Source: Collinsella sp. An307 (GTDB lineage Bacteria; Actinomycetota; Coriobacteriia; Coriobacteriales; Coriobacteriaceae). Taken from it: a stretch of 64,000 bases of DNA. Position 1 is the first letter of the stretch, and each line of letters begins with the position of its first letter. This document shows positions 1 through 64,000 of this stretch, one piece after another. The notes below the pieces were generated by a model that did not search any database, had not been told where the DNA came from, and was given only the letters and a program-made list of their open reading frames with translations. The stretch is from contig NZ_NFIP01000005.1 in assembly GCF_002161805.1 (NCBI RefSeq), positions 62,001-126,000 of the forward strand. The letters are read 5' to 3'. A program made the translations under genes and the position numbers.

Positions 1-456
1 CAGGCTTATGAGGCAGCTCACCACAGCCATAGGTGTGGAGTTAACCAGTAAGAGGTAGATAGCCCACATTGGGCCGCCGAGCACAAGACCCAAGAAGATG
101 GCGCTTGCGTAGAGCGCGGCAACGCGCGAGGCAACGACGGTCCGGCGCGAAATGGGAAGCGACATCACAAGGTCAAAATCGGTGAGGCCAAAGAGCGTGC
201 CGTTTGCCTTGAGGAACGTGAACACCACGCCGCCAACGGCACCCATAACGACCGCGAAGGCGGGAATGGCGTCGGCGAGTCCAAGGGACATGAGTGAGAC
301 GCCGGTAAGCGCGAGGTAGAACACGCCGAGAAGGCAAAGTAGCACATAGCTCCCGATGATCAGGCAGCCGCCGCTGCGTCCTGAGCGCGTGCGCGGGGCG
401 AGGCTGTGGAGCAGCGCTAAGAGCTGGACGCGTATGAGGATGAGAAAGGTGCGCAT
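1..456 (-). CDS. ABC-2 type exporter permease (partial, C-terminus beyond the window)
   Basis: Membrane subunit of an ABC exporter; only the first 152 residues are visible. After a short basic N-terminus and an Arg/Gly-rich loop there are at least three hydrophobic stretches, at about residues 30-52, 57-80 and 117-150, with the short conserved phrase 'DFDLVMSLPISRR', which resembles the cytoplasmic loop of ABC-2 permeases. The ATG at 456 has a GGAGG ribosome site just upstream and lies 9 nt after the stop of the ATPase gene, so the two form an operon. Substrate unknown. No stop codon is seen before the window edge. Confidence 0.8.
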   Translation of the reverse strand, partial: MRTFLILIRVQLLALLHSLAPRTRSGRSGGCLIIGSYVLLCLLGVFYLALTGVSLMSLGLADAIPAFAVVMGAVGGVVFTFLKANGTLFGLTDFDLVMSLPISRRTVVASRVAALYASAIFLGLVLGGPMWAIYLLLVNSTPMAVVSCLISL

Positions 457-465
457 GCTGCCCTC

Positions 466-1233
466 CTAGCCGAGGTTGCTCTGCGCGGGCGACTCGGGCT
501 TGTCAACATCGGTGAGCTCGAGGAACACGTCCTCAAGAGAATCGTCGCCGCGCACCTCGTCGGTAGTGCCGGAAGTCACCAGTTCGCCCTTACGAATGAT
601 GGCGACCTTGTTGCAGAGCTTCTCGACCACCTCGAGAACATGGGAGGAGAAGAAGACTGCCCCACCGGAGGCGGCAAGTTCGTGCAGGATGGTTTTGAGC
701 TCGTGGGAGGCCAGCGGGTCGAGGCCCACGAAGGGCTCGTCAAGCAGAAGCAGCTTGGGGGCGTGAATCAGCGCGCCTATGAGGACGAGCTTCTGGCGCA
801 TGCCGTGCGAGTAGCCGCTGATCTGGTTGCCGAGGTCCTGGGCAATCTCCAGACGCTCGGCGAGCTCGGCGATGCGTGCCGTGCGTGCGTCGGCGGGCAC
901 CTCAAAAATGTCGGCGATGTAGGTGAGGTACTGGATGCCCGTCATGAAATCGTAGATGTCGGGGTTATCCGGCACGTAGGCGATCTGGCGCTTTGCCGCG
1001 ACGGGGTCAGCCGATACGTCGACGCCGCAGACGCGGATCGTGCCGGCATCGACGGGCTGGACACCGGCGATGGAGCGAATGAGCGTTGTCTTGCCGGCGC
1101 CGTTGTGGCCAATGAAGCCGTAGATGTCGCCGGCCTCGACGGTGAGCGACAGGTCACGTACGGCGAGTTTCTTGCCGTAGCGCTTCTCGTAATGGGCGAC
1201 CTCGAGAATCGGGGTGCGGTTGGGGATGGACAT
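466..1233 (-). CDS. ABC transporter ATP-binding protein
   Basis: Cytoplasmic ATPase of the ABC-2 exporter whose permease follows immediately. In order it shows Walker A (GHNGAGKTT, about residues 42-50), a signature loop written YSHGMRQKL in place of the usual LSGGQ, Walker B (LLLLDEP) and a switch histidine (SSHVLE). Length, 255 residues, is normal for the EcsA/YxlF-like group of drug, bacteriocin or unknown-substrate exporters. The C-terminus ends in an acidic tail. It is probably cotranscribed with the upstream ribbon-helix-helix gene, about 75 nt away. The substrate cannot be read from sequence. Confidence 0.9.
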   Translation of the reverse strand: MSIPNRTPILEVAHYEKRYGKKLAVRDLSLTVEAGDIYGFIGHNGAGKTTLIRSIAGVQPVDAGTIRVCGVDVSADPVAAKRQIAYVPDNPDIYDFMTGIQYLTYIADIFEVPADARTARIAELAERLEIAQDLGNQISGYSHGMRQKLVLIGALIHAPKLLLLDEPFVGLDPLASHELKTILHELAASGGAVFFSSHVLEVVEKLCNKVAIIRKGELVTSGTTDEVRGDDSLEDVFLELTDVDKPESPAQSNLG

Positions 1234-1307
1234 GGTTCCTCCGAAAGGTATGTGATTGTGGGTTGTGTTTCTTGCGGGAGTAGTGGGAGAGAGCGGAAAG
1301 GTGGTCG

Positions 1308-1496
1308 CTACGATTGGTCATCGTCCGACCCGTGCTCTTCGCCCCGCTTTTTGGGCAGGCGCCCGGCACGCTTGAGCGCATCGCGCAATATCCACTCCAC
1401 CTGACCGTTGGCGCTGCGCATCTCGTCATCGGCCCAGCGTTGCACCGCCTCCCAGATAGCGGGGTCTATGCGAAGGGGATACTGCTTACGGGCCAT
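1308..1496 (-). CDS. Small Arc/ribbon-helix-helix-like protein
   Basis: A 62-residue protein of the form MARKQYPLRIDP...W...ADDEMRSANGQVEWILRDALKRAGR followed by a charged tail. The short beta strand (QYPLRID) and two helices match the ribbon-helix-helix DNA-binding fold seen in Arc-like antitoxins and in small regulators annotated 'Arc family DNA-binding protein'. I chose the ATG at 1496 because the protein then begins as family members do; an ATG at 1505 is also in frame. It follows the SPFH gene on the same strand, and this pairing is probably meaningful. No adjacent toxin is recognisable. Confidence 0.75.
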   Translation of the reverse strand: MARKQYPLRIDPAIWEAVQRWADDEMRSANGQVEWILRDALKRAGRLPKKRGEEHGSDDDQS

Positions 1497-1562
1497 ACCA
1501 ACCAACTGCCTACATAGGAATGCGCAAAATAGTTCTCATTGCGAGCCTCTATAAGCTCGCGT

Positions 1563-1642
1563 CGTCCGCCGGGATGTTCCCTAAGCGCGCATTCCGCAGG
1601 CCGAAGGCCGAGGACGCGCGCGTGGGAACTTCCCGGCGGACG
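1563..1642. repeat. Long-stem hairpin with internal TTCCGCA/GAGGAC loop (copy A)
   Basis: Between the SPFH and ribbon-helix-helix genes. Outer arms 1563-1574 and 1631-1642 are 12-bp perfect inverted repeats, continued by GTTCCC/GGGAAC (1576-1581, 1624-1629) and GCGCGC/GCGCGC. Inside sit ATTCCGCA, a GGCC-gaa-GGCC hairpin and GAGGAC. Related hairpins lie at 21459-21532, 24474-24573 and, more loosely, 50694-50778. Function unknown; it could be a processing or termination signal, or a mobile palindromic repeat. Confidence 0.65.
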
Positions 1643-1650
1643 CAGGTGCG

Positions 1651-2682
1651 TTAATAGAGCGAGCCAGCGTTCACGATGGGCTTCGCCTCGGACTCGCCGC
1701 AAAGGACGACCATGAGGTTCGAGGCCATCTGCGCCTTGCGCTCCTCGTCGAGGTCGATCTTGCCGTGCTGGCCGAGCTCGTCGACGGCCATCTCGACCAT
1801 GGTGACGGCACCCTCGACAATCTTCTTGCGGGCGGCGATCACGGCTTCTGCCTGCTGACGGCGAAGCATCGCCTGGGCAATCTCGGGCGCGTAGGCAAGG
1901 TGCGTGAGGCGCGCGTCGTCCACGGCCACGCCGGCGGGCGAGAGGCGCTGCGTGAGCTCGTGCTTGAGCGCCGTGGAGACCTCCTCAATATTGGAGCGCA
2001 GCGTGATGGAGTCCATGGAGTCGCTCGAGTCCTCGGCGTGGTCGTAGGCGTAGATGCTCGCCACGTGGCGAAGCGCCGTCTCGGCTTGCGTGGCCACGAA
2101 CTGCTCGTAGTTATCCACGTCGAAGAGGGCCTTGGCGGTGTCGGCCACGTGCCACACCACGACGTTGGCGATCTCGATGGGGTTGCCCATCTTGTCGTTG
2201 ACCTTCAGGATCTCGCCGTTCAGCGTGCGCGCGCGGACAGAAACCTTGGTGGAGAGGGCCTTGGTCGCCTTGGTGGCCGTCTCAATCTGCTTGCCGAGTG
2301 AGAGTCCGGACTTGCTGATGACCTCGGCTGTGGCGTTCTCGGCGGTGCCGTCGGAGCCCATGGAGCGGCTGTAGAAGGGGTTCGCCCAGCGGAAGCCCTC
2401 GTCGCGGACGGTGCCCTTGTAGTCGCCGAAGAGGATACAGACGCGCGCCTGGCCCGGCTGCAGCGTGAAGAAGCCGGAGACGAGGATGCACCAAGCGATG
2501 AAGAGGACGACGCTTGCGATGACCATGATGACCGGGAGCGTGGCGGACTCGCCGGAATCCTCTGTGGCGACGGCGAGCACGATGCCGCCGACGAACAGGG
2601 CGATAACGACCACGGTTCCAACGAGGCTCAGCGCGAGCATGCCCCAGCCGGACGCAGCTTTGATCTTCTTCTCGGTACTCAT
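1651..2682 (-). CDS. SPFH/band-7 domain membrane protein
   Basis: Two hydrophobic segments at about residues 14-37 and 48-72 are followed by an SPFH (stomatin/prohibitin/flotillin) domain beginning near '[21 protein letters not shown]', then an Ala/Glu-rich amphipathic region ('[22 protein letters not shown]', about residues 275-300) and a short conserved end. This is the usual layout of bacterial SPFH proteins of about 300-340 residues, which form oligomeric membrane scaffolds. It starts at an ATG with AAGGA upstream and is divergent from pfl across a 500-nt gap. Cellular role unassigned; the neighbouring small DNA-binding gene may be regulatory. Confidence 0.88.
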
Positions 2683-2683
2683 G

Positions 2684-3178
2684 AGAGTTCCTTTCTCGAT
2701 GTCAGCCGCACGATGCGGCTCGCGCGCCGCGGGGAGGTTCTATCCCGATGGCGCTTCCCCTGGTTTGTGGCGGGGGGGGGGTGCTCCCCGAACGAACGCT
2801 CCCTTTCCGTTCATTGATTGCATTGTGATATCACATTGGTCTCACGTCAACTACCGTTCGCCGACAAGTGCGTCGGTGAACGGCCTCCGCGCCGCCACGT
2901 GGATGACCATCTTGTACGACAGTCCGCTCCCAAACGTGTAGTTAGCTGTAGGTAACTTGTGAACCTCTAATAATCGGCAGACGGAGGCCCGAGGCATGGG
3001 GTCCCTATGATATGCTAGCGCCCTAGATTAAACTCCCGATGAGCTGCGGAAACTGTGTTCGGGAACGCACATTAGCTTTGGTCTGGGCCAAAGGCGATTG
3101 CCCGGTACGGTACCCAAGCGCGTCGGGACGACCCGTTTGCACCGGAGGCCCCGGTCAAACAATAAGGAGCGTGGTTTC
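2684..3178. promoter_or_regulatory. Divergent intergenic region between SPFH gene and pfl
   Basis: No gene of its own is credible here. It holds a G9 run (about 2772-2780), a perfect 12-bp palindrome TGTGATATCACA (2824-2835), an 11/12-bp inverted repeat with a GU pair (CCGTTCGCCGAC at 2854-2865 with 2872-2883) and a small CTTTGG-tctggg-CCAAAG hairpin near 3076-3093 in the likely pfl leader. A TATGAT hexamer lies near 3007. The pfl start is fixed by AAGGAG at 3164-3169. Confidence 0.55.
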
Positions 3179-5275
3179 ATGCAGCAGGCCTGGGAGGGCT
3201 TCAAGCCCGGTACCTGGATGGGCGAGGTCGACGTGCGCGACTTCATCCAGCGCAACTACACCCCCTATGAAGGCGACGAGTCGTTCCTCGCGGGACCCAC
3301 TCAGCGCACCACCGACCTGTGGCGTGACGTCATGGCGCTGCTCACCAAGGAGCGCGAGCAGGGTGGCGTGCTCGACATGGACACCAAGACGGTCACGGGC
3401 ATCGTGGCGCATCCGGCGGGCTACATCGACCCGGCGCACCCCGAGCGCGAGACCATCGTGGGCCTTCAGACCGATAAGCCGCTCAAGCGCGCCTTGCACG
3501 TCAACGGCGGTATCCGCATCTCGGTCCAGGCGGCGGCCCAGCACGGCTACCAGATCGACCCCGACGTGATCGAGACCTACACCTACCGTCGCAAGACCCA
3601 TAACGCCGGTGTTTTTGATGTCTATACGCCCGAGATGCGCGCCTGCCGCTCGTCGCACGTCATCACGGGCCTGCCCGACGGTTACGGCCGCGGCCGCATC
3701 ATCGGCGACTACCGCCGCGTGGCCCTCTACGGCGTTGACTTCCTCATCAAGGACAAGGAGGCCCAGAAGGCCTCCACGCCTGTGGTCATGACCGAGGCAA
3801 ACATCCGCGACCGCGAGGAGCTTACCGAGCAGATTCGTGCGCTCCAGCAGCTCAAGATGATGGCCGACTTCTATGGTTTTGACATCTCGGGCCCGGCGAC
3901 CAACGTTCAGGAGGCCATCCAGTGGACGTACTTTGCCTATCTCGCTTCCGTTAAGGACCAGAACGGCGCTGCCATGTCCATGGGCCGCACCTCGACCTTT
4001 ATCGACATCTACGCCGAGCGCGACCTCGCCCGCGGTACGTTCACCGAGGAGCAGATCCAGGAGTTCGTCGACCACTTCATCATGAAGCTCCGCATGGTCA
4101 AGTTCGCCCGCACGCCCGAGTACCAGAACCTGTTCTCCGGCGACCCGCAGTGGGTGACCGAGTCCATCGGTGGCATGGGCGTCGACGGCCGCACGCTCGT
4201 CACCAAGACCGCCTTCCGCTACCTCCACACGCTCGAGAACATGGGCACCTCGCCCGAGCCCAACCTGACGGTGCTCTGGTCGGTGAACCTGCCCCAGAAG
4301 TTCAAGGAGTTCTGCGCCAAGGCCTCCATCGCGAGCTCGTCGATTCAGTACGAGAACGACGACGTCATGCGCGTCTACCACGGTGACGACTACGCCATCG
4401 CCTGCTGTGTCTCCTCCATGCGCATCGGTAAAGAGATGCAGTTCTTTGGCGCCCGCGCGAACCTTGCCAAGTGCCTGCTCTACGCCCTCAATGGCGGTGT
4501 GGACGAGATCTCCAAGAAGCAGATTGGCCCGGCCTACCGTCCGGTGGTGGGCGACACCTTGGACTACGACGATGTCATGGCCAAGTTCCGCGACATGATG
4601 CGCTGGCTCGCCGGCGTGTACGTGAACGCGCTCAACATCATCCACTACATGCACGACAAGTACTGCTACGAGGCCATCCAGATGGCGCTGCACGACAAGC
4701 ACGTCAAGCGCTGGTTTGCCACAGGCATTGCCGGCCTCTCCGTTGTGGCCGACTCGCTCTCTGCCATCAAGTACGCCAAGGTGCACCCCATCCGCGACGA
4801 GCAGGGCGTGATCGTGGACTTTGAGATTGAGGGCGAGTTCCCCAAGTACGGCAACGACGATGACCGCGTGGACCAGATTGCGCACGACGTGGTGCACGAG
4901 TTCATGGAGTTCATCCGCATGAACGACACCTACCGCGACTCCATCCCCACCACGTCGGTGCTTACCATCACCTCCAACGTGGTGTATGGCAAGAACACCG
5001 GCGCCACGCCGGACGGCCGTAAGAAGGGCGTGCCGTTCGCCCCGGGCGCGAACCCTATGCACCAGCGTGACACGCACGGCGCCATCGCGAGCCTGTCCTC
5101 GGTATCGAAGCTGCCCTTCCGCGACGCTCAGGACGGCATCTCCAACACGTTCTCGATCATCCCGGGCGCGCTTGGCAAGGAGGACGAGGTCTTCTTTGGC
5201 GACATCGACCTGGACAGCCTGGACTTCTCCACGGCCGAGTTCTTGGTTGAGAGCCCGGATTGCGCCGAGTGCTAA
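3179..5275 (+). CDS. pflB: Pyruvate formate-lyase, catalytic-barrel polypeptide lacking the glycyl-radical domain
   Basis: Formate C-acetyltransferase: pyruvate + CoA to acetyl-CoA + formate in anaerobic mixed-acid metabolism. 698 residues from the ATG at 3179, chosen because AAGGAG sits 9 nt upstream. The active-site pair is in 'YAIACCVSSMRIGK' (Cys409-Cys410, equal to E. coli Cys418-419), and the barrel aligns well up to 'FSIIPGALGKEDEVFFGD'. It then ends in an unrelated acidic/Cys tail (ESPDCAEC) and a TAA. The C-terminal domain with RVSGYAV, essential in all family members, is absent here and is encoded separately 106 nt downstream. The activase pflA is at 10264. Confidence 0.95.
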   Translation: MQQAWEGFKPGTWMGEVDVRDFIQRNYTPYEGDESFLAGPTQRTTDLWRDVMALLTKEREQGGVLDMDTKTVTGIVAHPAGYIDPAHPERETIVGLQTDKPLKRALHVNGGIRISVQAAAQHGYQIDPDVIETYTYRRKTHNAGVFDVYTPEMRACRSSHVITGLPDGYGRGRIIGDYRRVALYGVDFLIKDKEAQKASTPVVMTEANIRDREELTEQIRALQQLKMMADFYGFDISGPATNVQEAIQWTYFAYLASVKDQNGAAMSMGRTSTFIDIYAERDLARGTFTEEQIQEFVDHFIMKLRMVKFARTPEYQNLFSGDPQWVTESIGGMGVDGRTLVTKTAFRYLHTLENMGTSPEPNLTVLWSVNLPQKFKEFCAKASIASSSIQYENDDVMRVYHGDDYAIACCVSSMRIGKEMQFFGARANLAKCLLYALNGGVDEISKKQIGPAYRPVVGDTLDYDDVMAKFRDMMRWLAGVYVNALNIIHYMHDKYCYEAIQMALHDKHVKRWFATGIAGLSVVADSLSAIKYAKVHPIRDEQGVIVDFEIEGEFPKYGNDDDRVDQIAHDVVHEFMEFIRMNDTYRDSIPTTSVLTITSNVVYGKNTGATPDGRKKGVPFAPGANPMHQRDTHGAIASLSSVSKLPFRDAQDGISNTFSIIPGALGKEDEVFFGDIDLDSLDFSTAEFLVESPDCAEC

Positions 5276-5280
5276 TGCAT

Positions 5281-5306
5281 ATTTGGGGACGGGGTCGTTT
5301 CGTGCA
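5281..5306 (+). repeat. ATTTGGGGACGGGGTC intergenic repeat, copy 1
   Basis: ATTTGGGGACGGGGTC followed by four variable bases and CGTGCA, starting 5 nt after the stop of the large pfl gene. The same string in the same orientation occurs 6 nt after the ispF stop (61103). A related inverted form lies before engB (12009-12049). Function unknown; the position right behind a stop codon suggests an extragenic repeat. Confidence 0.6.
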
Positions 5307-5334
5307 GGGCGGCGGCCCCGGCCCGTGTTAGAAA

Positions 5335-5343
5335 TGTTATGAT
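5335..5343 (+). promoter_or_regulatory. Extended -10 promoter candidate for the glycyl-radical subunit
   Basis: TGTTATGAT matches an extended -10 (TGnTATAAT). It is followed at 5345-5361 by a 7-bp hairpin (GCGCTAT-caa-ATAGCGC) and an AAAGGAG ribosome site at 5370-5375. This would let the small pfl gene be transcribed apart from the large one. No convincing -35 is visible. Confidence 0.45.
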
Positions 5344-5381
5344 TGCGCTATCAAATAGCGCTGCTCGCGAAAGGAGCTTCC

Positions 5382-5633
5382 ATGCAGGTCAAAGACGTGC
5401 CTCAGGCTCAGGCCGATAATCTGGTCCAGATGCTCGACGCCTACACCGAGAAGGGCGGCCACCATCTGAACGTCAACGTGTTCAACCGTGACACGCTGCT
5501 CGACGCGCAGGCTCACCCCGAGAAGTACCCGCAGCTCACCATCCGCGTGAGCGGCTACGCGGTGAACTTCCACAACCTCACCAAGGAGCAGCAGGACGAG
5601 GTCATCAGCCGTACGTTCCACAACGCGATGTAA
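5382..5633 (+). CDS. grcA: Stand-alone glycyl-radical domain of pyruvate formate-lyase
   Basis: 83 residues carrying the whole C-terminal module of pyruvate formate-lyase: '[22 protein letters not shown]', the '[16 protein letters not shown]' radical loop with Gly58 as the expected radical site, and the end '[14 protein letters not shown]'. ATG at 5382 follows AAAGGAG. In E. coli this sequence is the last part of PflB; GrcA/YfiD is a spare copy that repairs oxygen-cleaved PflB. Here the neighbouring PflB lacks the module, so this protein must supply it in trans for the enzyme to work (inference). Followed by a strong terminator at 5700. Confidence 0.9.
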
Positions 5634-5699
5634 CGTCGCGTAACGCGCCGTAGAACCATCCTCACATAGGGCAGCCTCCGCCTGCGCGGGCGGGGGGAT

Positions 5700-5736
5700 A
5701 CCGGCCATGGCTTTAGAGCTGTGGCCGGTTTTTTTG
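5700..5736 (+). terminator. Intrinsic terminator of the pfl cluster
   Basis: ACCGGCCA ... TGGCCGGT stem with an inner GCT-ttag-AGC stem and a run of seven T. The sequence is nearly repeated at 6355-6388, on the other side of the toxin-antitoxin genes. Confidence 0.85.
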
Positions 5737-5802
5737 TTAGGAAGTGATGCATAAACAAGTACGGAAACAGTACATAAATGAGATATCATTAAGGAGCTTG
5801 GA

Positions 5803-6069
5803 ATGGAGTTTGAATGGGACCCAGTAAAGAGTGCGGCTAATTACAAGAAGCATGGAGTGAGTTTCACGGAGGCGCTTGAGCTATTCGGCGATCCCGAACG
5901 AATCGAGGTGGTGCTTTCATATCAAGAGGAGCGGCGCTTTGCGGTGGTGGGAATGGTGCGCGGGAAACATTGGACTGCCATCATTACCTATCGTGAGGGG
6001 CGAACAAGAATCATCTCAGTGAGGCGTTCACATCCCAAGGAAGAGAGGGCATACGATGAAAACCTTTAA
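5803..6069 (+). CDS. brnT: BrnT family (DUF497) toxin
   Basis: 88-residue protein beginning 'MEFEWDPVKSAANYKKHGVSF' and containing 'GKHWTAIITYREGRTRIISVRRS', the diagnostic ends of BrnT, a RelE-fold type II ribonuclease toxin. AAGGAG lies just upstream of the ATG. The gene overlaps the antitoxin start by 14 nt, as is usual for brnTA. The pair is probably autoregulated by the BrnA ribbon-helix-helix domain; TATCAT at 5784-5789 is a possible -10. Base composition is lower in GC than the neighbours, which fits acquired DNA. Confidence 0.9.
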   Translation: MEFEWDPVKSAANYKKHGVSFTEALELFGDPERIEVVLSYQEERRFAVVGMVRGKHWTAIITYREGRTRIISVRRSHPKEERAYDENL

Positions 6070-6334
6070 CAGCTCACAAGAGATGGAGCGCGTCTTTGAT
6101 GAGGGTGAGGAGAGTATCCTTGATTATGCCGATATGTCTACGCTAAAGAAGCCCGGAAAAGCGGCGACGAGGCGTGTGGCCCTCGATATGAACGCCTCGG
6201 CAATCGCGCGACTGGATTCTTTTGCAGAGCGTTATGGTGTGTCGCGGCAGGCGCTGATCAAGGTGTGGTTGATGGAGCGCATGGATGAAGAAGATGCGCG
6301 AGCGGCTCATTTGAGCGCTCCGTCAGTAGTATAG
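6056..6334 (+). CDS. brnA: BrnA family antitoxin
   Basis: 92 residues. An acidic N-terminal arm ('ERVFDEGEESILDYAD', residues about 11-26), expected to cover BrnT, leads to a C-terminal ribbon-helix-helix domain ('KAATRRVALDMNASAIARLDSFAERYGVSRQALIKVWLMERM'-like, residues about 35-75) that should bind the operon's own promoter. It overlaps brnT by 14 nt and is followed by a terminator. No key element of the family seems missing, so the module is likely functional. Confidence 0.88.
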   Translation: MKTFNSSQEMERVFDEGEESILDYADMSTLKKPGKAATRRVALDMNASAIARLDSFAERYGVSRQALIKVWLMERMDEEDARAAHLSAPSVV

Positions 6335-6354
6335 TTTGTCTTGCAGAACCTATT

Positions 6355-6388
6355 GCCGGCCATGGTTTCACAGCTGCGGCCGGTTTTT
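6355..6388 (+). terminator. Terminator after brnTA, near-copy of the pfl terminator
   Basis: GCCGGCC ... GGCCGG stem, inner CAGCTG, then five T. It differs from the terminator at 5700-5736 at only a few positions, mostly in the loop, so the toxin-antitoxin pair is bracketed by two copies of one terminator. Confidence 0.8.
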
Positions 6389-6536
6389 GAAAATAGATGC
6401 AACTCAATGAAAACAATTCGACAGTTTTTCATTTGTCCCTCCACAGGGCAGCGAATGCCTTAGGATTGTCGCCTTGTGTGGAAAAGATGCGCACCGGCGG
6501 CTTTGGCGGTCGCTGGCGTAGTTGATGGGGGAGCAG

Positions 6537-7760
6537 ATGGCCCAAAGTGTTGAGCGCGCGGGTTCGCGTGAGGGAATGAGCGCGACGCAGTGGTTGCCGC
6601 TCGTAGGCATGACGTTTCTGGCGTTTGTCTTCAATACGTCCGAGTTCATGCCGGTGGGGTTGCTCACCAACATCGCGGAGTCCTTCTCGCTTTCCGAGGC
6701 GGCGGCCGGCATCATGATTTCGGTCTACGCATGGGGCGTTATGCTGTTGTCGCTTCCGCTCATGGTTGCGGCCTCGCGTTTCTCGTTCAAACCGCTGCTG
6801 CTCGGTGTGGTGGCGCTTTTTGTCGCGGGGCAGGCGTGCTCGGCCATCGCACCCACCTTCGAGCTGCTAACGATAGCTCGCCTCTTGGTGGCTGCCGCAC
6901 ATGCCGTCTTCTGGGCGATTGCACCGGTTATGGCTACGCGCATCGCTGGGACCCGCCATGCGGCGCTCGCCCTCAGCATGATTGCTACGGGTACCTCTAT
7001 CGCCTCGGTGGCGGGTATGCCGCTCGGTCGCGCCATCGGGTTGGCGCTGGGCTGGCGCATGACCTTTGGCTGCGTGGGCGTTATCGCCGCCGTGCTTTTG
7101 GTCTATCAGGCTATGGTGTTCCCGCAGTTGCCGGCAGGTGAGCCGTTTAGCCTGCGCCGACTGCCCGAGCTTCTGGGCAACCGCGTGCTCGTGGCGCTCT
7201 ACGTGGTGACGATGTGCCTTGCCACCGGCTACTACGCGGGCTACGGCTACATAGAGCCCTTCCTCGGCCAGATCGGCGGGTTCGATGCGGCGACCACCAC
7301 GTTGCTCCTTACGGTGTTTGGTGCAGCGGGGTTTGTGGCGAGCTTCCTCTTCGCCCGGTTCTTCGACGGGCACCGCTATCACTTTGTGGGGACCATGATC
7401 GTGGGCTTTACGGCGATGCTCTTCTCGCTGCAGGCAGCAGCCGCATCGCTTGCAACCACGCTGGCGGTCTGCCTTTTGTGGGGCATCTGCGGTACGGCGT
7501 TTAACATCGCGCTGCAGGCGATGCTGATGGACGCCGCGCCCGAGGACGACGCAACGGTGGCGATGGCCATCTACTCGGGACTTTTCAACTTTGGTATCGG
7601 CACGGGCACGGCCATCGGCGGCGTGGTGGTGTCTAGCATCACGCTCTCGGCCATTGGCTATGCGGGCGGCGCGATTGCGCTGGCAGGCGTGGTGCTCGCG
7701 ATTGGCTGGCTCTTTCGCTTGGACCGCGCAGCCCGTGCTGCTCGTGCGGGGCGTGAGTAG
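6537..7760 (+). CDS. sotB: SotB-like major facilitator exporter
   Basis: Twelve-helix MFS transporter of the DHA1 group. It matches E. coli SotB/YdeA throughout: 'FNTSEFMPVGLL' in helix 1, 'AHAVFWAI', 'GMPLGRAIGLALGWRMTF' and 'YYAGYGYIEPF'. SotB exports sugars such as arabinose and IPTG in E. coli; related proteins export other small molecules. I use the ATG at 6537 because GGGGGAG precedes it; the ATG at 6525 is also in frame but has no ribosome site. The gene is convergent with the PanE-family gene across a long palindrome. Confidence 0.88.
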   Translation: MAQSVERAGSREGMSATQWLPLVGMTFLAFVFNTSEFMPVGLLTNIAESFSLSEAAAGIMISVYAWGVMLLSLPLMVAASRFSFKPLLLGVVALFVAGQACSAIAPTFELLTIARLLVAAAHAVFWAIAPVMATRIAGTRHAALALSMIATGTSIASVAGMPLGRAIGLALGWRMTFGCVGVIAAVLLVYQAMVFPQLPAGEPFSLRRLPELLGNRVLVALYVVTMCLATGYYAGYGYIEPFLGQIGGFDAATTTLLLTVFGAAGFVASFLFARFFDGHRYHFVGTMIVGFTAMLFSLQAAAASLATTLAVCLLWGICGTAFNIALQAMLMDAAPEDDATVAMAIYSGLFNFGIGTGTAIGGVVVSSITLSAIGYAGGAIALAGVVLAIGWLFRLDRAARAARAGRE

Positions 7761-7800
7761 CCGATCGTGCAACTCTGCGTATTTTGGCGCTTGGATTTCT

Positions 7801-7941
7801 AAAAACCCGCGAAGTAAGTGGCCTTCTAAGGAGACGGCATCCTAAGCCGTGAGAATCCCTGCAAAATCCCAGATAACAACAGCGTGCGTCATGCGGCGCT
7901 GAGGGGATTTTGAAGTGGCCCACTTACTTCGCGGGTTTTTT
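7801..7941. other. Large structured palindromic element between convergent genes
   Basis: Perfect 21-bp inverted arms at 7801-7821 and 7920-7940 (AAAAACCCGCGAAGTAAGTGG and its complement) enclose a hairpin ACGGC-atcctaa-GCCGT (7834-7850) and a second stem CAAAATCCC/GGGATTTTG (7862-7870 with 7904-7912) that contains AGCG...CGCT. T-tracts flank it on both strands, so it can terminate both converging genes. The extra stems exceed what a terminator needs. Confidence 0.7.
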
Positions 7942-8009
7942 GTCTACATCTACACCGCCTTTGAGCGGTTTGGCGTCTCTTCCGTACGGCGCGGCGATGC
8001 GGGCTGGCG

Positions 8010-8924
8010 CTACCAGCCGCTTTCGATTTCGCGAATGCGCCGGTAAAGCCATTCGTTGGTGGGCACGAGGATGCCGTGTTTGGCGGCGAGGCGGCAGATA
8101 GTGCCCGAGAACTCCTCGACCTCGGTACGGCGGCGCGCGATGCGGTCCTGCGCCATCGAGGGCATCCCGGTGGGATCGAGCGAAGCAATAAGGGTCGCCA
8201 TCTCGGTGAGGTCGGCCTCGTTCATCGCGACGCCTTCCGCCTGTCCGACGGCGAGCGCCTCACGCATGGCGGCGATAAAGCAGCGGTTCTGCTCGCTATC
8301 AGGCTCGCTTGCGCTGCCGTAGGTGCCGCCATAGGCCATGCAGGTCTGATTGATGCCAACGTTTAGCATAAGCTTCACCCACATGCGGCGGCGCGGGTCC
8401 GCCTCCACCACATGCGAGACGCCGGCACGCGTGTAGAGGTCGTCGAGCGCCTCGACCACGCCCGCTGCAGTGCCCGGCGCGGCACCAAAGCGAATCTCGC
8501 CCGCGTGCGAGAACGTGAGCGCGCCGTCGAGGTAGACGGCATCCATGCCCTGGCAGATGCCGAGCACGGTATGCTCCCAGCCGTAACGCTCGGCAATGCG
8601 CTCCTCACTCGTAATGCCGTTGAGCAGCGACTCGATGACCGTGTGCGGCCCCACCAGCGGCGCCATGCTCTCGATTGCTGCATCGAGACCACTCGCTTTA
8701 ACTGCAAGAATTACCAAGTCAACTGACTCAGCCTCGCTCATGGGAATCGTGCGCACGGCAAGCGGCGCGCCGTTCACCGTCACCTGCTCGCCGGCGTGGC
8801 GGTAGAAGCGCTTGTCGTCCATGGCAAAGACCACGGCGTCTGTCCCCAGATGCTCTGCCATGATGCTGCCGTACATGAGGCCCACGGCCCCGCGTCCCAC
8901 GATGGCCACGCGTTCGATCTGCAT
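8010..8924 (-). CDS. Ketopantoate reductase PanE/ApbA family protein
   Basis: NAD(P)-dependent reductase, 304 residues. The Rossmann start 'VAIVGRGAVGLMYGSIM' carries GxGxxG. 'LAVKA' and 'SLLNGITSEE' match the cofactor and substrate region. The C-terminal helical domain has 'KLMLNVGINQT' (catalytic Lys, conserved Asn) and 'PSMAQDRIARRRTEVEEFSG' (conserved S-M-x-x-D). Family members reduce 2-dehydropantoate to pantoate for CoA synthesis, but many ApbA-like proteins act on other 2-oxoacids, and no other pantothenate gene is near. It lies downstream of the cyclase-family gene on the same strand, 210 nt away. Confidence 0.88.
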   Translation of the reverse strand: MQIERVAIVGRGAVGLMYGSIMAEHLGTDAVVFAMDDKRFYRHAGEQVTVNGAPLAVRTIPMSEAESVDLVILAVKASGLDAAIESMAPLVGPHTVIESLLNGITSEERIAERYGWEHTVLGICQGMDAVYLDGALTFSHAGEIRFGAAPGTAAGVVEALDDLYTRAGVSHVVEADPRRRMWVKLMLNVGINQTCMAYGGTYGSASEPDSEQNRCFIAAMREALAVGQAEGVAMNEADLTEMATLIASLDPTGMPSMAQDRIARRRTEVEEFSGTICRLAAKHGILVPTNEWLYRRIREIESGW

Positions 8925-8949
8925 GCGAATCTCCCTTGCTCCGATGGTT

Positions 8950-9011
8950 TGCGCCCCGACGCGCCCCCGCGCCCCGATGCGTCAGCGCCCTCGCGTCCCG
9001 ACGCCCCGCCG
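8950..9011. repeat. Degenerate GCGCCCCGACG tandem repeats
   Basis: Within the 210-nt gap between the cyclase and reductase genes there are about five imperfect, partly overlapping copies of a GCGCCCCGACG-like unit. The rest of the gap shows nothing recognisable. Likely slippage-prone filler. Confidence 0.45.
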
Positions 9012-9134
9012 CCCCGACGACTGGAAGGGGCGGGGACGTTTGGGCTGCCTTAGGAGGTGCGACGCAGTGTCGTCCGCCACGTGCGTCGCCCGCGCTGGCC
9101 GGGGTGCCGCGCAGCGGCACAGCCTCGCTCCACC

Positions 9135-10031
9135 TTACGCCTCGACGGGGCAAATGGCAAAGCATCGGGCGGGATAGCCCACGCCGTCGAGCAGTTTGGG
9201 GAATGCGCACACGATGAGCGCCCCGGTTTCGGGGACCATGTCCAGATGGTTCATGACCTCGATCTGAAAGCGGTCCTGCGCCAGGATGTACCGCTCGGCA
9301 GGGTAGGGATAAAAGCCCGCGCGCGTGGTGACGCAGGCGGGGTCGGTGTCAGCCGGTTCGTGCCCGATGGCGCCGATGCCGCGCTGCTCGACAAGCCACG
9401 TGACCGCGTCGAGGTCCCAGCCGGGATAGTGCGGTTTTCCGGCGGAATCCTTGTTCTCGAGGTCGGTCTTGCGCGACCAGTCCGAGCGAAACGCCACAAA
9501 GGCGCCGGCCGGAATGCGCCCGTGCGCGGCTTCCCATGCGATGAGGTCGTCCACGGTGAGGACGAAGTCGGGATCGGCGGCGCATTCTCGGTGCCGATCG
9601 ATAACGCAAAGGGGCATGACGAGGTCAATGGGCTCGATGGCGTCAAGCGCCCGACCGTTGGCCCAGAAGTGGCGCGGCGCGTCCACGTGCGTGCCGTACT
9701 GGGAGGCCACGGTGTAGTCGTAGCAGCGCATGGGCGCCAGCATGTCGTCGGGCGTGCCGGGCAGATAGTCAAACAGAAGCCGGCGCGCGAGGGGCTTGAA
9801 CCCAAACCAGTGCGGGGTCGTGGCGGAGAGCGTGTGGGTAAGGTCGACCCAGCGGTAGCGCGGGCTCTTGAGCTGGGCGACGAGGGGCCAGAGGCTGGGC
9901 GCGGCGCTCGCGGGCGCGCCGGGGTTCAGCGGGGTCTCGGTGCGGGTGGCCGGTGTTGTGGTGCGCGGGCGCGATGCGGGCGCTGCGGCGCGCGATGCGG
10001 CGCGTGTGCGGGCGGTGGTGACGGTGCTCAT
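9135..10031 (-). CDS. Cyclase family protein (kynurenine formamidase-like metal hydrolase)
   Basis: 298 residues. The family motif is 'YGTHVDAPRHFW', where the two His and the Asp of HxGTHxDxPxHF bind metal; later 'GAIGHEPADTD' and 'IEVMNHLDMVPETGALIVCAFPKLLDG' match the conserved end. The core begins at about residue 62 ('RWVDLTHTLSATTPHWFGF'). Before it is an extension of about 45 residues rich in Ala, Thr and Arg, which is unusual. ATG at 10031 follows AAAGGACCGCCC. Members hydrolyse N-formylkynurenine, isatin or related cyclic amides; the substrate here is unknown. Confidence 0.82.
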   Translation of the reverse strand: MSTVTTARTRAASRAAAPASRPRTTTPATRTETPLNPGAPASAAPSLWPLVAQLKSPRYRWVDLTHTLSATTPHWFGFKPLARRLLFDYLPGTPDDMLAPMRCYDYTVASQYGTHVDAPRHFWANGRALDAIEPIDLVMPLCVIDRHRECAADPDFVLTVDDLIAWEAAHGRIPAGAFVAFRSDWSRKTDLENKDSAGKPHYPGWDLDAVTWLVEQRGIGAIGHEPADTDPACVTTRAGFYPYPAERYILAQDRFQIEVMNHLDMVPETGALIVCAFPKLLDGVGYPARCFAICPVEA

Positions 10032-10263
10032 GGGCGGTCCTTTCTCGGGAGGGTATGATGGCCTCATCGTAGGAAGGGTTTGTGTCGGGTTCTTTTCGGC
10101 TGCGTTGCGCCTTGAATGGAAACCGGTCGGCAAATCGTCGGATACGGGACGGCAACCTGCCGGATACAATGGGAGCACGACGGCGCCGGTCCAGCGGTGT
10201 CGGCCCCTGCGGCGCCACCACGGCGCCGTCGCGCCAGCGCCGCCCGCGCAGAAGGGAGGCCGT

Positions 10264-11067
10264 ATGGCTCAAATCGAACTCACACCGCAAGGCGACGCGT
10301 GCGAGACGCGGTATGCCCGCGGCCGCATCCATTCGGTGGAGACTATGGGTACGGTCGACGGGCCGGGCATTCGCTTCGTGGTCTTCATGCAGGGCTGCCC
10401 CCTGCGCTGCCTGTACTGCCACAACCCCGACACGTGGGACGCGGGGGCTGCGGCGGGTACCGAGGTCACGGTCGAGCAGCTGGTGGAGGAGTTCGAGAGC
10501 AATCGCCAGTTCTACAAGAACGGCGGCATCACCGTCTCGGGCGGCGAGCCGCTTTTGCAGCCGGAGTTTCTGGCGGATTTGTTTGCCGCGATGCACGCCC
10601 GATCCGAGGGGCGCGTGCACACCTGCCTCGATAGCTGCGGGTACGCTTTCGACCCGGCGCACCCCGAGCGCACGGCGCGCGTGCTCGATGCCTGTGACCT
10701 GGTGTTACTCGACATCAAGCACGCCGACCCTGCGGGACACCGCGCGCTCACCGGGCGCGACCCGGCGCGTATCTTGGCGTTTGGCGACGAGCTCGCTCGC
10801 CGCAAGATTCCGGTGGTCATCCGCCACGTGGTCGTTCCCGGTTATACCGACACGCCTGAGGAATGTGAGGCCTTGGGGCGCCTAATCGCACCGTGGCAAA
10901 ACGTTGTGGGTCTCGAGATGCTGCCCTACCATACGCTTGGCGTAGTGAAGTACGAGAAGCTGGGACTTACCTATCCGCTTGACGGCGTGCCCGAGATGGA
11001 CAAGGCACGCATCCCTGAGCTGCGCGCAGCAGTGATGCGCGGCATGCGCGCGGCGCGCCAGGGATGA
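10264..11067 (+). CDS. pflA: Pyruvate formate-lyase-activating enzyme (radical SAM)
   Basis: 267 residues, cytoplasmic. The cluster motif 'CPLRCLYCHNPDTWD' is CX3CX2C and follows 'GTVDGPGIRFVVFMQG', typical of glycyl-radical activases. 'GGITVSGGEPLLQPEF' is the GGE SAM-binding region. It reductively cleaves S-adenosylmethionine and abstracts hydrogen from the glycine of pyruvate formate-lyase, here presumably Gly58 of the separate small protein. ATG at 10264 is preceded by GGGAGG. It stands 4.6 kb from the pfl genes behind three unrelated genes instead of next to them. Confidence 0.93.
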   Translation: MAQIELTPQGDACETRYARGRIHSVETMGTVDGPGIRFVVFMQGCPLRCLYCHNPDTWDAGAAAGTEVTVEQLVEEFESNRQFYKNGGITVSGGEPLLQPEFLADLFAAMHARSEGRVHTCLDSCGYAFDPAHPERTARVLDACDLVLLDIKHADPAGHRALTGRDPARILAFGDELARRKIPVVIRHVVVPGYTDTPEECEALGRLIAPWQNVVGLEMLPYHTLGVVKYEKLGLTYPLDGVPEMDKARIPELRAAVMRGMRAARQG

Positions 11068-11168
11068 CAGACTATCTTGACCCTCGAGCTGGAACTTCCG
11101 TGGGGCCGCGGCACCGCGCGCACGGTTTTGGTATTGTCAGGGGCAGAAAACCAACCGATAGGAGAGCC

Positions 11169-11990
11169 ATGACGCCAACCATCGCCATCATCGGCGCGCT
11201 CGAAAAAGAGGTGCGCCAGATTTATACCGAGGTCGACAACGGTACGGTCACCGAGGAGGCCGGCCTCAAGATCGTGGGCGGCGCCTACCACGGTTTCAAC
11301 CTCGTTGCCACAACGGCGGGCATGGGCACCGTAAATGTGGCCGCGGCCACACAGCACCTCATCAGCGTTTACGGCGCCAACGCCGTGATCTTCTCCGGAA
11401 TCGCCGGCGGACTTAACCCGGCGCTCCACATCGGCGACATCGTGGTGGGCGAGCGCCTGCGCTACCTCGACACCGATACGGCGCTCATTGCCGAGTCCGC
11501 GCCCGGGCTTGAGGAATTCGCCTCGACCGACTACCTCGTCGACGTTGCGGAGGAGACTCTCAGAGCGTGGGGTTTTGTCTCGGCGGACCTTACGGGCGAG
11601 GCTCTTGACGCCGCGGTGGAGGTGGCGGGCGACTCTCCCTTTGCGCGCTTCCGCCGCGAGGGTGAGGCGGCCGACCCGCGCCGCTACCTGCGGGGCACCA
11701 TCGCTACCGGCGACCGCTTCTGCACGGGTGCGGAGATGCGCGCTGAGGTCATCGCGGCGACGCAGGCGGACTGTGTGGAGATGGAGGGGGCCGCGGTGGC
11801 ACACGTCACCGCCAAGAACGGGGTCGACTGCCTCGTGCTCCGCGCCATCAGCGACAACTGCGACGAGGCGTATGACGCTCTTTGCGACCGCGAGTTTGAC
11901 CTCGACGAGTACGCCCGCACCGCGAGCTCGCTTACCTTGGCCATCGTCCGCCGCGTTGCGGCAAAGCTCGGTCTTTCGCGCGAAGGCTGA
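11169..11990 (+). CDS. mtnN: 5'-methylthioadenosine/S-adenosylhomocysteine nucleosidase family
   Basis: 273 residues. Begins 'IAIIGALEKEVRQI', with the catalytic-base Glu of this family, then 'IFSGIAGGLNPALHIGDIVV' and the purine/ribose site 'VEMEGAAVAHVTAKNGVDCLVLRAISDN'. Cleaves methylthioadenosine and S-adenosylhomocysteine to adenine and a thiosugar, in methionine and SAM recycling. It is about 40 residues longer than the usual 230, the extra lying in the middle (about residues 100-175). ATG at 11169 follows AGGAGAG. About 100 nt after pflA; radical SAM enzymes generate 5'-deoxyadenosine, which such nucleosidases can also cleave. Confidence 0.88.
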   Translation: MTPTIAIIGALEKEVRQIYTEVDNGTVTEEAGLKIVGGAYHGFNLVATTAGMGTVNVAAATQHLISVYGANAVIFSGIAGGLNPALHIGDIVVGERLRYLDTDTALIAESAPGLEEFASTDYLVDVAEETLRAWGFVSADLTGEALDAAVEVAGDSPFARFRREGEAADPRRYLRGTIATGDRFCTGAEMRAEVIAATQADCVEMEGAAVAHVTAKNGVDCLVLRAISDNCDEAYDALCDREFDLDEYARTASSLTLAIVRRVAAKLGLSREG

Positions 11991-12008
11991 GTGGCAAGAG
12001 CGCGCGAA

Positions 12009-12049
12009 GCAACCCCGTCCCCCGATACGCTTCGAATCCGTCCCCAGAT
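12009..12049 (-). repeat. GGGGACGG-type repeat, divergent inverted copy
   Basis: Between mtnN and engB. Read on the minus strand it gives CTGGGGACGG, a TTCGAA-containing spacer and GGGGGACGGGGTTG, related to the ATTTGGGGACGGGGTC repeats at 5281 and 61103. It overlaps the likely engB leader. Confidence 0.4.
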
Positions 12050-12059
12050 AGGGAGAACC

Positions 12060-12650
12060 ATGGCAGATTCCATCAACTATCAGCTTGCGCACTTTGTAGC
12101 GAGCTACGGCGCCGTCTCGCAGATTCCCGAGTCCACCGCCCCCGAGGTCAGCTTCGTAGGGCGCTCGAACGTGGGCAAGTCCTCGATCATGAACAAGCTT
12201 TTTGGTCGCAAGGGGCTGGTCAAGGTCTCGAGCACGCCGGGCAAGACCGCCAACATCAACTTCTTTGAGGCGGATGGCGTGCACTTTATCGACCTGCCGG
12301 GCTACGGTTTCGCGCGCCGTTCCAAGGCGGAGCGCGAGCGCTGGGCGCGCCTCATCGGCGACTTCTTTGAGAGCGAGCGCAGCTTCAACCTGGTGGTCTC
12401 GCTTGTGGATATCCGCCACGACCCGAGCGCGCTCGACCACCAGATGATTGAGTATCTGCAGGAGAACGAGTTCAGCTTCATCGTGTGCCTCACCAAGGCA
12501 GATAAGCTCAGCCGCCCCAAGCGCGTGCAGCAGGCGGCCGCCATCCGCAAGCAGCTTAACGTCCCGGCGGAGGACATCATCGTCACGTCGGCGGAGGACG
12601 GCACGGGCATCGCCGAACTCAAACGAGTGATTGCCGAGCGCTGCCTGTAG
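12060..12650 (+). CDS. engB: Ribosome biogenesis GTPase EngB (YihA/YsxC)
   Basis: 196 residues, the normal size. G1 'GRSNVGKSSIMN', switch region 'KVSSTPGKTANINF', G3 'DLPGYGFA', G4 'TKADK' and G5 'TSAEDG' are all present. Small cytoplasmic GTPase needed for late assembly of the 50S subunit. ATG at 12060 is preceded by GGGAGAACC. It lies 70 nt after the nucleosidase gene and may share its transcript; downstream is a 230-nt gap with an inverted-repeat element. Confidence 0.95.
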   Translation: MADSINYQLAHFVASYGAVSQIPESTAPEVSFVGRSNVGKSSIMNKLFGRKGLVKVSSTPGKTANINFFEADGVHFIDLPGYGFARRSKAERERWARLIGDFFESERSFNLVVSLVDIRHDPSALDHQMIEYLQENEFSFIVCLTKADKLSRPKRVQQAAAIRKQLNVPAEDIIVTSAEDGTGIAELKRVIAERCL

Positions 12651-12670
12651 GCAGGTTGCAGGAACAGCAA

Positions 12671-12830
12671 TACGGAAAACTCAAGTCGATTGTGGGCATG
12701 AAACCCCGTCCGCGGCGAGTAGCTGGAAAGATGGCGGGCTGTTTCTCTGCTCTTTTGTCGTCACCTTCCTGTTGGCTATTGTCCCTACTGGTTATTTCAT
12801 GCCCATAACCGGCTTGAGCTTGTTCCGTAT
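12671..12830. repeat. MITE-like element with imperfect terminal inverted repeats
   Basis: The two ends of this 160-nt stretch are inverted copies: ATACGGAA, CTCAAG and TGGGCATGAAA occur in this order at 12670-12703 and, inverted, at 12793-12831. The right arm also folds locally (GGTTAT...ATAACC). No coding capacity and no clear target-site duplication. The core TGGGCATGAAA resembles the arms of the element at 28889-29024. Confidence 0.55.
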
Positions 12831-12878
12831 GGCGATTCCGCACCGATTTTGATTGAATTTGACGCCGTCCGAGTAGGC

Positions 12879-15071
12879 TTAGCCCCGGTGTCCTCCGCGG
12901 TTTGCCTCGCGACCCTGCCCTGCGCGGTTGCGGCCGGCGGTGTTGGCCCCGCGTTTGCCGCCCTGCGCATGCTTGCTTGCGCGTGAACTCCGCGAGCCCT
13001 CCGCGGGGCTGGCCCCGTGCGCACCGAGTGCGCTGTCGTGCCTGTCACCGCTCGGTTGGCGTCCGTTGCCTGCTGCGGGCCGCTTGCTGCCGGCGTGCTT
13101 TCCCGTCTTCTGCCCATGCGGCCGTACGGGGCGGATGAGGCACTTGGGCCCGTAGCCAATAAGGTCGCTCCGCCCCGCGCGTTCGAGCGCCTCACGCACG
13201 AGGTCGTAGTTCTCGGGCTTGCGGTACTGAATGAGCGCGCGCTGCAGCGCCTTCTCGTGAGCGGAGTGCGGCACGTAGACGGGCTTCATGGTGCGCGGGT
13301 CCACCCCGGTGTAGTACATGCAGGTCGACATCGTGGACGGCGTGGGGTAGAAGTCCTGCACCTGCTCGGGCATGTAGCCCATGTCGCGCACATACTCGGC
13401 GAGCTCCACGGCCTCCTTCATGGTCGAGCCCGGGTGGCTGCTCATGAGATAGGGGACGAGGTACTGGTCTTTGCCGAGTTCTTGGTTGACGGCGCGGTAC
13501 TTCTCCACAAAGCGATCGTACACCTTACGGCTTGGCTTGCCCATGACCGAAAGCACCGCGTCAGAGACATGCTCCGGCGCAACTTTGAGTTGGCCGGAGA
13601 CATGGTGTTCGCAGAGCTCGCGGATGAACGTGTCGTCCGGGTCGGCGAGCGCGTAGTCAAAGCGGATGCCGCTGCGCACAAAGACCTTCTTGACACCGGG
13701 GAGTGCCCGCAGTTCGCGCAGGAGCGCGACGTAGTCCGTGTGGTCGACGTTCATGCTGCGGCACACGTGCGGCCAGAGGCAGCGTTTCCGCAGGCAGGCG
13801 CCATGTTTGAGCTGGTTTTTGCACGCGGGCTGGCGGAAATTTGCCGTGGGACCGCCGACATCGTTGATGTAGCCCTTGAAGTCGGGCTCGGCGGTGATCT
13901 TTCGCGCCTCCGCCAGCAAACTCTCGTGGCTGCGCGCCTGCACGATGCGCCCTTGGTGGAATGTCAGCGCGCAGAACGAGCACTCGCCAAAGCAGCCGCG
14001 GTTCGAGATGAGCGACATCTTGACCTCCGCAAGCGCGGGCACACCGCCGGCAGCCTCGTAGTCGGGGTGGTAGGTGCGCGTGTAGGGGAGGTCGTACGCG
14101 GCGTCGAACTCCTCTTGGGTGAGGGGTTTCGCGGGCGGGTTTTGCACCACGTAGACATCGTGCGGATAGCTCTCCACCAAGCGCCCGCCCCGGATGGGGT
14201 CCATGTTGTCGTACTGCACGGCAAAGCTCCGCGCGTAGGCGAGCTTGTCGGTGGAGACCTCGTCCCAGCTGGGTAGGAGCGTGTAGTCGAAGACTTCGTC
14301 GAGCGAGCGCGTGCGATAGACCGTGCCGTCGATGTAGGTGATCTGCTCTACGGGAAGGCCTGCCGCGAGCGCGTCGGCAATCTCCACGATGGAGTGCTCG
14401 CCCATGCCGTAGCTGATGAGGTCCGCGCCGGAGTCGAGCAAGATGGAGCGCTTGAGCTTGTCCGACCAGTAGTCGTAGTGCGCGAGACGGCGAAGCGACG
14501 CCTCGATGCCGCCGAGCACGATAGGGGTCTTCTTGTAGGTGCGGCGGATGAGGTTTCCGTAGACGGCGGCTGCGTGGTCGGGCCGCGCGCCTGCTGCGCC
14601 GCCGGGGGTGTAGGCATCCGTGTGGCGGCGGAGCTTGGCAACGGTGTAATGGTTCACCATCGAGTCCATGTTGCCGGCCGAGACGAGGAAGGCGAGGCGC
14701 GGCTCGCCGAGCACGGTCACGCTCGCAGGGTCGCGCCAGTCGGGCTGAGCGATCACGCCCACATGGTAGCCGTGCGCCTCGAGGAGCCGCACGATAATCG
14801 CGGCGCCAAAGCTCGGGTGGTCTACATAGGCATCGCCGCACACGTAGACGAAGTCGCACGCATCCCAGCTGCGCGCATCCATGTCGGCGCGCGTGGTGGG
14901 CGGGAAGTCCGCCCGGGTGAAGCCGAGCGCCGTCGGACCGGTAGGGTCGAGCGTAGGCGCTTTCGTGCGCGCGGAGGGCTCCGGGCGCACTTGCTTGCGC
15001 GCGGCGGCCCGTGCGCTGCCGGCGTGCGGCGAGGTGTGTTTTGGGGAACGTGCGCGGTGTGATGATGCCAT
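12879..15071 (-). CDS. ygiQ: YgiQ family radical SAM protein
   Basis: 730 residues from the ATG at 15071 (CAGGAGAG upstream). N-terminal Arg/Pro-rich extension (residues 1-70), UPF0313 N-domain starting 'DACDFVYVCGDAYVDHPSFG', radical SAM cluster 'NRGCFGECSFCAL' (CX3CX2C), a Cys-rich insert 'HGACLRKRCLWPHVC', and the conserved 'KVAPEHVSD...MGKPS' and 'SSHPGSTM' blocks. The last 75 residues are a low-complexity Gly/Arg/Ser/Ala tail. The biochemical role of YgiQ is not established. It is convergent with engB. Confidence 0.93.
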   Translation of the reverse strand: MASSHRARSPKHTSPHAGSARAAARKQVRPEPSARTKAPTLDPTGPTALGFTRADFPPTTRADMDARSWDACDFVYVCGDAYVDHPSFGAAIIVRLLEAHGYHVGVIAQPDWRDPASVTVLGEPRLAFLVSAGNMDSMVNHYTVAKLRRHTDAYTPGGAAGARPDHAAAVYGNLIRRTYKKTPIVLGGIEASLRRLAHYDYWSDKLKRSILLDSGADLISYGMGEHSIVEIADALAAGLPVEQITYIDGTVYRTRSLDEVFDYTLLPSWDEVSTDKLAYARSFAVQYDNMDPIRGGRLVESYPHDVYVVQNPPAKPLTQEEFDAAYDLPYTRTYHPDYEAAGGVPALAEVKMSLISNRGCFGECSFCALTFHQGRIVQARSHESLLAEARKITAEPDFKGYINDVGGPTANFRQPACKNQLKHGACLRKRCLWPHVCRSMNVDHTDYVALLRELRALPGVKKVFVRSGIRFDYALADPDDTFIRELCEHHVSGQLKVAPEHVSDAVLSVMGKPSRKVYDRFVEKYRAVNQELGKDQYLVPYLMSSHPGSTMKEAVELAEYVRDMGYMPEQVQDFYPTPSTMSTCMYYTGVDPRTMKPVYVPHSAHEKALQRALIQYRKPENYDLVREALERAGRSDLIGYGPKCLIRPVRPHGQKTGKHAGSKRPAAGNGRQPSGDRHDSALGAHGASPAEGSRSSRASKHAQGGKRGANTAGRNRAGQGREANRGGHRG

Positions 15072-15186
15072 GGCTCTCCTGCTTCGGATCGGATGCATCC
15101 ATCCTAGCAGAGGTCCGCCGGGGCCGCTGCGCTGCGGGGGAGCGGCCACCGCAGAAGAAACGCGTCGATGGGTGGGCAAACCGGCG

Positions 15187-16368
15187 CTAGGCGATGGCGC
15201 GGCGCGCCCGGCCCACGGCGAGGCCGGCTGCGGCGATGGCGAGCGCGAACAGCACCACGATGCCCGCGTGACCGAGTACCGATGTCACAAGCTCGCCGGT
15301 TACGCTGGTAGCCCGCACGAGCATTTCCATGGCGCTCACCGCCCACAGCCCCGGCGCGAAGCGCGCGACGGCAAGAACCTCGGCGCTCATGTTGGCAAGC
15401 GGCACCCACGTGCCCGCCAAGAACGAGATGATTATGGCCGAGATATTGGCGATGGCGTGCACAAGTTCGCGCCGCACGCCCAGCTGCCAGATGAGGAACC
15501 CAAACGCCATACCCACGAGCATGAGCGCAAAGAGGATGACGAGCATGAGTGCGGTGAGGGCGACGGGTACGCAGGCAAGTTCGTCTGCGTAGAGCGCAAT
15601 TCCCACAACGGCGTTGATGGACCACACGGCAATGCCGCAGAGCGCGATGGCGCCCGCAATCTGCGTGTCGAAGGCGGCGCTCGGCACCGGCGTGGCGCCG
15701 ATGCGTTGGCGCACCTCGGGTGTGCGCAGGTCGGCGAGGCCGATACCCACGATCGCCGCGACGCCGCCAAAGAGGGCATAGAGGGCAAACTGGCAGTACA
15801 CCAGATAGGTAACAGGCAGGCCCGGTGTCTCGGTGTCGATAATCTCGACGGCCACGCCGGTATCCTGCGATGCATCGACGAGTTTCACCAGATCTTCGGC
15901 ATGTGCGGCAGGGCTTGCTGCGGCTATGGCGTAGAGCTCCTGCGCGTAGCCGCGCACACGCTCATCCATAAGCGAGCCGTTTGCGCTCGTGTAGCTCACT
16001 ACGCATTCAAGGTCGGGCGCGTCGAGGCCGGCGCGTGCGGCGGCAACAAGTTCTTCGCCGTAGCCCGCGGGAATGACGAGCACGTAGTCCGCGTAGTTTT
16101 TGGCAGCGGCTTCCTGCAGGGCACGCGTGCTGTCCTCGATCTCGACCAGCTCGCTCACGGCGGCAATGTGACTCGCAAGCGCGCGGGAGACGGCGCTCTC
16201 GTCCCGGTCGATGATGGCCACGCCGGGCCGCACGGCCTCATAGGTTGTGCTCACCGGGCCGAGGCTGCCAGCGGCGAAGCTGCCCACGACCGAGAACAGC
16301 AGCACGTAGACGGCAAAGAGCACGCGATGCTCGGCAACAAGGCGGACGGCAATCTTAAGCACAGACAT
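15187..16368 (-). CDS. ABC-2 type exporter permease, second subunit
   Basis: 393 residues. One N-terminal membrane helix (about residues 15-35), a long extracytoplasmic domain (about 40-195) with the 'VAIIDRDESAVSRALASHIA' pattern seen in YhgE/DrrB-like ABC-2 permeases, then five C-terminal helices (about 205-390). The start overlaps the end of the preceding permease gene by 14 nt. With 16355-17557 and 17554-18522 it forms a three-gene exporter operon whose two permeases resemble each other in layout. The substrate is not evident; similar systems export peptides, drugs or haem. Confidence 0.85.
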   Translation of the reverse strand: MSVLKIAVRLVAEHRVLFAVYVLLFSVVGSFAAGSLGPVSTTYEAVRPGVAIIDRDESAVSRALASHIAAVSELVEIEDSTRALQEAAAKNYADYVLVIPAGYGEELVAAARAGLDAPDLECVVSYTSANGSLMDERVRGYAQELYAIAAASPAAHAEDLVKLVDASQDTGVAVEIIDTETPGLPVTYLVYCQFALYALFGGVAAIVGIGLADLRTPEVRQRIGATPVPSAAFDTQIAGAIALCGIAVWSINAVVGIALYADELACVPVALTALMLVILFALMLVGMAFGFLIWQLGVRRELVHAIANISAIIISFLAGTWVPLANMSAEVLAVARFAPGLWAVSAMEMLVRATSVTGELVTSVLGHAGIVVLFALAIAAAGLAVGRARRAIA

Positions 16369-17557
16369 AGCGCTGCCTCCTCATGAAGATGAGCGCGCCC
16401 GCACCAAGGAGCGCGGCGATGGCGAGCAGCGCACCACAGGCAGACGCAAACGGAGCAAGAGAGTCGTAAAACGTAAGCGAAAGCATGGCCTCGGTTGCCT
16501 GCACAGCCGGGTTGAGCAGCTGAGCGAGCGGCATGTGCTGCGAGAGCCAGTTGGCGACCTCGAGTGCAGGCGTGCCAAAAAGGCCGGCAGGAAGCGACAG
16601 CGCAAGCGTGGCGATGGTGATGAGCGCGTCTTTGACACCCGCTTGCGTGCCGGGGAGCGCGCCCACAAAGGCGCCGAGTGCGCATGAGACAAGGGCGCAC
16701 GCGCCGCACGCCACGGGCGTGAGCCAGACCCTGCCGCCGAACGATATCCCTGCGACAACGTAGAAGTAGGCGACGGCGAGCATCATGCTTGTCATAACGA
16801 TGAGCCAGCTCGCCACAAGCGCCGCCGCAAGCTGCCGCGCGGGCGAGAGCGCTCCGACCTGCCGGCGCGAGCCCTCGGGCGTGGCGGCGATGCGCGTCCG
16901 GTCGATGAGTGTCTGGGCGATGGTGGAGCACATGATGCACGAGTAACCGAGCAGCGCATAGTAGAAGCGGCTGAGCTCACTCGGTGGTTCGCGCAGTACG
17001 CTGAGCTCGGCGGTTGCGGCCTGCTCGCCTGAGAGGTTCTCGGCAAGTGCGGCGCGGGCTTCGGCGTTTGCGCGTGCGGCCGGATCGTGTTTGGCAAGAG
17101 CGCCAGCGAGCTCCTCGCCCTGCAGATAGCGGTCGAGGATGGTTTGGACGATGGCTTGGTCGGTGGAACCCGCGTCCGAGGGGGCGACGAGCAGGTGCTC
17201 CGTGCCATTCGCGTCGATAACAAGCGCCGTGTCCACCGCGCCCGCACGCACCCCTGCCTCGGCTGCGGCGCGGTCCGCATAGCCTGTGAGGGCAAGCAGC
17301 GGCACCTCGTCTTCTGCGTCACTTGGGTACGCAAGCTCTTCGAGCAGCGTACGTAGGCCCGTCGCATCCTGCCAGCCGGTGTCCTCCACCACACCGAGCT
17401 TGATGGTGTGGGTGCTTTGGTTGGATTGCATGCCAGCGAACATGGTCATGAAGATGGTCGCCATGATGAGGGGAAACGCAAAGCACCAAATGACGACGCC
17501 GGTGCTGCGCAGCGTCATGCGGATGTTGTAGTAGATCTGGGTGAGCATGGTTTTCAC
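16355..17557 (-). CDS. ABC-2 type exporter permease, first subunit
   Basis: 400 residues with the same plan as its neighbour: one N-terminal helix (about 18-40, 'VVIWCFAFPLIMATIFMTMF'), an extracytoplasmic domain with 'KLGVVEDTGWQDA' and 'DTALVIDANGTEHLLV' (about 50-220), and C-terminal helices (about 235-395), including a 'SPARQLAAALVASWLIVMTSM' stretch. Translationally coupled at both ends: the start overlaps the ATPase stop by 4 nt (ATGA) and the stop overlaps the next gene by 14 nt. Heterodimeric permeases of this kind usually share one ATPase dimer. Confidence 0.85.
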   Translation of the reverse strand: MKTMLTQIYYNIRMTLRSTGVVIWCFAFPLIMATIFMTMFAGMQSNQSTHTIKLGVVEDTGWQDATGLRTLLEELAYPSDAEDEVPLLALTGYADRAAAEAGVRAGAVDTALVIDANGTEHLLVAPSDAGSTDQAIVQTILDRYLQGEELAGALAKHDPAARANAEARAALAENLSGEQAATAELSVLREPPSELSRFYYALLGYSCIMCSTIAQTLIDRTRIAATPEGSRRQVGALSPARQLAAALVASWLIVMTSMMLAVAYFYVVAGISFGGRVWLTPVACGACALVSCALGAFVGALPGTQAGVKDALITIATLALSLPAGLFGTPALEVANWLSQHMPLAQLLNPAVQATEAMLSLTFYDSLAPFASACGALLAIAALLGAGALIFMRRQRYVCA

Positions 17558-18522
17558 CGCCCGGCTGGGCGTTCGTCTCCGGCACCGTGGTCGCGGAGCT
17601 CATTGCCGGTAATCTCGAGGAATACGTCGTTTAAGGTGGGTGGCTCGGAGTACACACGCACGGGTGCCACGCCAAAGCTCGCGAGCACCTCGAGCACCGC
17701 GGCCAGATGGCTCTCGCCTTGCGCGCAGGCAACGTGTAGCTCGCGGCCGCGGTAGCTTGCCGATACGGTGGCGGGCAGGTAGCGCACGGCGTCGAGCGCG
17801 GCCTCGGGTAGGTCGGTGACCTCGACCACGATCTTCTCGCCGATACCGATCATGCCCTTGAGCTCGCCCACCGTGCCCTCGGCCACGGCGCGGCCCCGGT
17901 CCATGATCATGATGCGCCCGCAGATTTGCTCGACCTCCTCCATATAGTGGCTCGTGTAGACCACAGTCGCACCGGCATCCACGAGCGCTAGGATGCCCGA
18001 GAGGATTGCGTTTCTGCTCTGCGGGTCCACGGCGACGGTGGGCTCGTCAAAGAAGATGAGCTCCGGTTCGTGAGCGATGCCGCAGGCGATATTGAGGCGG
18101 CGCAAGAGGCCTCCGGAAAGCTTCTGTGGGCGGAACCGGCGGAAATCGCCGAGGCCCACAAAGGCGATGGCGCGGTCTACGAGCGTGCGGCGGCGCGTGC
18201 GGTCCGCCACGTAGAGCGAGCAGAAAGCGTCGATGTTTTCCTCAACGGTAAGCTCGTTGAAGACGGCCACTTGTTGCGGCACGATGCCGATCCGCCGCTT
18301 GAGGTCGTAGCGTGCAGGTCCCATGGGCTCGCCGAAGAGCTCAATCGTGCCCTTGTCGTAGGTCAAAAGCGAGAGCATGCAGTTGATGGCAGTGGTCTTG
18401 CCGCAGCCGTTGGGGCCGAGCAGGCCAAAGACCTCGCCGCGCTCGACGGTAAGGTCGAAGTGGTCGAGGGCGACGAGGTCGCCGTAGCGCTTGACGAGCT
18501 GCCGTACGGAGACGATGGCCAT
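17554..18522 (-). CDS. ABC transporter ATP-binding protein
   Basis: 322 residues. Walker A 'GPNGCGKTTA', signature 'LSGGLLRRLNIACGI', Walker B 'LIFFDEPTVAVDPQSR', H-loop 'VVYTSHYMEEVE'. The extra C-terminal domain after residue 225 is typical of DrrA/CcmA-like exporters. ATG at 18522, set by AGGAGG 8 nt upstream. First gene of the exporter operon, divergent from a DesK/NarL-type two-component pair, an arrangement common for drug- or bacteriocin-responsive ABC systems; regulation by that pair is an inference. Confidence 0.9.
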   Translation of the reverse strand: MAIVSVRQLVKRYGDLVALDHFDLTVERGEVFGLLGPNGCGKTTAINCMLSLLTYDKGTIELFGEPMGPARYDLKRRIGIVPQQVAVFNELTVEENIDAFCSLYVADRTRRRTLVDRAIAFVGLGDFRRFRPQKLSGGLLRRLNIACGIAHEPELIFFDEPTVAVDPQSRNAILSGILALVDAGATVVYTSHYMEEVEQICGRIMIMDRGRAVAEGTVGELKGMIGIGEKIVVEVTDLPEAALDAVRYLPATVSASYRGRELHVACAQGESHLAAVLEVLASFGVAPVRVYSEPPTLNDVFLEITGNELRDHGAGDERPAGR

Positions 18523-18650
18523 GGGTGTCCTCCTGTTCATGCATGTGGGGAACGCTGGCAAGTTAGTTGCAGTATCGCGTGTCTGCGCCGGGGCGAGAAG
18601 TGACGTTTGTCATGGTTTTCGGGTACCGGCGCGTACGCTAGACTGACGCT

Positions 18651-19883
18651 ATGGAGAGGTTGTACGACAAGATCATGCTGCTGGGCGCGATGCTCGTTGT
18701 GGGCATGGCGTTCGCGTCGCGCGCCAGTACCGTTGTGTGCCTGCTGGCGGGTGTGACGGCGACGCTGCTGGTCGAGGCGTGTCGCATGCCGGCGTATTGG
18801 GTGCACACTGGTCGCGATGCCGCGCGTCCGGCAGTGAACGATGACGCATCCTCACGCCGGGAGCGGCGCGGGCACACGGTCATGATGAGTCGATTGCTAC
18901 GCTGCTTGCGCAACGCGGTCACATGGTTGCCAACGCTTCTTCCGCTGAGCGTCTGCGCATTGGCATTTGCGGTGCCCGAGGCGTTGTTTGCCTTGCCGTT
19001 TGCAACGTATGATCTCGCGCGCAGTTCGCAACGTGCGTGGCTGGTGGTACCGGCGCTCGCATTGCTGGCCGCGTGGCGCACGGCGGACCTGCCGGTCGCA
19101 GCGAAGCTTTTGGTGGCGGGCTGCGCGATTGTCGCCTATGTGCTCTCCCGCCGTACGGAGCGGACTGCTGTCCAGCGGCGCGCTATTCAACAGGAGCGCG
19201 ACGATTTGGCGGCGCGCTCGCGGCTGCTTGAGGTCCAGAACCGTGAGCTGCGTGATAAGCGCGAGCTTGAGGTGCGGGTTGCTGTGTTGGAGGAGCGCTC
19301 GCGCATCGCGCGTGAGATTCACGACAACGTGGGCCACCTGCTCACGCGTGCCCACCTGCAGGCGCAGGCGTATCAGGTGGTGTTTGCCAAGGATGACAAA
19401 GCGCGCGCAGCGTTTGCAACGTTGGGGGAGAGCCTTACGGAGGCGCTCGATACGGTGCGCGCGAGCGTGCATGACCTGCACGACGAGCACATCGACCTCG
19501 CGACGCAGATTGAGCGTATCGCAGCCGAGAGTGGACTGCCCGTGCTATGCCGGCTGGAGGCAACGGTCGCGCCGCCTGAGGTTGCGGCGTGCCTGCGCGC
19601 CGTGGCACGCGAGGCGCTCTCCAACGTCGCCCGTCATGCGAAGGCACGCGAGGTTTCGTTTTCTCTGGTGGAGCATCCCGGTTTCTGGCAGTTGACCATA
19701 GAGAACGACGGCGCTTATACGAGTGACGGCGCCCCGGGGCTGGGGCTCGTCTCGCTCGAGGAGCGCGTGCAGGCACTTGGCGGGACGTTTCGCGCCGGTC
19801 CCATCGGCGAGGGCGCGCAGCCGAGCAGCTGGCGCGTGTTTGTGAGCATTCCCAAGAAGCGTGAGGCGCAACAGGAGGCATGA
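18651..19883 (+). CDS. Sensor histidine kinase (HisKA_3, DesK/NarX-like)
   Basis: 410 residues. About five hydrophobic segments in the first 165 residues make up the membrane sensor, with no large extracytoplasmic loop. A coiled segment (170-210) leads to the dimerisation box 'RSRIAREIHDNVGHLLTRAHL' with the phospho-acceptor His224. The ATPase domain has 'REALSNVARHAKAREV' (N box) and 'GLGLVSLEERVQALGG' (G box). The stop overlaps the response-regulator start. Divergent from the ABC exporter operon, whose load it may sense (inference). The start ATG has only a weak ribosome site. Confidence 0.88.
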   Translation: MERLYDKIMLLGAMLVVGMAFASRASTVVCLLAGVTATLLVEACRMPAYWVHTGRDAARPAVNDDASSRRERRGHTVMMSRLLRCLRNAVTWLPTLLPLSVCALAFAVPEALFALPFATYDLARSSQRAWLVVPALALLAAWRTADLPVAAKLLVAGCAIVAYVLSRRTERTAVQRRAIQQERDDLAARSRLLEVQNRELRDKRELEVRVAVLEERSRIAREIHDNVGHLLTRAHLQAQAYQVVFAKDDKARAAFATLGESLTEALDTVRASVHDLHDEHIDLATQIERIAAESGLPVLCRLEATVAPPEVAACLRAVAREALSNVARHAKAREVSFSLVEHPGFWQLTIENDGAYTSDGAPGLGLVSLEERVQALGGTFRAGPIGEGAQPSSWRVFVSIPKKREAQQEA

Positions 19884-20506
19884 TGAGGGTTGCGATTATC
19901 GATGACGATGCGCTCGTGTGCGAATCGCTCGGCATCATCTTGGGTGCCGAGGCCGATATCGACGTGGTCGGTTCTGGCACCGATGGTGACGCGGCCGTGC
20001 GCCTATACGCGGATGCCGCGCCGGATATCATGCTTATGGATATCCAGATGCCCGGGCGAGATGGTCTCTCTGCCGCGCAGGAGATTCTTGAACGCGACCC
20101 ATCGGCACGCATCGTCTTTCTCACCACCTTTTCTGATGACGAGTACATCGTACGTGCGCTTGCGCTCGGTGCCCGGGGCTATCTCATCAAGCAGGATGTC
20201 GCTGCCGTCGCGCCGGCGTTGCGCGCCGTTATGGGCGGACAGAGCGTGCTCGAAGGTGAGGTGCTGGCGCGCGTCTCATGCATGAATACTGCGACGTCGC
20301 AGACGGCTGCAGATCCCTTTGCCTGCCTTACCGACCGCGAACGCGAGGTGGCGGAGCTCATCGCCGATGGGCTCGACAACCGAGAAATCGCTCAAACGGC
20401 GTACTTGAGCGAGGGGACTGTTCGCAATCACATCAGCGCCATCCTCTCCAAGCTCCACCTCAAGAACCGCACCCAGATCGCCATCGCCTACTGGCGCCGC
20501 GCCTGA
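19880..20506 (+). CDS. NarL/LuxR-type response regulator
   Basis: 208 residues. Receiver domain with acidic pocket 'IDDD' (residues 7-10), phospho-acceptor Asp54 in 'IMLMDIQMPG' and conserved 'FLTTFSDDEY' and Lys of 'YLIKQD'. The C-terminal LuxR helix-turn-helix reads 'LTDREREVAELIADGLDNREIAQTAYLSEGTVRNHISAILSKL'-like (about 146-190). It overlaps the kinase stop by 4 nt (ATGA) with AGGAGG just upstream; the second ATG at 19883 is equally likely as the start. Likely targets are its own region and the divergent exporter promoter. Confidence 0.92.
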   Translation: MMRVAIIDDDALVCESLGIILGAEADIDVVGSGTDGDAAVRLYADAAPDIMLMDIQMPGRDGLSAAQEILERDPSARIVFLTTFSDDEYIVRALALGARGYLIKQDVAAVAPALRAVMGGQSVLEGEVLARVSCMNTATSQTAADPFACLTDREREVAELIADGLDNREIAQTAYLSEGTVRNHISAILSKLHLKNRTQIAIAYWRRA

Positions 20507-20556
20507 GCTGGCGAAAGGGCGTGGCCGTATGGGCGAGGCGGCGCAGGCTGCCGGCC

Positions 20557-21438
20557 CTACAGGTATTCGATCTGGGCGCCTTCGGTGTCGCAGGTGAGGA
20601 TGTGCGTCGCGCACTCCGGGAACTGTTCGCGCAGGCGCACCTGCAAAAACTTCGCCACGATGGTGTCGTCCGTGACGGCCATAAGCGTCGAGCCCGAGCC
20701 AGAGATCCAGAGTGTCTTGGCGCCGCCGGCGAGGCAGGCTTTGCGGATGGCGTCGTAGTCGGGTATGAGTGCGCGGCGGTAGGGCTCCTGCAGACGGTCG
20801 TCGTTCGCGGCGGCGATGAGTGCGGTGTCGCCCGTCTCGAGCCCGCGGGTGAGGCCGGCGATGCGGCCCATCTGCCATACGGCCGTGTTGAGCGGCACCT
20901 CGGTCGGCACCACCTTGCGCGCGTCTGCGGTGTGGACCTCGTAGGGCGGGATGATGGTGATGAAGCGCAGCCGCGGGGAGACGTCGTAGCGAAGGCACCG
21001 TGGCAGCTCGCCTGTGGGCGTAAACGAGCATACGGCCGCGCCCAAGATCGCGGGCGCGACATTGTCGGGGTGGCCCTCGAGCGAAGTGGCGAGCGCCACG
21101 AGCTCTTCGCGGGTGACGGTGTGGTTGGTGAGCGCCGCGGCGCCCATGATGCCGGCGACCACAAGCGTCGAGCTCGAGCCCAGGCCGCGCGCGACGGGCA
21201 CCTCGGTTTCGATGTGAATGGAGACGGGGAAGGGCTTCTCGCCCCACGTCTCAAGGGCGTAGAGGAAGGACTGGTAGACCATGTTATCGGCGTTGCGGAA
21301 CTCCTCGGGGCAACCGGTAATGGTGAGTTCGCTCGCGCGGTCCATCGTGACGTGCGCATAGAGCGACACCGCCATGCCAAGCGTGTCGTAACCAATGCCG
21401 AGGTTTGCGCTCGTTGCCGGAACGGTGATCTTGATCAT
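20557..21438 (-). CDS. thrB: Homoserine kinase
   Basis: 293 residues, GHMP kinase superfamily. Begins 'IKITVPATSANLGIGYDTLGMAV'; the ATP loop is 'EVPVARGLGSSSTLVVAGI'; the C-terminal 'SGSGSTLMAV' is the conserved glycine motif. It phosphorylates L-homoserine for threonine synthesis, supplying ThrC at 24586. ATG at 21438 follows CAGGAGGAG. Its 5' leader carries a 14-bp perfect inverted repeat enclosing a GAGTTCCGCA...GAGGAC hairpin (21459-21532). No homoserine dehydrogenase gene is in the window. Confidence 0.95.
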   Translation of the reverse strand: MIKITVPATSANLGIGYDTLGMAVSLYAHVTMDRASELTITGCPEEFRNADNMVYQSFLYALETWGEKPFPVSIHIETEVPVARGLGSSSTLVVAGIMGAAALTNHTVTREELVALATSLEGHPDNVAPAILGAAVCSFTPTGELPRCLRYDVSPRLRFITIIPPYEVHTADARKVVPTEVPLNTAVWQMGRIAGLTRGLETGDTALIAAANDDRLQEPYRRALIPDYDAIRKACLAGGAKTLWISGSGSTLMAVTDDTIVAKFLQVRLREQFPECATHILTCDTEGAQIEYL

Positions 21439-21458
21439 GGTCTCCTCCTGGTCGATGG

Positions 21459-21532
21459 GCCCATTCCCTTCGCTGCTCAGACAGTCCTCGCTCACTTCGC
21501 TTGCTGCGGAACTCGCGACGAAGGGAATGGGC
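21459..21532 (-). repeat. Long-stem hairpin in the thrB leader (copy B)
   Basis: Outer arms GCCCATTCCCTTCG/CGAAGGGAATGGGC (21459-21472, 21519-21532) are perfect. Read on the minus strand the interior holds GAGTTCCGCA, a variable segment and GAGGACTGTCTGAGC, the same internal bases as at 24501-24550. It begins 20 nt upstream of the thrB start codon, within the likely leader transcript. Confidence 0.65.
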
Positions 21533-21704
21533 ACATCGCTTCTGGCGAATGTATGCTCATGCGCGGAGCTGTCATGCGTCTTTATCCTAACAGGGGCACG
21601 GCGTGCGCGCCCCTGCGCGTGAAACGGAAACAGTCGCGCGGCCATCGCCCGGTCGGCGGGACGCTTGGCTCAAATCGGCCCCGTTGGTGGCTCGACCTGG
21701 GGCG

Positions 21705-21737
21705 TAGCCGCGCGGACTTCGCGAAGACTCCGCGCGG

Positions 21738-21740
<3 letters not shown>
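21705..21740 (-). terminator. Hairpin at the end of the beta-glucosidase gene
   Basis: TAGCCGCGCGG/CCGCGCGGCTA, an 11-bp perfect stem overlapping the stop codon of the GH1 gene. No T-run follows, so termination is uncertain. Confidence 0.4.
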
Positions 21741-24180
<2,440 letters not shown>

Positions 24181-24265
24181 AGTGCCCCTTTCCCGGTACG
24201 CTGGGTACCGTTGTTCGCGTGAGAACGGGGTGGTGGCATGCGCGATGCGTTTTACCTACGCACAG

Positions 24266-24305
24266 AAAAAGCCACGCAACCGCGTTCTCGGTTGCGTGGC
24301 AAAAA
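24266..24305 (-). terminator. Terminator or attenuator hairpin in the EamA leader
   Basis: GCCACGCAACCG-cgttct-CGGTTGCGTGGC, a perfect 12-bp stem with T5 at the minus-strand end. It lies about 85 nt upstream of the EamA start and about 280 nt beyond the thrC stop, after thrC already has its own terminator. That position suggests premature termination in the EamA leader. Confidence 0.6.
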
Positions 24306-24473
24306 GGTGACCTATCGTCCAGAAAAGTCCACGCTCTTTTTAAGCACGCCAAAGGTATGCGAACAAGGCGCGCATGGTCAAGAGCCGGCCGCGGCAGGAG
24401 GGGATTCTCCGCAAGCTTTACACGGCTTCTATACGGTTGCCGCCGGCGAGCATGGGAGGAAGGGGTCGCTCGG

Positions 24474-24573
24474 GGGGGCGTACGCACCGTCCGTCGCGAG
24501 TTCCGCAGAAAAAGGAGCCCAACGGGCTCCTTTTCGAGGACTGTTTGAGCGGCGGGCGGTGCGTGCGCCTCCC
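24474..24573. repeat. Long-stem hairpin downstream of thrC (copy C), containing a terminator
   Basis: Outer arms at 24474-24493 and 24553-24573 pair at most positions. Inside are GCGAGTTCCGCA (24496-24507), a terminator stem GGAGCCC-aac-GGGCTCC with A-run and T-run (24509-24534, active for thrC on the minus strand) and GAGGACTGTTTGAGC (24536-24550). Same internal bases as copies A and B, with different stems. The rest of the 405-nt gap 24181-24585 holds only the hairpin at 24266-24305. Confidence 0.7.
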
Positions 24574-24585
24574 GCCCGAGCGTGC

Positions 24586-26097
24586 CTATAGCCTGAGCGC
24601 CGCATTCTCCACGTAGGCGCCCATACCGGCAACATCGACCACGTCGCTGAACCGCTCATGTGCGCTCTCGAGCGCGGCAAGCTGCGCCGGTGCGGTGGTG
24701 CCAGTGACCTCCTCGAGCTTGCGCATGCAGGCAAAGTCATCTGCGGGGACGTCCTCGCCCAGCGCCTCGAGCACGGCGCGAGGGAACTTATAGGGGCTTG
24801 CCGTGGAGAGCAGTACGCGCGCGGCGCTACCCGCGGCGACAGGCAGCTTCTCCAGCACGTGGTAGCCGCAGGCAGTGTGCGGATCGATCAGGTAGGCGTT
24901 CTCGCGCCAGCTCGCGGCGATGGCGCCGGCAACCTCGTCCTCGTCCGCCCAGCCGCAGGCAAACGTCTCCTGTATCTTGGCGAGAAGCTCAGCCGGTACC
25001 TCAAAACGCCCGGTCTCAGCGAGGTCGGCCATAAGGCGGGCGATGAGTTCGCAGTCGCCGCCGGAGAGGTAGTAGAGCATGCGCTCCAGGTTGGATGAGA
25101 TGAGGATATCCATGCTGGGCGAGGTGGTGGTGAAAAACGGTCGATTGCGGTCGTAGACGCCGGTGGTGAGGAAGTCAAAGAGCACGTTGTTCTTGTCAGA
25201 CGCCACCACGAGCTTGGAGACGGGAAGGCCCAGAAGCTTGGCGTAGTAGCCGGCGAGCACATCGCCGAAGTTGCCCGTGGGCACGCAGAACTCGACCGCG
25301 TCGCCTGCGGCGATGGCACCTGCGCGCAAAAGCTGCGCGTAGGCGGCAAAATAGTACACGACCTGCGGAACCAAGCGGCCGACGTTGATGGAGTTCGCAC
25401 TGCTGGGCACGATGCCCGCCGCGGCCAGGCGCTCGGCGAGCGCGCGGTCGGCAAAGATGCGCTTCACGGCGCTCTGCGCGTCGTCAAAGTTGCCGCGCAC
25501 GGCGACCACGGCGACGTTGCCGCCCGCCTGCGTGGTCATCTGCAGCTCCTGCACGCGGCTGACCTTGCCCTCGGGGTAGAAGACGGTGATGCCGCAGCCG
25601 GGTGCGTCGGCAAAACCGGCGAGCGCCGCCTTGCCCGTGTCGCCCGAAGTGGCGGTCACGATCATGATCTTCTCGCCCGCGCCGGCACTTGCTTGGGCGC
25701 GCGCCATCAAGCGCGGCAGCATCTGGAGGGCGACGTCCTTGAACGCGCTCGTGGGGCCGTGGTAGAGCTCGAGCACATGCGCGCGCGGGCCTGCGGCGGC
25801 GCCCGGCGCCTTTGCAAGCGGGACGACGGGCGTCACCTCGGGGCTCGCAAACGTGCCGGTATACGCCTCGTCTACGCACGCGGCAATCTCATCTGCCGTG
25901 TAATCAGGTAGTAACAAACCAAGCACGTTGCGTGCAATAGCGGCGTAATCGAGCTCTGCCAGCCCATCTACGTCGACTTTCGCCGAGCCGAGGTCATCAG
26001 AAACATAGAGCCCCCCGTCGGGTGCGAGGCCCTGGCGGATGGCTTCCTTGGCCGAGCACTCCTCGGCGCGCGAACGTGTGCTATGGTACAAACTCAT
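24586..26097 (-). CDS. thrC: Threonine synthase
   Basis: 503 residues, PLP-dependent fold type II. The PLP lysine is in 'HGPTSAFKDVALQMLPRLMAR'; the phosphate-binding loop is 'TATSGDTGKAALAGF'; 'SANSINVGRLVPQVVYYFAAY' and 'VPTGNFGDVLAGYYAKLLGLP' are class-specific. Converts O-phosphohomoserine to threonine. ATG at 26097 follows AGGAGCTACC. Divergent from aspartate kinase with only about 100 nt between the starts, so the two promoters probably overlap. A terminator lies at 24509. Confidence 0.95.
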   Translation of the reverse strand: MSLYHSTRSRAEECSAKEAIRQGLAPDGGLYVSDDLGSAKVDVDGLAELDYAAIARNVLGLLLPDYTADEIAACVDEAYTGTFASPEVTPVVPLAKAPGAAAGPRAHVLELYHGPTSAFKDVALQMLPRLMARAQASAGAGEKIMIVTATSGDTGKAALAGFADAPGCGITVFYPEGKVSRVQELQMTTQAGGNVAVVAVRGNFDDAQSAVKRIFADRALAERLAAAGIVPSSANSINVGRLVPQVVYYFAAYAQLLRAGAIAAGDAVEFCVPTGNFGDVLAGYYAKLLGLPVSKLVVASDKNNVLFDFLTTGVYDRNRPFFTTTSPSMDILISSNLERMLYYLSGGDCELIARLMADLAETGRFEVPAELLAKIQETFACGWADEDEVAGAIAASWRENAYLIDPHTACGYHVLEKLPVAAGSAARVLLSTASPYKFPRAVLEALGEDVPADDFACMRKLEEVTGTTAPAQLAALESAHERFSDVVDVAGMGAYVENAALRL

Positions 26098-26200
26098 ATC
26101 GGTAGCTCCTAAAATGCCTCGAGCTCGCGGAAACGTAAGGCCCATGGTATCAGAGCCGCCGCGCTGCACGTGCCCTACCCGGAAAGGTAACCCGTTCGTC

Positions 26201-27598
26201 ATGATTAAGATCGCGAAATTCGGCGGCTCCTCGGTTGCGGACGCCGAGCACTTCAAGAAGATCCGCGCCATAGTGGAGGCCGACCCCGCCCGCCGCTTTG
26301 TTGTGGTGTCCGCCTGCGGCAGGCGTCACTCGGGCGATGCCAAGGTGACCGATCTTCTTTACCTGGTCGCGGCGCACGTGCGCTATCACGTTTCGTGCGA
26401 CGATCTGCTTGCCGACATCGGCCAGCGCTACTTTGATATTGCCGACGAGCTCGGGCTTGCCTATCCCATTCGCGACGAGTTTGCCGCCTTTGCCGACACG
26501 GCGCGCTCGGGTGCGTACTCGACCGAGGAGCTTGTCTCCCGCGGCGAGTACTTTACGGCCCAGCTCATGGCCGAGTATCTGGGGCTGCCCTTCCTCGACG
26601 CAGCGGATGTTGTTGCCTTCCATCACGACGGCACGCTGTCCATGACCCGCACCGAGGCGCTCGTGCAGGAGCGCGGCATTCCCGGCGGCTTTGTGATGCC
26701 CGGCTTCTACGGCGCTACGCGCGAGGGGCAGATTAAGCTGCTCGACCGCGGCGGCGGCGACATCTCGGGCTCCATCCTCGCCAAGTGCCTCGGCGCCGAC
26801 CTCTACGAGAACTGGACCGACGTCTCGGGCTTTCTCTCGGCAGACCCGCGCGTGGTCGCCAACCCGCAGCCCATCAGCCGCGTCACCTACTCCGAGCTGC
26901 GCGAGCTCTCCTACATGGGTGCGAGCGTGCTGCACGAGGAGGCGGTCTTCCCGGTGATGGAGGCGGGCATCCCCATCGCGGTTAAGAACACCAACCGCCC
27001 CGAGGATCCCGGCACCGTTATCTCCGACCGCGAGAACTACGTGGCGAGCGAGCCCATCATCACGGGTGTCACGGGCAAGAAGAACTTTGTTGCCGTGCAC
27101 GTGCTCAAGGACCATATGTCTAACGAGGTGGGCATCATCCGCCGCACCCTCTCGATTTTTGAGCGCTATCACGTATCGGTCGAGCACATTCCCTCGGGTA
27201 TCGACAGCTTTGCCGTGGTGGTGCAGGGCGACGATGTGAAGGACTGCATCTGGTCGATCGTTGCCGACATCAAGACCGAGGTCGCGCCGGACGGCATCAA
27301 GGTAGTCGACGACCTCTCGCTCATCTCCACCGTTGGCCGCAACATGATCGGGCGCCCTGGCGTCTCCGGCCAGCTCTTTGCGGCGCTCGGCAACGAGGGC
27401 ATCTCCATCCGCATGATTGCCCAGGGGTCCGATGAGATCAACATCATCGTCGGTGTGCACCGGGATGACTTTGAGCATGCTATTCGCGCCATCTACCGGG
27501 CGTTTTCCGACGGCGACCATCTTCTCGAGCTCAAGGATCTCAAAAAGGCCGAGGAGGATGCGCGCCCGCGCGTCGCGGATGCGGACGAGAAGGAGTAG
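26201..27598 (+). CDS. lysC: Aspartate kinase
   Basis: 465 residues. 'KFGGSSVADAEHFKKI' is the nucleotide-binding start; 'RGGGDISGSILAKCLGADLYENWTDVSGFLSADP' forms the aspartate/ATP site; two ACT domains at the C-terminus (about 320-450) imply feedback control by lysine or threonine. The first step of the aspartate family pathway. The loop after the first strand reads 'VSACGRRHSGDAKVTD', as in the monofunctional AK III-like enzymes. ATG at 26201 is preceded by GGAAAGG at a rather long distance. Followed by asd 63 nt downstream. Confidence 0.94.
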   Translation: MIKIAKFGGSSVADAEHFKKIRAIVEADPARRFVVVSACGRRHSGDAKVTDLLYLVAAHVRYHVSCDDLLADIGQRYFDIADELGLAYPIRDEFAAFADTARSGAYSTEELVSRGEYFTAQLMAEYLGLPFLDAADVVAFHHDGTLSMTRTEALVQERGIPGGFVMPGFYGATREGQIKLLDRGGGDISGSILAKCLGADLYENWTDVSGFLSADPRVVANPQPISRVTYSELRELSYMGASVLHEEAVFPVMEAGIPIAVKNTNRPEDPGTVISDRENYVASEPIITGVTGKKNFVAVHVLKDHMSNEVGIIRRTLSIFERYHVSVEHIPSGIDSFAVVVQGDDVKDCIWSIVADIKTEVAPDGIKVVDDLSLISTVGRNMIGRPGVSGQLFAALGNEGISIRMIAQGSDEINIIVGVHRDDFEHAIRAIYRAFSDGDHLLELKDLKKAEEDARPRVADADEKE

Positions 27599-27661
27599 CA
27601 ACGCCACGCGAGGAGCCGGGGGCTCACGCGAGCCGCGTTGCCTGAACAGGGGAGAACGGAC

Positions 27662-28687
27662 ATGAAGGACTACACGGTTGCGATACTCGGCGCCACGGGT
27701 GCAGTGGGCACGCAGATGCTCCAGTGCCTCGAGGAGCAGGATTTTCCGGTAGGTAAGCTGCGCCTTCTGGCGAGCGCGCGCTCGGCGGGCAAGACCCTCT
27801 CCTTCCGCGGGGAGGACATCGTTATCGAAGAGGCGACGCCGGAGTCGTTTGCAGGTTGTGACATCGTGCTCGGCGCGGCGGACGACGCCATCGCCAAGAA
27901 GCTTTTGCCTGCGGCCGTCGAGGCAGGCGCCACGGTGGTGGACAACTCCCACGCCTTCCGTATGGATCCCGAGGTTCCGCTCGTCATTCCCGAGATTAAC
28001 GCCGAGGACATCTCTTGGCACCACGGCATCATTGCCAACCCCAACTGCGCTACCATCATCGCGCTGGTGCCCACGTGGCCCATCCATCAGCTCGCCGGTG
28101 TGAAGCGCATGATTGTCTCGACCTATCAGGCCGCCTCTGGTGCCGGTGCGCCGGGCATGGCGGAGCTTGAGGCGCAGATCTGCGCCATGGGTCGCGGCGA
28201 GGAGATTCCTGAGCCGCGCGCGTTTGCGGCTCAGCTGGTAAGCAATCTGATTCCGCAGATCGGTGGCTTTAACGAGGAGGGCTACACCTCTGAGGAGATG
28301 AAGCTCCAAAACGAGGGGCGCAAAATCATGCACCTCCCCGAGCTCGCTGTCTGCTGCACGTGCGTGCGCGTACCGGTGCTCCGCTCGCACTCCGAGAGCG
28401 TCACGCTTGAGCTCGAGCGCCCCGTCACGCTTGAGGCAGTGCGCGAGGCGCTTGCCACTGCACCCGGCGTGAAGCTTGTGGATGACCGTGCGGCCGAGAG
28501 CGCGCACGACCGCTTCCCCATGCCGATCGACACCTCTGACCAGGATCTCATCTGGGTCGGTCGCGTACGCCGCGACATCTCCAACCCCGATGTGGCGCGC
28601 GGCATCACCTTCTGGTGCTGCGGCGACCAGATCCGCAAGGGCGCGGCTACCAACGCCGTCCAAATTGCGAAGCTGCTCTGCGCTTAA
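27662..28687 (+). CDS. asd: Aspartate-semialdehyde dehydrogenase
   Basis: 341 residues. 'VAILGATGAVGTQMLQ' is the NADP site; the catalytic Cys lies in 'GIIANPNCATIIALVPTWP'; 'YQAASGAGAPGM' and the later 'RVPVLRSHSESV' with the catalytic His are present. Reduces aspartyl phosphate, the product of the upstream kinase, to the semialdehyde used for lysine, threonine and diaminopimelate. ATG at 27662 follows GGGGAGAACGG. The leader between lysC and asd is only 63 nt, so they are cotranscribed. Confidence 0.95.
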   Translation: MKDYTVAILGATGAVGTQMLQCLEEQDFPVGKLRLLASARSAGKTLSFRGEDIVIEEATPESFAGCDIVLGAADDAIAKKLLPAAVEAGATVVDNSHAFRMDPEVPLVIPEINAEDISWHHGIIANPNCATIIALVPTWPIHQLAGVKRMIVSTYQAASGAGAPGMAELEAQICAMGRGEEIPEPRAFAAQLVSNLIPQIGGFNEEGYTSEEMKLQNEGRKIMHLPELAVCCTCVRVPVLRSHSESVTLELERPVTLEAVREALATAPGVKLVDDRAAESAHDRFPMPIDTSDQDLIWVGRVRRDISNPDVARGITFWCCGDQIRKGAATNAVQIAKLLCA

Positions 28688-29174
28688 CTGCCGCAGCGGC
28701 TTTTGCTCATAGAGGGTGTAGAACGGGGCGCCGATGTTCATCATCGGTGCCCCGTTCCGTGCCGCTTCGTTCGAGCGGCCGATATTCGCTTTGCTGAGTT
28801 GTAGGCGTATTCCATCGCGTGAGCCAAAGCGTTTGTATGCGGCCCTTGCCTGGTGCGCAATGCGTCCGTCCATGCGTTGCCCCGTGATTCGATGCGATAG
28901 TGGGCATCAAATTTGCGGAATGCCAAATAGACCCTTGATTTTGTGCCGATATGCACGTCGTTTTACCGGGATATAGCGGCGCTACGCTGGGTGCTCTGAA
29001 TTTGATGCCCACTTTCGAATCGAATGGAAGAGACGCGATGCGCGCCGCCGCTGCGCGCGGTTGCGGCCTATACGGTGCCGCTCACGGCATGGTCTTGCGC
29101 GCCCGATTCTGCGCAGGAGGTATTCGCTACCATGAGAGAAGCAACGCCAACTTAGTTCACAGAAAGAGACAGCC
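28688..29174. other. 487-nt gap after asd
   Basis: No credible gene. At 28721-28757 there is a 16-bp hairpin (GAACGGGGC, a GU pair, CCGATG) without a T-run, likely the asd 3' end. A second inverted-repeat element occupies about 28889-29024. The remaining sequence before the reductase gene shows no clear promoter; the ribosome site of that gene is AAAGAGA. Confidence 0.5.
28889..29024. repeat. MITE-like element, second type
   Basis: Inverted 15-bp perfect arms AGTGGGCATCAAATT (28900-28914) and its complement (28999-29013), extended outward by GATTCGA on both sides with a small gap. About 85 nt lie between. The TGGGCATSAAA core is shared with the element at 12671-12830. Confidence 0.55.
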
Positions 29175-30095
29175 ATGAAGAAGCAGCAGATCGGCATGAC
29201 AGATATCGAGGCGTCGCGCGTGGCGCTCGGCGTTATGCGCCTGGCGGGCCGCTCGCCCAAAGAGGCGGCGGCGACGGTTTCTGCCGCGCTCGAAGCGGGC
29301 ATCGACTTCTTTGACTCGGCGGATATCTACGGCGCGGGCGCGAGCTCGCGCGCGCTCGGGCAGGCGCTGCGCGACCTCAACGTCCCGCGTGAGAACGTTA
29401 TCCTCCAGACAAAGGCAGGTATCGTGCCGGGTGAGCGCTACGATTTCTCGCGCGAGCACCTTGAGCGCGCGCTCGATGCGGAGCTGGAGCGCCTGCAGAC
29501 GGACTACGTAGACTTCTTCTTGCTTCATCGCCCCGACCCCTTGGTTGATATCGACGAGCTTGCCGATACGCTCGGCGCTATGGTCGAGGCGGGCAAAGTG
29601 CGCCAGCTGGGTGTGAGCAATATGAATCCTTGGCAGATTGACCTCATCCAGAGTGCGCTCGAGGTGCCGCTCGAGGTGAACCAGCTGCAGTTTGGTTTGG
29701 GCCACACGCAGGCTATCGCCAGCGGGCTGCACGTCAACATGGACGATGCGCCGGCGACGGAGCGCGGCGGCGGCCTTATTGAGTGCGCGCGCCTCTACGG
29801 CATGACCATCCAAGCGTGGAGTCCCTTCCAGTTTGGTACCTTTGCGGGCTGCTTTATTGGTCACCCGGACTTCCCAGAGCTCAACGCCGCGCTCGATGAG
29901 GTGGCTGAGGCACATGGCACCACGCCAACGGCGGTGGCGACGGCGTGGATCTTGCGGCATCCGGCGAACATCCAGGTCATCTGCGGCTCCATGTCGCCGG
30001 ACCATATCCGCGATGCCGCCGCGGGCGCCGACGTGGAGCTCACCCGCGCGGAGTGGTGGCGCCTCTATCAGGCGGCGGGCAACGACCTGCCCTAA
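29175..30095 (+). CDS. Aldo/keto reductase
   Basis: 306 residues, YdhF-like. Catalytic tetrad in order: 'DSADIYG' (Asp and Tyr), 'ILQTKAGI' (Lys) and 'FFLLHRPDPL' (His). NADPH-binding C-terminal region 'VICGSMSPDHIRDAA'. Cytoplasmic TIM barrel that reduces an aldehyde or ketone; substrate unknown. The gene stands 80 nt before the TIR/methyltransferase gene in the same direction, with a weak GCGGGG...CCCCGC hairpin between, so cotranscription is possible but unproven. Confidence 0.92.
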   Translation: MKKQQIGMTDIEASRVALGVMRLAGRSPKEAAATVSAALEAGIDFFDSADIYGAGASSRALGQALRDLNVPRENVILQTKAGIVPGERYDFSREHLERALDAELERLQTDYVDFFLLHRPDPLVDIDELADTLGAMVEAGKVRQLGVSNMNPWQIDLIQSALEVPLEVNQLQFGLGHTQAIASGLHVNMDDAPATERGGGLIECARLYGMTIQAWSPFQFGTFAGCFIGHPDFPELNAALDEVAEAHGTTPTAVATAWILRHPANIQVICGSMSPDHIRDAAAGADVELTRAEWWRLYQAAGNDLP

Positions 30096-30175
30096 GAGTG
30101 CGGATCCTCGGATGCGGGGCCGTCTGCTGGGCCGTCCCCGCAATGCCCTAGATAGCGAGTAGGCTGGGGGAAGCC

Positions 30176-31570
30176 ATGGAGCAGTTTGATATCTTCATCT
30201 CGTTCAAGAATACAGCCGAGAATGGTCTTCAGACGGAAGATGCGGCGCTTGCGGAGCAGGTGTACAAGGAGTTTTGCGCGCGCGGCATCAGCACGTTTTA
30301 CAGCAACATCACGCTGCTGCGGCTCGGCGAGAGCGTCTACAAGCGTTCGATTGACAAAGCGCTTGACACGGCAAAGATCCTCATCGTCATAGGGACCGAC
30401 CTCGCCTACATCAAATCGCGCTGGATTCGCTACGAGTGGGAGAGCTTCCATACCGATGTTCTGGACGGGGTAAAGGACGGCGAGATCATCACCTTTACCA
30501 GAAACATCAATCCGCGTTCGCTGCCGCGGGCGCTGAGGAGCTACCAGAACTGCAACGCCGACGACATGGGCATAAGCGCGTTTTGCGATTTTGCCGAGAA
30601 CGCGCTCAAGCGGTTCCAGGGGCAGTCGGCCGAAGGGCTCGACGAGGGCATCCCGCCAATGCCGGAGGTCCACTCCTTTGCGTCGATTCCCGCGGTCGAC
30701 CGACGCCATAAGTCGGTATACTCCTCCACCTACGCTGATGAGGTTCGCAGGCTTAAGATCCAGGCGGCAAACTCCGCCTCGTCCGACCAGATCGCCCTTG
30801 ATTATCTGCGCGACGAGGGCGTGCTGCGCGATCATATGGTCGTGCTCGACGCGGGCTGCGCCTACGGCTACGTTGCGCGTGACCGCTTTGCCGCGCTCGA
30901 CTGCGTGGACAAGATCCTCTGCATTGACAACAACGCCGAGGTCATTGACCGTGCGCGCGAAATGCATGCAGACGAGCCCAAGATGGCCTTTGAGGTTATC
31001 GACCTGGAGGCGAAGGATTTTAGCAAGCGTTTCCGGGCGCTTCTGGATGCACAGGGCATCGACAAGGTTGACATCATCTTCTCGGCGCTCACGCTGCATC
31101 ACCTGAAAGATCCCAACAAGGTGCTGCGTAATCTGAGGCGCTTCCTTTCCCCGAAGGGGCGCATTATCCTGCGCGGTTCAGACGATGGCAGCAGGCTCTG
31201 CTACCCTAAGAAGGAGCTGATGGACCAGATCATCCAGAAGAGTCTGACGGCCGAGGGCGTGTCCGATCGCCTGAATGGGCGCAAGCTCTTTACGCAGCTG
31301 GCCGACTCGGGGTATCACCAGATTCGCATCTTCAGCAACATGAAGGACCTGAGCAGCATCGACTTCGATGATCGCGAGGCGCTGTTCCGTGAGAGCTTTG
31401 CCTACCGCAGCGATTACTTTACCAAGGCCTACGAGCGCGACCCCTCAGACATGCAGCGGCGCAACGACTGCGAGTGGATGGAAGCCGCCCTCGAGCTTTT
31501 TGAAGAGCAGTTCTACGAGCGGAACTTCTGGTATTGCGAGTACGACTACATAGCCGTTGCCGAGCGGTAG
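30176..31570 (+). CDS. TIR-domain/class I methyltransferase fusion protein
   Basis: 464 residues. Residues 1-145 look like a TIR domain: box 1 'FDIFISFKN', 'GISTFYSN', 'YKRSIDKALDTAKILIVIGT', then 'SRWIRYEWESF', in which Glu87 occupies the place of the catalytic Glu in NAD-cleaving TIRs. Residues 205-340 form a SAM-dependent methyltransferase: motif I 'VVLDAGCAYGYVA' (223-235), acidic motif II 'ILCIDNNAEVIDRA', motif 'IIFSALTLHHLKDP' and 'FLSPKGRIILRG'. A C-terminal helical part of about 125 residues is unassigned. ATG at 30176 follows GGGGGAAG. TIR proteins often act in immunity or NAD signalling; with the methyltransferase the role is open. Confidence 0.8.
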   Translation: MEQFDIFISFKNTAENGLQTEDAALAEQVYKEFCARGISTFYSNITLLRLGESVYKRSIDKALDTAKILIVIGTDLAYIKSRWIRYEWESFHTDVLDGVKDGEIITFTRNINPRSLPRALRSYQNCNADDMGISAFCDFAENALKRFQGQSAEGLDEGIPPMPEVHSFASIPAVDRRHKSVYSSTYADEVRRLKIQAANSASSDQIALDYLRDEGVLRDHMVVLDAGCAYGYVARDRFAALDCVDKILCIDNNAEVIDRAREMHADEPKMAFEVIDLEAKDFSKRFRALLDAQGIDKVDIIFSALTLHHLKDPNKVLRNLRRFLSPKGRIILRGSDDGSRLCYPKKELMDQIIQKSLTAEGVSDRLNGRKLFTQLADSGYHQIRIFSNMKDLSSIDFDDREALFRESFAYRSDYFTKAYERDPSDMQRRNDCEWMEAALELFEEQFYERNFWYCEYDYIAVAER

Positions 31571-31636
31571 GTACGGGACCGCTCGTTGCAGCGGCCCCGT
31601 CGGGTACCGAAAAAGAGCAGCTGCAGAGGTATCGCG

Positions 31637-34600
31637 TTATTCTGGGCTCTTGAGGGCTTCGACCATGTTTGTGCGGTCGAGCATGCGGTTGGTAATGAGA
31701 CTCACCGCGATGGCGAACACAATAGAGAACGCCGCGGCAAGGGCGAAGCACCAAAGTCCCACCTCCACGTCGAAGTAAATCGACGGCATCTTGAGGATGT
31801 AGGTGAAGCTCTCGGAGAGCGCCCAGCCGGCGGGCAGGCCAACGAGGATGCCGATGACCGAGAGCAGGAGCGTCTCCTTGTTGATGTAGGTGCGCACCTC
31901 CCGCTTGCGGAAGCCGAGGACCTTGATGGTGGCAATTTCGCGTTCGCGCTCGCCGATGTTCACGGTCGAGAGCGTGAAGAGCACCACGAATGCAAGTCCC
32001 GCAGCTAGAGCGATGACCACGTAGACCACCACGTTGATGAGGGTGAAGCTTTCTTCGAACTGCTCATGCATCTTGGCGACGCTTGTGATGGAGAGGAATT
32101 CCTCGTCGTCCTCAAGCGTGTCGGCAAAGGCGCGCTGCTCCTCTTGCGTGCCGTCGAGGTGGGCAAAGAAACCGTTGAGCTCAAGTGGGCCAAAGAGCTC
32201 CTCGTAGGCGGCTTCGGTCATGTAGACGGCGTTGCCGAGGTAGTTGCGCGTGATGGCAGCAATGGTGGGCTCCGCCTCGTCAAGAGCGCTCGTGGTTATC
32301 TCAACCGTGTCGCCCGCGTCAAGGCCAAGCACGGTGGCGGCGTTGTTGGTGATGACCACACCTGCGTCCTCCAGATCGATGTGCTCGCCTGAGAGCGCCT
32401 CAAGCGAGACGTACTCGTCAATGGAAGACCCGGTGGGAATGACGTAGAGCTGCATGCTCTCCTTGGCGCCGTCGAACTCAACCGTCACGTTGTCCACGCC
32501 GATAGGCTCGATGCTCGTCACCTCGGGCGCATCCTCTAGCATGGCAAGACACGTGTCGTAGTCCTCTGCCATGGTTGCCGCCATGAGGTCGTAGCGGTAA
32601 ATCTGCTCGTACTGGCGCGGAGCGAGCGACTCGACGGTGTTCTTGATGGAGAAGCCGCAGATGAGAAGTGCCGTGCAGCCCATGATGCCAAAGACCGTCA
32701 TGAAGAAGCGCTTCTTGTAGCGGAAGAGGTTGCGTGCGGTGACCTTGTTGAGGAAACCCATGCGTCGCCAGATGAACGTGATGCGCTCGAGGAAGATGCG
32801 CGAGCCGGCGCGCGGCGCCTTGGGTCGCATGAGGGTGGCGGGCGTCTCGGCAAGTACGGCGCGGCAACTCAGGAAGGTCGAGCCGCCGATGCCAATCACA
32901 AAGGCAGCGATGCCGAGGACGGCGTAGAAGAGGTTGAAGTTAAGGCTGAAAAGCGGGAGCAAATACATCGCCTGGAAGATGTAGAAGAGGATGTAGGGGA
33001 TGAGGACAAAGCCTGCGATGTCGCCGATGATGCCGCCGATGAGCGCGGCGGAGACCGAGTAGACGAGGTACTTGGAGAGCACGCGGGCCTTGGAGTAGCC
33101 AAGCGCCTTGTACAGACCGATGAGGACGCGCTCCTCGTCAACCATGCGGGTTGCCGTGGTGAGGCTCACGAGGATGGCAACGATGAAGAAGATGACGGGG
33201 ATGATGCGGGCGATGGCCTCGATGGACGATGCATCGGAGTCGACGCTCGAATAGCTGCCCAAACTTGAGCGGTCCTGCACGTACCAGGTCGCCTGTTCGA
33301 CGGCTGCCACCTGGTCGCGTGCGTCGGCAATCTGCTCGGCGGCATCGGCGCGCTCCTCTTCGAGCGTGGCGCGGCCCTCGTCGAGCTCCGCCTGGCCGTC
33401 GGCGATCTGCGCGAGCGCGTCGTCGAGCTGGCGCTGGGCATCGTTAAGCTGGGCAAGGGCGTCGGCGCGCTGTCGGATGAGCTCCGCCTGACCCTCAGCA
33501 AGCTGCTTTTGCCCGTCGGCGAGCGCGGCAGCGTTTGTGTCGATGAGCGCTTGCGCCTGCGTGAGCTCGTCGTGGGCGCTCCAAAGCGCCGCCCATCCGT
33601 TATCGATGAGTTTCTGGGCCTCTGCAAACCCGGCCTCTGCCTGGGTCTTTGCTGTGGCGATGCCCTCTTCGAGGAGAGGGAGGGCTGCCTGTGCCTCGGT
33701 AAGGCCGGCTGCCGCCTGGATGCGTCCGGAGGCGAGTGCTGTGGCGTTCTGGTCGCTTTCGGGATTAGCGAGCTGGGCAAGGCCAGCTTGGAGGTTGTCG
33801 ATGCCCGTCTGCTGTTCAGTAAGTGCGGTTTGCTGCACTTCGAGCTGGGTGAGTGTGGCGTTGGCAGTTTCAAGCGTCTTCTCGAGTGTCGCCTTGCGTT
33901 CCTGGGTTTCTGCAAGCTTGGCAGCGGGCTCTTCACGCTCGGTCTGAAGCGCGGCAAGGTCGCTCTCGTAATCGGGGTCGCTGGGGTCGAGCGCGGCAAT
34001 CTCGGCATCAATCGTGTCGAGTTTGCCTTGCAGCTTTTCGATGTCGTTACCGAGGGTCTCGAGCTCGCCGTTGGTAAGGGAAATCAGGGAGTTCGCCTGC
34101 TCTATGCCGGCGTTGAGCTGCGCGAGAAGGCCCTCGAGCGTTGTATTGATACTGGGGGCAACGGTATCGAGCGTCTGCAAGCTTTCGGTAACTGCCTGCG
34201 AGAATGCGCTGACGGCCTCTGCCGTTGCTGCCTCGTCTGCACCGTTGGCGTTCTGGACGCCCGCCCAGCTGTCGTTGAGTTTAGTCGCGCACGCTCTCAG
34301 TTGCGCGGCCACGATAGTGAGAGCAGATTGGGCGTCTCCTGCGCCCGTACCAGCGTTCCATCCGCCTACGCCGCCGATGCCGCTGCTTGTGGTGTTGTCA
34401 ATTGCGTCCTCGGCCGCGTCTCCCTCGTTGCCGGAGCCGCCTGAGGCAGCGCCCATGCTCTCGATGCCGTCCGCCAGCTGCGTAAGACCCCCGGCAAGAG
34501 TGGACACGGTGCCATCGAGCTCGGCGATGGTCCCCGGCAGGGTTTCGACGGCGTTGTTCACCTCGTCACGTTGTGCCTCAAGCCCAGGGAGTGTGGTCCC

Positions 34601-35842
34601 GTAGAACGTCTCCCGCTGCGCATCGAACTCCGCTTGGCCGTCGTAGAGCTCGCGCTCCGCGGCAGGGAGTTGGGCGTTGTATGCGGTGATGCCCTCGGCA
34701 AGCTCCGCGCGCCCCTGCTCGAGCTCTGCCATGCCCTCGGCAAGCGTCAGGCGATTCTGATTTATGGTCGCCTGAGCATCGTCAAGCTGGGCGAGGGCGT
34801 CCGCGCGTTGGGCATCGAGCTCGCGCTGGCCGTCGAACACCTCGGCCAAGCTCTCGTTGAGCGTTTTCTGTCCGTCGGCGAGCTCTTGCTCGGCGTCGGC
34901 AATCTGCTCGGCGGCATCCGCTTCGGCCTCGTCAATCTCGGCATAGGCGTCGTTTTTGATGGCCTCGGTACGGGCGCGTTCGCGCTGCGGCGCCAAGTCC
35001 TCTACGCGGTCCTGGACCTCGTCCACCAGTGCCTCATATTCTGCCGAATAGGCGGAAAGGTCGTCGGTCCCCGCAACGGAGAGGTAGGCGACCGTGTAGG
35101 CCTCGGGGTCCACCACGGCGCTCTTGTCCACAAAGAAGGTGTAGTCGGAGGAGGTGGCGGCGCGGAAGGCGACGGGACCCTCGGGCTGGGTGATGTTCGC
35201 CGGGTCGATGATGGTGCCGACGATGGTGTAGGTGCCGCCCGCTACGACGGGGTCGCCCTCGTCCTCGGTATCGTCTGCGGCGGACTCGTCCTCATCTTCA
35301 TCGGTGCCGGTTTCGAGGTCGGATAGGCCCGTGGGGTCCTCTTGCGGAGTCTCTTCCAGCTCGACGGTGTCGCCGATGCTCTTGCCCGCCTCGTTGAGGT
35401 AGTTCTGCGTGACCGCAATCTCGCCCGGGGCGTCCGGTAGCTCGCCCTCCACCAGATACGGCTCGTTGATGCCGGAGTCGAGCAGCGCTTTTGCGGCAAC
35501 GGTTGCGCGCAGCCCGTCAACGCGCGTGTAGGTCTCCTGCTCGTAGCCGCCTTCGACCGTCTCAACGCCTTCAATGGCGGCGAGCCCGGTAAGGTCGTCC
35601 TCCACAAGACCTAAGGTCGACTGCACCGATATATCGAACAAGTTCTGCCGCGCGTACAGGTCGTCTGCCGCTTGGCGCAGGTCGATGCATGCCATCGACA
35701 GGCCGGTGAGCATGGTCGCGCCCAGCGCAGTGATGGCAACGATCGAGAGGAAGCGCTTTTTGCTCTTGGCGATGGTGCGCAGCGTGTCTTTGGTGAACGC
35801 CGCCGGGCCGTGTGCGGATGGTGTCGTGCGGTGGCCTGCCAT
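31637..35842 (-). CDS. Giant FtsX-type ABC permease with coiled-coil extracytoplasmic domain
   Basis: 1401 residues. N-terminal helix (about 30-52, 'RFLSIVAITALGATMLTGLSM'), a MacB-like periplasmic domain interrupted by an acidic insert (about 170-200), then about 600 residues of Ala/Gln/Glu-rich coiled coil (about 285-890) split by a Gly/Ser stretch near 470-500. FtsX helices follow at about 910-1040, a second extracytoplasmic domain (about 1090-1280), and final helices at about 1290-1390. Such proteins in Gram-positives pair with a LolD-like ATPase, encoded here 3 nt upstream. Substrate unknown; possibly cell-wall or lipid remodelling. 26 identical bases recur at 33321 and 34893 within the coil-coding DNA. 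Confidence 0.88.
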   Translation of the reverse strand: MAGHRTTPSAHGPAAFTKDTLRTIAKSKKRFLSIVAITALGATMLTGLSMACIDLRQAADDLYARQNLFDISVQSTLGLVEDDLTGLAAIEGVETVEGGYEQETYTRVDGLRATVAAKALLDSGINEPYLVEGELPDAPGEIAVTQNYLNEAGKSIGDTVELEETPQEDPTGLSDLETGTDEDEDESAADDTEDEGDPVVAGGTYTIVGTIIDPANITQPEGPVAFRAATSSDYTFFVDKSAVVDPEAYTVAYLSVAGTDDLSAYSAEYEALVDEVQDRVEDLAPQRERARTEAIKNDAYAEIDEAEADAAEQIADAEQELADGQKTLNESLAEVFDGQRELDAQRADALAQLDDAQATINQNRLTLAEGMAELEQGRAELAEGITAYNAQLPAAERELYDGQAEFDAQRETFYGTTLPGLEAQRDEVNNAVETLPGTIAELDGTVSTLAGGLTQLADGIESMGAASGGSGNEGDAAEDAIDNTTSSGIGGVGGWNAGTGAGDAQSALTIVAAQLRACATKLNDSWAGVQNANGADEAATAEAVSAFSQAVTESLQTLDTVAPSINTTLEGLLAQLNAGIEQANSLISLTNGELETLGNDIEKLQGKLDTIDAEIAALDPSDPDYESDLAALQTEREEPAAKLAETQERKATLEKTLETANATLTQLEVQQTALTEQQTGIDNLQAGLAQLANPESDQNATALASGRIQAAAGLTEAQAALPLLEEGIATAKTQAEAGFAEAQKLIDNGWAALWSAHDELTQAQALIDTNAAALADGQKQLAEGQAELIRQRADALAQLNDAQRQLDDALAQIADGQAELDEGRATLEEERADAAEQIADARDQVAAVEQATWYVQDRSSLGSYSSVDSDASSIEAIARIIPVIFFIVAILVSLTTATRMVDEERVLIGLYKALGYSKARVLSKYLVYSVSAALIGGIIGDIAGFVLIPYILFYIFQAMYLLPLFSLNFNLFYAVLGIAAFVIGIGGSTFLSCRAVLAETPATLMRPKAPRAGSRIFLERITFIWRRMGFLNKVTARNLFRYKKRFFMTVFGIMGCTALLICGFSIKNTVESLAPRQYEQIYRYDLMAATMAEDYDTCLAMLEDAPEVTSIEPIGVDNVTVEFDGAKESMQLYVIPTGSSIDEYVSLEALSGEHIDLEDAGVVITNNAATVLGLDAGDTVEITTSALDEAEPTIAAITRNYLGNAVYMTEAAYEELFGPLELNGFFAHLDGTQEEQRAFADTLEDDEEFLSITSVAKMHEQFEESFTLINVVVYVVIALAAGLAFVVLFTLSTVNIGEREREIATIKVLGFRKREVRTYINKETLLLSVIGILVGLPAGWALSESFTYILKMPSIYFDVEVGLWCFALAAAFSIVFAIAVSLITNRMLDRTNMVEALKSPE

Positions 35843-35845
35843 GGT

Positions 35846-36547
35846 TTACCACTCGATATCCGCGATAGGGGTGGGGTGCTCGTTCAAGGTCATCTCGGTC
35901 ACCTTGCCGCTCTTGAAGCGGATGAGGCGGTCTGCCATGGGGGCGAGCGCCGAGTTGTGCGTGATGATGATGACCGTGATGCCGTCGCGTCGGCAGGTGT
36001 CTTGCAAAAGCTGCAGGATCTGCTTGCCGGTCACGTAGTCGAGGGCTCCCGTGGGCTCGTCGCAGAGCAGGAGCTTGGGGTTTTTGGCGATGGCGCGCGC
36101 GATGGAGACGCGCTGCTGCTCACCGCCGGAGAGCTGAGCGGGGAAGTTGCCCATGCGCGCCCCAAGGCCCACTTTGGCAAGGGTCTCGGCGGCGTCGAGG
36201 GCGCCCGGGCAGATCTGGCTCGCGAGCTCGACGTTCTCGAGCGCCGTCAGGTTGGGGACGAGGTTGTAGAACTGAAAGACAAAGCCCACATCGGTACGTC
36301 GGTATTCGACGAGTTCGGCCTCCGAGGCACTCGATATGTCGCGCCCGTCCACCGTGACAGTGCCGGAGGTAAGCGTGTCCATGCCACCCAGGATGTTGAG
36401 CGCTGTGGTCTTGCCGGCGCCCGATGCGCCAAGGATTACGGCGAGCTCGCCCCGCTCGACGGTAAAGCTCGCGCGATCAAGCGCGTGGATGAGGGTCTCG
36501 CCTGAACCGTAGGCTTTGATTACGTCTTTGAACTCGATATATGCCAT
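35846..36547 (-). CDS. ABC transporter ATP-binding protein (LolD/MacB-like)
   Basis: 233 residues. Walker A '[12 protein letters not shown]', Q-loop '[19 protein letters not shown]', signature '[15 protein letters not shown]', Walker B '[12 protein letters not shown]', H-loop 'IIITHN'. All features are of the LolD/MacB/FtsE class that couples to FtsX permeases. The stop is 3 nt before the start of the giant permease, so the two are translationally coupled. Divergent from a TetR-type regulator, its likely repressor. Confidence 0.93.
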
Positions 36548-36592
36548 AGCGCGTGACCTCGCTGGGTTATGCAGAATACGGAATGCCGATTA

Positions 36593-36676
36593 CTCGACAT
36601 CGTGTTGTCTACCCAGTATAGTGGGGCGCAAGGCGGGCTTTGACGTGCACTCGACACCGCCGCGGCAATTGTCGAG
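36593..36676. promoter_or_regulatory. Candidate TetR operator and promoter region
   Basis: CTCGACA at 36593-36599 and again at 36650-36656, the latter paired with TGTCGAG at 36670-36676. TCGACA, 17 bases and TATAGT (ending near 36622) make a promoter candidate for the tetR-type gene. Position between the divergent regulator and ABC operon fits autoregulated repression (inference). Confidence 0.4.
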
Positions 36677-36740
36677 CGATGGTGACAAAGGGGCGGGGCG
36701 TTCGGCCGCTCCCTCTTTGTCCGGGTTGGAGGGAGTGCCG

Positions 36741-37334
36741 ATGGCATCCAAGCAACCGCAGGTGACCGAGCAGACGCGTGCGAACCTCACGCAGGCGTTT
36801 TGGAGCCTGTACCTCGAGAAGCCTATAGAAAAGATCACGGTGCGCGAGATAACCGACCGCGCCGGGTACAACCGCGCCACGTTCTACCTGTACTATCGCG
36901 ATGTGTACGACCTCTTCGACCAGCTCGAGGAGGGCGTGCTCTCGCAGGTGCGCGCGCTGGTGGACCGGCGTCTGCTTGCGGGCGATACGCTCGACTTCTC
37001 CCAGCATATGGGGCTCATCATCGGTCTTGCGCAGCGCTTTGACGGCTTTATGCCGCGCCTTATGGCCGGTGACCCTTCGTTTGGCGATAGGCTGAAAGAC
37101 ATCATCGCGCCTCTGCTCGATCGCTTTATTCTGCCCGACGAAGGCATGACGGACGAGGAACGCGCTATCATGCGGGAGTTTTATCTCTCGGGTCTTCTCG
37201 CCGCGGTCAACACCTGGATGGCGCGGGAGGACCGCATGCCCATCGACCGGCTCCTCGAGCTCATCGTGGCAGCCGTGGCACCAGGTACTGTCGCGATGAC
37301 CTCCGCCGCTGCCGAGAGCGATATCGAAGGCTAA
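36741..37334 (+). CDS. TetR/AcrR family regulator
   Basis: 197 residues from the ATG at 36741 (TTGGAGGGAG upstream). N-terminal helix-turn-helix 'LYLEKPIEKITVREITDRAGYNRATFYLYYRDVYDLFDQLE'-like, about residues 20-60, a canonical TetR signature, followed by an all-helical ligand-binding domain typical of the TetR_C_33-like group. Divergent from the ATPase/FtsX operon with about 190 nt between, which holds CTCGACA/TGTCGAG repeats. Likely represses that operon; inducer unknown. Confidence 0.9.
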   Translation: MASKQPQVTEQTRANLTQAFWSLYLEKPIEKITVREITDRAGYNRATFYLYYRDVYDLFDQLEEGVLSQVRALVDRRLLAGDTLDFSQHMGLIIGLAQRFDGFMPRLMAGDPSFGDRLKDIIAPLLDRFILPDEGMTDEERAIMREFYLSGLLAAVNTWMAREDRMPIDRLLELIVAAVAPGTVAMTSAAAESDIEG

Positions 37335-37350
37335 GGCACTTCGCCAAGGC

Positions 37351-37722
37351 CTAGCGCATCTGCGCCTCTACCTTGAGCATCTCGTCGTAGTTTTCGATTT
37401 TGTGGTTGAGGCGGTCGAGGCCGGCCTGCATCTCGGCTATGCGTGCCGCGGCAATGTCGCGCTGCTCCTCGAGGATGGCCTTGCGCGCAGCGATGGTCTC
37501 GTCTCCTTGGTCAAGCAGGTGCATGTATTCCTGAAGCGCCTCGATGGACACGTTTGCCCCGCGCATGCACTTGACGAACTCGATGCGGTTGCAATCCGCC
37601 TCGGAGTAATTGCGGACGCCGCTCGCCGTGCGCGCGATAGGACCCAAAAGCCCCATGCGCTCGTAATACCTGAGGGTATCCGGGCTGATGGCGAACTTCT
37701 GGGCAACTTCGGCGATGCGCAT
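37351..37722 (-). CDS. MerR family regulator
   Basis: 123 residues. 'MRIAEVAQKFAISPDTLRYYERMGLLGPIARTASGVRNYSEADCNRIEFVKCMR' is the winged MerR domain, followed by a dimerisation coiled coil ('LLDQGDETIAARKAILEEQRDIAAARIAEMQAGL'-like). No conserved metal-binding Cys at the C-terminus, so an aldehyde- or stress-type MerR is more likely than a metal sensor. ATG at 37722 follows GGAAAGGAACG. It is convergent with the TetR-type gene, and no target gene is divergent from it; the next gene upstream on its strand is phosphofructokinase behind a terminator. Confidence 0.88.
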   Translation of the reverse strand: MRIAEVAQKFAISPDTLRYYERMGLLGPIARTASGVRNYSEADCNRIEFVKCMRGANVSIEALQEYMHLLDQGDETIAARKAILEEQRDIAAARIAEMQAGLDRLNHKIENYDEMLKVEAQMR

Positions 37723-37822
37723 GACGACGTTCCTTTCCACGCTGCCAGACCTCATTTATAGCGCTTGAAGCAAACTCTATGTCAAGGTGCGAAATGAAAT
37801 AGAAAGAACGGTCGGCGTTACC

Positions 37823-37858
37823 AAAAACGGCGCCCGAGCTCTTTGTGCCCGGGCGCCG
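37823..37858 (-). terminator. Terminator of the phosphofructokinase gene
   Basis: CGGCGCCCGgGC-acaaag-aGCtCGGGCGCCG stem followed by TTTTT on the minus strand, 18 nt after the stop codon. Confidence 0.85.
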
Positions 37859-37875
37859 CTGCGTTGCAAGGGGCG

Positions 37876-38955
37876 TTACTCGTCGCCGAAGCTGATGCCG
37901 AGTGCCTTGGCCTCGCGCACCAGGTCGCTCTTGGGGTCGACGTACTTGAGCTTTCCGGCGACCTCTTTGAGCGGCACGCGGCACATCTTGCCTTCTACCT
38001 GGGCGACCATAAAGCCAAACTCGCCGTCGAGGCAGCCGAGCGCGCCCTCGACGCCGCACTGGGTGGCAAAGACGCGGTCCTGCGCGTCGGGCGCGCCGCC
38101 GCGCTGGGTGTGACCGGGGATGGCGACGCGGGTCTCGCGACCGGTCTTCTCCTCAATCTCCTTTGCGATGTCGTAGACAATCGACGGGCTCGTGCGCTCG
38201 GCGACCTTCTTCTTGTACTCCTTCTTGGAGAGCTTGGCGTCCTTCTTGGAGATGGCGCCCTCGGCCACCGCGATGATGGTGAAGCGGCTGCCGGTCTGCA
38301 TGCGCTTCTCGATGGTGGCAATGACGTTTTTCATGTCATAGGGGATCTCGGGGATGAGGATGACGTCCGCACCGCCGGCGACGCCCGCATAGAGCGGGAT
38401 CCAGCCAACCTTGTGGCCCATGATCTCGATCACAAAGACGCGGCCGTGGCTGGAGGCGGTGGTGTGGATGTCGTCGATGCATTTGGTGGCGACCTCAACG
38501 GCGCTGGTGAAACCAAAGGTCATGTCGGTTCCCCAAGTGTCGTTGTCGATGGTCTTGGGCAGCGCGATAACGTTCAGGCCCTCTTCAGACAGGCGGTTGG
38601 CGGTCTTGGTGGAGCCGTTGCCGCCGAGCATGAAGAGGCAGTCGAGCTCAAGCGTCTTGTAGGTCTTGATCATGGCGGGGACCTTCTCCACGCCGTCGGC
38701 CTCAGGCGTGTCGAGGCGCTTGAAGGGCGTGCGGCTCGTGCCCAGGATGGTGCCGCCACGCGTGAGGATGCCGCTGAAGTCGCGCGCCGTCATGCGACGG
38801 TAGCGCCCGTAGATAAGGCCCTGGTAGCCGTTCTCAAAGCCGTAGATCTCCACCGGCTCAGGGCTTTTGTTGATGAGGGTCTTGACGATGCCGCGCATGG
38901 TGGCGTTGAGCGCCTGGCAGTCGCCGCCGCTCGTGAGCAGGCCGATTCTGAGCAT
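37876..38955 (-). CDS. pfkA: 6-phosphofructokinase
   Basis: 359 residues. 'IGLLTSGGDCQALNATMRGIV' is the ATP/PPi site; the substrate loop is 'LPKTIDNDTWGTD' with the catalytic Asp; 'IEIMGHKVGWIPLYAG', 'EGAISKKD' and 'GHTQRGGAPDAQDR' are conserved. The nucleotide loop reads 'LGGNGSTKTANRL' where the E. coli ATP enzyme has GGDGS and PPi enzymes GGDD. It therefore belongs to the longer group of anaerobe enzymes whose phosphoryl donor cannot be told from sequence alone. ATG at 38955 follows AAAAGGAG. Commits fructose 6-phosphate to glycolysis. Confidence 0.92.
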   Translation of the reverse strand: MLRIGLLTSGGDCQALNATMRGIVKTLINKSPEPVEIYGFENGYQGLIYGRYRRMTARDFSGILTRGGTILGTSRTPFKRLDTPEADGVEKVPAMIKTYKTLELDCLFMLGGNGSTKTANRLSEEGLNVIALPKTIDNDTWGTDMTFGFTSAVEVATKCIDDIHTTASSHGRVFVIEIMGHKVGWIPLYAGVAGGADVILIPEIPYDMKNVIATIEKRMQTGSRFTIIAVAEGAISKKDAKLSKKEYKKKVAERTSPSIVYDIAKEIEEKTGRETRVAIPGHTQRGGAPDAQDRVFATQCGVEGALGCLDGEFGFMVAQVEGKMCRVPLKEVAGKLKYVDPKSDLVREAKALGISFGDE

Positions 38956-39154
38956 GTGCACTCCTTTTGACGAGAGAGGCCGAACACCGGAATTATAGTC
39001 CCGCCCTATGCGACTCAAAAGGCGGCAACGCCATTTGTTACCTAAGGTGCTGGCGATGGGGCATGTTTTGTATCTTCTCACGCGTACGGAGTGTGCGATA
39101 CTGACGAGGATTGAGATCTCGACTCAACGTGAGCCACACACAAGGAGGCATTGG

Positions 39155-39895
39155 ATGGACATCATTCCCGTGAACCGCGCTGGGGGCCGCGCCGCAAACG
39201 AGCTGCGCCCCGTGACGCTCACCCGCGAAGTGCTCAAGAACGCCCTCGGGTCGTGTTTGGTCACGTTCGGCGACACCAAGGTGCTCTGCGCCGCCACCAT
39301 CGAGGAGGGCGTGCCCGCTTGGCGCCGTGCCAGCCATCAGGGTTGGGTCACTGCCGAGTACGCCATGCTTCCCGCCTCGACCAACCGCCGCACCTCGCGC
39401 GAGCGCAGCCAGCGTAAAGGGCGGAGCATGGAGATCGAGCGCCTCATCGGCAGGTCGCTCCGTACGGTGGTGAACATGCGGGCGCTCGGCGAGTTCACCG
39501 TCACGGTCGACTGCGACGTCATCCAGGCAGACGGCGGTACGCGCACGGCGAGCATCACGGGCGCTTGGGTGGCGCTCCACGATGCACTCATGACGTGGGT
39601 GGACGCGGGCAAGATCGCGCGCCTGCCGCTTACCGGCCAGGTTGCCGCGGTCTCGATGGGCGTGGTCGACGGGGCGGAGCTTCTCGACCTCGATTACCGC
39701 GAGGACAGCCATGCCGAGGTGGATATGAACCTGGTGGCGACCGACACGGGCGAAATCATCGAGGTCCAGGGCACCGGCGAGCAGATGCCGTTTACGCGCG
39801 AGCGCCTCGGTCGCCTGCTCGATCTGGGCGATGCGGGCATTGCCAAGCTCATCGCCCTGCAAAATGAGGTAACGGCGTTTCGCGACGAGGAGTAA
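39155..39895 (+). CDS. rph: Ribonuclease PH
   Basis: 246 residues. '[37 protein letters not shown]' opens the fold; '[35 protein letters not shown]' is the signature, '[19 protein letters not shown]' the phosphate site. Phosphate-dependent 3' trimming of tRNA precursors and structured RNAs. ATG at 39155 follows AAGGAGG. First of the tight operon rph-rdgB-dtd, with only 2 nt to the next gene, a pairing common in many bacteria. Confidence 0.96.
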
Positions 39896-39897
39896 GC

Positions 39898-40527
39898 ATG
39901 GCTCTCGAGAAGATTGACATTCAAACGCTCGACCCCGCGGCAACGATTGTGGTGGCTACGGGCAACGCCCATAAGCTTGTGGAGATCGAGGCCATTTTGG
40001 GTGCCGCGATGCCCGGCGTGCGCTTTGTGTCCATAAAGCAGTTGGGCGATTTTGAGGATCCCGAGGAAACGGGTGCGACCTTTGCCGAGAACGCGCTCAT
40101 CAAGGCGCGTGCGGCCGTTGCCGAGACCGGCTTTGCGGCGGTTGCCGACGATTCCGGCCTAGTGGTGGACGCCCTTAACGGCGAGCCGGGCGTGTACTCG
40201 GCGCGCTATGCCGGCGTGCACGGTGACGATGCGGCAAACAACGCCAAGCTCCTGGGCAACATGGCAGACGTTCCCGCGCCGGAGCGCACCGCCCGCTTTA
40301 TGAGCGTGGTGGCGCTCGTGCGCCCGGACGGGACCGCACTCACGGGCACCGGTGCCTGCGAGGGTGCGATTGGGTTTGAGGGACGCGGCAGTAACGGCTT
40401 TGGCTATGACCCGCTGTTCTTGCCCCAAGACACCCCGGGCAAAACCATGGCCGAGCTCACGCCCGAGGAAAAGAACGCCATCAGCCATCGCTACCATGCG
40501 CTGGTCGATCTCTCGGCAAAGCTCTAG
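39898..40527 (+). CDS. rdgB: XTP/dITP diphosphatase (RdgB/HAM1)
   Basis: 209 residues. 'IVVATGNAHKLVEIEAIL', 'ETGATFAENALIKARAAV', 'VADDSGLVVDALNGEPGVYSARYAG' and 'GSNGFGYDPLFLP' are the family blocks; the acidic residues bind Mg. Removes ITP, dITP and XTP from the nucleotide pool to stop misincorporation. Starts 2 nt after rph and ends 9 nt before dtd. An N-terminal extension of about 14 residues precedes the fold. Confidence 0.96.
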   Translation: MALEKIDIQTLDPAATIVVATGNAHKLVEIEAILGAAMPGVRFVSIKQLGDFEDPEETGATFAENALIKARAAVAETGFAAVADDSGLVVDALNGEPGVYSARYAGVHGDDAANNAKLLGNMADVPAPERTARFMSVVALVRPDGTALTGTGACEGAIGFEGRGSNGFGYDPLFLPQDTPGKTMAELTPEEKNAISHRYHALVDLSAKL

Positions 40528-40536
40528 GGGCACCCT

Positions 40537-40983
40537 ATGCGCGCGGTGATTCAACGGGTCCTTCAAGCGAGCGTGACAGTGGGGGAGGATGTGGTCGGCG
40601 CCATTGGCCAGGGCTACCTGATCTTGCTTGGCGTGGGCGCTGACGATGCCGAGACGGAGGCGGAGCGTCTTTGGGCAAAGATCCGCGACCTGCGCATCTG
40701 CGAGGACGAGGCCGGCAAGACCAACCTCTCACTTGTGCAGACGGAAGGTGAGGTGCTCGTGGTCTCGCAGTTCACGCTCTATGCCGACTGTCGCCGCGGC
40801 CGCCGGCCCTCGTTTACCGCCGCGGGCGACCCAGCGCAAGCGCGGGAGCTCTACGAGTATTTCGCCGGTTTGGTCCGTCGTGACCTCGGTCGCGTGGAGA
40901 CGGGTTCCTTTGGCGCCCATATGCAGGTCTCGCTTGTAAACGACGGTCCGTTCACTATCGTGCTCGACACTGCGGACCTCTAG
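40537..40983 (+). CDS. dtd: D-aminoacyl-tRNA deacylase
   Basis: 148 residues, normal length. '[15 protein letters not shown]' start, catalytic '[17 protein letters not shown]' and the Gly-cisPro motif 'NDGPFTI' at the end are all intact. Homodimer that hydrolyses D-amino acids (and glycine from tRNA-Ala) off mischarged tRNA. Third gene of the rph operon. Confidence 0.96.
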
Positions 40984-41170
40984 GCGCAGCACTCGTTTTT
41001 TGTGGAGCAGCTTGGTCGAACCGGCGCCGTCCTCCACCGATTCGCCACCATATACCGAGGCAGGCGTGCATATTTGCCGCCAGCCTGCTATAATGCCGGC
41101 GTTTGTCTATCTTGGGGGCACTCTGCCCATTTGCATGATCGCCCCCTTGCAGCCTGCAGGAGGCTCACTA

Positions 41171-41467
41171 ATGGAAGAGATGCCGGTAAATCACGTTGAT
41201 GAGATCAAGGACAAGCTCGCCGATATGGTGGGCGAGCGCGTGCGTGTGAAGGCCAACATGGGCCGCACCCGCGTGGTCGAGCGCATGGGCACCATCAAGA
41301 CGGTGCACCCCTCGGTCTTTGTGGTCGAGTCCACGGAGCGTCGCGGCCGCACTTCGCGCCAGTCCTATCAGTATGTCGATGTTCTCACCGGAACGGTCGA
41401 GATCTTTGACCCCGAGAGCGGCGAGTATGTGTTCACGCCGCTGGGCAACCAGCTCGAGGAGCACTAG
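41171..41467 (+). CDS. veg: Veg family protein
   Basis: 98 residues. 'IKDKLADMVGERVRVKANMGRTRVVERMGTIKTVHPSVFVVE...RTSRQSYQYVDVLTGTVEI' matches Bacillus Veg, a small Sm-like-fold protein conserved beside ispE in Gram-positive genomes. In Bacillus it affects biofilm gene expression and spore outgrowth; the molecular role is not settled. ATG at 41171 follows CAGGAGGCTC; an in-frame ATG at 41180 is an alternative. The stop is 2 nt before ispE. Confidence 0.88.
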   Translation: MEEMPVNHVDEIKDKLADMVGERVRVKANMGRTRVVERMGTIKTVHPSVFVVESTERRGRTSRQSYQYVDVLTGTVEIFDPESGEYVFTPLGNQLEEH

Positions 41468-41469
41468 CC

Positions 41470-42369
41470 ATGGCGCGCAAACCCGGTAAGTTCATCCTTA
41501 TCTCGGCTCCCGCCAAGATCAATCTGTACCTGGGAGTTCACGCCGAGAAGGACGAGAGGGGCTATCACCGCGTTGACTCGGTGATGACCACGATCGACCT
41601 TGCCGACGTGGTTGCGCTGGCTCCCGCGGACGAGCTCTCTGTCCACACGGTCCCCGCGGCCGATTACCCCATGGACCAGAACTCCGCCTACCGTGCCGCC
41701 CGTGCCATGGGCGAGGCGTTTGGCCGCGAGCCCAACTTTGCGATTCTGATCGATAAGCACATCCCCCAGCAGGCCGGCCTCGGCGGTCCTTCGACCGATG
41801 CGGCGGCAACCATTTTAGGCATCGCCTCGTATTGGGGCATTGATGCTCGCGACCCGCGCATCGACGAGGTCGCACGCAGCGTTGGGGCGGACGTGCCGTT
41901 TTTCCTGTACGGCCCGCCGGCGTTCTGCGACGGTGCGGGTGATACGGTGCGTGAGATCTTCCGCCCGCTCACGGGTACGGCGGTGGCGCTCGTGCGTCCG
42001 CAGGGCCCCGGCGTCTCCACGGCTGAGGCCTATCGTCGCTTTGACGAGAACCCCGCCGAGCTGCCGCCCCTCGAGCCCTTGCTCGACGCGATGCGCAAGC
42101 ACGACGAGACCGAGATCTTCGACCACGTGGCAAACAACCTCGCGCCGGCTGCCTGCGAGCTCCATCCTAAGATGGCAGAGGCCCTCGCATGGATTCGCGA
42201 GCAGCGTGACGTTCGCGCCGCTAACGTCGCCGGTTCCGGGTCGACCGTCTTTGCCGTCTGCAACACGCAGATGGCTGCCGAGGCCATCGCGCTTGCCGCC
42301 CGCGACCGCGGTTGGTGGGGAGAGGTTGCCCAGATGGAGAAGTCCGGCCCCTACATTTCGGTCGGCTAA
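41470..42369 (+). CDS. ispE: 4-diphosphocytidyl-2-C-methyl-D-erythritol kinase
   Basis: 299 residues, GHMP kinase. 'ISAPAKINLYLGVHAEKDERGYHRVDSVMTTIDL' is the IspE opening; the ATP loop reads 'QQAGLGGPSTDAAATILGI', with Pro-Ser-Thr where GLGGGSSDAA is usual; 'VAGSGSTVFAVC' is the final motif. Fourth step of the MEP isoprenoid pathway; ispD and ispF lie at 59827-61096. Cotranscribed with veg (2-nt gap). Confidence 0.94.
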   Translation: MARKPGKFILISAPAKINLYLGVHAEKDERGYHRVDSVMTTIDLADVVALAPADELSVHTVPAADYPMDQNSAYRAARAMGEAFGREPNFAILIDKHIPQQAGLGGPSTDAAATILGIASYWGIDARDPRIDEVARSVGADVPFFLYGPPAFCDGAGDTVREIFRPLTGTAVALVRPQGPGVSTAEAYRRFDENPAELPPLEPLLDAMRKHDETEIFDHVANNLAPAACELHPKMAEALAWIREQRDVRAANVAGSGSTVFAVCNTQMAAEAIALAARDRGWWGEVAQMEKSGPYISVG

Positions 42370-42492
42370 CGCCAGGCGGCTGGCGCCGGCCGCCCTTGCG
42401 CGCATGCACATGCGGCGCGTTCGTGCGAGCTTCACATTCGCATTTTCGCTCTAGCATTGTGCACGAGCTTTGTGCTATCATGTCCTCCGCTT

Positions 42493-42569
42493 CGGGTTGT
42501 GGCTCAGTTTGGTAGAGCACCGCGTTCGGGACGCGGGGGTCGCTGGTTCAAATCCAGTCAACCCGACCA
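42493..42569 (+). tRNA. tRNA-Pro (CGG)
   Basis: 77 nt including encoded CCA. Acceptor CGGGTTG/CAACCCG, D arm GCTC/GAGC, anticodon stem CCGCG/CGCGG with loop TTCGGGA (anticodon CGG), T arm GCTGG-TTCAAAT-CCAGT (G-T wobble), discriminator A. Every arm pairs. It stands alone between ispE and tatA, followed by a hairpin. Confidence 0.96.
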
Positions 42570-42580
42570 TCGCATGTTAT

Positions 42581-42614
42581 GAGGGCCTGCCGTTTGGCGG
42601 GCCCTCTGCGTTTT
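42581..42614 (+). terminator. Terminator after tRNA-Pro
   Basis: GAGGGCCtGCC-gttt-GGCgGGCCCTC with TGCGTTTT behind, starting 11 nt after the tRNA 3' end. Confidence 0.65.
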
Positions 42615-42742
42615 AGCCCTCGTAGCAGAGCATGTGGCAGACGCGTTACCATGCAACGTGTAAATTGTGGCGAGGTTGTTCCGCTCGCCCCGGCGCGGTA
42701 TACTCTTGCGAGTTGTTTCGACGAATCTGTGGGAGGAAAACA

Positions 42743-43006
42743 ATGGGTTTTCTGCCAAAGGGTACTGAGTGGATCATCATTCTGGTCATTGTTCTGGTCA
42801 TCTTCGGGCCCAAGAACCTTCCGAAGCTCGGCGCTTCGCTCGGCAAGACCGTCAAGAACCTGCGTGAGGGCATGCAGGGTGAGGACGAGCCCGTCTCCGA
42901 TGAGGCCGAGGCTCCCGTCGAGGATGAGAACGACGCCAAGATCCGCGAGCTTGAGGCTCAGCTCGCCGATGCCAAGAAGAAGAAGGAAGAGCAGGACGCT
43001 GAGTAG
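42743..43006 (+). CDS. tatA: Twin-arginine translocase subunit TatA
   Basis: 87 residues. A single membrane helix (about 9-22, '[20 protein letters not shown]') with the FGPKKLP-type hinge, an amphipathic helix ('[16 protein letters not shown]') and a charged tail ending '[12 protein letters not shown]'. Forms the protein-conducting oligomer that exports folded twin-arginine proteins. ATG at 42743 follows GGGAGG. No tatC is adjacent, so TatC must be encoded elsewhere. Confidence 0.93.
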
Positions 43007-43027
43007 TCCCGCTCGTATATGAGCGTG

Positions 43028-43070
43028 CGGCGACCGGCGTGCCTGTAGGGACACCGGTCGCCTTGTTGTC
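43028..43070 (+). terminator. Probable terminator after tatA
   Basis: GGCGACCGGcGTG-cctgtaggga-CACCGGTCGCC followed by TTGTTGTC, about 20 nt after the tatA stop. Confidence 0.55.
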
Positions 43071-43122
43071 TCGGGAACACGCCCGGACGCAGCTGCCAAG
43101 ACCAAGTAGCAAGGAGCACAGC

Positions 43123-43596
43123 ATGGCGGTAAGCGACATCGTACTGACAGCCGAGGGCCGCAAGAAGCTCGTTGATGAGCTCGAGTGGCGTGAGGGCGAC
43201 TTCGCCAAGGAGATCGTCGAGCGCATCAAGACGGCGCGCGACTTTGGCGACCTTTCGGAGAACTCCGAGTACGACGATGCCAAGGAGGAGCAGGCCAAGA
43301 ACGCCGCCCGCATCGCCGAGATTCAGGCGATTCTCGCCAACGCTCAGGATGCGGAGGACGTCGACCACGTGCTCAGCGTCTCCATCGGCTGCACCGTCGA
43401 TTTGGTCGACGCCGATGGCGTGGCGATGACCGTCACCCTCGTGGGTACCACCGAGACCAACTCGCTCGAGCACAAGATCTCCAACGAGTCCCCGGTCGGC
43501 CGCGCCATCATTGGCCATGGCCAGGGTGAGACCGTTGAGGTTGTGACGCCCTCCGGCAAGAGCCGCGTCTACACCATCACCAAGATCTCGCGCTAG
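43123..43596 (+). CDS. greA: Transcription elongation factor GreA
   Basis: 157 residues. N-terminal coiled coil with the tip acidic pair ('ARDFGDLSENSEYDDAKEEQA'), then the FKBP-like C-domain ('IGCTVDLVDADGV', 'ISNESPVGRAIIGHGQGETVEV'). Enters the RNA polymerase secondary channel and stimulates cleavage of backtracked transcripts. ATG at 43123 follows AAGGAG. Ends 30 nt before a strong terminator. Confidence 0.96.
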   Translation: MAVSDIVLTAEGRKKLVDELEWREGDFAKEIVERIKTARDFGDLSENSEYDDAKEEQAKNAARIAEIQAILANAQDAEDVDHVLSVSIGCTVDLVDADGVAMTVTLVGTTETNSLEHKISNESPVGRAIIGHGQGETVEVVTPSGKSRVYTITKISR

Positions 43597-43625
43597 ACCG
43601 CGGTCCGGCGCATCGAGTAAGGCAT

Positions 43626-43659
43626 GCTCCCCGGGACCGCACGCCCGGGGAGCTTTTTT
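43626..43659 (+). terminator. Terminator between greA and lysS
   Basis: GCTCCCCGGG-accgcacg-CCCGGGGAGC followed by six T. Separates greA from the lysS transcript, which starts within the next 30 nt or reads through. Confidence 0.9.
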
Positions 43660-43685
43660 ATGAGTAGAGCTTGAGGAGCATTTCC

Positions 43686-45713
43686 ATGGCAGATACCGAG
43701 ACGAGCCAGGTTGCCGCCGAGGTTGCGGCGCCGGATACGCTAAACGACGAGCGCGCGCATCGCCTCTCCAAGCGTGCCGCCATGATTGAGGCGGGGCGCA
43801 ATCCCTATCCGGAGCATTCTGAGGTAGACACCTACGTCACCGACATCGAGGCCCGCTATGCGGAGCTCGAGGCGGGCGAGGACACCGCCGATGTGGTAAA
43901 GATTGCCGGTCGCGTGGTGGCCAAGCGCGGCCAGGGCAAGATCATGTTCGTGGTCCTGCGCGACCCCACCGGCGATATCCAGCTCTTCTGCCGTATCAAC
44001 GATATGCCCGCTGAGGCCTGGGAGCTCCTGGGCGAGCTCGACCTGGGCGATATCGTAGGTGCCGAGGGCATCGTCGTGCGTACCCGCCGCGGCCAGCTCT
44101 CCGTGGCGCCGCGCGCCCTTACGCTCCTCACCAAGGCGGTCCGCCCGCTGCCCGAGAAGTTCCACGGCCTTTCCGACAAGGAGACCCGTTACCGCCAGCG
44201 CTACGTCGACCTGATCGTCAACGAGGACGTGCGCGCGACCTTTGCCAAGCGCTCCGCCATTGTGTCCGCCTTCCGCCGCTACATGGAGGAGACGGGCTAC
44301 ATGGAGGTCGAGACGCCGATCCTGCAGACCATCCAGGGCGGTGCTACGGCCAAGCCCTTCATCACGCATTTCAATGCGCTCAACCAGGAGTGCTATCTGC
44401 GCATCGCCACCGAGCTTCACCTGAAGCGCCTGCTCGTGGGCGGGTTTGAGCGTGTCTTTGAGATTGGCCGCATCTTCCGCAACGAGGGCATGGACCTCAC
44501 GCACAACCCTGAGTTCACCACCATGGAGGCCTACCGCGCCTACTCCGACCTCGACGGCATGAAGGAGCTCGCCGAAGGCGTCATCAAGGCTGCCAACGCC
44601 GCTATCGGCAACCCCGAGGTCATCGAGTATCAGGGCCAGCGGATTGACCTGTCGGGCACGTGGCCGAGCCGTCCCATGACCGAGATCGTTTCTGAGGCTG
44701 TGGGCCGCACGCTCACCCTCGACACGCCCATCGAGGAGCTGCGCGCTGCCGCCGCCGAGGTGGGTATCGAGGTCAATCCCGCATGGGGTGCCGGCAAGCT
44801 CATTGCCGAGATCTACGACGAGGCGGGCGAGCCCTCCATTGTGAATCCGACCTTTGTGGTCGACTATCCCGTTGAGGTGTCGCCGCTTGCCAAGCGTCGC
44901 GAGGACGATCCGCGTCTCACGCACCGCTTTGAGCTCGTGATCGCCGGTCACGAGTACGCCAACGCGTTCTCTGAGCTCAACGACCCGGTCGACCAGGCCG
45001 AGCGCTTCCGCAAGCAGGTGGAGGAGAAGTTCGCCGGCGACGATGAGGCCATGGAGTACGACGAGGACTACGTGCGCGCCCTCGAGTACGGCATGCCCCC
45101 GGCGGGCGGCATCGGCATTGGCATCGACCGCGTGGTGATGCTCCTCACCGACTCCGCTTCCATCCGCGACGTGCTGCTCTTCCCGCACATGAAGCCCGAG
45201 AAGGGCGCCGGTCAGGCAAAAGGCGCGGCTGCTCTCGCTGCAGGTTCCGATGCCTCTGCGGCGTGCGATGCCGAGGCCTCTTCTGACGGCGCGTCCGCCT
45301 TCGTGACGCCCAAGCTCCCCACGCTCGACTACGAGAAGGTCGTCGTGGAGCCGCTCTTTGAGGACATGGTCGACTTCGACACGTTCTGCAAGAGCGACTT
45401 CCGCGTGGTGAAGGTCAAGGCCTGCGAGGCGGTCAAGAAGAGCAAGAAGCTCCTGCAGTTCACGCTTGACGACGGTTCGGGCACCGATCGCACCATCCTC
45501 TCCGGTATTCACGCGTTCTACGAGCCCGAGGATCTGGTGGGCAAGACCTGCGTCGCCATCGTGAACCTCCCGCCGCGCAAGATGATGGGTATCGATTCCT
45601 GCGGCATGCTCATCAGTGCCGTCCACAAGGAGGGCGAGGGTGACGACGCCGAGGAGCGCCTGAACCTCCTTATGCTCGACGACCGCATCCCCGCGGGCGC
45701 CAAGCTCTGCTAA
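43686..45713 (+). CDS. lysS: Lysyl-tRNA synthetase (class II) with C-terminal Trbp111/EMAP-II domain
   Basis: 675 residues, about 170 more than usual. OB-fold anticodon domain (about 60-160), class II core with 'RYRQRYVDLIVNEDVR', motif 2 'FEIGRIFRNEGMDLTHNPEFT' and motif 3 'GMPPAGGIGIGIDRVVMLL' to about residue 500. An Ala/Ser/Asp linker (about 507-560) leads to a C-terminal tRNA-binding domain (562-675, 'FCKSDFRVVKVKACEAVKKSKKLL...GIHAFYEPEDLVGKTCVAIVNLPPRKMMG') of the kind that ends bacterial MetRS. ATG at 43686 follows GAGGAG. It should raise tRNA affinity (inference). Confidence 0.94.
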   Translation: MADTETSQVAAEVAAPDTLNDERAHRLSKRAAMIEAGRNPYPEHSEVDTYVTDIEARYAELEAGEDTADVVKIAGRVVAKRGQGKIMFVVLRDPTGDIQLFCRINDMPAEAWELLGELDLGDIVGAEGIVVRTRRGQLSVAPRALTLLTKAVRPLPEKFHGLSDKETRYRQRYVDLIVNEDVRATFAKRSAIVSAFRRYMEETGYMEVETPILQTIQGGATAKPFITHFNALNQECYLRIATELHLKRLLVGGFERVFEIGRIFRNEGMDLTHNPEFTTMEAYRAYSDLDGMKELAEGVIKAANAAIGNPEVIEYQGQRIDLSGTWPSRPMTEIVSEAVGRTLTLDTPIEELRAAAAEVGIEVNPAWGAGKLIAEIYDEAGEPSIVNPTFVVDYPVEVSPLAKRREDDPRLTHRFELVIAGHEYANAFSELNDPVDQAERFRKQVEEKFAGDDEAMEYDEDYVRALEYGMPPAGGIGIGIDRVVMLLTDSASIRDVLLFPHMKPEKGAGQAKGAAALAAGSDASAACDAEASSDGASAFVTPKLPTLDYEKVVVEPLFEDMVDFDTFCKSDFRVVKVKACEAVKKSKKLLQFTLDDGSGTDRTILSGIHAFYEPEDLVGKTCVAIVNLPPRKMMGIDSCGMLISAVHKEGEGDDAEERLNLLMLDDRIPAGAKLC

Positions 45714-45762
45714 CGTTGCGGTCGGCGTCAAATTGCCGACGGTAAGAGATTGCTTTTGATAC

Positions 45763-45802
45763 AGCGGGCCCTGGGGACTCACCCGGGGCCCGCTGCGTTT
45801 TG
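45763..45802 (+). terminator. Terminator after lysS
   Basis: AGCGGGCCC-tg-GGG-actca-CCC-g-GGGCCCGCT followed by GCGTTTTGG, about 50 nt after the lysS stop. Confidence 0.75.
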
Positions 45803-45849
45803 GCGCCCAGTCCGTGGGGCCGCCGTGCTTCGTGTCCTGTCCTGCTGAA

Positions 45850-46029
45850 ATTGTGTATACCGAAACATTGTGTATACCGAAACTGCATAGTGTGCCGAAG
45901 CACATTGGACAATTCCGCAGGTAAATAGCTTGAAGCGCTTGTTCTCTATATTTCGTCATAAAGTTTCAGTACACACAATTTCTTTCGGTATACACAATCT
46001 AGCCCCAATACTGTTTGTGCATACACGAT
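45850..46029. repeat. Palindromic array of ATTGTGTATACCGAAA repeats
   Basis: Two exact direct copies at 45850-45865 and 45867-45882 (17-nt period) and a degenerate third at 45887-45901. Facing them are an inverted variant at 45964-45979, an exact inverted copy at 45983-45998 and a degenerate inverted copy at 46014-46029. The half-sites centre on GTATAC, as in GntR-type operators. The region is AT-richer than its surroundings and holds no credible gene. Confidence 0.7.
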
Positions 46030-46130
46030 CTTGCGATGCCCGTGGATTATACGGTGCGCTCCATGCGTGGTGGTCGACATGCTTGCGCCTCCGCCAGTCT
46101 TTGGAGACGATGGTTTGCGGCGGGAAGGCT

Positions 46131-47180
46131 TTAGAGCCGCTTCGGCACCCCTGCGGTTGAAAGCGCCCTCTCAAGCTTTAGGTCATCAGTTGCTTCCCGA
46201 TAGGACAGGCGAACGACCGTCGCGCCTGTGAGATTGAGGTGCGACTCGCGCCGGCGCTCGTCGGCGAGAATCTGTTGCGTCTCGTCGATTGCGAGCGCCT
46301 TGCCGTGGTCGTCCCGTTGGTATTTTTGCAGGCCATCGAGCTCCAGAATGATGATTCTTCCGTCGGGGAGCCGCCAATAGAAATCGACGGTGATGGTGAC
46401 GTTTGGATTGAGGGGGTCGGGAACTTCCACTTGTAGCTCTGGAACGATGAATCCAATCTCGATGATGGCGGCGCGCACGACCGACTCGCCGCCATTGGCG
46501 CTTCGACCGTCTGCATAGTGAAGCGTCTGCCGGACCCGGGCGATACCATGCCGGTATCTGCTGTGTTCGTCAACGTAGGCCTCGAGTCTCTCGATGGTGG
46601 TGAGCTGGTGATGCAGCGACGAGTCGACGATGGCGAGTCCCTGTCGAAACGTTGCGTGCCGCAGGCAATCGAAGATGGTCGCTTCGAGAGGAGTGACGCG
46701 TATACCGTTAATGACCGTTGAGGATAAATCCGGCAAGGCATGGTGGACGTAGCAAGGCGATGTCGACCGTCGATTACTCGATTTGTCAACGCCAATATGC
46801 GCTTTGGTGAGCAGTGCATAGGGGACCTGCAGACCGTGGACGACCGCGGCGGAGTACAGGCAGAATGTCCAAGAGGGGTGACGATGGACAAGGGAGCGGA
46901 TCAGGTGGTACATCCTTGCCCGCGGGGATAATGGGGCAAGATACGATGGACGGGCATAGTAGCCTGGGTACACCTCTTCAAGGACGCCCTCCGCGACGAG
47001 TTGTTTTGCTTGCTGTAGTATGCGCCCCGAACGGGGGGAGGCAAACCGCAGACCGCTCTCAGCTTCGTTTAGTGCACGTTCGAGAGCCCGCTGAGTTTTC
47101 GGGTCCTGTATCGAAAGGTTCGATGGGCAAAGCGCCTTTGTCGCGCTGGCCCGTTGTGTCTGCGGCGTTTCCATGACCAT
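46131..47180 (-). CDS. AbiEi-like antitoxin-type protein with restriction-endonuclease-like C-terminus
   Basis: 349 residues. N-terminal segment (about 40-90, 'ILQQAKQLVAEGVLEEVYPGYYARPSYLA') resembles the winged-helix AbiEi antitoxin domain; a middle domain follows with 'PLEATIFDCLRHATFRQGLAIVDSSL'. The C-terminus (about 230-340) has 'VTITVDFYWRLPDGRIIILELDGLQKY' and 'ATVVRLSYRE', the spacing of a DUF559/Vsr-like nuclease fold with Asp and ExD. Such proteins are frequent orphans in actinobacteria. No AbiEii toxin is adjacent. AGGAGG precedes the ATG at 47180. Lower GC than its neighbours, so probably acquired. Confidence 0.72.
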   Translation of the reverse strand: MVMETPQTQRASATKALCPSNLSIQDPKTQRALERALNEAESGLRFASPRSGRILQQAKQLVAEGVLEEVYPGYYARPSYLAPLSPRARMYHLIRSLVHRHPSWTFCLYSAAVVHGLQVPYALLTKAHIGVDKSSNRRSTSPCYVHHALPDLSSTVINGIRVTPLEATIFDCLRHATFRQGLAIVDSSLHHQLTTIERLEAYVDEHSRYRHGIARVRQTLHYADGRSANGGESVVRAAIIEIGFIVPELQVEVPDPLNPNVTITVDFYWRLPDGRIIILELDGLQKYQRDDHGKALAIDETQQILADERRRESHLNLTGATVVRLSYREATDDLKLERALSTAGVPKRL

Positions 47181-47499
47181 TTCACCTCCTGTCGAGCTAC
47201 CGATTGCCCTATAACGCTAGCAGGCGCGTCAAACCGTTTTCTATGGCGAGCTTGCACGGGTCTAACAAGACGTGCATAGGCATCTAACCGGGCAGTTAAA
47301 AGGGGTCGTTTTGTGCCGCTTCGACATGGTTCACATCTGGTGGACGGCAAAGGTTTTCGGCGAACGGCGCGAGGAAACATGCAATGCACAACGAGTGAAA
47401 GGGGGGGTGAGGGCATCAGTCGCGTCGCCTCGCAATATTGAACGATGTGTCTTGTGGGGGAAGTACAATGTGGAGATTGTCTCGCTGCGGGAGGTGCTT
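47181..47499. other. 319-nt gap between the AbiEi-like and GNAT genes
   Basis: Divergent promoter region. Only a weak TGCACG...CGTGCA inverted repeat (47253-47258, 47271-47276) and a G7 run near 47401 stand out. GGGAGG before 47500 sets the acetyltransferase start. No gene seen. Confidence 0.4.
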
Positions 47500-47961
47500 A
47501 TGATCCAACGTGTTCAAGGGGACCGAAAACGGTATATGTCTCTGCTGTTGTTGGCAGATGAGCAGCCGGAGATGGTGGCTCGCTATATCGACCGCGGCCA
47601 CATGTGGGTGTTCACACCAGAGGACGCGCCGGAGGGCGTCGTCCCGGTAGTGGCGGAGTGCCTTGTGACCGACGAGGGCGAGGGTGTGCTGGAAATCAAG
47701 AGCCTTGCGGTGGAGCCGGCCTATCAGGGGCGCGGTTATGGCCGGGCGCTCATCGAGCACGTTGCGGCAACATATGCGGGACGCTATCGCACGCTCCAAG
47801 TAGGCACGGGCGACAGCCCGCTTACGGTGCCTTTTTACGAGCGATGCGGCTTCAGCCGGTCGCATGTAGTGCCCAACTTCTTTACCGACAACTACGACCA
47901 TTCCATCTACGAGGCGGGCGTGCGCCTCGTAGACATGGTCTATATGAGGCGGCAGCTCTGA
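47500..47961 (+). CDS. GNAT family N-acetyltransferase
   Basis: 153 residues. The acetyl-CoA loop is 'LEIKSLAVEPAYQGRGYGRALIEHVAA' (Q/RxxGxG/A); 'RTLQVGTGDSPLTVPFYERCGFSRSHVVPNFF' is the usual C-terminal half. The ending 'VRLVDMVYMRRQL' is typical of a Gram-positive subgroup of unknown substrate. ATG at 47500 follows GGGAGG. A TATAAT box (47965-47970) occurs right after the stop, before the MFS gene. Confidence 0.88.
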   Translation: MIQRVQGDRKRYMSLLLLADEQPEMVARYIDRGHMWVFTPEDAPEGVVPVVAECLVTDEGEGVLEIKSLAVEPAYQGRGYGRALIEHVAATYAGRYRTLQVGTGDSPLTVPFYERCGFSRSHVVPNFFTDNYDHSIYEAGVRLVDMVYMRRQL

Positions 47962-47985
47962 GCCTATAATGGGCTGCGGAGGCGA

Positions 47986-49266
47986 ATGCATGTGAGCGGT
48001 ACTCCCGGCAGGCAGACAACTCATCCAAAGCTCAATGGCCCAGATGCTCCTGTAGCAGGGCTCGCGCTGCGACAGGAGCACGTTGTTGTCGTGCTTGGAT
48101 TCTGCGGACTTGTTTCCGCGGCGGACAACTGGTTTGTCTCGCCGGCGCTTCCCGCCATCGCAAACACGCTTGCCGTAGCGCCAACGGCCGCAGCCATTAT
48201 CTTGACGGCCTATCTTGTTCCCTATGGGGCGCTGCAGCCGGTATGCGGCCGTATCGGTGACGGCGTGGGCCGCCTGCGCCTGCTGCGCATTATCGTGCTT
48301 GGGCTTTGTGCGGGCACATTTCTCTGCGCCTTGGCGCCTAATCTGTCCCTTCTTGTAGCGGCGCGTATCATCACCGGCTGCTTTGCGGCGGGAATCATCT
48401 CGGTCTCACAGGCGTTTGTGGGCGATGTGGTGGGTCCCAAGCACCGCGCCGGCGCGGTGGGCATCCTCATGGGCATTACCTTCACGGGGCAAGGGCTCTC
48501 GGCGGGGCTCGGCGGCATCCTCACCGATCTGGTGGGCTGGCGCGCGGCCTTTGCTGCATTTGGCATGCTGGCGGCTCTCGCCTGGCTCGGCTTGTTCACG
48601 TTGCGTGATACTGGACGTTCCCCTGCGCGAGATAGCGTTCACCCGAAAGCGCAGGCCGGCAAACACCTGCCGCATATCAACCCTGTCAGTTCGTTTTTCC
48701 GGGACGCGTGGCGCATCTTCTTTAGTCCACATCGCGCGGTCTTTTTGCTCGCCTGTTCGACGGGTTTTCTGTTCCTCGGTACGTACGGGCTGATGGGAAC
48801 CTTTCTTTCTGAGGTTTGCGGGCTCACCTCCACACGGGCAGGCTTGGTGATGATGCTCTACGGCTTCTTCTGCCTGATTGGCGGCGCACTCGCCGGCAAA
48901 CTCGGCGGCGCGCGCGGGCTCGGCGGCGTTATCTCTGTCGGCGAGTGCGCGGGCATGGTGTCCGCAGCCACGCTTGTCCTTTCGTGCGCCACGGGCTCGT
49001 GGATCCCATCACTTGTGGCGGCAGCGAGTCTGGGCTTGGGTTACATCTTGGTGCAGCCCACGCTTGTGACGCTCTCCATGGACGCGGACCCCGCACAGTC
49101 GGGACTTTGCACAGGGCTCATAGGCTTTGCGGTCTTTGCCTGCGGCGGCGTCGGCCCTGCGGTGGGAACCGCAGTTGTTTCCTGTAGCGGGTATGCGCTG
49201 CTCTGGATGCTGGTGCTTCTGTGCCTTGGACTTCAGGCTCTTATCAGCCGGCGCGTTCTGCGCTAG
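47986..49266 (+). CDS. Major facilitator superfamily transporter
   Basis: 426 residues, 12 predicted helices. Helix 1 'SAADNWFVSPALPAIANTL', the loop 2-3 motif 'GRIGDGVGRLRLLR' (motif A) and 'GFCAAGIISVSQAFVGDVV'-like helix 4 place it in the DHA1 drug:proton group. A hydrophilic loop at about 205-235 separates the halves. Gene order GNAT-MFS on one strand, 24 nt apart, hints at an antibiotic-detoxification pair (inference). Its end overlaps the convergent EamA gene by 23 nt. Confidence 0.88.
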   Translation: MHVSGTPGRQTTHPKLNGPDAPVAGLALRQEHVVVVLGFCGLVSAADNWFVSPALPAIANTLAVAPTAAAIILTAYLVPYGALQPVCGRIGDGVGRLRLLRIIVLGLCAGTFLCALAPNLSLLVAARIITGCFAAGIISVSQAFVGDVVGPKHRAGAVGILMGITFTGQGLSAGLGGILTDLVGWRAAFAAFGMLAALAWLGLFTLRDTGRSPARDSVHPKAQAGKHLPHINPVSSFFRDAWRIFFSPHRAVFLLACSTGFLFLGTYGLMGTFLSEVCGLTSTRAGLVMMLYGFFCLIGGALAGKLGGARGLGGVISVGECAGMVSAATLVLSCATGSWIPSLVAAASLGLGYILVQPTLVTLSMDADPAQSGLCTGLIGFAVFACGGVGPAVGTAVVSCSGYALLWMLVLLCLGLQALISRRVLR

Positions 49267-50257
49267 GGGAGGGGGCGGCATCACCTTCCGGCCGATTAAC
49301 GATAACAATGCCGAGGGCAATGAGCACCAAGGCGAATGCGGTCTGCAGCCAAGGCAGGGAGGCTCCCTCGCCAAGAAGGATGCTCGAGAGCACCACACCA
49401 AAGACCGGGTTCATAAAGCCAAAGATTGCCACGCGCGAGGTTGGGTTGTACTTGAGCAGAATCGACCAAAGCGAATAGGCTACACCTGATACGCAGGCAA
49501 GGTAGAGAACCATGGCAATGCCTGCGGGGGTGAGGCGCGGAAGGTTCCCGCCGAGCGCCGCGCCCGCCAAGGTGAGCACCGCCCCGCCGAGCACAAATTG
49601 GTAGCCGCTGAGTGCTACGGGATCCTCGCGCTGGGAGTAGGCATGGATGAGGGCGGACGAGACAGCGTAGGAGATAGCGGCGATAAGGATGAAGCCCTCG
49701 CCCGTGAGCGTGACGGCGCCGCCGCTATCACCGCCGGTGAGGTTGACGATAACGACTCCGGCAAATCCCACGGCGCAGCCGAGGACTTTCCGCGCGGTGA
49801 GCCGTTCTTGCCGGAACACGAGCGCTGCCACCAGTACGCAGAGAAACGTATTCATGGCGTTGACGATTGAGCCGCGCACGCCGGAGGCGTTGGAGACGCC
49901 GATGTAGAAGAAGGCGTATTGCACGATGGTTTGGGCGAGCGAAAGCCTGATGACGAGCGGCCATCCCGCGCGCGAGACACGGGGTAAGCGGTGTCTTGTT
50001 ATCGTCGCGGCGGCAAGTGCGATGGCGCCCGCGAGCATAAAGCGCACGCCGGCAAAGAGAAACTCCGACGGCACGTCACCGTCTTGGATGCCGAGCAGCC
50101 CGTAGCCAATCTTGATGCAGGGAATCGCGCTGCCCCAGAGCGCGCAGCAGATGAGGGCAAGTGCGGCCACACACCAGGTGCGTGTGAGAACGGGGCGCGC
50201 GGAGTTGGTGCGGACATCGTAAGAGTTGATATCGAGCGCGGATGAGGGTCTGGACAT
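49244..50257 (-). CDS. EamA/DMT family transporter
   Basis: 337 residues, ten helices in two EamA repeats: 'CCALWGSAIPCIKIGYGLL' opens the first, 'AISYAVSSALIHAYSQRE' the second, and 'NPTSRVAIFGFMNPVFGVVLSSILLGE' is the characteristic end. Intact, unlike the paralogue at 23239. Probably exports amino acids or metabolites. ATG at 50257 follows GGGAG. Convergent with the MFS gene, with overlapping 3' ends. Confidence 0.9.
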   Translation of the reverse strand: MSRPSSALDINSYDVRTNSARPVLTRTWCVAALALICCALWGSAIPCIKIGYGLLGIQDGDVPSEFLFAGVRFMLAGAIALAAATITRHRLPRVSRAGWPLVIRLSLAQTIVQYAFFYIGVSNASGVRGSIVNAMNTFLCVLVAALVFRQERLTARKVLGCAVGFAGVVIVNLTGGDSGGAVTLTGEGFILIAAISYAVSSALIHAYSQREDPVALSGYQFVLGGAVLTLAGAALGGNLPRLTPAGIAMVLYLACVSGVAYSLWSILLKYNPTSRVAIFGFMNPVFGVVLSSILLGEGASLPWLQTAFALVLIALGIVIVNRPEGDAAPSPSAERAG

Positions 50258-50378
50258 ATATCTCCCAAACGAAGCGAAGCGGAAAACGCCTCTATGGTAC
50301 GCTCATTTTTGTGCCCGCACGCGTTGTTAGCATAGAACGCGTCATGGAACATTAGAGATTATTCTCTCAATTCATCAG

Positions 50379-50666
50379 TTGCGACTGACGGATTCCGGCG
50401 TGCGCTCCTCAGAGGACTTTCTCTCAACGTTGCCAAAGGGTCAGCTGGCGCTGTGCGCTATCGCCACGTTCAAGGACGAGTATCTGCTCGACTTTATCAA
50501 TGTTGAGGAGCTCGGGGTGCGCGATGCGAACGATATCGACGAGCGTGTGCTGGAGCAGGGCATCGTACAGAACATCAAGCAGTTCATCATGACGTTCGGC
50601 AAGGGTTTCTCGTTCGTGGGGAACCAATACCTTTTGAACGTCGCGAGCACGAGAATCCCTCCATAG
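50379..50666 (+). pseudogene. Remnant of a DUF1016/YhcG PD-(D/E)XK nuclease gene
   Basis: The encoded stretch 'FKDEYLLDFINVEEL...DIDERVLEQGIVQNIKQFIMTFGKGFSFVGNQYLLNV' matches the start of the YhcG/DUF1016 nuclease domain. The catalytic strands that should follow (IDLLFYH...VVIELK) are missing, and the upstream DUF1016 N-terminal domain is also absent. The reading frame is cut at both ends. Likely relic of a defence or restriction-associated gene. Immediately followed by the palindrome at 50694-50778. Confidence 0.65.
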
Positions 50667-50693
50667 GCCTTGTGATGCACTGCTCGTCAGCGG

Positions 50694-50778
50694 CATAACG
50701 AAAGGTCGGTCCATCAAAAGGGCGCATCCCCGTCCGTGAAGCGGCGAGGACGCGCCCGTTGATGGACCGACCGTTATG
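50694..50778. repeat. Long perfect palindrome between convergent genes (copy D)
   Basis: Arms CATAAC/GTTATG, then 14-bp perfect GGTCGGTCCATCAA (50704-50717) with its complement (50759-50772), then GGGCGC/GCGCCC. The interior reads ATCCCC...GCGGCGAGGAC (50726-50751), echoing copy A at 1563. Sits between the YhcG remnant and accC and could terminate accC transcription. Confidence 0.6.
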
Positions 50779-50786
50779 GGGCGGCG

Positions 50787-52142
<1,356 letters not shown>

Positions 52143-52157
52143 GTCTCTCGCCTGCCT

Positions 52158-54065
<1,908 letters not shown>

Positions 54066-54283
54066 AAGCCCTGCCTCCTCTCGTTGTCGTGTTCCATACC
54101 GTATTGTTAGGGCGCGAACGCCCGAAACGCCGATGTGACAACGCATCGCTTTCACTCTAGACCCACATCTTCGTGCGGGGCAACGGTTGTCTGGCGAACG
54201 GTAGGGGCTTTGAGGGGAAGGGTCGTCGGGCGTGTTCGAACGACAGGCGACGGGGCTGAGGATTGCTCCGTAGGGGCCGAGGC

Positions 54284-55660
54284 TTATTTGAAGTGCGCCC
54301 CGCGGGGAATCTGGGGCCCGTCGGTCGGGGTGCTGCCAGCGTCACCCTGCGCCGCGCGGCGGTGCTTCACGATGGCGCGCACGATGAGCGAGACAACAAC
54401 AAGGCCGACGATGCCGCCCGCCACACACCAGGTGAGCGGGTTTTGGATGATGCCGAGGGCGGTGTTGCGGATCTGCGCGAGGGCGGAGAGCTCCACGTCG
54501 TTGGCGGCAACGAGCGAGACCTCGCCCAAGACCTCGCCGTCAAGGGTATAGGTTGCCTTGCCGAGCTCGTCACCCTCTTCATACGGCGCAACGAACTCCT
54601 CGGGCAGGTCGTAGGTGACGGTAATGGCTGCCGGGTCGGTATCTGCCGGCAGGAGCTTGGAGAGGCCGCCGGCCGTCTCGATGCCGAGCTGCTCGTCTTG
54701 ATGCGCGTCGGTAACGTCAACGGTTTCCACCGGGGTATCTGCGGCGACGATTTCCTGCACCGACCACTCGGCATAGGCCCACTCAAAAAGACGCTTTGTC
54801 TCGGTGAGGCTCGCGGGAATCTCGGCGTCCTCGCAGCCGAGCACAATCGAGTAAAGCGTGATGTCGTTCTGGTTTGCTGCGGCGACAAGGCAGCGGCCGG
54901 CCTCGGTGGTGTTGCCGGTCTTGATGCCGCGCGCCGGAGCGTAGTAGACCTCGGAGGCGCTGTTGAGAAGCAGGTTGGAGTTACGCAGCGTCCGCGCGTC
55001 CTGCACGTTGGTCGCGGGCATCTCGTAGGAGGGCGTGGCCACGATCTGGGCAAACGTGGGGTTCTCCATGGCCGCCTGCGTGATGCGCATGAGGTCGCGC
55101 GCGGTCGTGTAATGGGCGTCATCGTGCAGACCGCAGGGGTTGGCAAAGTGCGTGCCGGTGCAGCCGAGCGCTGCGGCGCGGTCGTTCATCATCTGGACAA
55201 AGCCGTCGACGCTGCCGCCCACGGCGCGGGCGAGGATGTAGGACGCGTCGTTGCCGCTGGGGAGCATAAGGCCATAGAGCAGCTGCTCGATGGTGAGCAC
55301 CTCGCCGGGCTTGAAACCGGCGACCGAGCTGTCGGCGGTGACGTGGTCAAAATCCGCCTCCTCGACCGTGACCTGCTGGGCGAGGTCGGCGTTCTCGAGC
55401 ACCACGAGCGCCGTCATGATCTTGGTGGTGGAGGCGGGATAGCGCGTCTCGTCGGCGGCGACCTCGTAGAGGACGGTGCCGCTTGCGGGCTCCACAACCA
55501 GTGCGGACGCGGCGGCGATGGCGGGATCGGTGAGCGCTGCAGCGCAGACGGGGGAGAGCGCCGAGAGCGCAAGGCTGAGCGCGCAGAGAAGCGCCGTTGC
55601 GCGCAGGCGGGCGCGTGTGATGAGATGGTGGCGCGAGGGGGTGCGATTGAGGTGCGACAT
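54284..55660 (-). CDS. D-alanyl-D-alanine carboxypeptidase (class A low-mass PBP, S11)
   Basis: 458 residues. Basic N-terminus and signal helix (about 15-42, ending PVCAAA). Active-site SxxK in 'YPASTTKIMTAL', SxN in 'MLPSGNDASYIL', KTG in 'GIKTGNTTEAGR'. The penicillin-binding part ends near residue 285; a DacA-like C-terminal domain and a membrane helix (about 412-435, 'CVAGGIVGLVVVSLIVRAIV') follow, with a cytoplasmic tail. Trims terminal D-Ala from peptidoglycan stem peptides at the outer face of the membrane. ATG at 55660 follows AGAAAGG. Divergent from clpC. Confidence 0.93.
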   Translation of the reverse strand: MSHLNRTPSRHHLITRARLRATALLCALSLALSALSPVCAAALTDPAIAAASALVVEPASGTVLYEVAADETRYPASTTKIMTALVVLENADLAQQVTVEEADFDHVTADSSVAGFKPGEVLTIEQLLYGLMLPSGNDASYILARAVGGSVDGFVQMMNDRAAALGCTGTHFANPCGLHDDAHYTTARDLMRITQAAMENPTFAQIVATPSYEMPATNVQDARTLRNSNLLLNSASEVYYAPARGIKTGNTTEAGRCLVAAANQNDITLYSIVLGCEDAEIPASLTETKRLFEWAYAEWSVQEIVAADTPVETVDVTDAHQDEQLGIETAGGLSKLLPADTDPAAITVTYDLPEEFVAPYEEGDELGKATYTLDGEVLGEVSLVAANDVELSALAQIRNTALGIIQNPLTWCVAGGIVGLVVVSLIVRAIVKHRRAAQGDAGSTPTDGPQIPRGAHFK

Positions 55661-55762
55661 GCCGGCCTTTCTGCCGAGGTGAGATATGGGCACATTGTAG
55701 CGGAGCGCGTTGACAACTGCGGCGCTCTTATAGTGGCGCTGCCGTATGAGATGCGTGTCTAT

Positions 55763-55792
55763 TTGCTCAATTGCCACAGAATAGGTTATGAT
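55763..55792 (+). promoter_or_regulatory. Promoter candidate upstream of clpC
   Basis: TTGCTC (55763-55768), 18-nt spacer, TATGAT (55787-55792). About 100 nt before the clpC ATG. No CtsR-type direct repeat (GGTCAAA) or CIRCE element is seen. Confidence 0.5.
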
Positions 55793-55895
55793 TCCTCAAC
55801 TCTGGGTACACAGCAGACGTTCAACTACGAGTGATAGGGCATATCGGGTCCGTCCGCGCTGCGCGGACCGGTCCCGCACGTAAAAGAAGGTACCT

Positions 55896-58661
55896 ATGCT
55901 GGATAGATTCACCGATCGCGCACGGCGCGTCATGGCGATCGCCAAGCAGGAGGCGCTCGCTCTCGATACCACCAAGGTTGGAACCGAGCACCTGCTGCTC
56001 GCGCTCGCAAAAGAAGACGAGGGCATTGCTGCCGAGGCACTGCGCTCGCTCGATATTGCCTACGACGAGATTCTCGAGGAACTCAAGAGCTCCTCGACAA
56101 CGAAGGGCGTGCCCGAGGGGGAGCCCGCGGGCACGGTCGACACGGTTGTGGACGGTCCCGAAGGGGCTGCGGATGCCGCGGATGCTTCGGATGCTTCGGA
56201 CAAGGCCGATGCCGAGGCGACTCAGGCTGAGGACGCCCCCGAGCCGGCGGCTGCCGCATCGCGCCAGAAGCTCGCCTTCACGCCGCTGGTCATCTCTGTT
56301 ATGGAGCGCGCCTTCCGCATCGCGCGCGAGAACAACCAGACCTACGTCTCCACCGAGCACCTGCTCCTCGGCATGATTGACGAGGCGCAGTGCCGCGGTA
56401 TGGATCTGCTCATGCGCCTTGGCGTCACGGCGGCGTCCGTTCGCCAGGCGGTCGAGAAGCTCACGGCCAAGGACCAGAGCGGCAAGCGCCCCATGGCGGG
56501 CGCCGGCGCCGGCAGGCCCGGGGCGGGGCTCCCGTTCTTCTCGGGTACGGCCGCCCAGGGCAAGGGCGACGAGGAGGCCTCGGCGCTCAAACGCTACGCA
56601 ACGAACCTCACCGAGAAGGCGCGCGAGGGCGGGCTCGACCCCGTCATCGGCCGCGAGAGCGAGATCTCGCGCATGATGGAGATCCTCTCCCGTCGCACCA
56701 AGAACAACCCGCTCATCTTAGGCGACCCCGGTGTGGGCAAGACCGCCATCGTCGAGGGCCTCGCGCAGGAGATTGCTGCCGGCAACGTGCCCGAGAACCT
56801 TATGAACCAGAATATCTGGTCGCTCGACCTGCCCGGTCTTGTGGCGGGCGCCAAGTACCGCGGTGAGTTTGAGGAGCGCCTGAAGGGCGTCATCCAGGAG
56901 GCGACCGACGCCGACGACGCCATCCTCTTCATCGACGAGATGCACACTCTCATCGGTGCCGGTTCCGCTGAGGGCTCCATCGACGCGAGCTCGATGCTCA
57001 AGCCCGTGCTCGCGCGCGGCTCCTTCCAGATCATCGGCGCCACCACGGCCGAGGAGTACCGCAAGTACCTCACCAAGGACCCGGCGTTTGAGCGTCGCTT
57101 CCAAACGATCGATATTCCCGAGCCGAGCGTCGAGGACACCATCAAGATCCTGGAGGCGCTCCAGAGCCGCTACGAGGAGCACCATCACGTGCGCTACACG
57201 CGTGCTGCCATCGAGGCCGCCGCGAGCCTATCGGCCCGCTACATCCAGGACCGCTACCTGCCCGATAAGGCAATCGACCTTATTGACGAGGCGGGTGCTC
57301 GCGCGCGTATCGCCAAGAACCGCGCTCCCGAGGACGTCCGCGCCGCCGAGGCGCGCGTGACCGAGCTTGCGAGTCAGGCGGAGGATGCCACCGAGCATGA
57401 CGACATGAACCGCGCCGCCGAGCTCAAAGAGGAGCAGAGGACGGCCGAGATTGCCCTTTCTGAGGCGCGTGCCGCTTGGACGGCCGAGATGGACGCGAGC
57501 CCGCTTACCATCGATGTGGCCGAGATTGCCGACATCGTGTCCGCTACCTCCGGCGTGCCCGTCTCGTCGCTCACCGAGGACGAGAGCCGTCGCCTTTTGC
57601 AGTGCGAGAGCGTCCTCAAGACGCGCATCATCGGTCAGGACGAGGCCGTCGCCGCCGTGGCGAAGGCCATCCGCCGCAGCCGCTCGCCGCTCAAGGACCC
57701 GCGCCGTCCCGGCGGCTCGTTCATCTTCCTCGGCCCCACGGGCACAGGTAAGACCGAGCTCGCCAAGACCCTCGCCGAGTACCTCTTTGGCAGCAAGGAC
57801 GCGCTCATCAGCTTCGACATGAGCGAGTTTGCGAGCGAGTACGAGGTCTCCAAGCTCATCGGCTCGCCTCCGGGCTACGTGGGCCACGAGGAGGGCGGCC
57901 AGCTCACCAAGGCCGTGCGCCGGCACCCGTACTCGGTCGTGCTCTTCGACGAGATTGAGAAGGCGCACCCGGATATCTTCAACATCCTTCTGCAGGTGCT
58001 TGACGAGGGGCGCCTGACCGACGGCCAGGGCAAGACGGTCGACTTCCGCAACACGGTCATCATCATGACCTCTAACGTGGGCGCGCGCGAGATTGCCGCC
58101 ACCTCGAGCGTGGGCTTTGGCACCACAGGTGAGGCGGGGCTCAGCTCGGGCGAGATCAAGAGCAGGGCGATGGGCGAGCTCAAGCGCCTGTTCCGTCCCG
58201 AGTTCTTGAACCGCGTAGACGACATCGTGGTCTTCCAGAAGCTCACGGGTGAGAGCCTGACCAAGATTGCCGAGCTCCTTGTCGACGACCTGCGCCAGCG
58301 TCTCATCGCAAACGGCATGAACATCCGTCTCACCGATGCGGCCATCGCCAAGATCGTCTCCGAGGGCACCGACCTCACCAACGGCGCGCGCCCCTTGCGC
58401 CGCGCCATCCAGCGCCTCATTGAGGACCCGCTCTCCGAGGAGCTCCTGGCGGGCGAGTGGGGAGCCGGCGACACGGTCGTTTGCGATGTGGTGGACGATG
58501 CGTTTGTGTTCACCCATGGCACGGGTGAGATTCCCGCCCCGCGCGAGAGGGGTGCGCTTGGGGCGAGCTTTGAGCCCGCGCCGCGCTCCGGCGGCGGTGC
58601 TCCTGCACTTGCAGCCGGTGGCTCCGGTGGCGCCGTTCAGACGGGCGCCGGATCCCGATAA
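55896..58661 (+). CDS. clpC: ClpC-type AAA+ protease-associated ATPase
   Basis: 921 residues. N-domain repeat 1 ('[21 protein letters not shown]...[10 protein letters not shown]') and repeat 2 ('[18 protein letters not shown]...[12 protein letters not shown]') are separated by an acidic Ala/Asp/Glu insert (about 68-128) not usual in ClpC. D1 has Walker A '[13 protein letters not shown]' and Walker B '[14 protein letters not shown]'; a UVR-like coiled segment follows; D2 has '[16 protein letters not shown]' and '[15 protein letters not shown]'. The tail is Gly/Ala-rich. Unfolds substrates for ClpP. No ctsR, mcsA or mcsB beside it. Confidence 0.94.
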
Positions 58662-58672
58662 AACTTTTCGAT

Positions 58673-58708
58673 AAAACGCCCTCGTGCCGTTTCGGCCGGG
58701 GGCGTTTT
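58673..58708 (+). terminator. Terminator after clpC
   Basis: AAAACGCCC ... GGGCGTTTT with an inner GCCG-ttt-CGGC stem, 12 nt after the clpC stop. Confidence 0.8.
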
Positions 58709-58762
58709 CATGCGACAATATGGGTAACTGTGATGTTTTACGTATGAGATGGGAGTAGCACG

Positions 58763-59827
58763 TTGGATAAAGAAGAGCTCAACAAGCGTATGGACGAGGC
58801 GATTCGCCTGACCGCCCCGGGGCAGCCCATCCGCGCCGCCCTCGACATGATTATTGCCGGCCACCTCGGCGCCCTTATCTGCGTGGGCGACGAGGAGAGC
58901 GTGCTTGCCGCCGGCAACGACGGTTTTCCCTTAAACATCTCGTTTACGAGTAACCGTCTCTTTGAGCTCTCCAAGATGGATGGCGCTATCGTCATCGACG
59001 GTGACGTGACCCAGATTCTGCGCGCAAACTTCCATCTTAACCCCGACCCGTCGCTCGCTACGAGCGAGACGGGCATGCGCCACCGCACGGCCGCCCGCAT
59101 GAGCGTGCTGACCGACGCAATTGTGATCTCGGTCTCGTCCCGCCGCGCCGTGGTAAACGTCTACGTGCACGGCAAGAGCTATCAGATTCAGACCGTACCC
59201 GAGATTATGAGCTCGGTGAACCAGCTCGTCTCGACGCTGCAGACCACACGCACCCAGCTCGACCGCAAGCTTCTGCACCTGACGGGCCTTGAGCTCGACG
59301 ACTACGTGACGCTCGCCGACATCACCGATATCTTCTCGAGCTTTGAGATTCTCCAGCAGTCCAAGGCCGAGCTCAAGCGCTGCATCGTCAAGCTCGGCAC
59401 GCAGGGCAAGATCGTGCGCATGCAGCTTGAGCAGCTCGCCGGCGAGTCCATCGACAACGAGTACGACCTTATGATCCGCGACTACGCGCGCGACTCCTCG
59501 GAGGAGAATGCACGCCGCATCCGCGAGAAGTTTGCCGACATGACCCCGCGCGACCTCACCAACCCGCAGCGCGTGGCCGAGGCGCTGGGCTACGACGACC
59601 TCGACGAGGATTCGGTCATGACGCCTCTGGGACTGCGCACGCTCTCCCAGGTCTCGGTCGTGCGCGACGGTGTGGCCGAGCGCATCGTCGACGAGTACGG
59701 GTCGCTCCAAGACCTCATGGACGATATCCGCACCAACCCCGAGCGCCTGGTGGACATTGGCGTTAACAACCCGACGATTCTGGCTGACTCGCTCTACCGC
59801 ATCCAGGGCAAGCGGGGGAACGCCTGA
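58763..59827 (+). CDS. disA: DNA integrity scanning diadenylate cyclase DisA
   Basis: 354 residues from a TTG start (GGGAG upstream). Diadenylate cyclase domain (1-150) with 'SKMDGAIVIDGD' (DGA motif) and 'GMRHRTAARMSVLTDAIVISVS' (RHR motif); a helical spine (about 155-290); a C-terminal helix-hairpin-helix domain (about 300-354) that binds branched DNA. Makes c-di-AMP and pauses on recombination intermediates. Its stop overlaps the ispD start by 1 nt (TGATG), so disA-ispD-ispF is one operon. Confidence 0.95.
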   Translation: MDKEELNKRMDEAIRLTAPGQPIRAALDMIIAGHLGALICVGDEESVLAAGNDGFPLNISFTSNRLFELSKMDGAIVIDGDVTQILRANFHLNPDPSLATSETGMRHRTAARMSVLTDAIVISVSSRRAVVNVYVHGKSYQIQTVPEIMSSVNQLVSTLQTTRTQLDRKLLHLTGLELDDYVTLADITDIFSSFEILQQSKAELKRCIVKLGTQGKIVRMQLEQLAGESIDNEYDLMIRDYARDSSEENARRIREKFADMTPRDLTNPQRVAEALGYDDLDEDSVMTPLGLRTLSQVSVVRDGVAERIVDEYGSLQDLMDDIRTNPERLVDIGVNNPTILADSLYRIQGKRGNA

Positions 59828-60606
59828 TGGAGGGCGTCGGCACCGCTCCCGTGACGGATGGCGCCGCGTCGTGCGCGTGTGACGGCGTGCGGGAGGGCGT
59901 CGCCTGTGCGGTGATTGTTGCCGGGGGTTCGGGCACGCGCTTTGGCAACCCCGGCGGCAAGCTTTTGGTCGAAGCGGCGGATAGACCGCTCATCGCTTGG
60001 ACGCTCGCGGCGTTTGACCGCGCACGTACGATCGGCCATATCGTCATCGTCTGCCAACCCGCGCGCCGCCAAGAGATGCGCGAGGCCGCTATCGACCCCT
60101 ATCCGCTTGCGACGCCGGTTGCCTTTGCGGACGCGGGTGCCGAGCGGCAAGATTCAACTGTCTCGGGCGTTGCAGCCGTTCCTGCGGGATATGACGTTAT
60201 TGCCATCCACGACGCCGCTCGACCGCTTATCAGCCCGGCAACCATCGATGTGGCGGTGGCAGAGCTTCTACGCGACCCGCGCCGCGACGGCGTGGTCTGC
60301 GGACAGGCCGCCATCGACACGTTGAAGACGGTCGAAGAGCAGGAGGTGGGCACCCGCTTTGTCGACACCCCGCCGCGCTCGCGCTTCTGGTGCGTGCAGA
60401 CGCCGCAGGTGTTTCGCACCCACGCGCTTGTGCAGGCTATCGAGCACGCAGCGGCGGACGGTTTTGAGGGAACGGACGACGCTTCTGTGGTGGAGCATGT
60501 GGGCGGGGTCGTTGTGGGCGTCGAGGCGCCGCGCGACAACATCAAGGTGACCGTTCCCGAGGACCTGCCGCTGGTGGAGGCGCTGCTGCGGGCGCGCACA
60601 AACTAA
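59827..60606 (+). CDS. ispD: 2-C-methyl-D-erythritol 4-phosphate cytidylyltransferase
   Basis: 259 residues. 'AVIVAGGSGTRFGNPGGKLLVEAADRPLIAWTL' is the CTP loop (Gly-rich, Arg, Lys); 'GAERQDSTVSGVAAV', 'IAIHDAARPLISP' and 'APRDNIKVTVPEDL' are family motifs. Third step of the MEP pathway. An N-terminal extension of about 25 residues is low in similarity. The start overlaps the disA stop. Confidence 0.94.
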   Translation: MEGVGTAPVTDGAASCACDGVREGVACAVIVAGGSGTRFGNPGGKLLVEAADRPLIAWTLAAFDRARTIGHIVIVCQPARRQEMREAAIDPYPLATPVAFADAGAERQDSTVSGVAAVPAGYDVIAIHDAARPLISPATIDVAVAELLRDPRRDGVVCGQAAIDTLKTVEEQEVGTRFVDTPPRSRFWCVQTPQVFRTHALVQAIEHAAADGFEGTDDASVVEHVGGVVVGVEAPRDNIKVTVPEDLPLVEALLRARTN

Positions 60607-60619
60607 AAGGAGGATTGCC

Positions 60620-61096
60620 GTGCTGAGCATAGGACACGGATACGACGTGCATCGTCTGGTGGAGGGCCGCCGTTGCATCATCGGCGGTGTCGATATTCCG
60701 CACAACAAGGGGCTTCTGGGCCACTCCGATGCCGATGTGCTCGCCCATGCCCTCGCCGACGCGATTCTCGGCGCGTGCCGCGGGGGCGACATCGGCAAGC
60801 TCTTTCCCGATGATGACCCGGCTTATGAGGGGGCGGATTCGCTCGTGTTGCTCGGCCGTGTGATGGCCTATGCCCGTGAACGCGGCTATACCTTTGTGGA
60901 TGCGGACTGCACTATCGCCGCCCAGGAGCCCAAGATTGGCCCGCATCGCGAGGCAATGCGCGAGAACCTGGCGCGCGCCCTTGGCGTCTCCGTCGAACAC
61001 GTAGGCGTGAAGGCCACTACCACCGAGCGCCTCGGCTGGGAGGGCGAGGGCGCCGGCATTGGCGCATGGGCCGTATGTCTGCTTGACCACGCATAG
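60620..61096 (+). CDS. ispF: 2-C-methyl-D-erythritol 2,4-cyclodiphosphate synthase
   Basis: 158 residues from a GTG start with AAAGGAGG upstream. 'IGHGYDVHRLVEGRRCIIGGV' (metal-binding Asp and His), 'GLLGHSDADVLAHALADAILGA' and 'VKATTTERLGWEGEGAGIGAWAVCLL' are complete. Trimeric zinc enzyme; fifth MEP step. Separate from ispD, not fused, and follows it by 13 nt. Confidence 0.96.
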   Translation: MLSIGHGYDVHRLVEGRRCIIGGVDIPHNKGLLGHSDADVLAHALADAILGACRGGDIGKLFPDDDPAYEGADSLVLLGRVMAYARERGYTFVDADCTIAAQEPKIGPHREAMRENLARALGVSVEHVGVKATTTERLGWEGEGAGIGAWAVCLLDHA

Positions 61097-61102
61097 CTGC
61101 AC

Positions 61103-61128
61103 ATTTGGGGACGGGGTCAAAACGTGCA
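61103..61128 (+). repeat. ATTTGGGGACGGGGTC intergenic repeat, copy 2
   Basis: ATTTGGGGACGGGGTC, four variable bases, then CGTGCA, 6 nt after the ispF stop. Same string, orientation and placement as at 5281. Confidence 0.6.
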
Positions 61129-61197
61129 CAAAAACGCGTAAGAAAACGTTTTGATTGCCGCGCCCAGATGACGCCGCGCGCACTATCATAGACATCG

Positions 61198-61294
61198 ATG
61201 CAGGGGTACCCGGCGCGCGGAAGCGCATGCCGAGTTGAGAGGGCGTTCTGCCCAACCCTTCGAACCTGTCAGGTAATGCTGTCGTAGGGAGCAT
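61198..61294 (+). promoter_or_regulatory. TPP riboswitch (THI element)
   Basis: P1 ATGC/GCAT encloses the conserved strings AGGGGT, TTGAGAGGG, ACCCTTCGAACCTGTCAGGTAATGC and GTAGGGA, the hallmarks of the thiamine pyrophosphate aptamer. A TATCAT at 61184-61189 may be its -10. Upstream of thiM, so it senses the end product of thiamine salvage. Confidence 0.95.
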
Positions 61295-61306
61295 GGACGC
61301 GAACAC

Positions 61307-61384
61307 AAGGCGCTCCCTGGGGGCGTTGCCGTCTGCGGGCATCAGCGGAAGGCAACGCGTGAAACCTCGGGTGGGCGCCTTTTT
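61307..61384 (+). terminator. Expression-platform terminator of the TPP riboswitch
   Basis: AAGGCGC(t)CCC at 61307-61317 pairs with GGG(tg)GGCGCCTT ending in a T-run at 61384. Inside sits GCGTTGCC ... GGCAACGC. Ligand-bound aptamer should favour this stem and stop transcription before thiM. Confidence 0.75.
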
Positions 61385-61407
61385 CGTTGCTCCGGAAAGG
61401 ATCTTCG

Positions 61408-62247
61408 ATGATCGAGAAAGAAACGCTGGAAGCACAGGTGGCGCGCGCGGCGCAGAAGGTACGCGAGACGTGCCCGGTGGCGCCGTCTATCACCAACACG
61501 GTGACCATCAACTTTGTGGCGAACGCTCAGATTGCCGTGGGTGGTTCGGCGGCTATGGTCTATCTGCCCGACGAGGGCGAGGCGATGGCCGAGATGGGCG
61601 GTGCCGTGTACATCAACGTAGGCACGCTTCTGCCCGTTTACGCAGATACCCTGCCCGCTACGGCTAAGCGCCTGCACGAGCTCAACAAGCCGTGGGTGGT
61701 CGATCCTGTCGCCGTGGGCATGGGTAAGCTCCGCACTCAGCTTCTTGCCGACTTCAAGCCCTATAAGCCCACTATCGTGCGCGGCAATGCGTCCGAGGTG
61801 ATTACCTTGGCTGACGTGTGGGGGCTTGAGCGCGCTGATGCGGGCGCGGCCGTGCGCGGCGTCGACTCCACGCAGGAGGTCGACGCGGCCCGCGCCGCCG
61901 CAGTCGCTATTGCGCGTTACACGGGCGGCGCTGTGGCGGTTTCGGGTGAGACTGACTTGGTGACCGATGGTGAGACTGTGGTCTTGAGCCACGGTGGCTC
62001 GCACTTCATGGCCAAGATCACGGGCTCCGGCTGCAGCCTGGGCGGCGTGTGCGCCGTGTATGCCGCATGTGCGGAGACCCCGCTTGCGGCGGCGCTTGCG
62101 GCGGTGGGCGTCTACAACGTTGCAGGCGAGCGCGCCGGTGCACGGGTAAACGCGCCGGCAAGCTTCCAGGTGGCGTTTCTGGACGAGCTCTACCTCGCCA
62201 CGCCCGAGGACATCGCACACCACACCTTTGAGATCGAGGAGGCATAA
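61408..62247 (+). CDS. thiM: Hydroxyethylthiazole kinase
   Basis: 279 residues, ribokinase-like. 'CPVAPSITNTVTINFVANAQIAVGGSAAMV' is the substrate end; 'PWVVDPVAVGMGKLR' and 'IVRGNASEVITLA' follow; the anion-hole motif 'KITGSGCSLGGVCAVYAAC' holds the catalytic Cys. Phosphorylates 4-methyl-5-(2-hydroxyethyl)thiazole in thiamine salvage. ATG at 61408 follows GGAAAGGA. Under the TPP riboswitch; its stop is adjacent to the next gene's start. Confidence 0.95.
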   Translation: MIEKETLEAQVARAAQKVRETCPVAPSITNTVTINFVANAQIAVGGSAAMVYLPDEGEAMAEMGGAVYINVGTLLPVYADTLPATAKRLHELNKPWVVDPVAVGMGKLRTQLLADFKPYKPTIVRGNASEVITLADVWGLERADAGAAVRGVDSTQEVDAARAAAVAIARYTGGAVAVSGETDLVTDGETVVLSHGGSHFMAKITGSGCSLGGVCAVYAACAETPLAAALAAVGVYNVAGERAGARVNAPASFQVAFLDELYLATPEDIAHHTFEIEEA

Positions 62248-62601
62248 ATGAACGCGCTGGTTGCCGTGGCCATCGCGCCGGTGGGCGTGGGTGACGAGCT
62301 GAAGGAGTACGTGGCGGAGGTTATCCGTGTCATCCGCGAAAGCGGCCTTTCCTGTCGCACCAACTCCATGTTCACCGAGATCGAGGGCGAGTGGGACGAT
62401 GTGATGCGCACCGTGCGCGACGCGACCTTTGTGCTCGCGGAGCGCGGCATCCGCACCGAGGTGGTGCTCAAGGCCGATATCCGCCCCGGCTTTGAGAACA
62501 TGATGGAGCGCAAGGTGCGCGTGGTGGACGAGATTCTGGACGGCGCGGGCTCCGATGAGGCCGCGGCGAACGGCGCCGGCGCGTGCGCCTGCAAGGCATA
62601 G
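62248..62601 (+). CDS. Thiamine-binding/MTH1187-YkoF family protein
   Basis: 117 residues. 'LVAVAIAPVGVGDELKEYVAEVIRVIRESGLSCRTNSMFTEIEGEWDDVMRTV' matches the MTH1187/YqgV (DUF77) fold, small ferredoxin-like proteins that bind thiamine or its hydroxymethylpyrimidine part. A Cys-containing tail (GACACKA) is added. It begins directly after the thiM stop and lies 11 nt before thiE. In this operon it stands where thiD is often found, so a role in handling the pyrimidine precursor is plausible (inference). Confidence 0.8.
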   Translation: MNALVAVAIAPVGVGDELKEYVAEVIRVIRESGLSCRTNSMFTEIEGEWDDVMRTVRDATFVLAERGIRTEVVLKADIRPGFENMMERKVRVVDEILDGAGSDEAAANGAGACACKA

Positions 62602-62612
62602 GGGAGTGCGCT

Positions 62613-63314
62613 ATGAGCATACGTGACAACCTGGATATCTCGGCATATCTGGTATTAGGGCCCGAGAACACCTGCGGTCGCCCTGTGGAAGAGGTGGTGG
62701 CTCAAGCGCTCGACGCCGGCTTCACCATCATCCAGGTGCGTTCCAAGGTGGCGGGCGCGCGCGAGATGATCGACTGCGCGCGCCGCGTGGCAGATGCCAT
62801 TGCCGCTGCCGGCAAGTCCGACACCGTGCCTCTGCTCATCGATGACCGGCTCGATGTGGCACTCGCTGCGCGCGAGATGGGCGTCAAGGTGGACGGTGTT
62901 CATGTGGGGCAGTCTGATATTCCGCCCGAGATTTGCCGGAAGTTCCTCGGCGAGGATGCGGTGGTGGGGCTCTCTGCCGCCGCGCATGAGATGCGTCACT
63001 ATATCGAGACGGCCGATGTCTCGGCGGTGGATTACTTTGGCGTGGGCCCCCTGCACGAGACGGCTACCAAGCCCGACTGCGGTCTTGACGACGACGGGCA
63101 TGTGATCACCCGTAGTCTTGCCGAGCTCGCCGAACTCCACCAGGTGAGCCCGCGCCCCATCGTGGTGGGCGGCGGCGTCAAGGCGGCCGACATCCCCGCA
63201 CTTGCAGCAACCGGTGTGGAGGGCTTCTTTGTGGTGTCCGCCGTGGCGGGCGCCGATGACCCGCATGCGGCAGCTAAGGAGCTCGTCGACCTCTGGCGTG
63301 CAAACAGCGACTAG
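62613..63314 (+). CDS. thiE: Thiamine-phosphate synthase
   Basis: 233 residues, TIM barrel. 'YLVLGPENTCGR' start, 'FTIIQVRSKVAGAREMIDCA' (usual IQLR(E/D)K here IQVRSK), 'LLIDDRLDVALAAREMGVKVDGVHVGQSDIP', 'VGLSAAAHEM', 'YFGVGPLHETATK' and 'VVGGGVKAADIPALAATG'. Couples HMP-PP with the thiazole phosphate from ThiM. ATG at 62613 follows GGGGAG. Last gene of the riboswitch operon. Confidence 0.93.
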   Translation: MSIRDNLDISAYLVLGPENTCGRPVEEVVAQALDAGFTIIQVRSKVAGAREMIDCARRVADAIAAAGKSDTVPLLIDDRLDVALAAREMGVKVDGVHVGQSDIPPEICRKFLGEDAVVGLSAAAHEMRHYIETADVSAVDYFGVGPLHETATKPDCGLDDDGHVITRSLAELAELHQVSPRPIVVGGGVKAADIPALAATGVEGFFVVSAVAGADDPHAAAKELVDLWRANSD

Positions 63315-63354
63315 ACGCTATCCCTCAGAACGTCAGATTGTTCACTCTTGTGTG

Positions 63355-63390
63355 CCGGGCCCGGTCTTTCCGGGCCCGGTCGCGTATAAT
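63355..63390 (+). promoter_or_regulatory. Hairpin and TATAAT box between thiE and cysS
   Basis: CCGGGCCCGG-tcttt-CCGGGCCCGG (63355-63379), probably the end of the thiE transcript, is followed at once by TATAAT (63385-63390), a likely -10 for cysS. No T-run follows the hairpin and no good -35 is visible. Confidence 0.45.
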
Positions 63391-63463
63391 CGAGCAGTAT
63401 CGCGCCCTGCCGTCGCGGCAAACCCGCGCCAGCATCACGGGCGAGGCAACGCGAGGAGATCTC

Positions 63464-64000
63464 ATGCTTATCTACAACTCGGCCACGCACAAAAAAGAGG
63501 AGTTCGCCCCCATCGAAGAGGGCAAGGTCCGTATGTACGTGTGCGGCCCGACGGTCTACGACAACATCCACATCGGCAACGCACGCACGTTCATCTCCTT
63601 TGACGTGATTCGCCGCTGGCTCATCGCGTCGGGCTTTGAAGTGACGTTTGCCCAGAACCTGACCGACGTGGACGACAAGATCATCAATCGCGCCAACGAG
63701 CAGGGACGCACCGCCGCCGAGGTGGCCGAGGAGTTCTCGAAGAAGTTCATCGACGTCATGCATGCGGCCAACGTGATGGACCCCGATGTGCGCCCGCGTG
63801 CCACCAAGGAAATCGGCCCTATGATTGGCATGATCAAGACGCTCATTGAGGGCGGACATGCCTATGCGGCCGATAACGGCGACGTGTACTTTGCGGTGCG
63901 AAGCGATCCCGCGTATGGCGAGGTGTCCGGTCGCAAGGTTGACGACCTTATGGTGGGCGCGCGCATCGCCGCGGGCGAGGCCAAGCGCGACCCGCTGGAC
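63464..64000 (+). CDS. cysS: Cysteinyl-tRNA synthetase (partial, C-terminus beyond the window)
   Basis: First 179 residues. 'MLIYNSATHKKEEFAP', then the zinc Cys and HIGH box in 'VRMYVCGPTVYDNIHIGNARTFISFDVIRRWL', 'FAQNLTDVDDKIINRANEQG' and 'VYFAVRSDPAYGEVSGRKVDDL'. Class I synthetase, charges tRNA-Cys. ATG at 63464 follows GCGAGGAG. The open frame runs off the window end. Confidence 0.96.
   Translation, partial: MLIYNSATHKKEEFAPIEEGKVRMYVCGPTVYDNIHIGNARTFISFDVIRRWLIASGFEVTFAQNLTDVDDKIINRANEQGRTAAEVAEEFSKKFIDVMHAANVMDPDVRPRATKEIGPMIGMIKTLIEGGHAYAADNGDVYFAVRSDPAYGEVSGRKVDDLMVGARIAAGEAKRDPLD

Follow-up and report, generated by a model that had tools for sequence, protein, structure and literature searches.

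The window, a 64,000-nucleotide stretch of the Collinsella sp. An307 genome, carries a gene in which a TIR domain and a class I SAM methyltransferase module are joined in a single chain. The open reading frame (30176-31570, forward strand) encodes 464 amino acids plus a stop codon, has no internal stop, starts with ATG and has a GGGGGAAG-type ribosome site upstream. The features of the locus are as follows.

29175..30095, + strand: aldo/keto reductase, the upstream neighbour and left edge of the insertion site
30176..31570, + strand: TIR-methyltransferase fusion gene, 464 aa plus stop (ORF, Pfam and orthologues)
30176..30619, + strand: TIR domain, residues 1-148 (Pfam TIR_2, AF2 model and fold matches)
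30302..30304, + strand: Ser43, at the position of AbTir Asp167 (TIR-profile alignment)
30422..30436, + strand: WxxxE, Trp83 to Glu87, aligned to AbTir W204/E208, predicted catalytic position
30620..30709, + strand: linker, residues about 149-178, disordered (pLDDT mostly <50) and fast-evolving
30710..31567, + strand: class I SAM methyltransferase module, residues 179-464 (Pfam and fold match)
30845..30868, + strand: SAM-binding motif I, LDAGCAYG (224-231), family-wide except L018 and L053
31181..31189, + strand: Asp336-Asp337-Gly338 (DDG), family signature after strand 5
31262..31285, + strand: SDRxxGRK signature (363-370); Asp364 and Arg369 invariant in the same seven-fusion alignment as DDG
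31637..35842, - strand: FtsX-type permease, the downstream neighbour and right edge of the insertion site

An earlier note on this DNA had proposed the fusion from the letters and suggested a profile search and structure prediction as checks. Pfam TIR_2 and Methyltransf models both score above their cutoffs within the single 464-aa chain, both halves fold confidently, and the motifs it had read (FDIFISFKN, SRWIRYEWESF with Glu87, LDAGCAYG at 224-231 and ALTLHHL) all occur where it had placed them. No NCBIfam model names the fusion protein, and the methyltransferase matches in that collection fall far under their cutoffs. A chance or misread frame is ruled out by diverged full-length homologues with both domains, by synonymous-biased substitution in both domains and by the confident fold of each half, while an assembly artefact of metagenome-derived genomes is ruled out by two carriers that are isolate-type records (Collinsella sp. 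An268, L015, and DSM 108991, L017). Both halves are under strong purifying selection, with dN/dS of 0.058 for the TIR and 0.043 for the methyltransferase, compared with 0.195 for the linker.

The TIR domain and the methyltransferase module

The open reading frame starts directly with TIR box 1 (FDIFISFKN), and TIR_2 matches residues 6-117 (E 6.1e-7, 30.4 bits, cutoff 28). The TIR was modelled separately because a fold search with the whole model was filled by methyltransferase matches. The resulting AF2 model (pLDDT 90, pTM 0.86) has as its closest solved folds (Z 14-17) RUN1 (16.8), SPARTA TIR-APAZ (16.5), AbTir (15.1; 130 residues, rmsd 2.5) and SARM1. The modelled fold is nearest to active NADase TIRs, a resemblance that alone shows no activity. 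A sequence profile of 14 related TIRs best matched BtTir and AbTir (E 1e-5 and 3e-5, respectively), and its alignment places E87 on AbTir E208 and W83 on W204, with both residues invariant in 14/14 TIRs of the fusion's branch. In AbTir, E208 and W204 are both required for NADase activity, and W204 for 2'cADPR production (PMC11374754). The earlier note had assigned Glu87 to the catalytic position, and the alignment agrees with that prediction; of the two findings that it held would count against it, residues 1-145 do have TIR similarity and the homologues keep the glutamate. Conversely, Ser43 replaces AbTir Asp167 and is likewise invariant in 14/14 TIRs of the branch. Asp167 is needed for the NADase activity of AbTir, which D167A inhibits (PMC11374754). 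The serine lowers the predicted likelihood of NADase activity but does not exclude it, Asp167 not being established as a universal requirement. The fusion shares with AbTir and BtTir the WxxxE motif (W83/E87 at W204/E208), the box 1 serine and the fold, and differs from AbTir in Ser43 and in its C-terminal methyltransferase.

Related TIRs occur in other architectures. Two (L030:1498-2622 and L031:865-1938) are ~40% identical to that of the window and carry different C-terminal parts, and judged from sequence this TIR branch is a mix-and-match effector in Oscillospirales-type genomes. In four further loci (L008, L026, L032 and L033) a zinc-ribbon-like N-terminal segment precedes a TIR of the same branch, followed in some, by eye, by ankyrin-like or RCC1-like repeats; these proteins resemble the PADLOC candidate PDC-S66, a model that the fusion's TIR matches weakly.

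For the C-terminal half, Pfam Methyltransf_31, 12, 11, 25 and 23 all match above cutoff at 217-344 (E 1e-14 to 6e-9), and the closest folds are those of class I enzymes, mostly small-molecule methyltransferases (4VPMT2, Z 20.2; OxaG, 18.9; JHAMT, 18.4; BC2162, 18.0). D225, G227, G231 and D251, the last being the acidic residue after strand 2, are invariant in the full-length fusions aligned. By fold, motif I and acidic residue the module is assigned to the class I SAM methyltransferases and may carry out methyl transfer. Four elements make up the family signature: Ser-x-Tyr immediately ahead of the domain, LDxGCxxG, the DDG that follows strand 5, and SDRxxGRK. The DDG is invariant in 7/7 fusions aligned, among them the DUF4062-methyltransferases described below. 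Motif I reads LDLGSAYG in L018 and is eroded (LDVNVLSTTG) in L053, where a TIR-methyltransferase (1036-2349) retains the DDG signature and is a likely non-catalytic member. This sequence suggests that some member of the family may work without SAM, while most keep the motif, and its combination of an eroded SAM motif with a kept DDG would be expected if the module can act as a recognition part. An eroded methyltransferase domain is also carried by DndH (PMC10853773), which shares with the fusion a methyltransferase-type domain in phage defence and, unlike it, belongs to a multi-gene system.

Distribution and genomic context

The fusion gene is patchily distributed. It is present in 5/9 genomes of the Collinsella-type genus and in 0/58 other genomes of the family, in 3/58 Mediterraneibacter-type species and in 1/397 genomes sampled from the family to which G470 belongs. 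Full-length fusions with 33-74% identity span two phyla, Actinomycetota and Bacillota, the latter through Lachnospiraceae and Oscillospirales, with isolates among the carriers: three Mediterraneibacter-type genomes (~73% identity), Claveliimonas monacensis DSM 108991 (65%) and three Oscillospirales-type genomes (48, 43 and 33%). The window copy has 70% identity to two congeneric copies and 73-74% to those of the other phylum, its GC content is 0.58 against 0.63-0.65 in neighbouring genes, and in two congeners (G004 and G008) the aldo/keto reductase gene lies directly beside the FtsX gene, without the fusion. Together, these sequence comparisons point to horizontal acquisition. No convincing flanking mobile-element repeats were found at the fusion, and the TIR-methyltransferase itself was not found in the phage, plasmid or IMG/VR collections. 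A single fusion clade is not rejected in the TIR tree (p-AU 0.148); in the methyltransferase tree one TIR clade is rejected with L042 and the contig-cut L052 included (p 0.008) and not rejected without them (p 0.31). As the verdict depends on these two sequences, no claim is made on one versus several fusion events.

The neighbours in the window encode threonine synthase, aspartokinase, asd, aldo/keto reductase, FtsX, ABC, MerR, PFK, Ham1 and Dtd, all housekeeping, in keeping with the earlier note's remark that no defence island is evident. The same note would have taken a purely housekeeping context as evidence against its reading; the context is indeed housekeeping, but the empty site in congeners marks this place as a point of insertion and not as a functional setting, and, the gene having been acquired by transfer, the neighbourhood says little about its function. 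The FtsX-type permease (31637-35842) is itself unusual, with 1401 aa and a very long, charged, repeat-like extracytoplasmic insert, and is adjoined by an ABC ATPase (35846-36547).

Other carriers have different neighbours. In the Mediterraneibacter-type locus L012 the fusion adjoins a gene for a 991-aa protein (9445-12417) with an N-terminal TIR and a C-terminal HD domain (HD_3), the long middle region being STAND-type NTPase-like by eye; this gene is absent from the sister locus L013, so the complement of TIR genes next to luxS varies at this site. The L014 fusion closes a same-strand run of five genes (4053-9398), after a stand-alone methyltransferase, a TIR protein with a further C-terminal part, a squalene-hopene-cyclase-like alpha/alpha toroid and a TrpF-like PRA isomerase, and a TIR-WD40 gene lies nearby. 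The combination of TIR, toroid and TrpF is odd. The luxS gene adjoins the fusion on one side in L012 and L013 and on the opposite side in L014. The gene immediately upstream of the fusion in G869, read in the same direction, encodes an MTA/SAH nucleosidase (TIGR01704, 79.6 bits, cutoff 73.8); depending on the start codon chosen, the two genes overlap or are ~30 nt apart. MTA/SAH nucleosidase and then LuxS (S-ribosylhomocysteine lyase) catalyse consecutive steps that clear SAH to homocysteine. Neither gene neighbours the fusion in Collinsella, L017, L018 or G1176, and the SAH-recycling neighbours, found in one genus and one further genome, are a lead and not proof.

Partners of the methyltransferase family and known systems

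The methyltransferase family is also joined to other N-terminal domains. A fusion to a DUF4062-type domain is carried by a Haladaptatus plasmid (L009), the domain being assigned from its resemblance to annotated DUF4062 proteins, and the same type of fusion occurs in two identical IMG/VR contigs (L044 and L045) whose genes for the terminase small subunit, phage tail S and DUF2586 mark a P2-like prophage. The prophage gene (L044:5431-6819) lies in the stretch between the terminase and tail genes. The family is further fused to two other TIR types (G471, L027; G1765, L053) and, in two genomes of the window's order (L006 and L007), to a GNAT-like C-terminal part.

A preprint reports DUF4062 to be the TIR-like NADase of the single-chain Swarozyc system, which aborts phage infection and whose C-terminal auxiliary domain is a phage sensor that binds the phage portal (PMC13174449). 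The relation between TIR and DUF4062 is taken from that work and not from sequence profiles, since the TIR profile compared with the DUF4062 pair gave an hhalign probability of 1.5%, homology not being detectable in this way. The fusion and Swarozyc have in common a single chain, an N-terminal TIR-fold domain, a glutamate at the catalytic position, a C-terminal auxiliary module and a patchy horizontal spread, and the methyltransferase family is itself joined to DUF4062 in L009 and L044. In contrast, the N-terminus of the window fusion is TIR_2, with no Pfam match to DUF4062, and in the auxiliary position a class I SAM methyltransferase replaces the HTH/winged portal-binding domain. By sequence the fusion resembles Swarozyc in layout and, having no DUF4062, is not classed as a member.

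In SPARTA (TIR-APAZ with a short Argonaute), too, an N-terminal TIR with a fold much like that of the fusion (Z 16.5) sits on a larger assembly for sensing, but the fusion has neither APAZ nor Argonaute, with the methyltransferase in their place. MADS also has a methyltransferase-type domain in a phage-defence setting, mad2, though the PADLOC mad2 match covers residues 203-332, the general SAM-binding core only; MADS is a multi-gene system (mad1-8), whereas the fusion is a single gene, and no protein of the mad1-8 cluster is encoded among the ten annotated genes flanking it.

A candidate single-gene defence protein

The observations at hand are a chain with both domains and intact motifs, selection on both halves together, patchy spread and the reuse of the methyltransferase family with other TIR-fold domains. 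To these we give about an even chance of reflecting an anti-phage protein of the abortive-infection type, encoded by one horizontally acquired gene, with the TIR as effector and the methyltransferase as sensor or gate. The N-terminal TIR would cleave NAD+ through Glu87, and the C-terminal methyltransferase-fold module would keep it inactive until a sign of infection, either a phage protein or substrate or an altered SAM/SAH state, triggers the module and lets the TIRs assemble, with NAD+ depletion as the outcome. NADase activity, defence, the phage trigger and the direction of control are all components that we infer, and the sensor or gate position of the methyltransferase is assigned by analogy with the Swarozyc auxiliary domain.

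Several lines of evidence argue for this defence role: the conserved WxxxE and the fold nearest to active NADase TIRs; full-length fusions in two phyla with strong purifying selection on both halves; a defence-like patchy distribution, empty site and low GC; the TIR-HD gene beside the fusion in L012 and the TIR and TIR-WD40 genes near it in L014; and the joining of the methyltransferase family to DUF4062, in a plasmid and a prophage, and to two other TIR types. It is weakened by the housekeeping window, by the lack of a TIR-methyltransferase in the phage, plasmid and IMG/VR collections and by the serine in place of Asp167. The earlier note had offered a self-contained sensor-effector as one possibility; this is the best-supported reading and gains from the joining of the methyltransferase family to DUF4062, once in a P2-like prophage, and the roles that it gives to the two domains are putative.

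Nearly all members retain the SAM motif and D251, which fits catalysis at least as well as sensing. The fusion could be a defence or stress protein with an active methyltransferase tied to SAM/SAH turnover and served by SAH-recycling neighbours. The enzyme would methylate either its own TIR or a molecule from the host or the phage, and SAM loss, SAH build-up or an unmethylated target would free the NADase. The near invariance of motif I, Asp251 and the polar DDG and SDRxxGRK residues is consistent with this, as are luxS beside the fusion in three Mediterraneibacter-type genomes and the nucleosidase gene in G869. We nevertheless consider it unlikely, as the luxS cases all come from a single genus and may reflect one hotspot of insertion, the other carriers (Collinsella, L017, L018 and G1176) have no SAH-recycling neighbour and the SAM motif is lost in L053.

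In Thoeris, a ThsB TIR makes a signal for a ThsA effector, and the fusion has the Trp and Glu of signal-making TIRs, W83 matching the AbTir W204 required for 2'cADPR production. A comparable role, in which a separate effector responds to a cyclic ADP-ribose signal that the TIR produces and the methyltransferase possibly methylates, would suit the nearness of the methyltransferase fold to small-molecule enzymes and the L014 run of methyltransferase, TIR, toroid, PRA isomerase and TIR-methyltransferase. It is quite improbable, since no ThsA-like effector (SIR2-SLOG or other) adjoins the gene in the window or was recognised among the neighbours examined, and ThsB profiles match weakly (E 0.02). 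With no ThsA and a fused methyltransferase, the window fusion is not Thoeris.

Less probable again is a metabolic or modified-nucleotide enzyme acting on NAD and SAM without a phage role, the latter being the other option of the earlier note. The housekeeping neighbours in Collinsella and the similarity of the TIR fold to nucleoside deoxyribosyltransferase/DNPH1 folds could be so explained, but the gene is patchy, transferred and missing from most relatives, and the sister architecture sits in a prophage. A TIR protein directed at the animal host or at competitors is very improbable: the carriers are mostly gut bacteria and gut TIR NADases shape NAD-derived metabolites (PMC9092222), but no signal peptide is visible by eye, the open reading frame opens at TIR box 1 and sister fusions lie in a haloarchaeal plasmid and a prophage.

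A search of the open-licence PMC literature returned no account of a TIR-methyltransferase. The evidence suggests that a TIR NADase-type domain joined to a methyltransferase constitutes an apparently undescribed single-gene phage-defence protein, with the methyltransferase as the likely sensor. More tentatively, and doubtful at present, there may be an immune class in which TIR-fold NADase-type domains (several TIRs and DUF4062) are controlled by one SAM methyltransferase family, immunity reads methylation or the SAM/SAH state, and SAH-recycling genes are functional neighbours. TIR effectors are understood mostly through their infection-sensing partner, and phages disturb methylation or the SAM/SAH balance. 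If correct, a methyltransferase as TIR partner, employed alongside two kinds of TIR-fold NADase-type domain, would represent a new switch for NAD depletion and could tie immunity to methylation or to the SAM/SAH balance. The family is small, each member is a single gene, and one is present in the isolate Claveliimonas monacensis DSM 108991, which makes this role directly testable.
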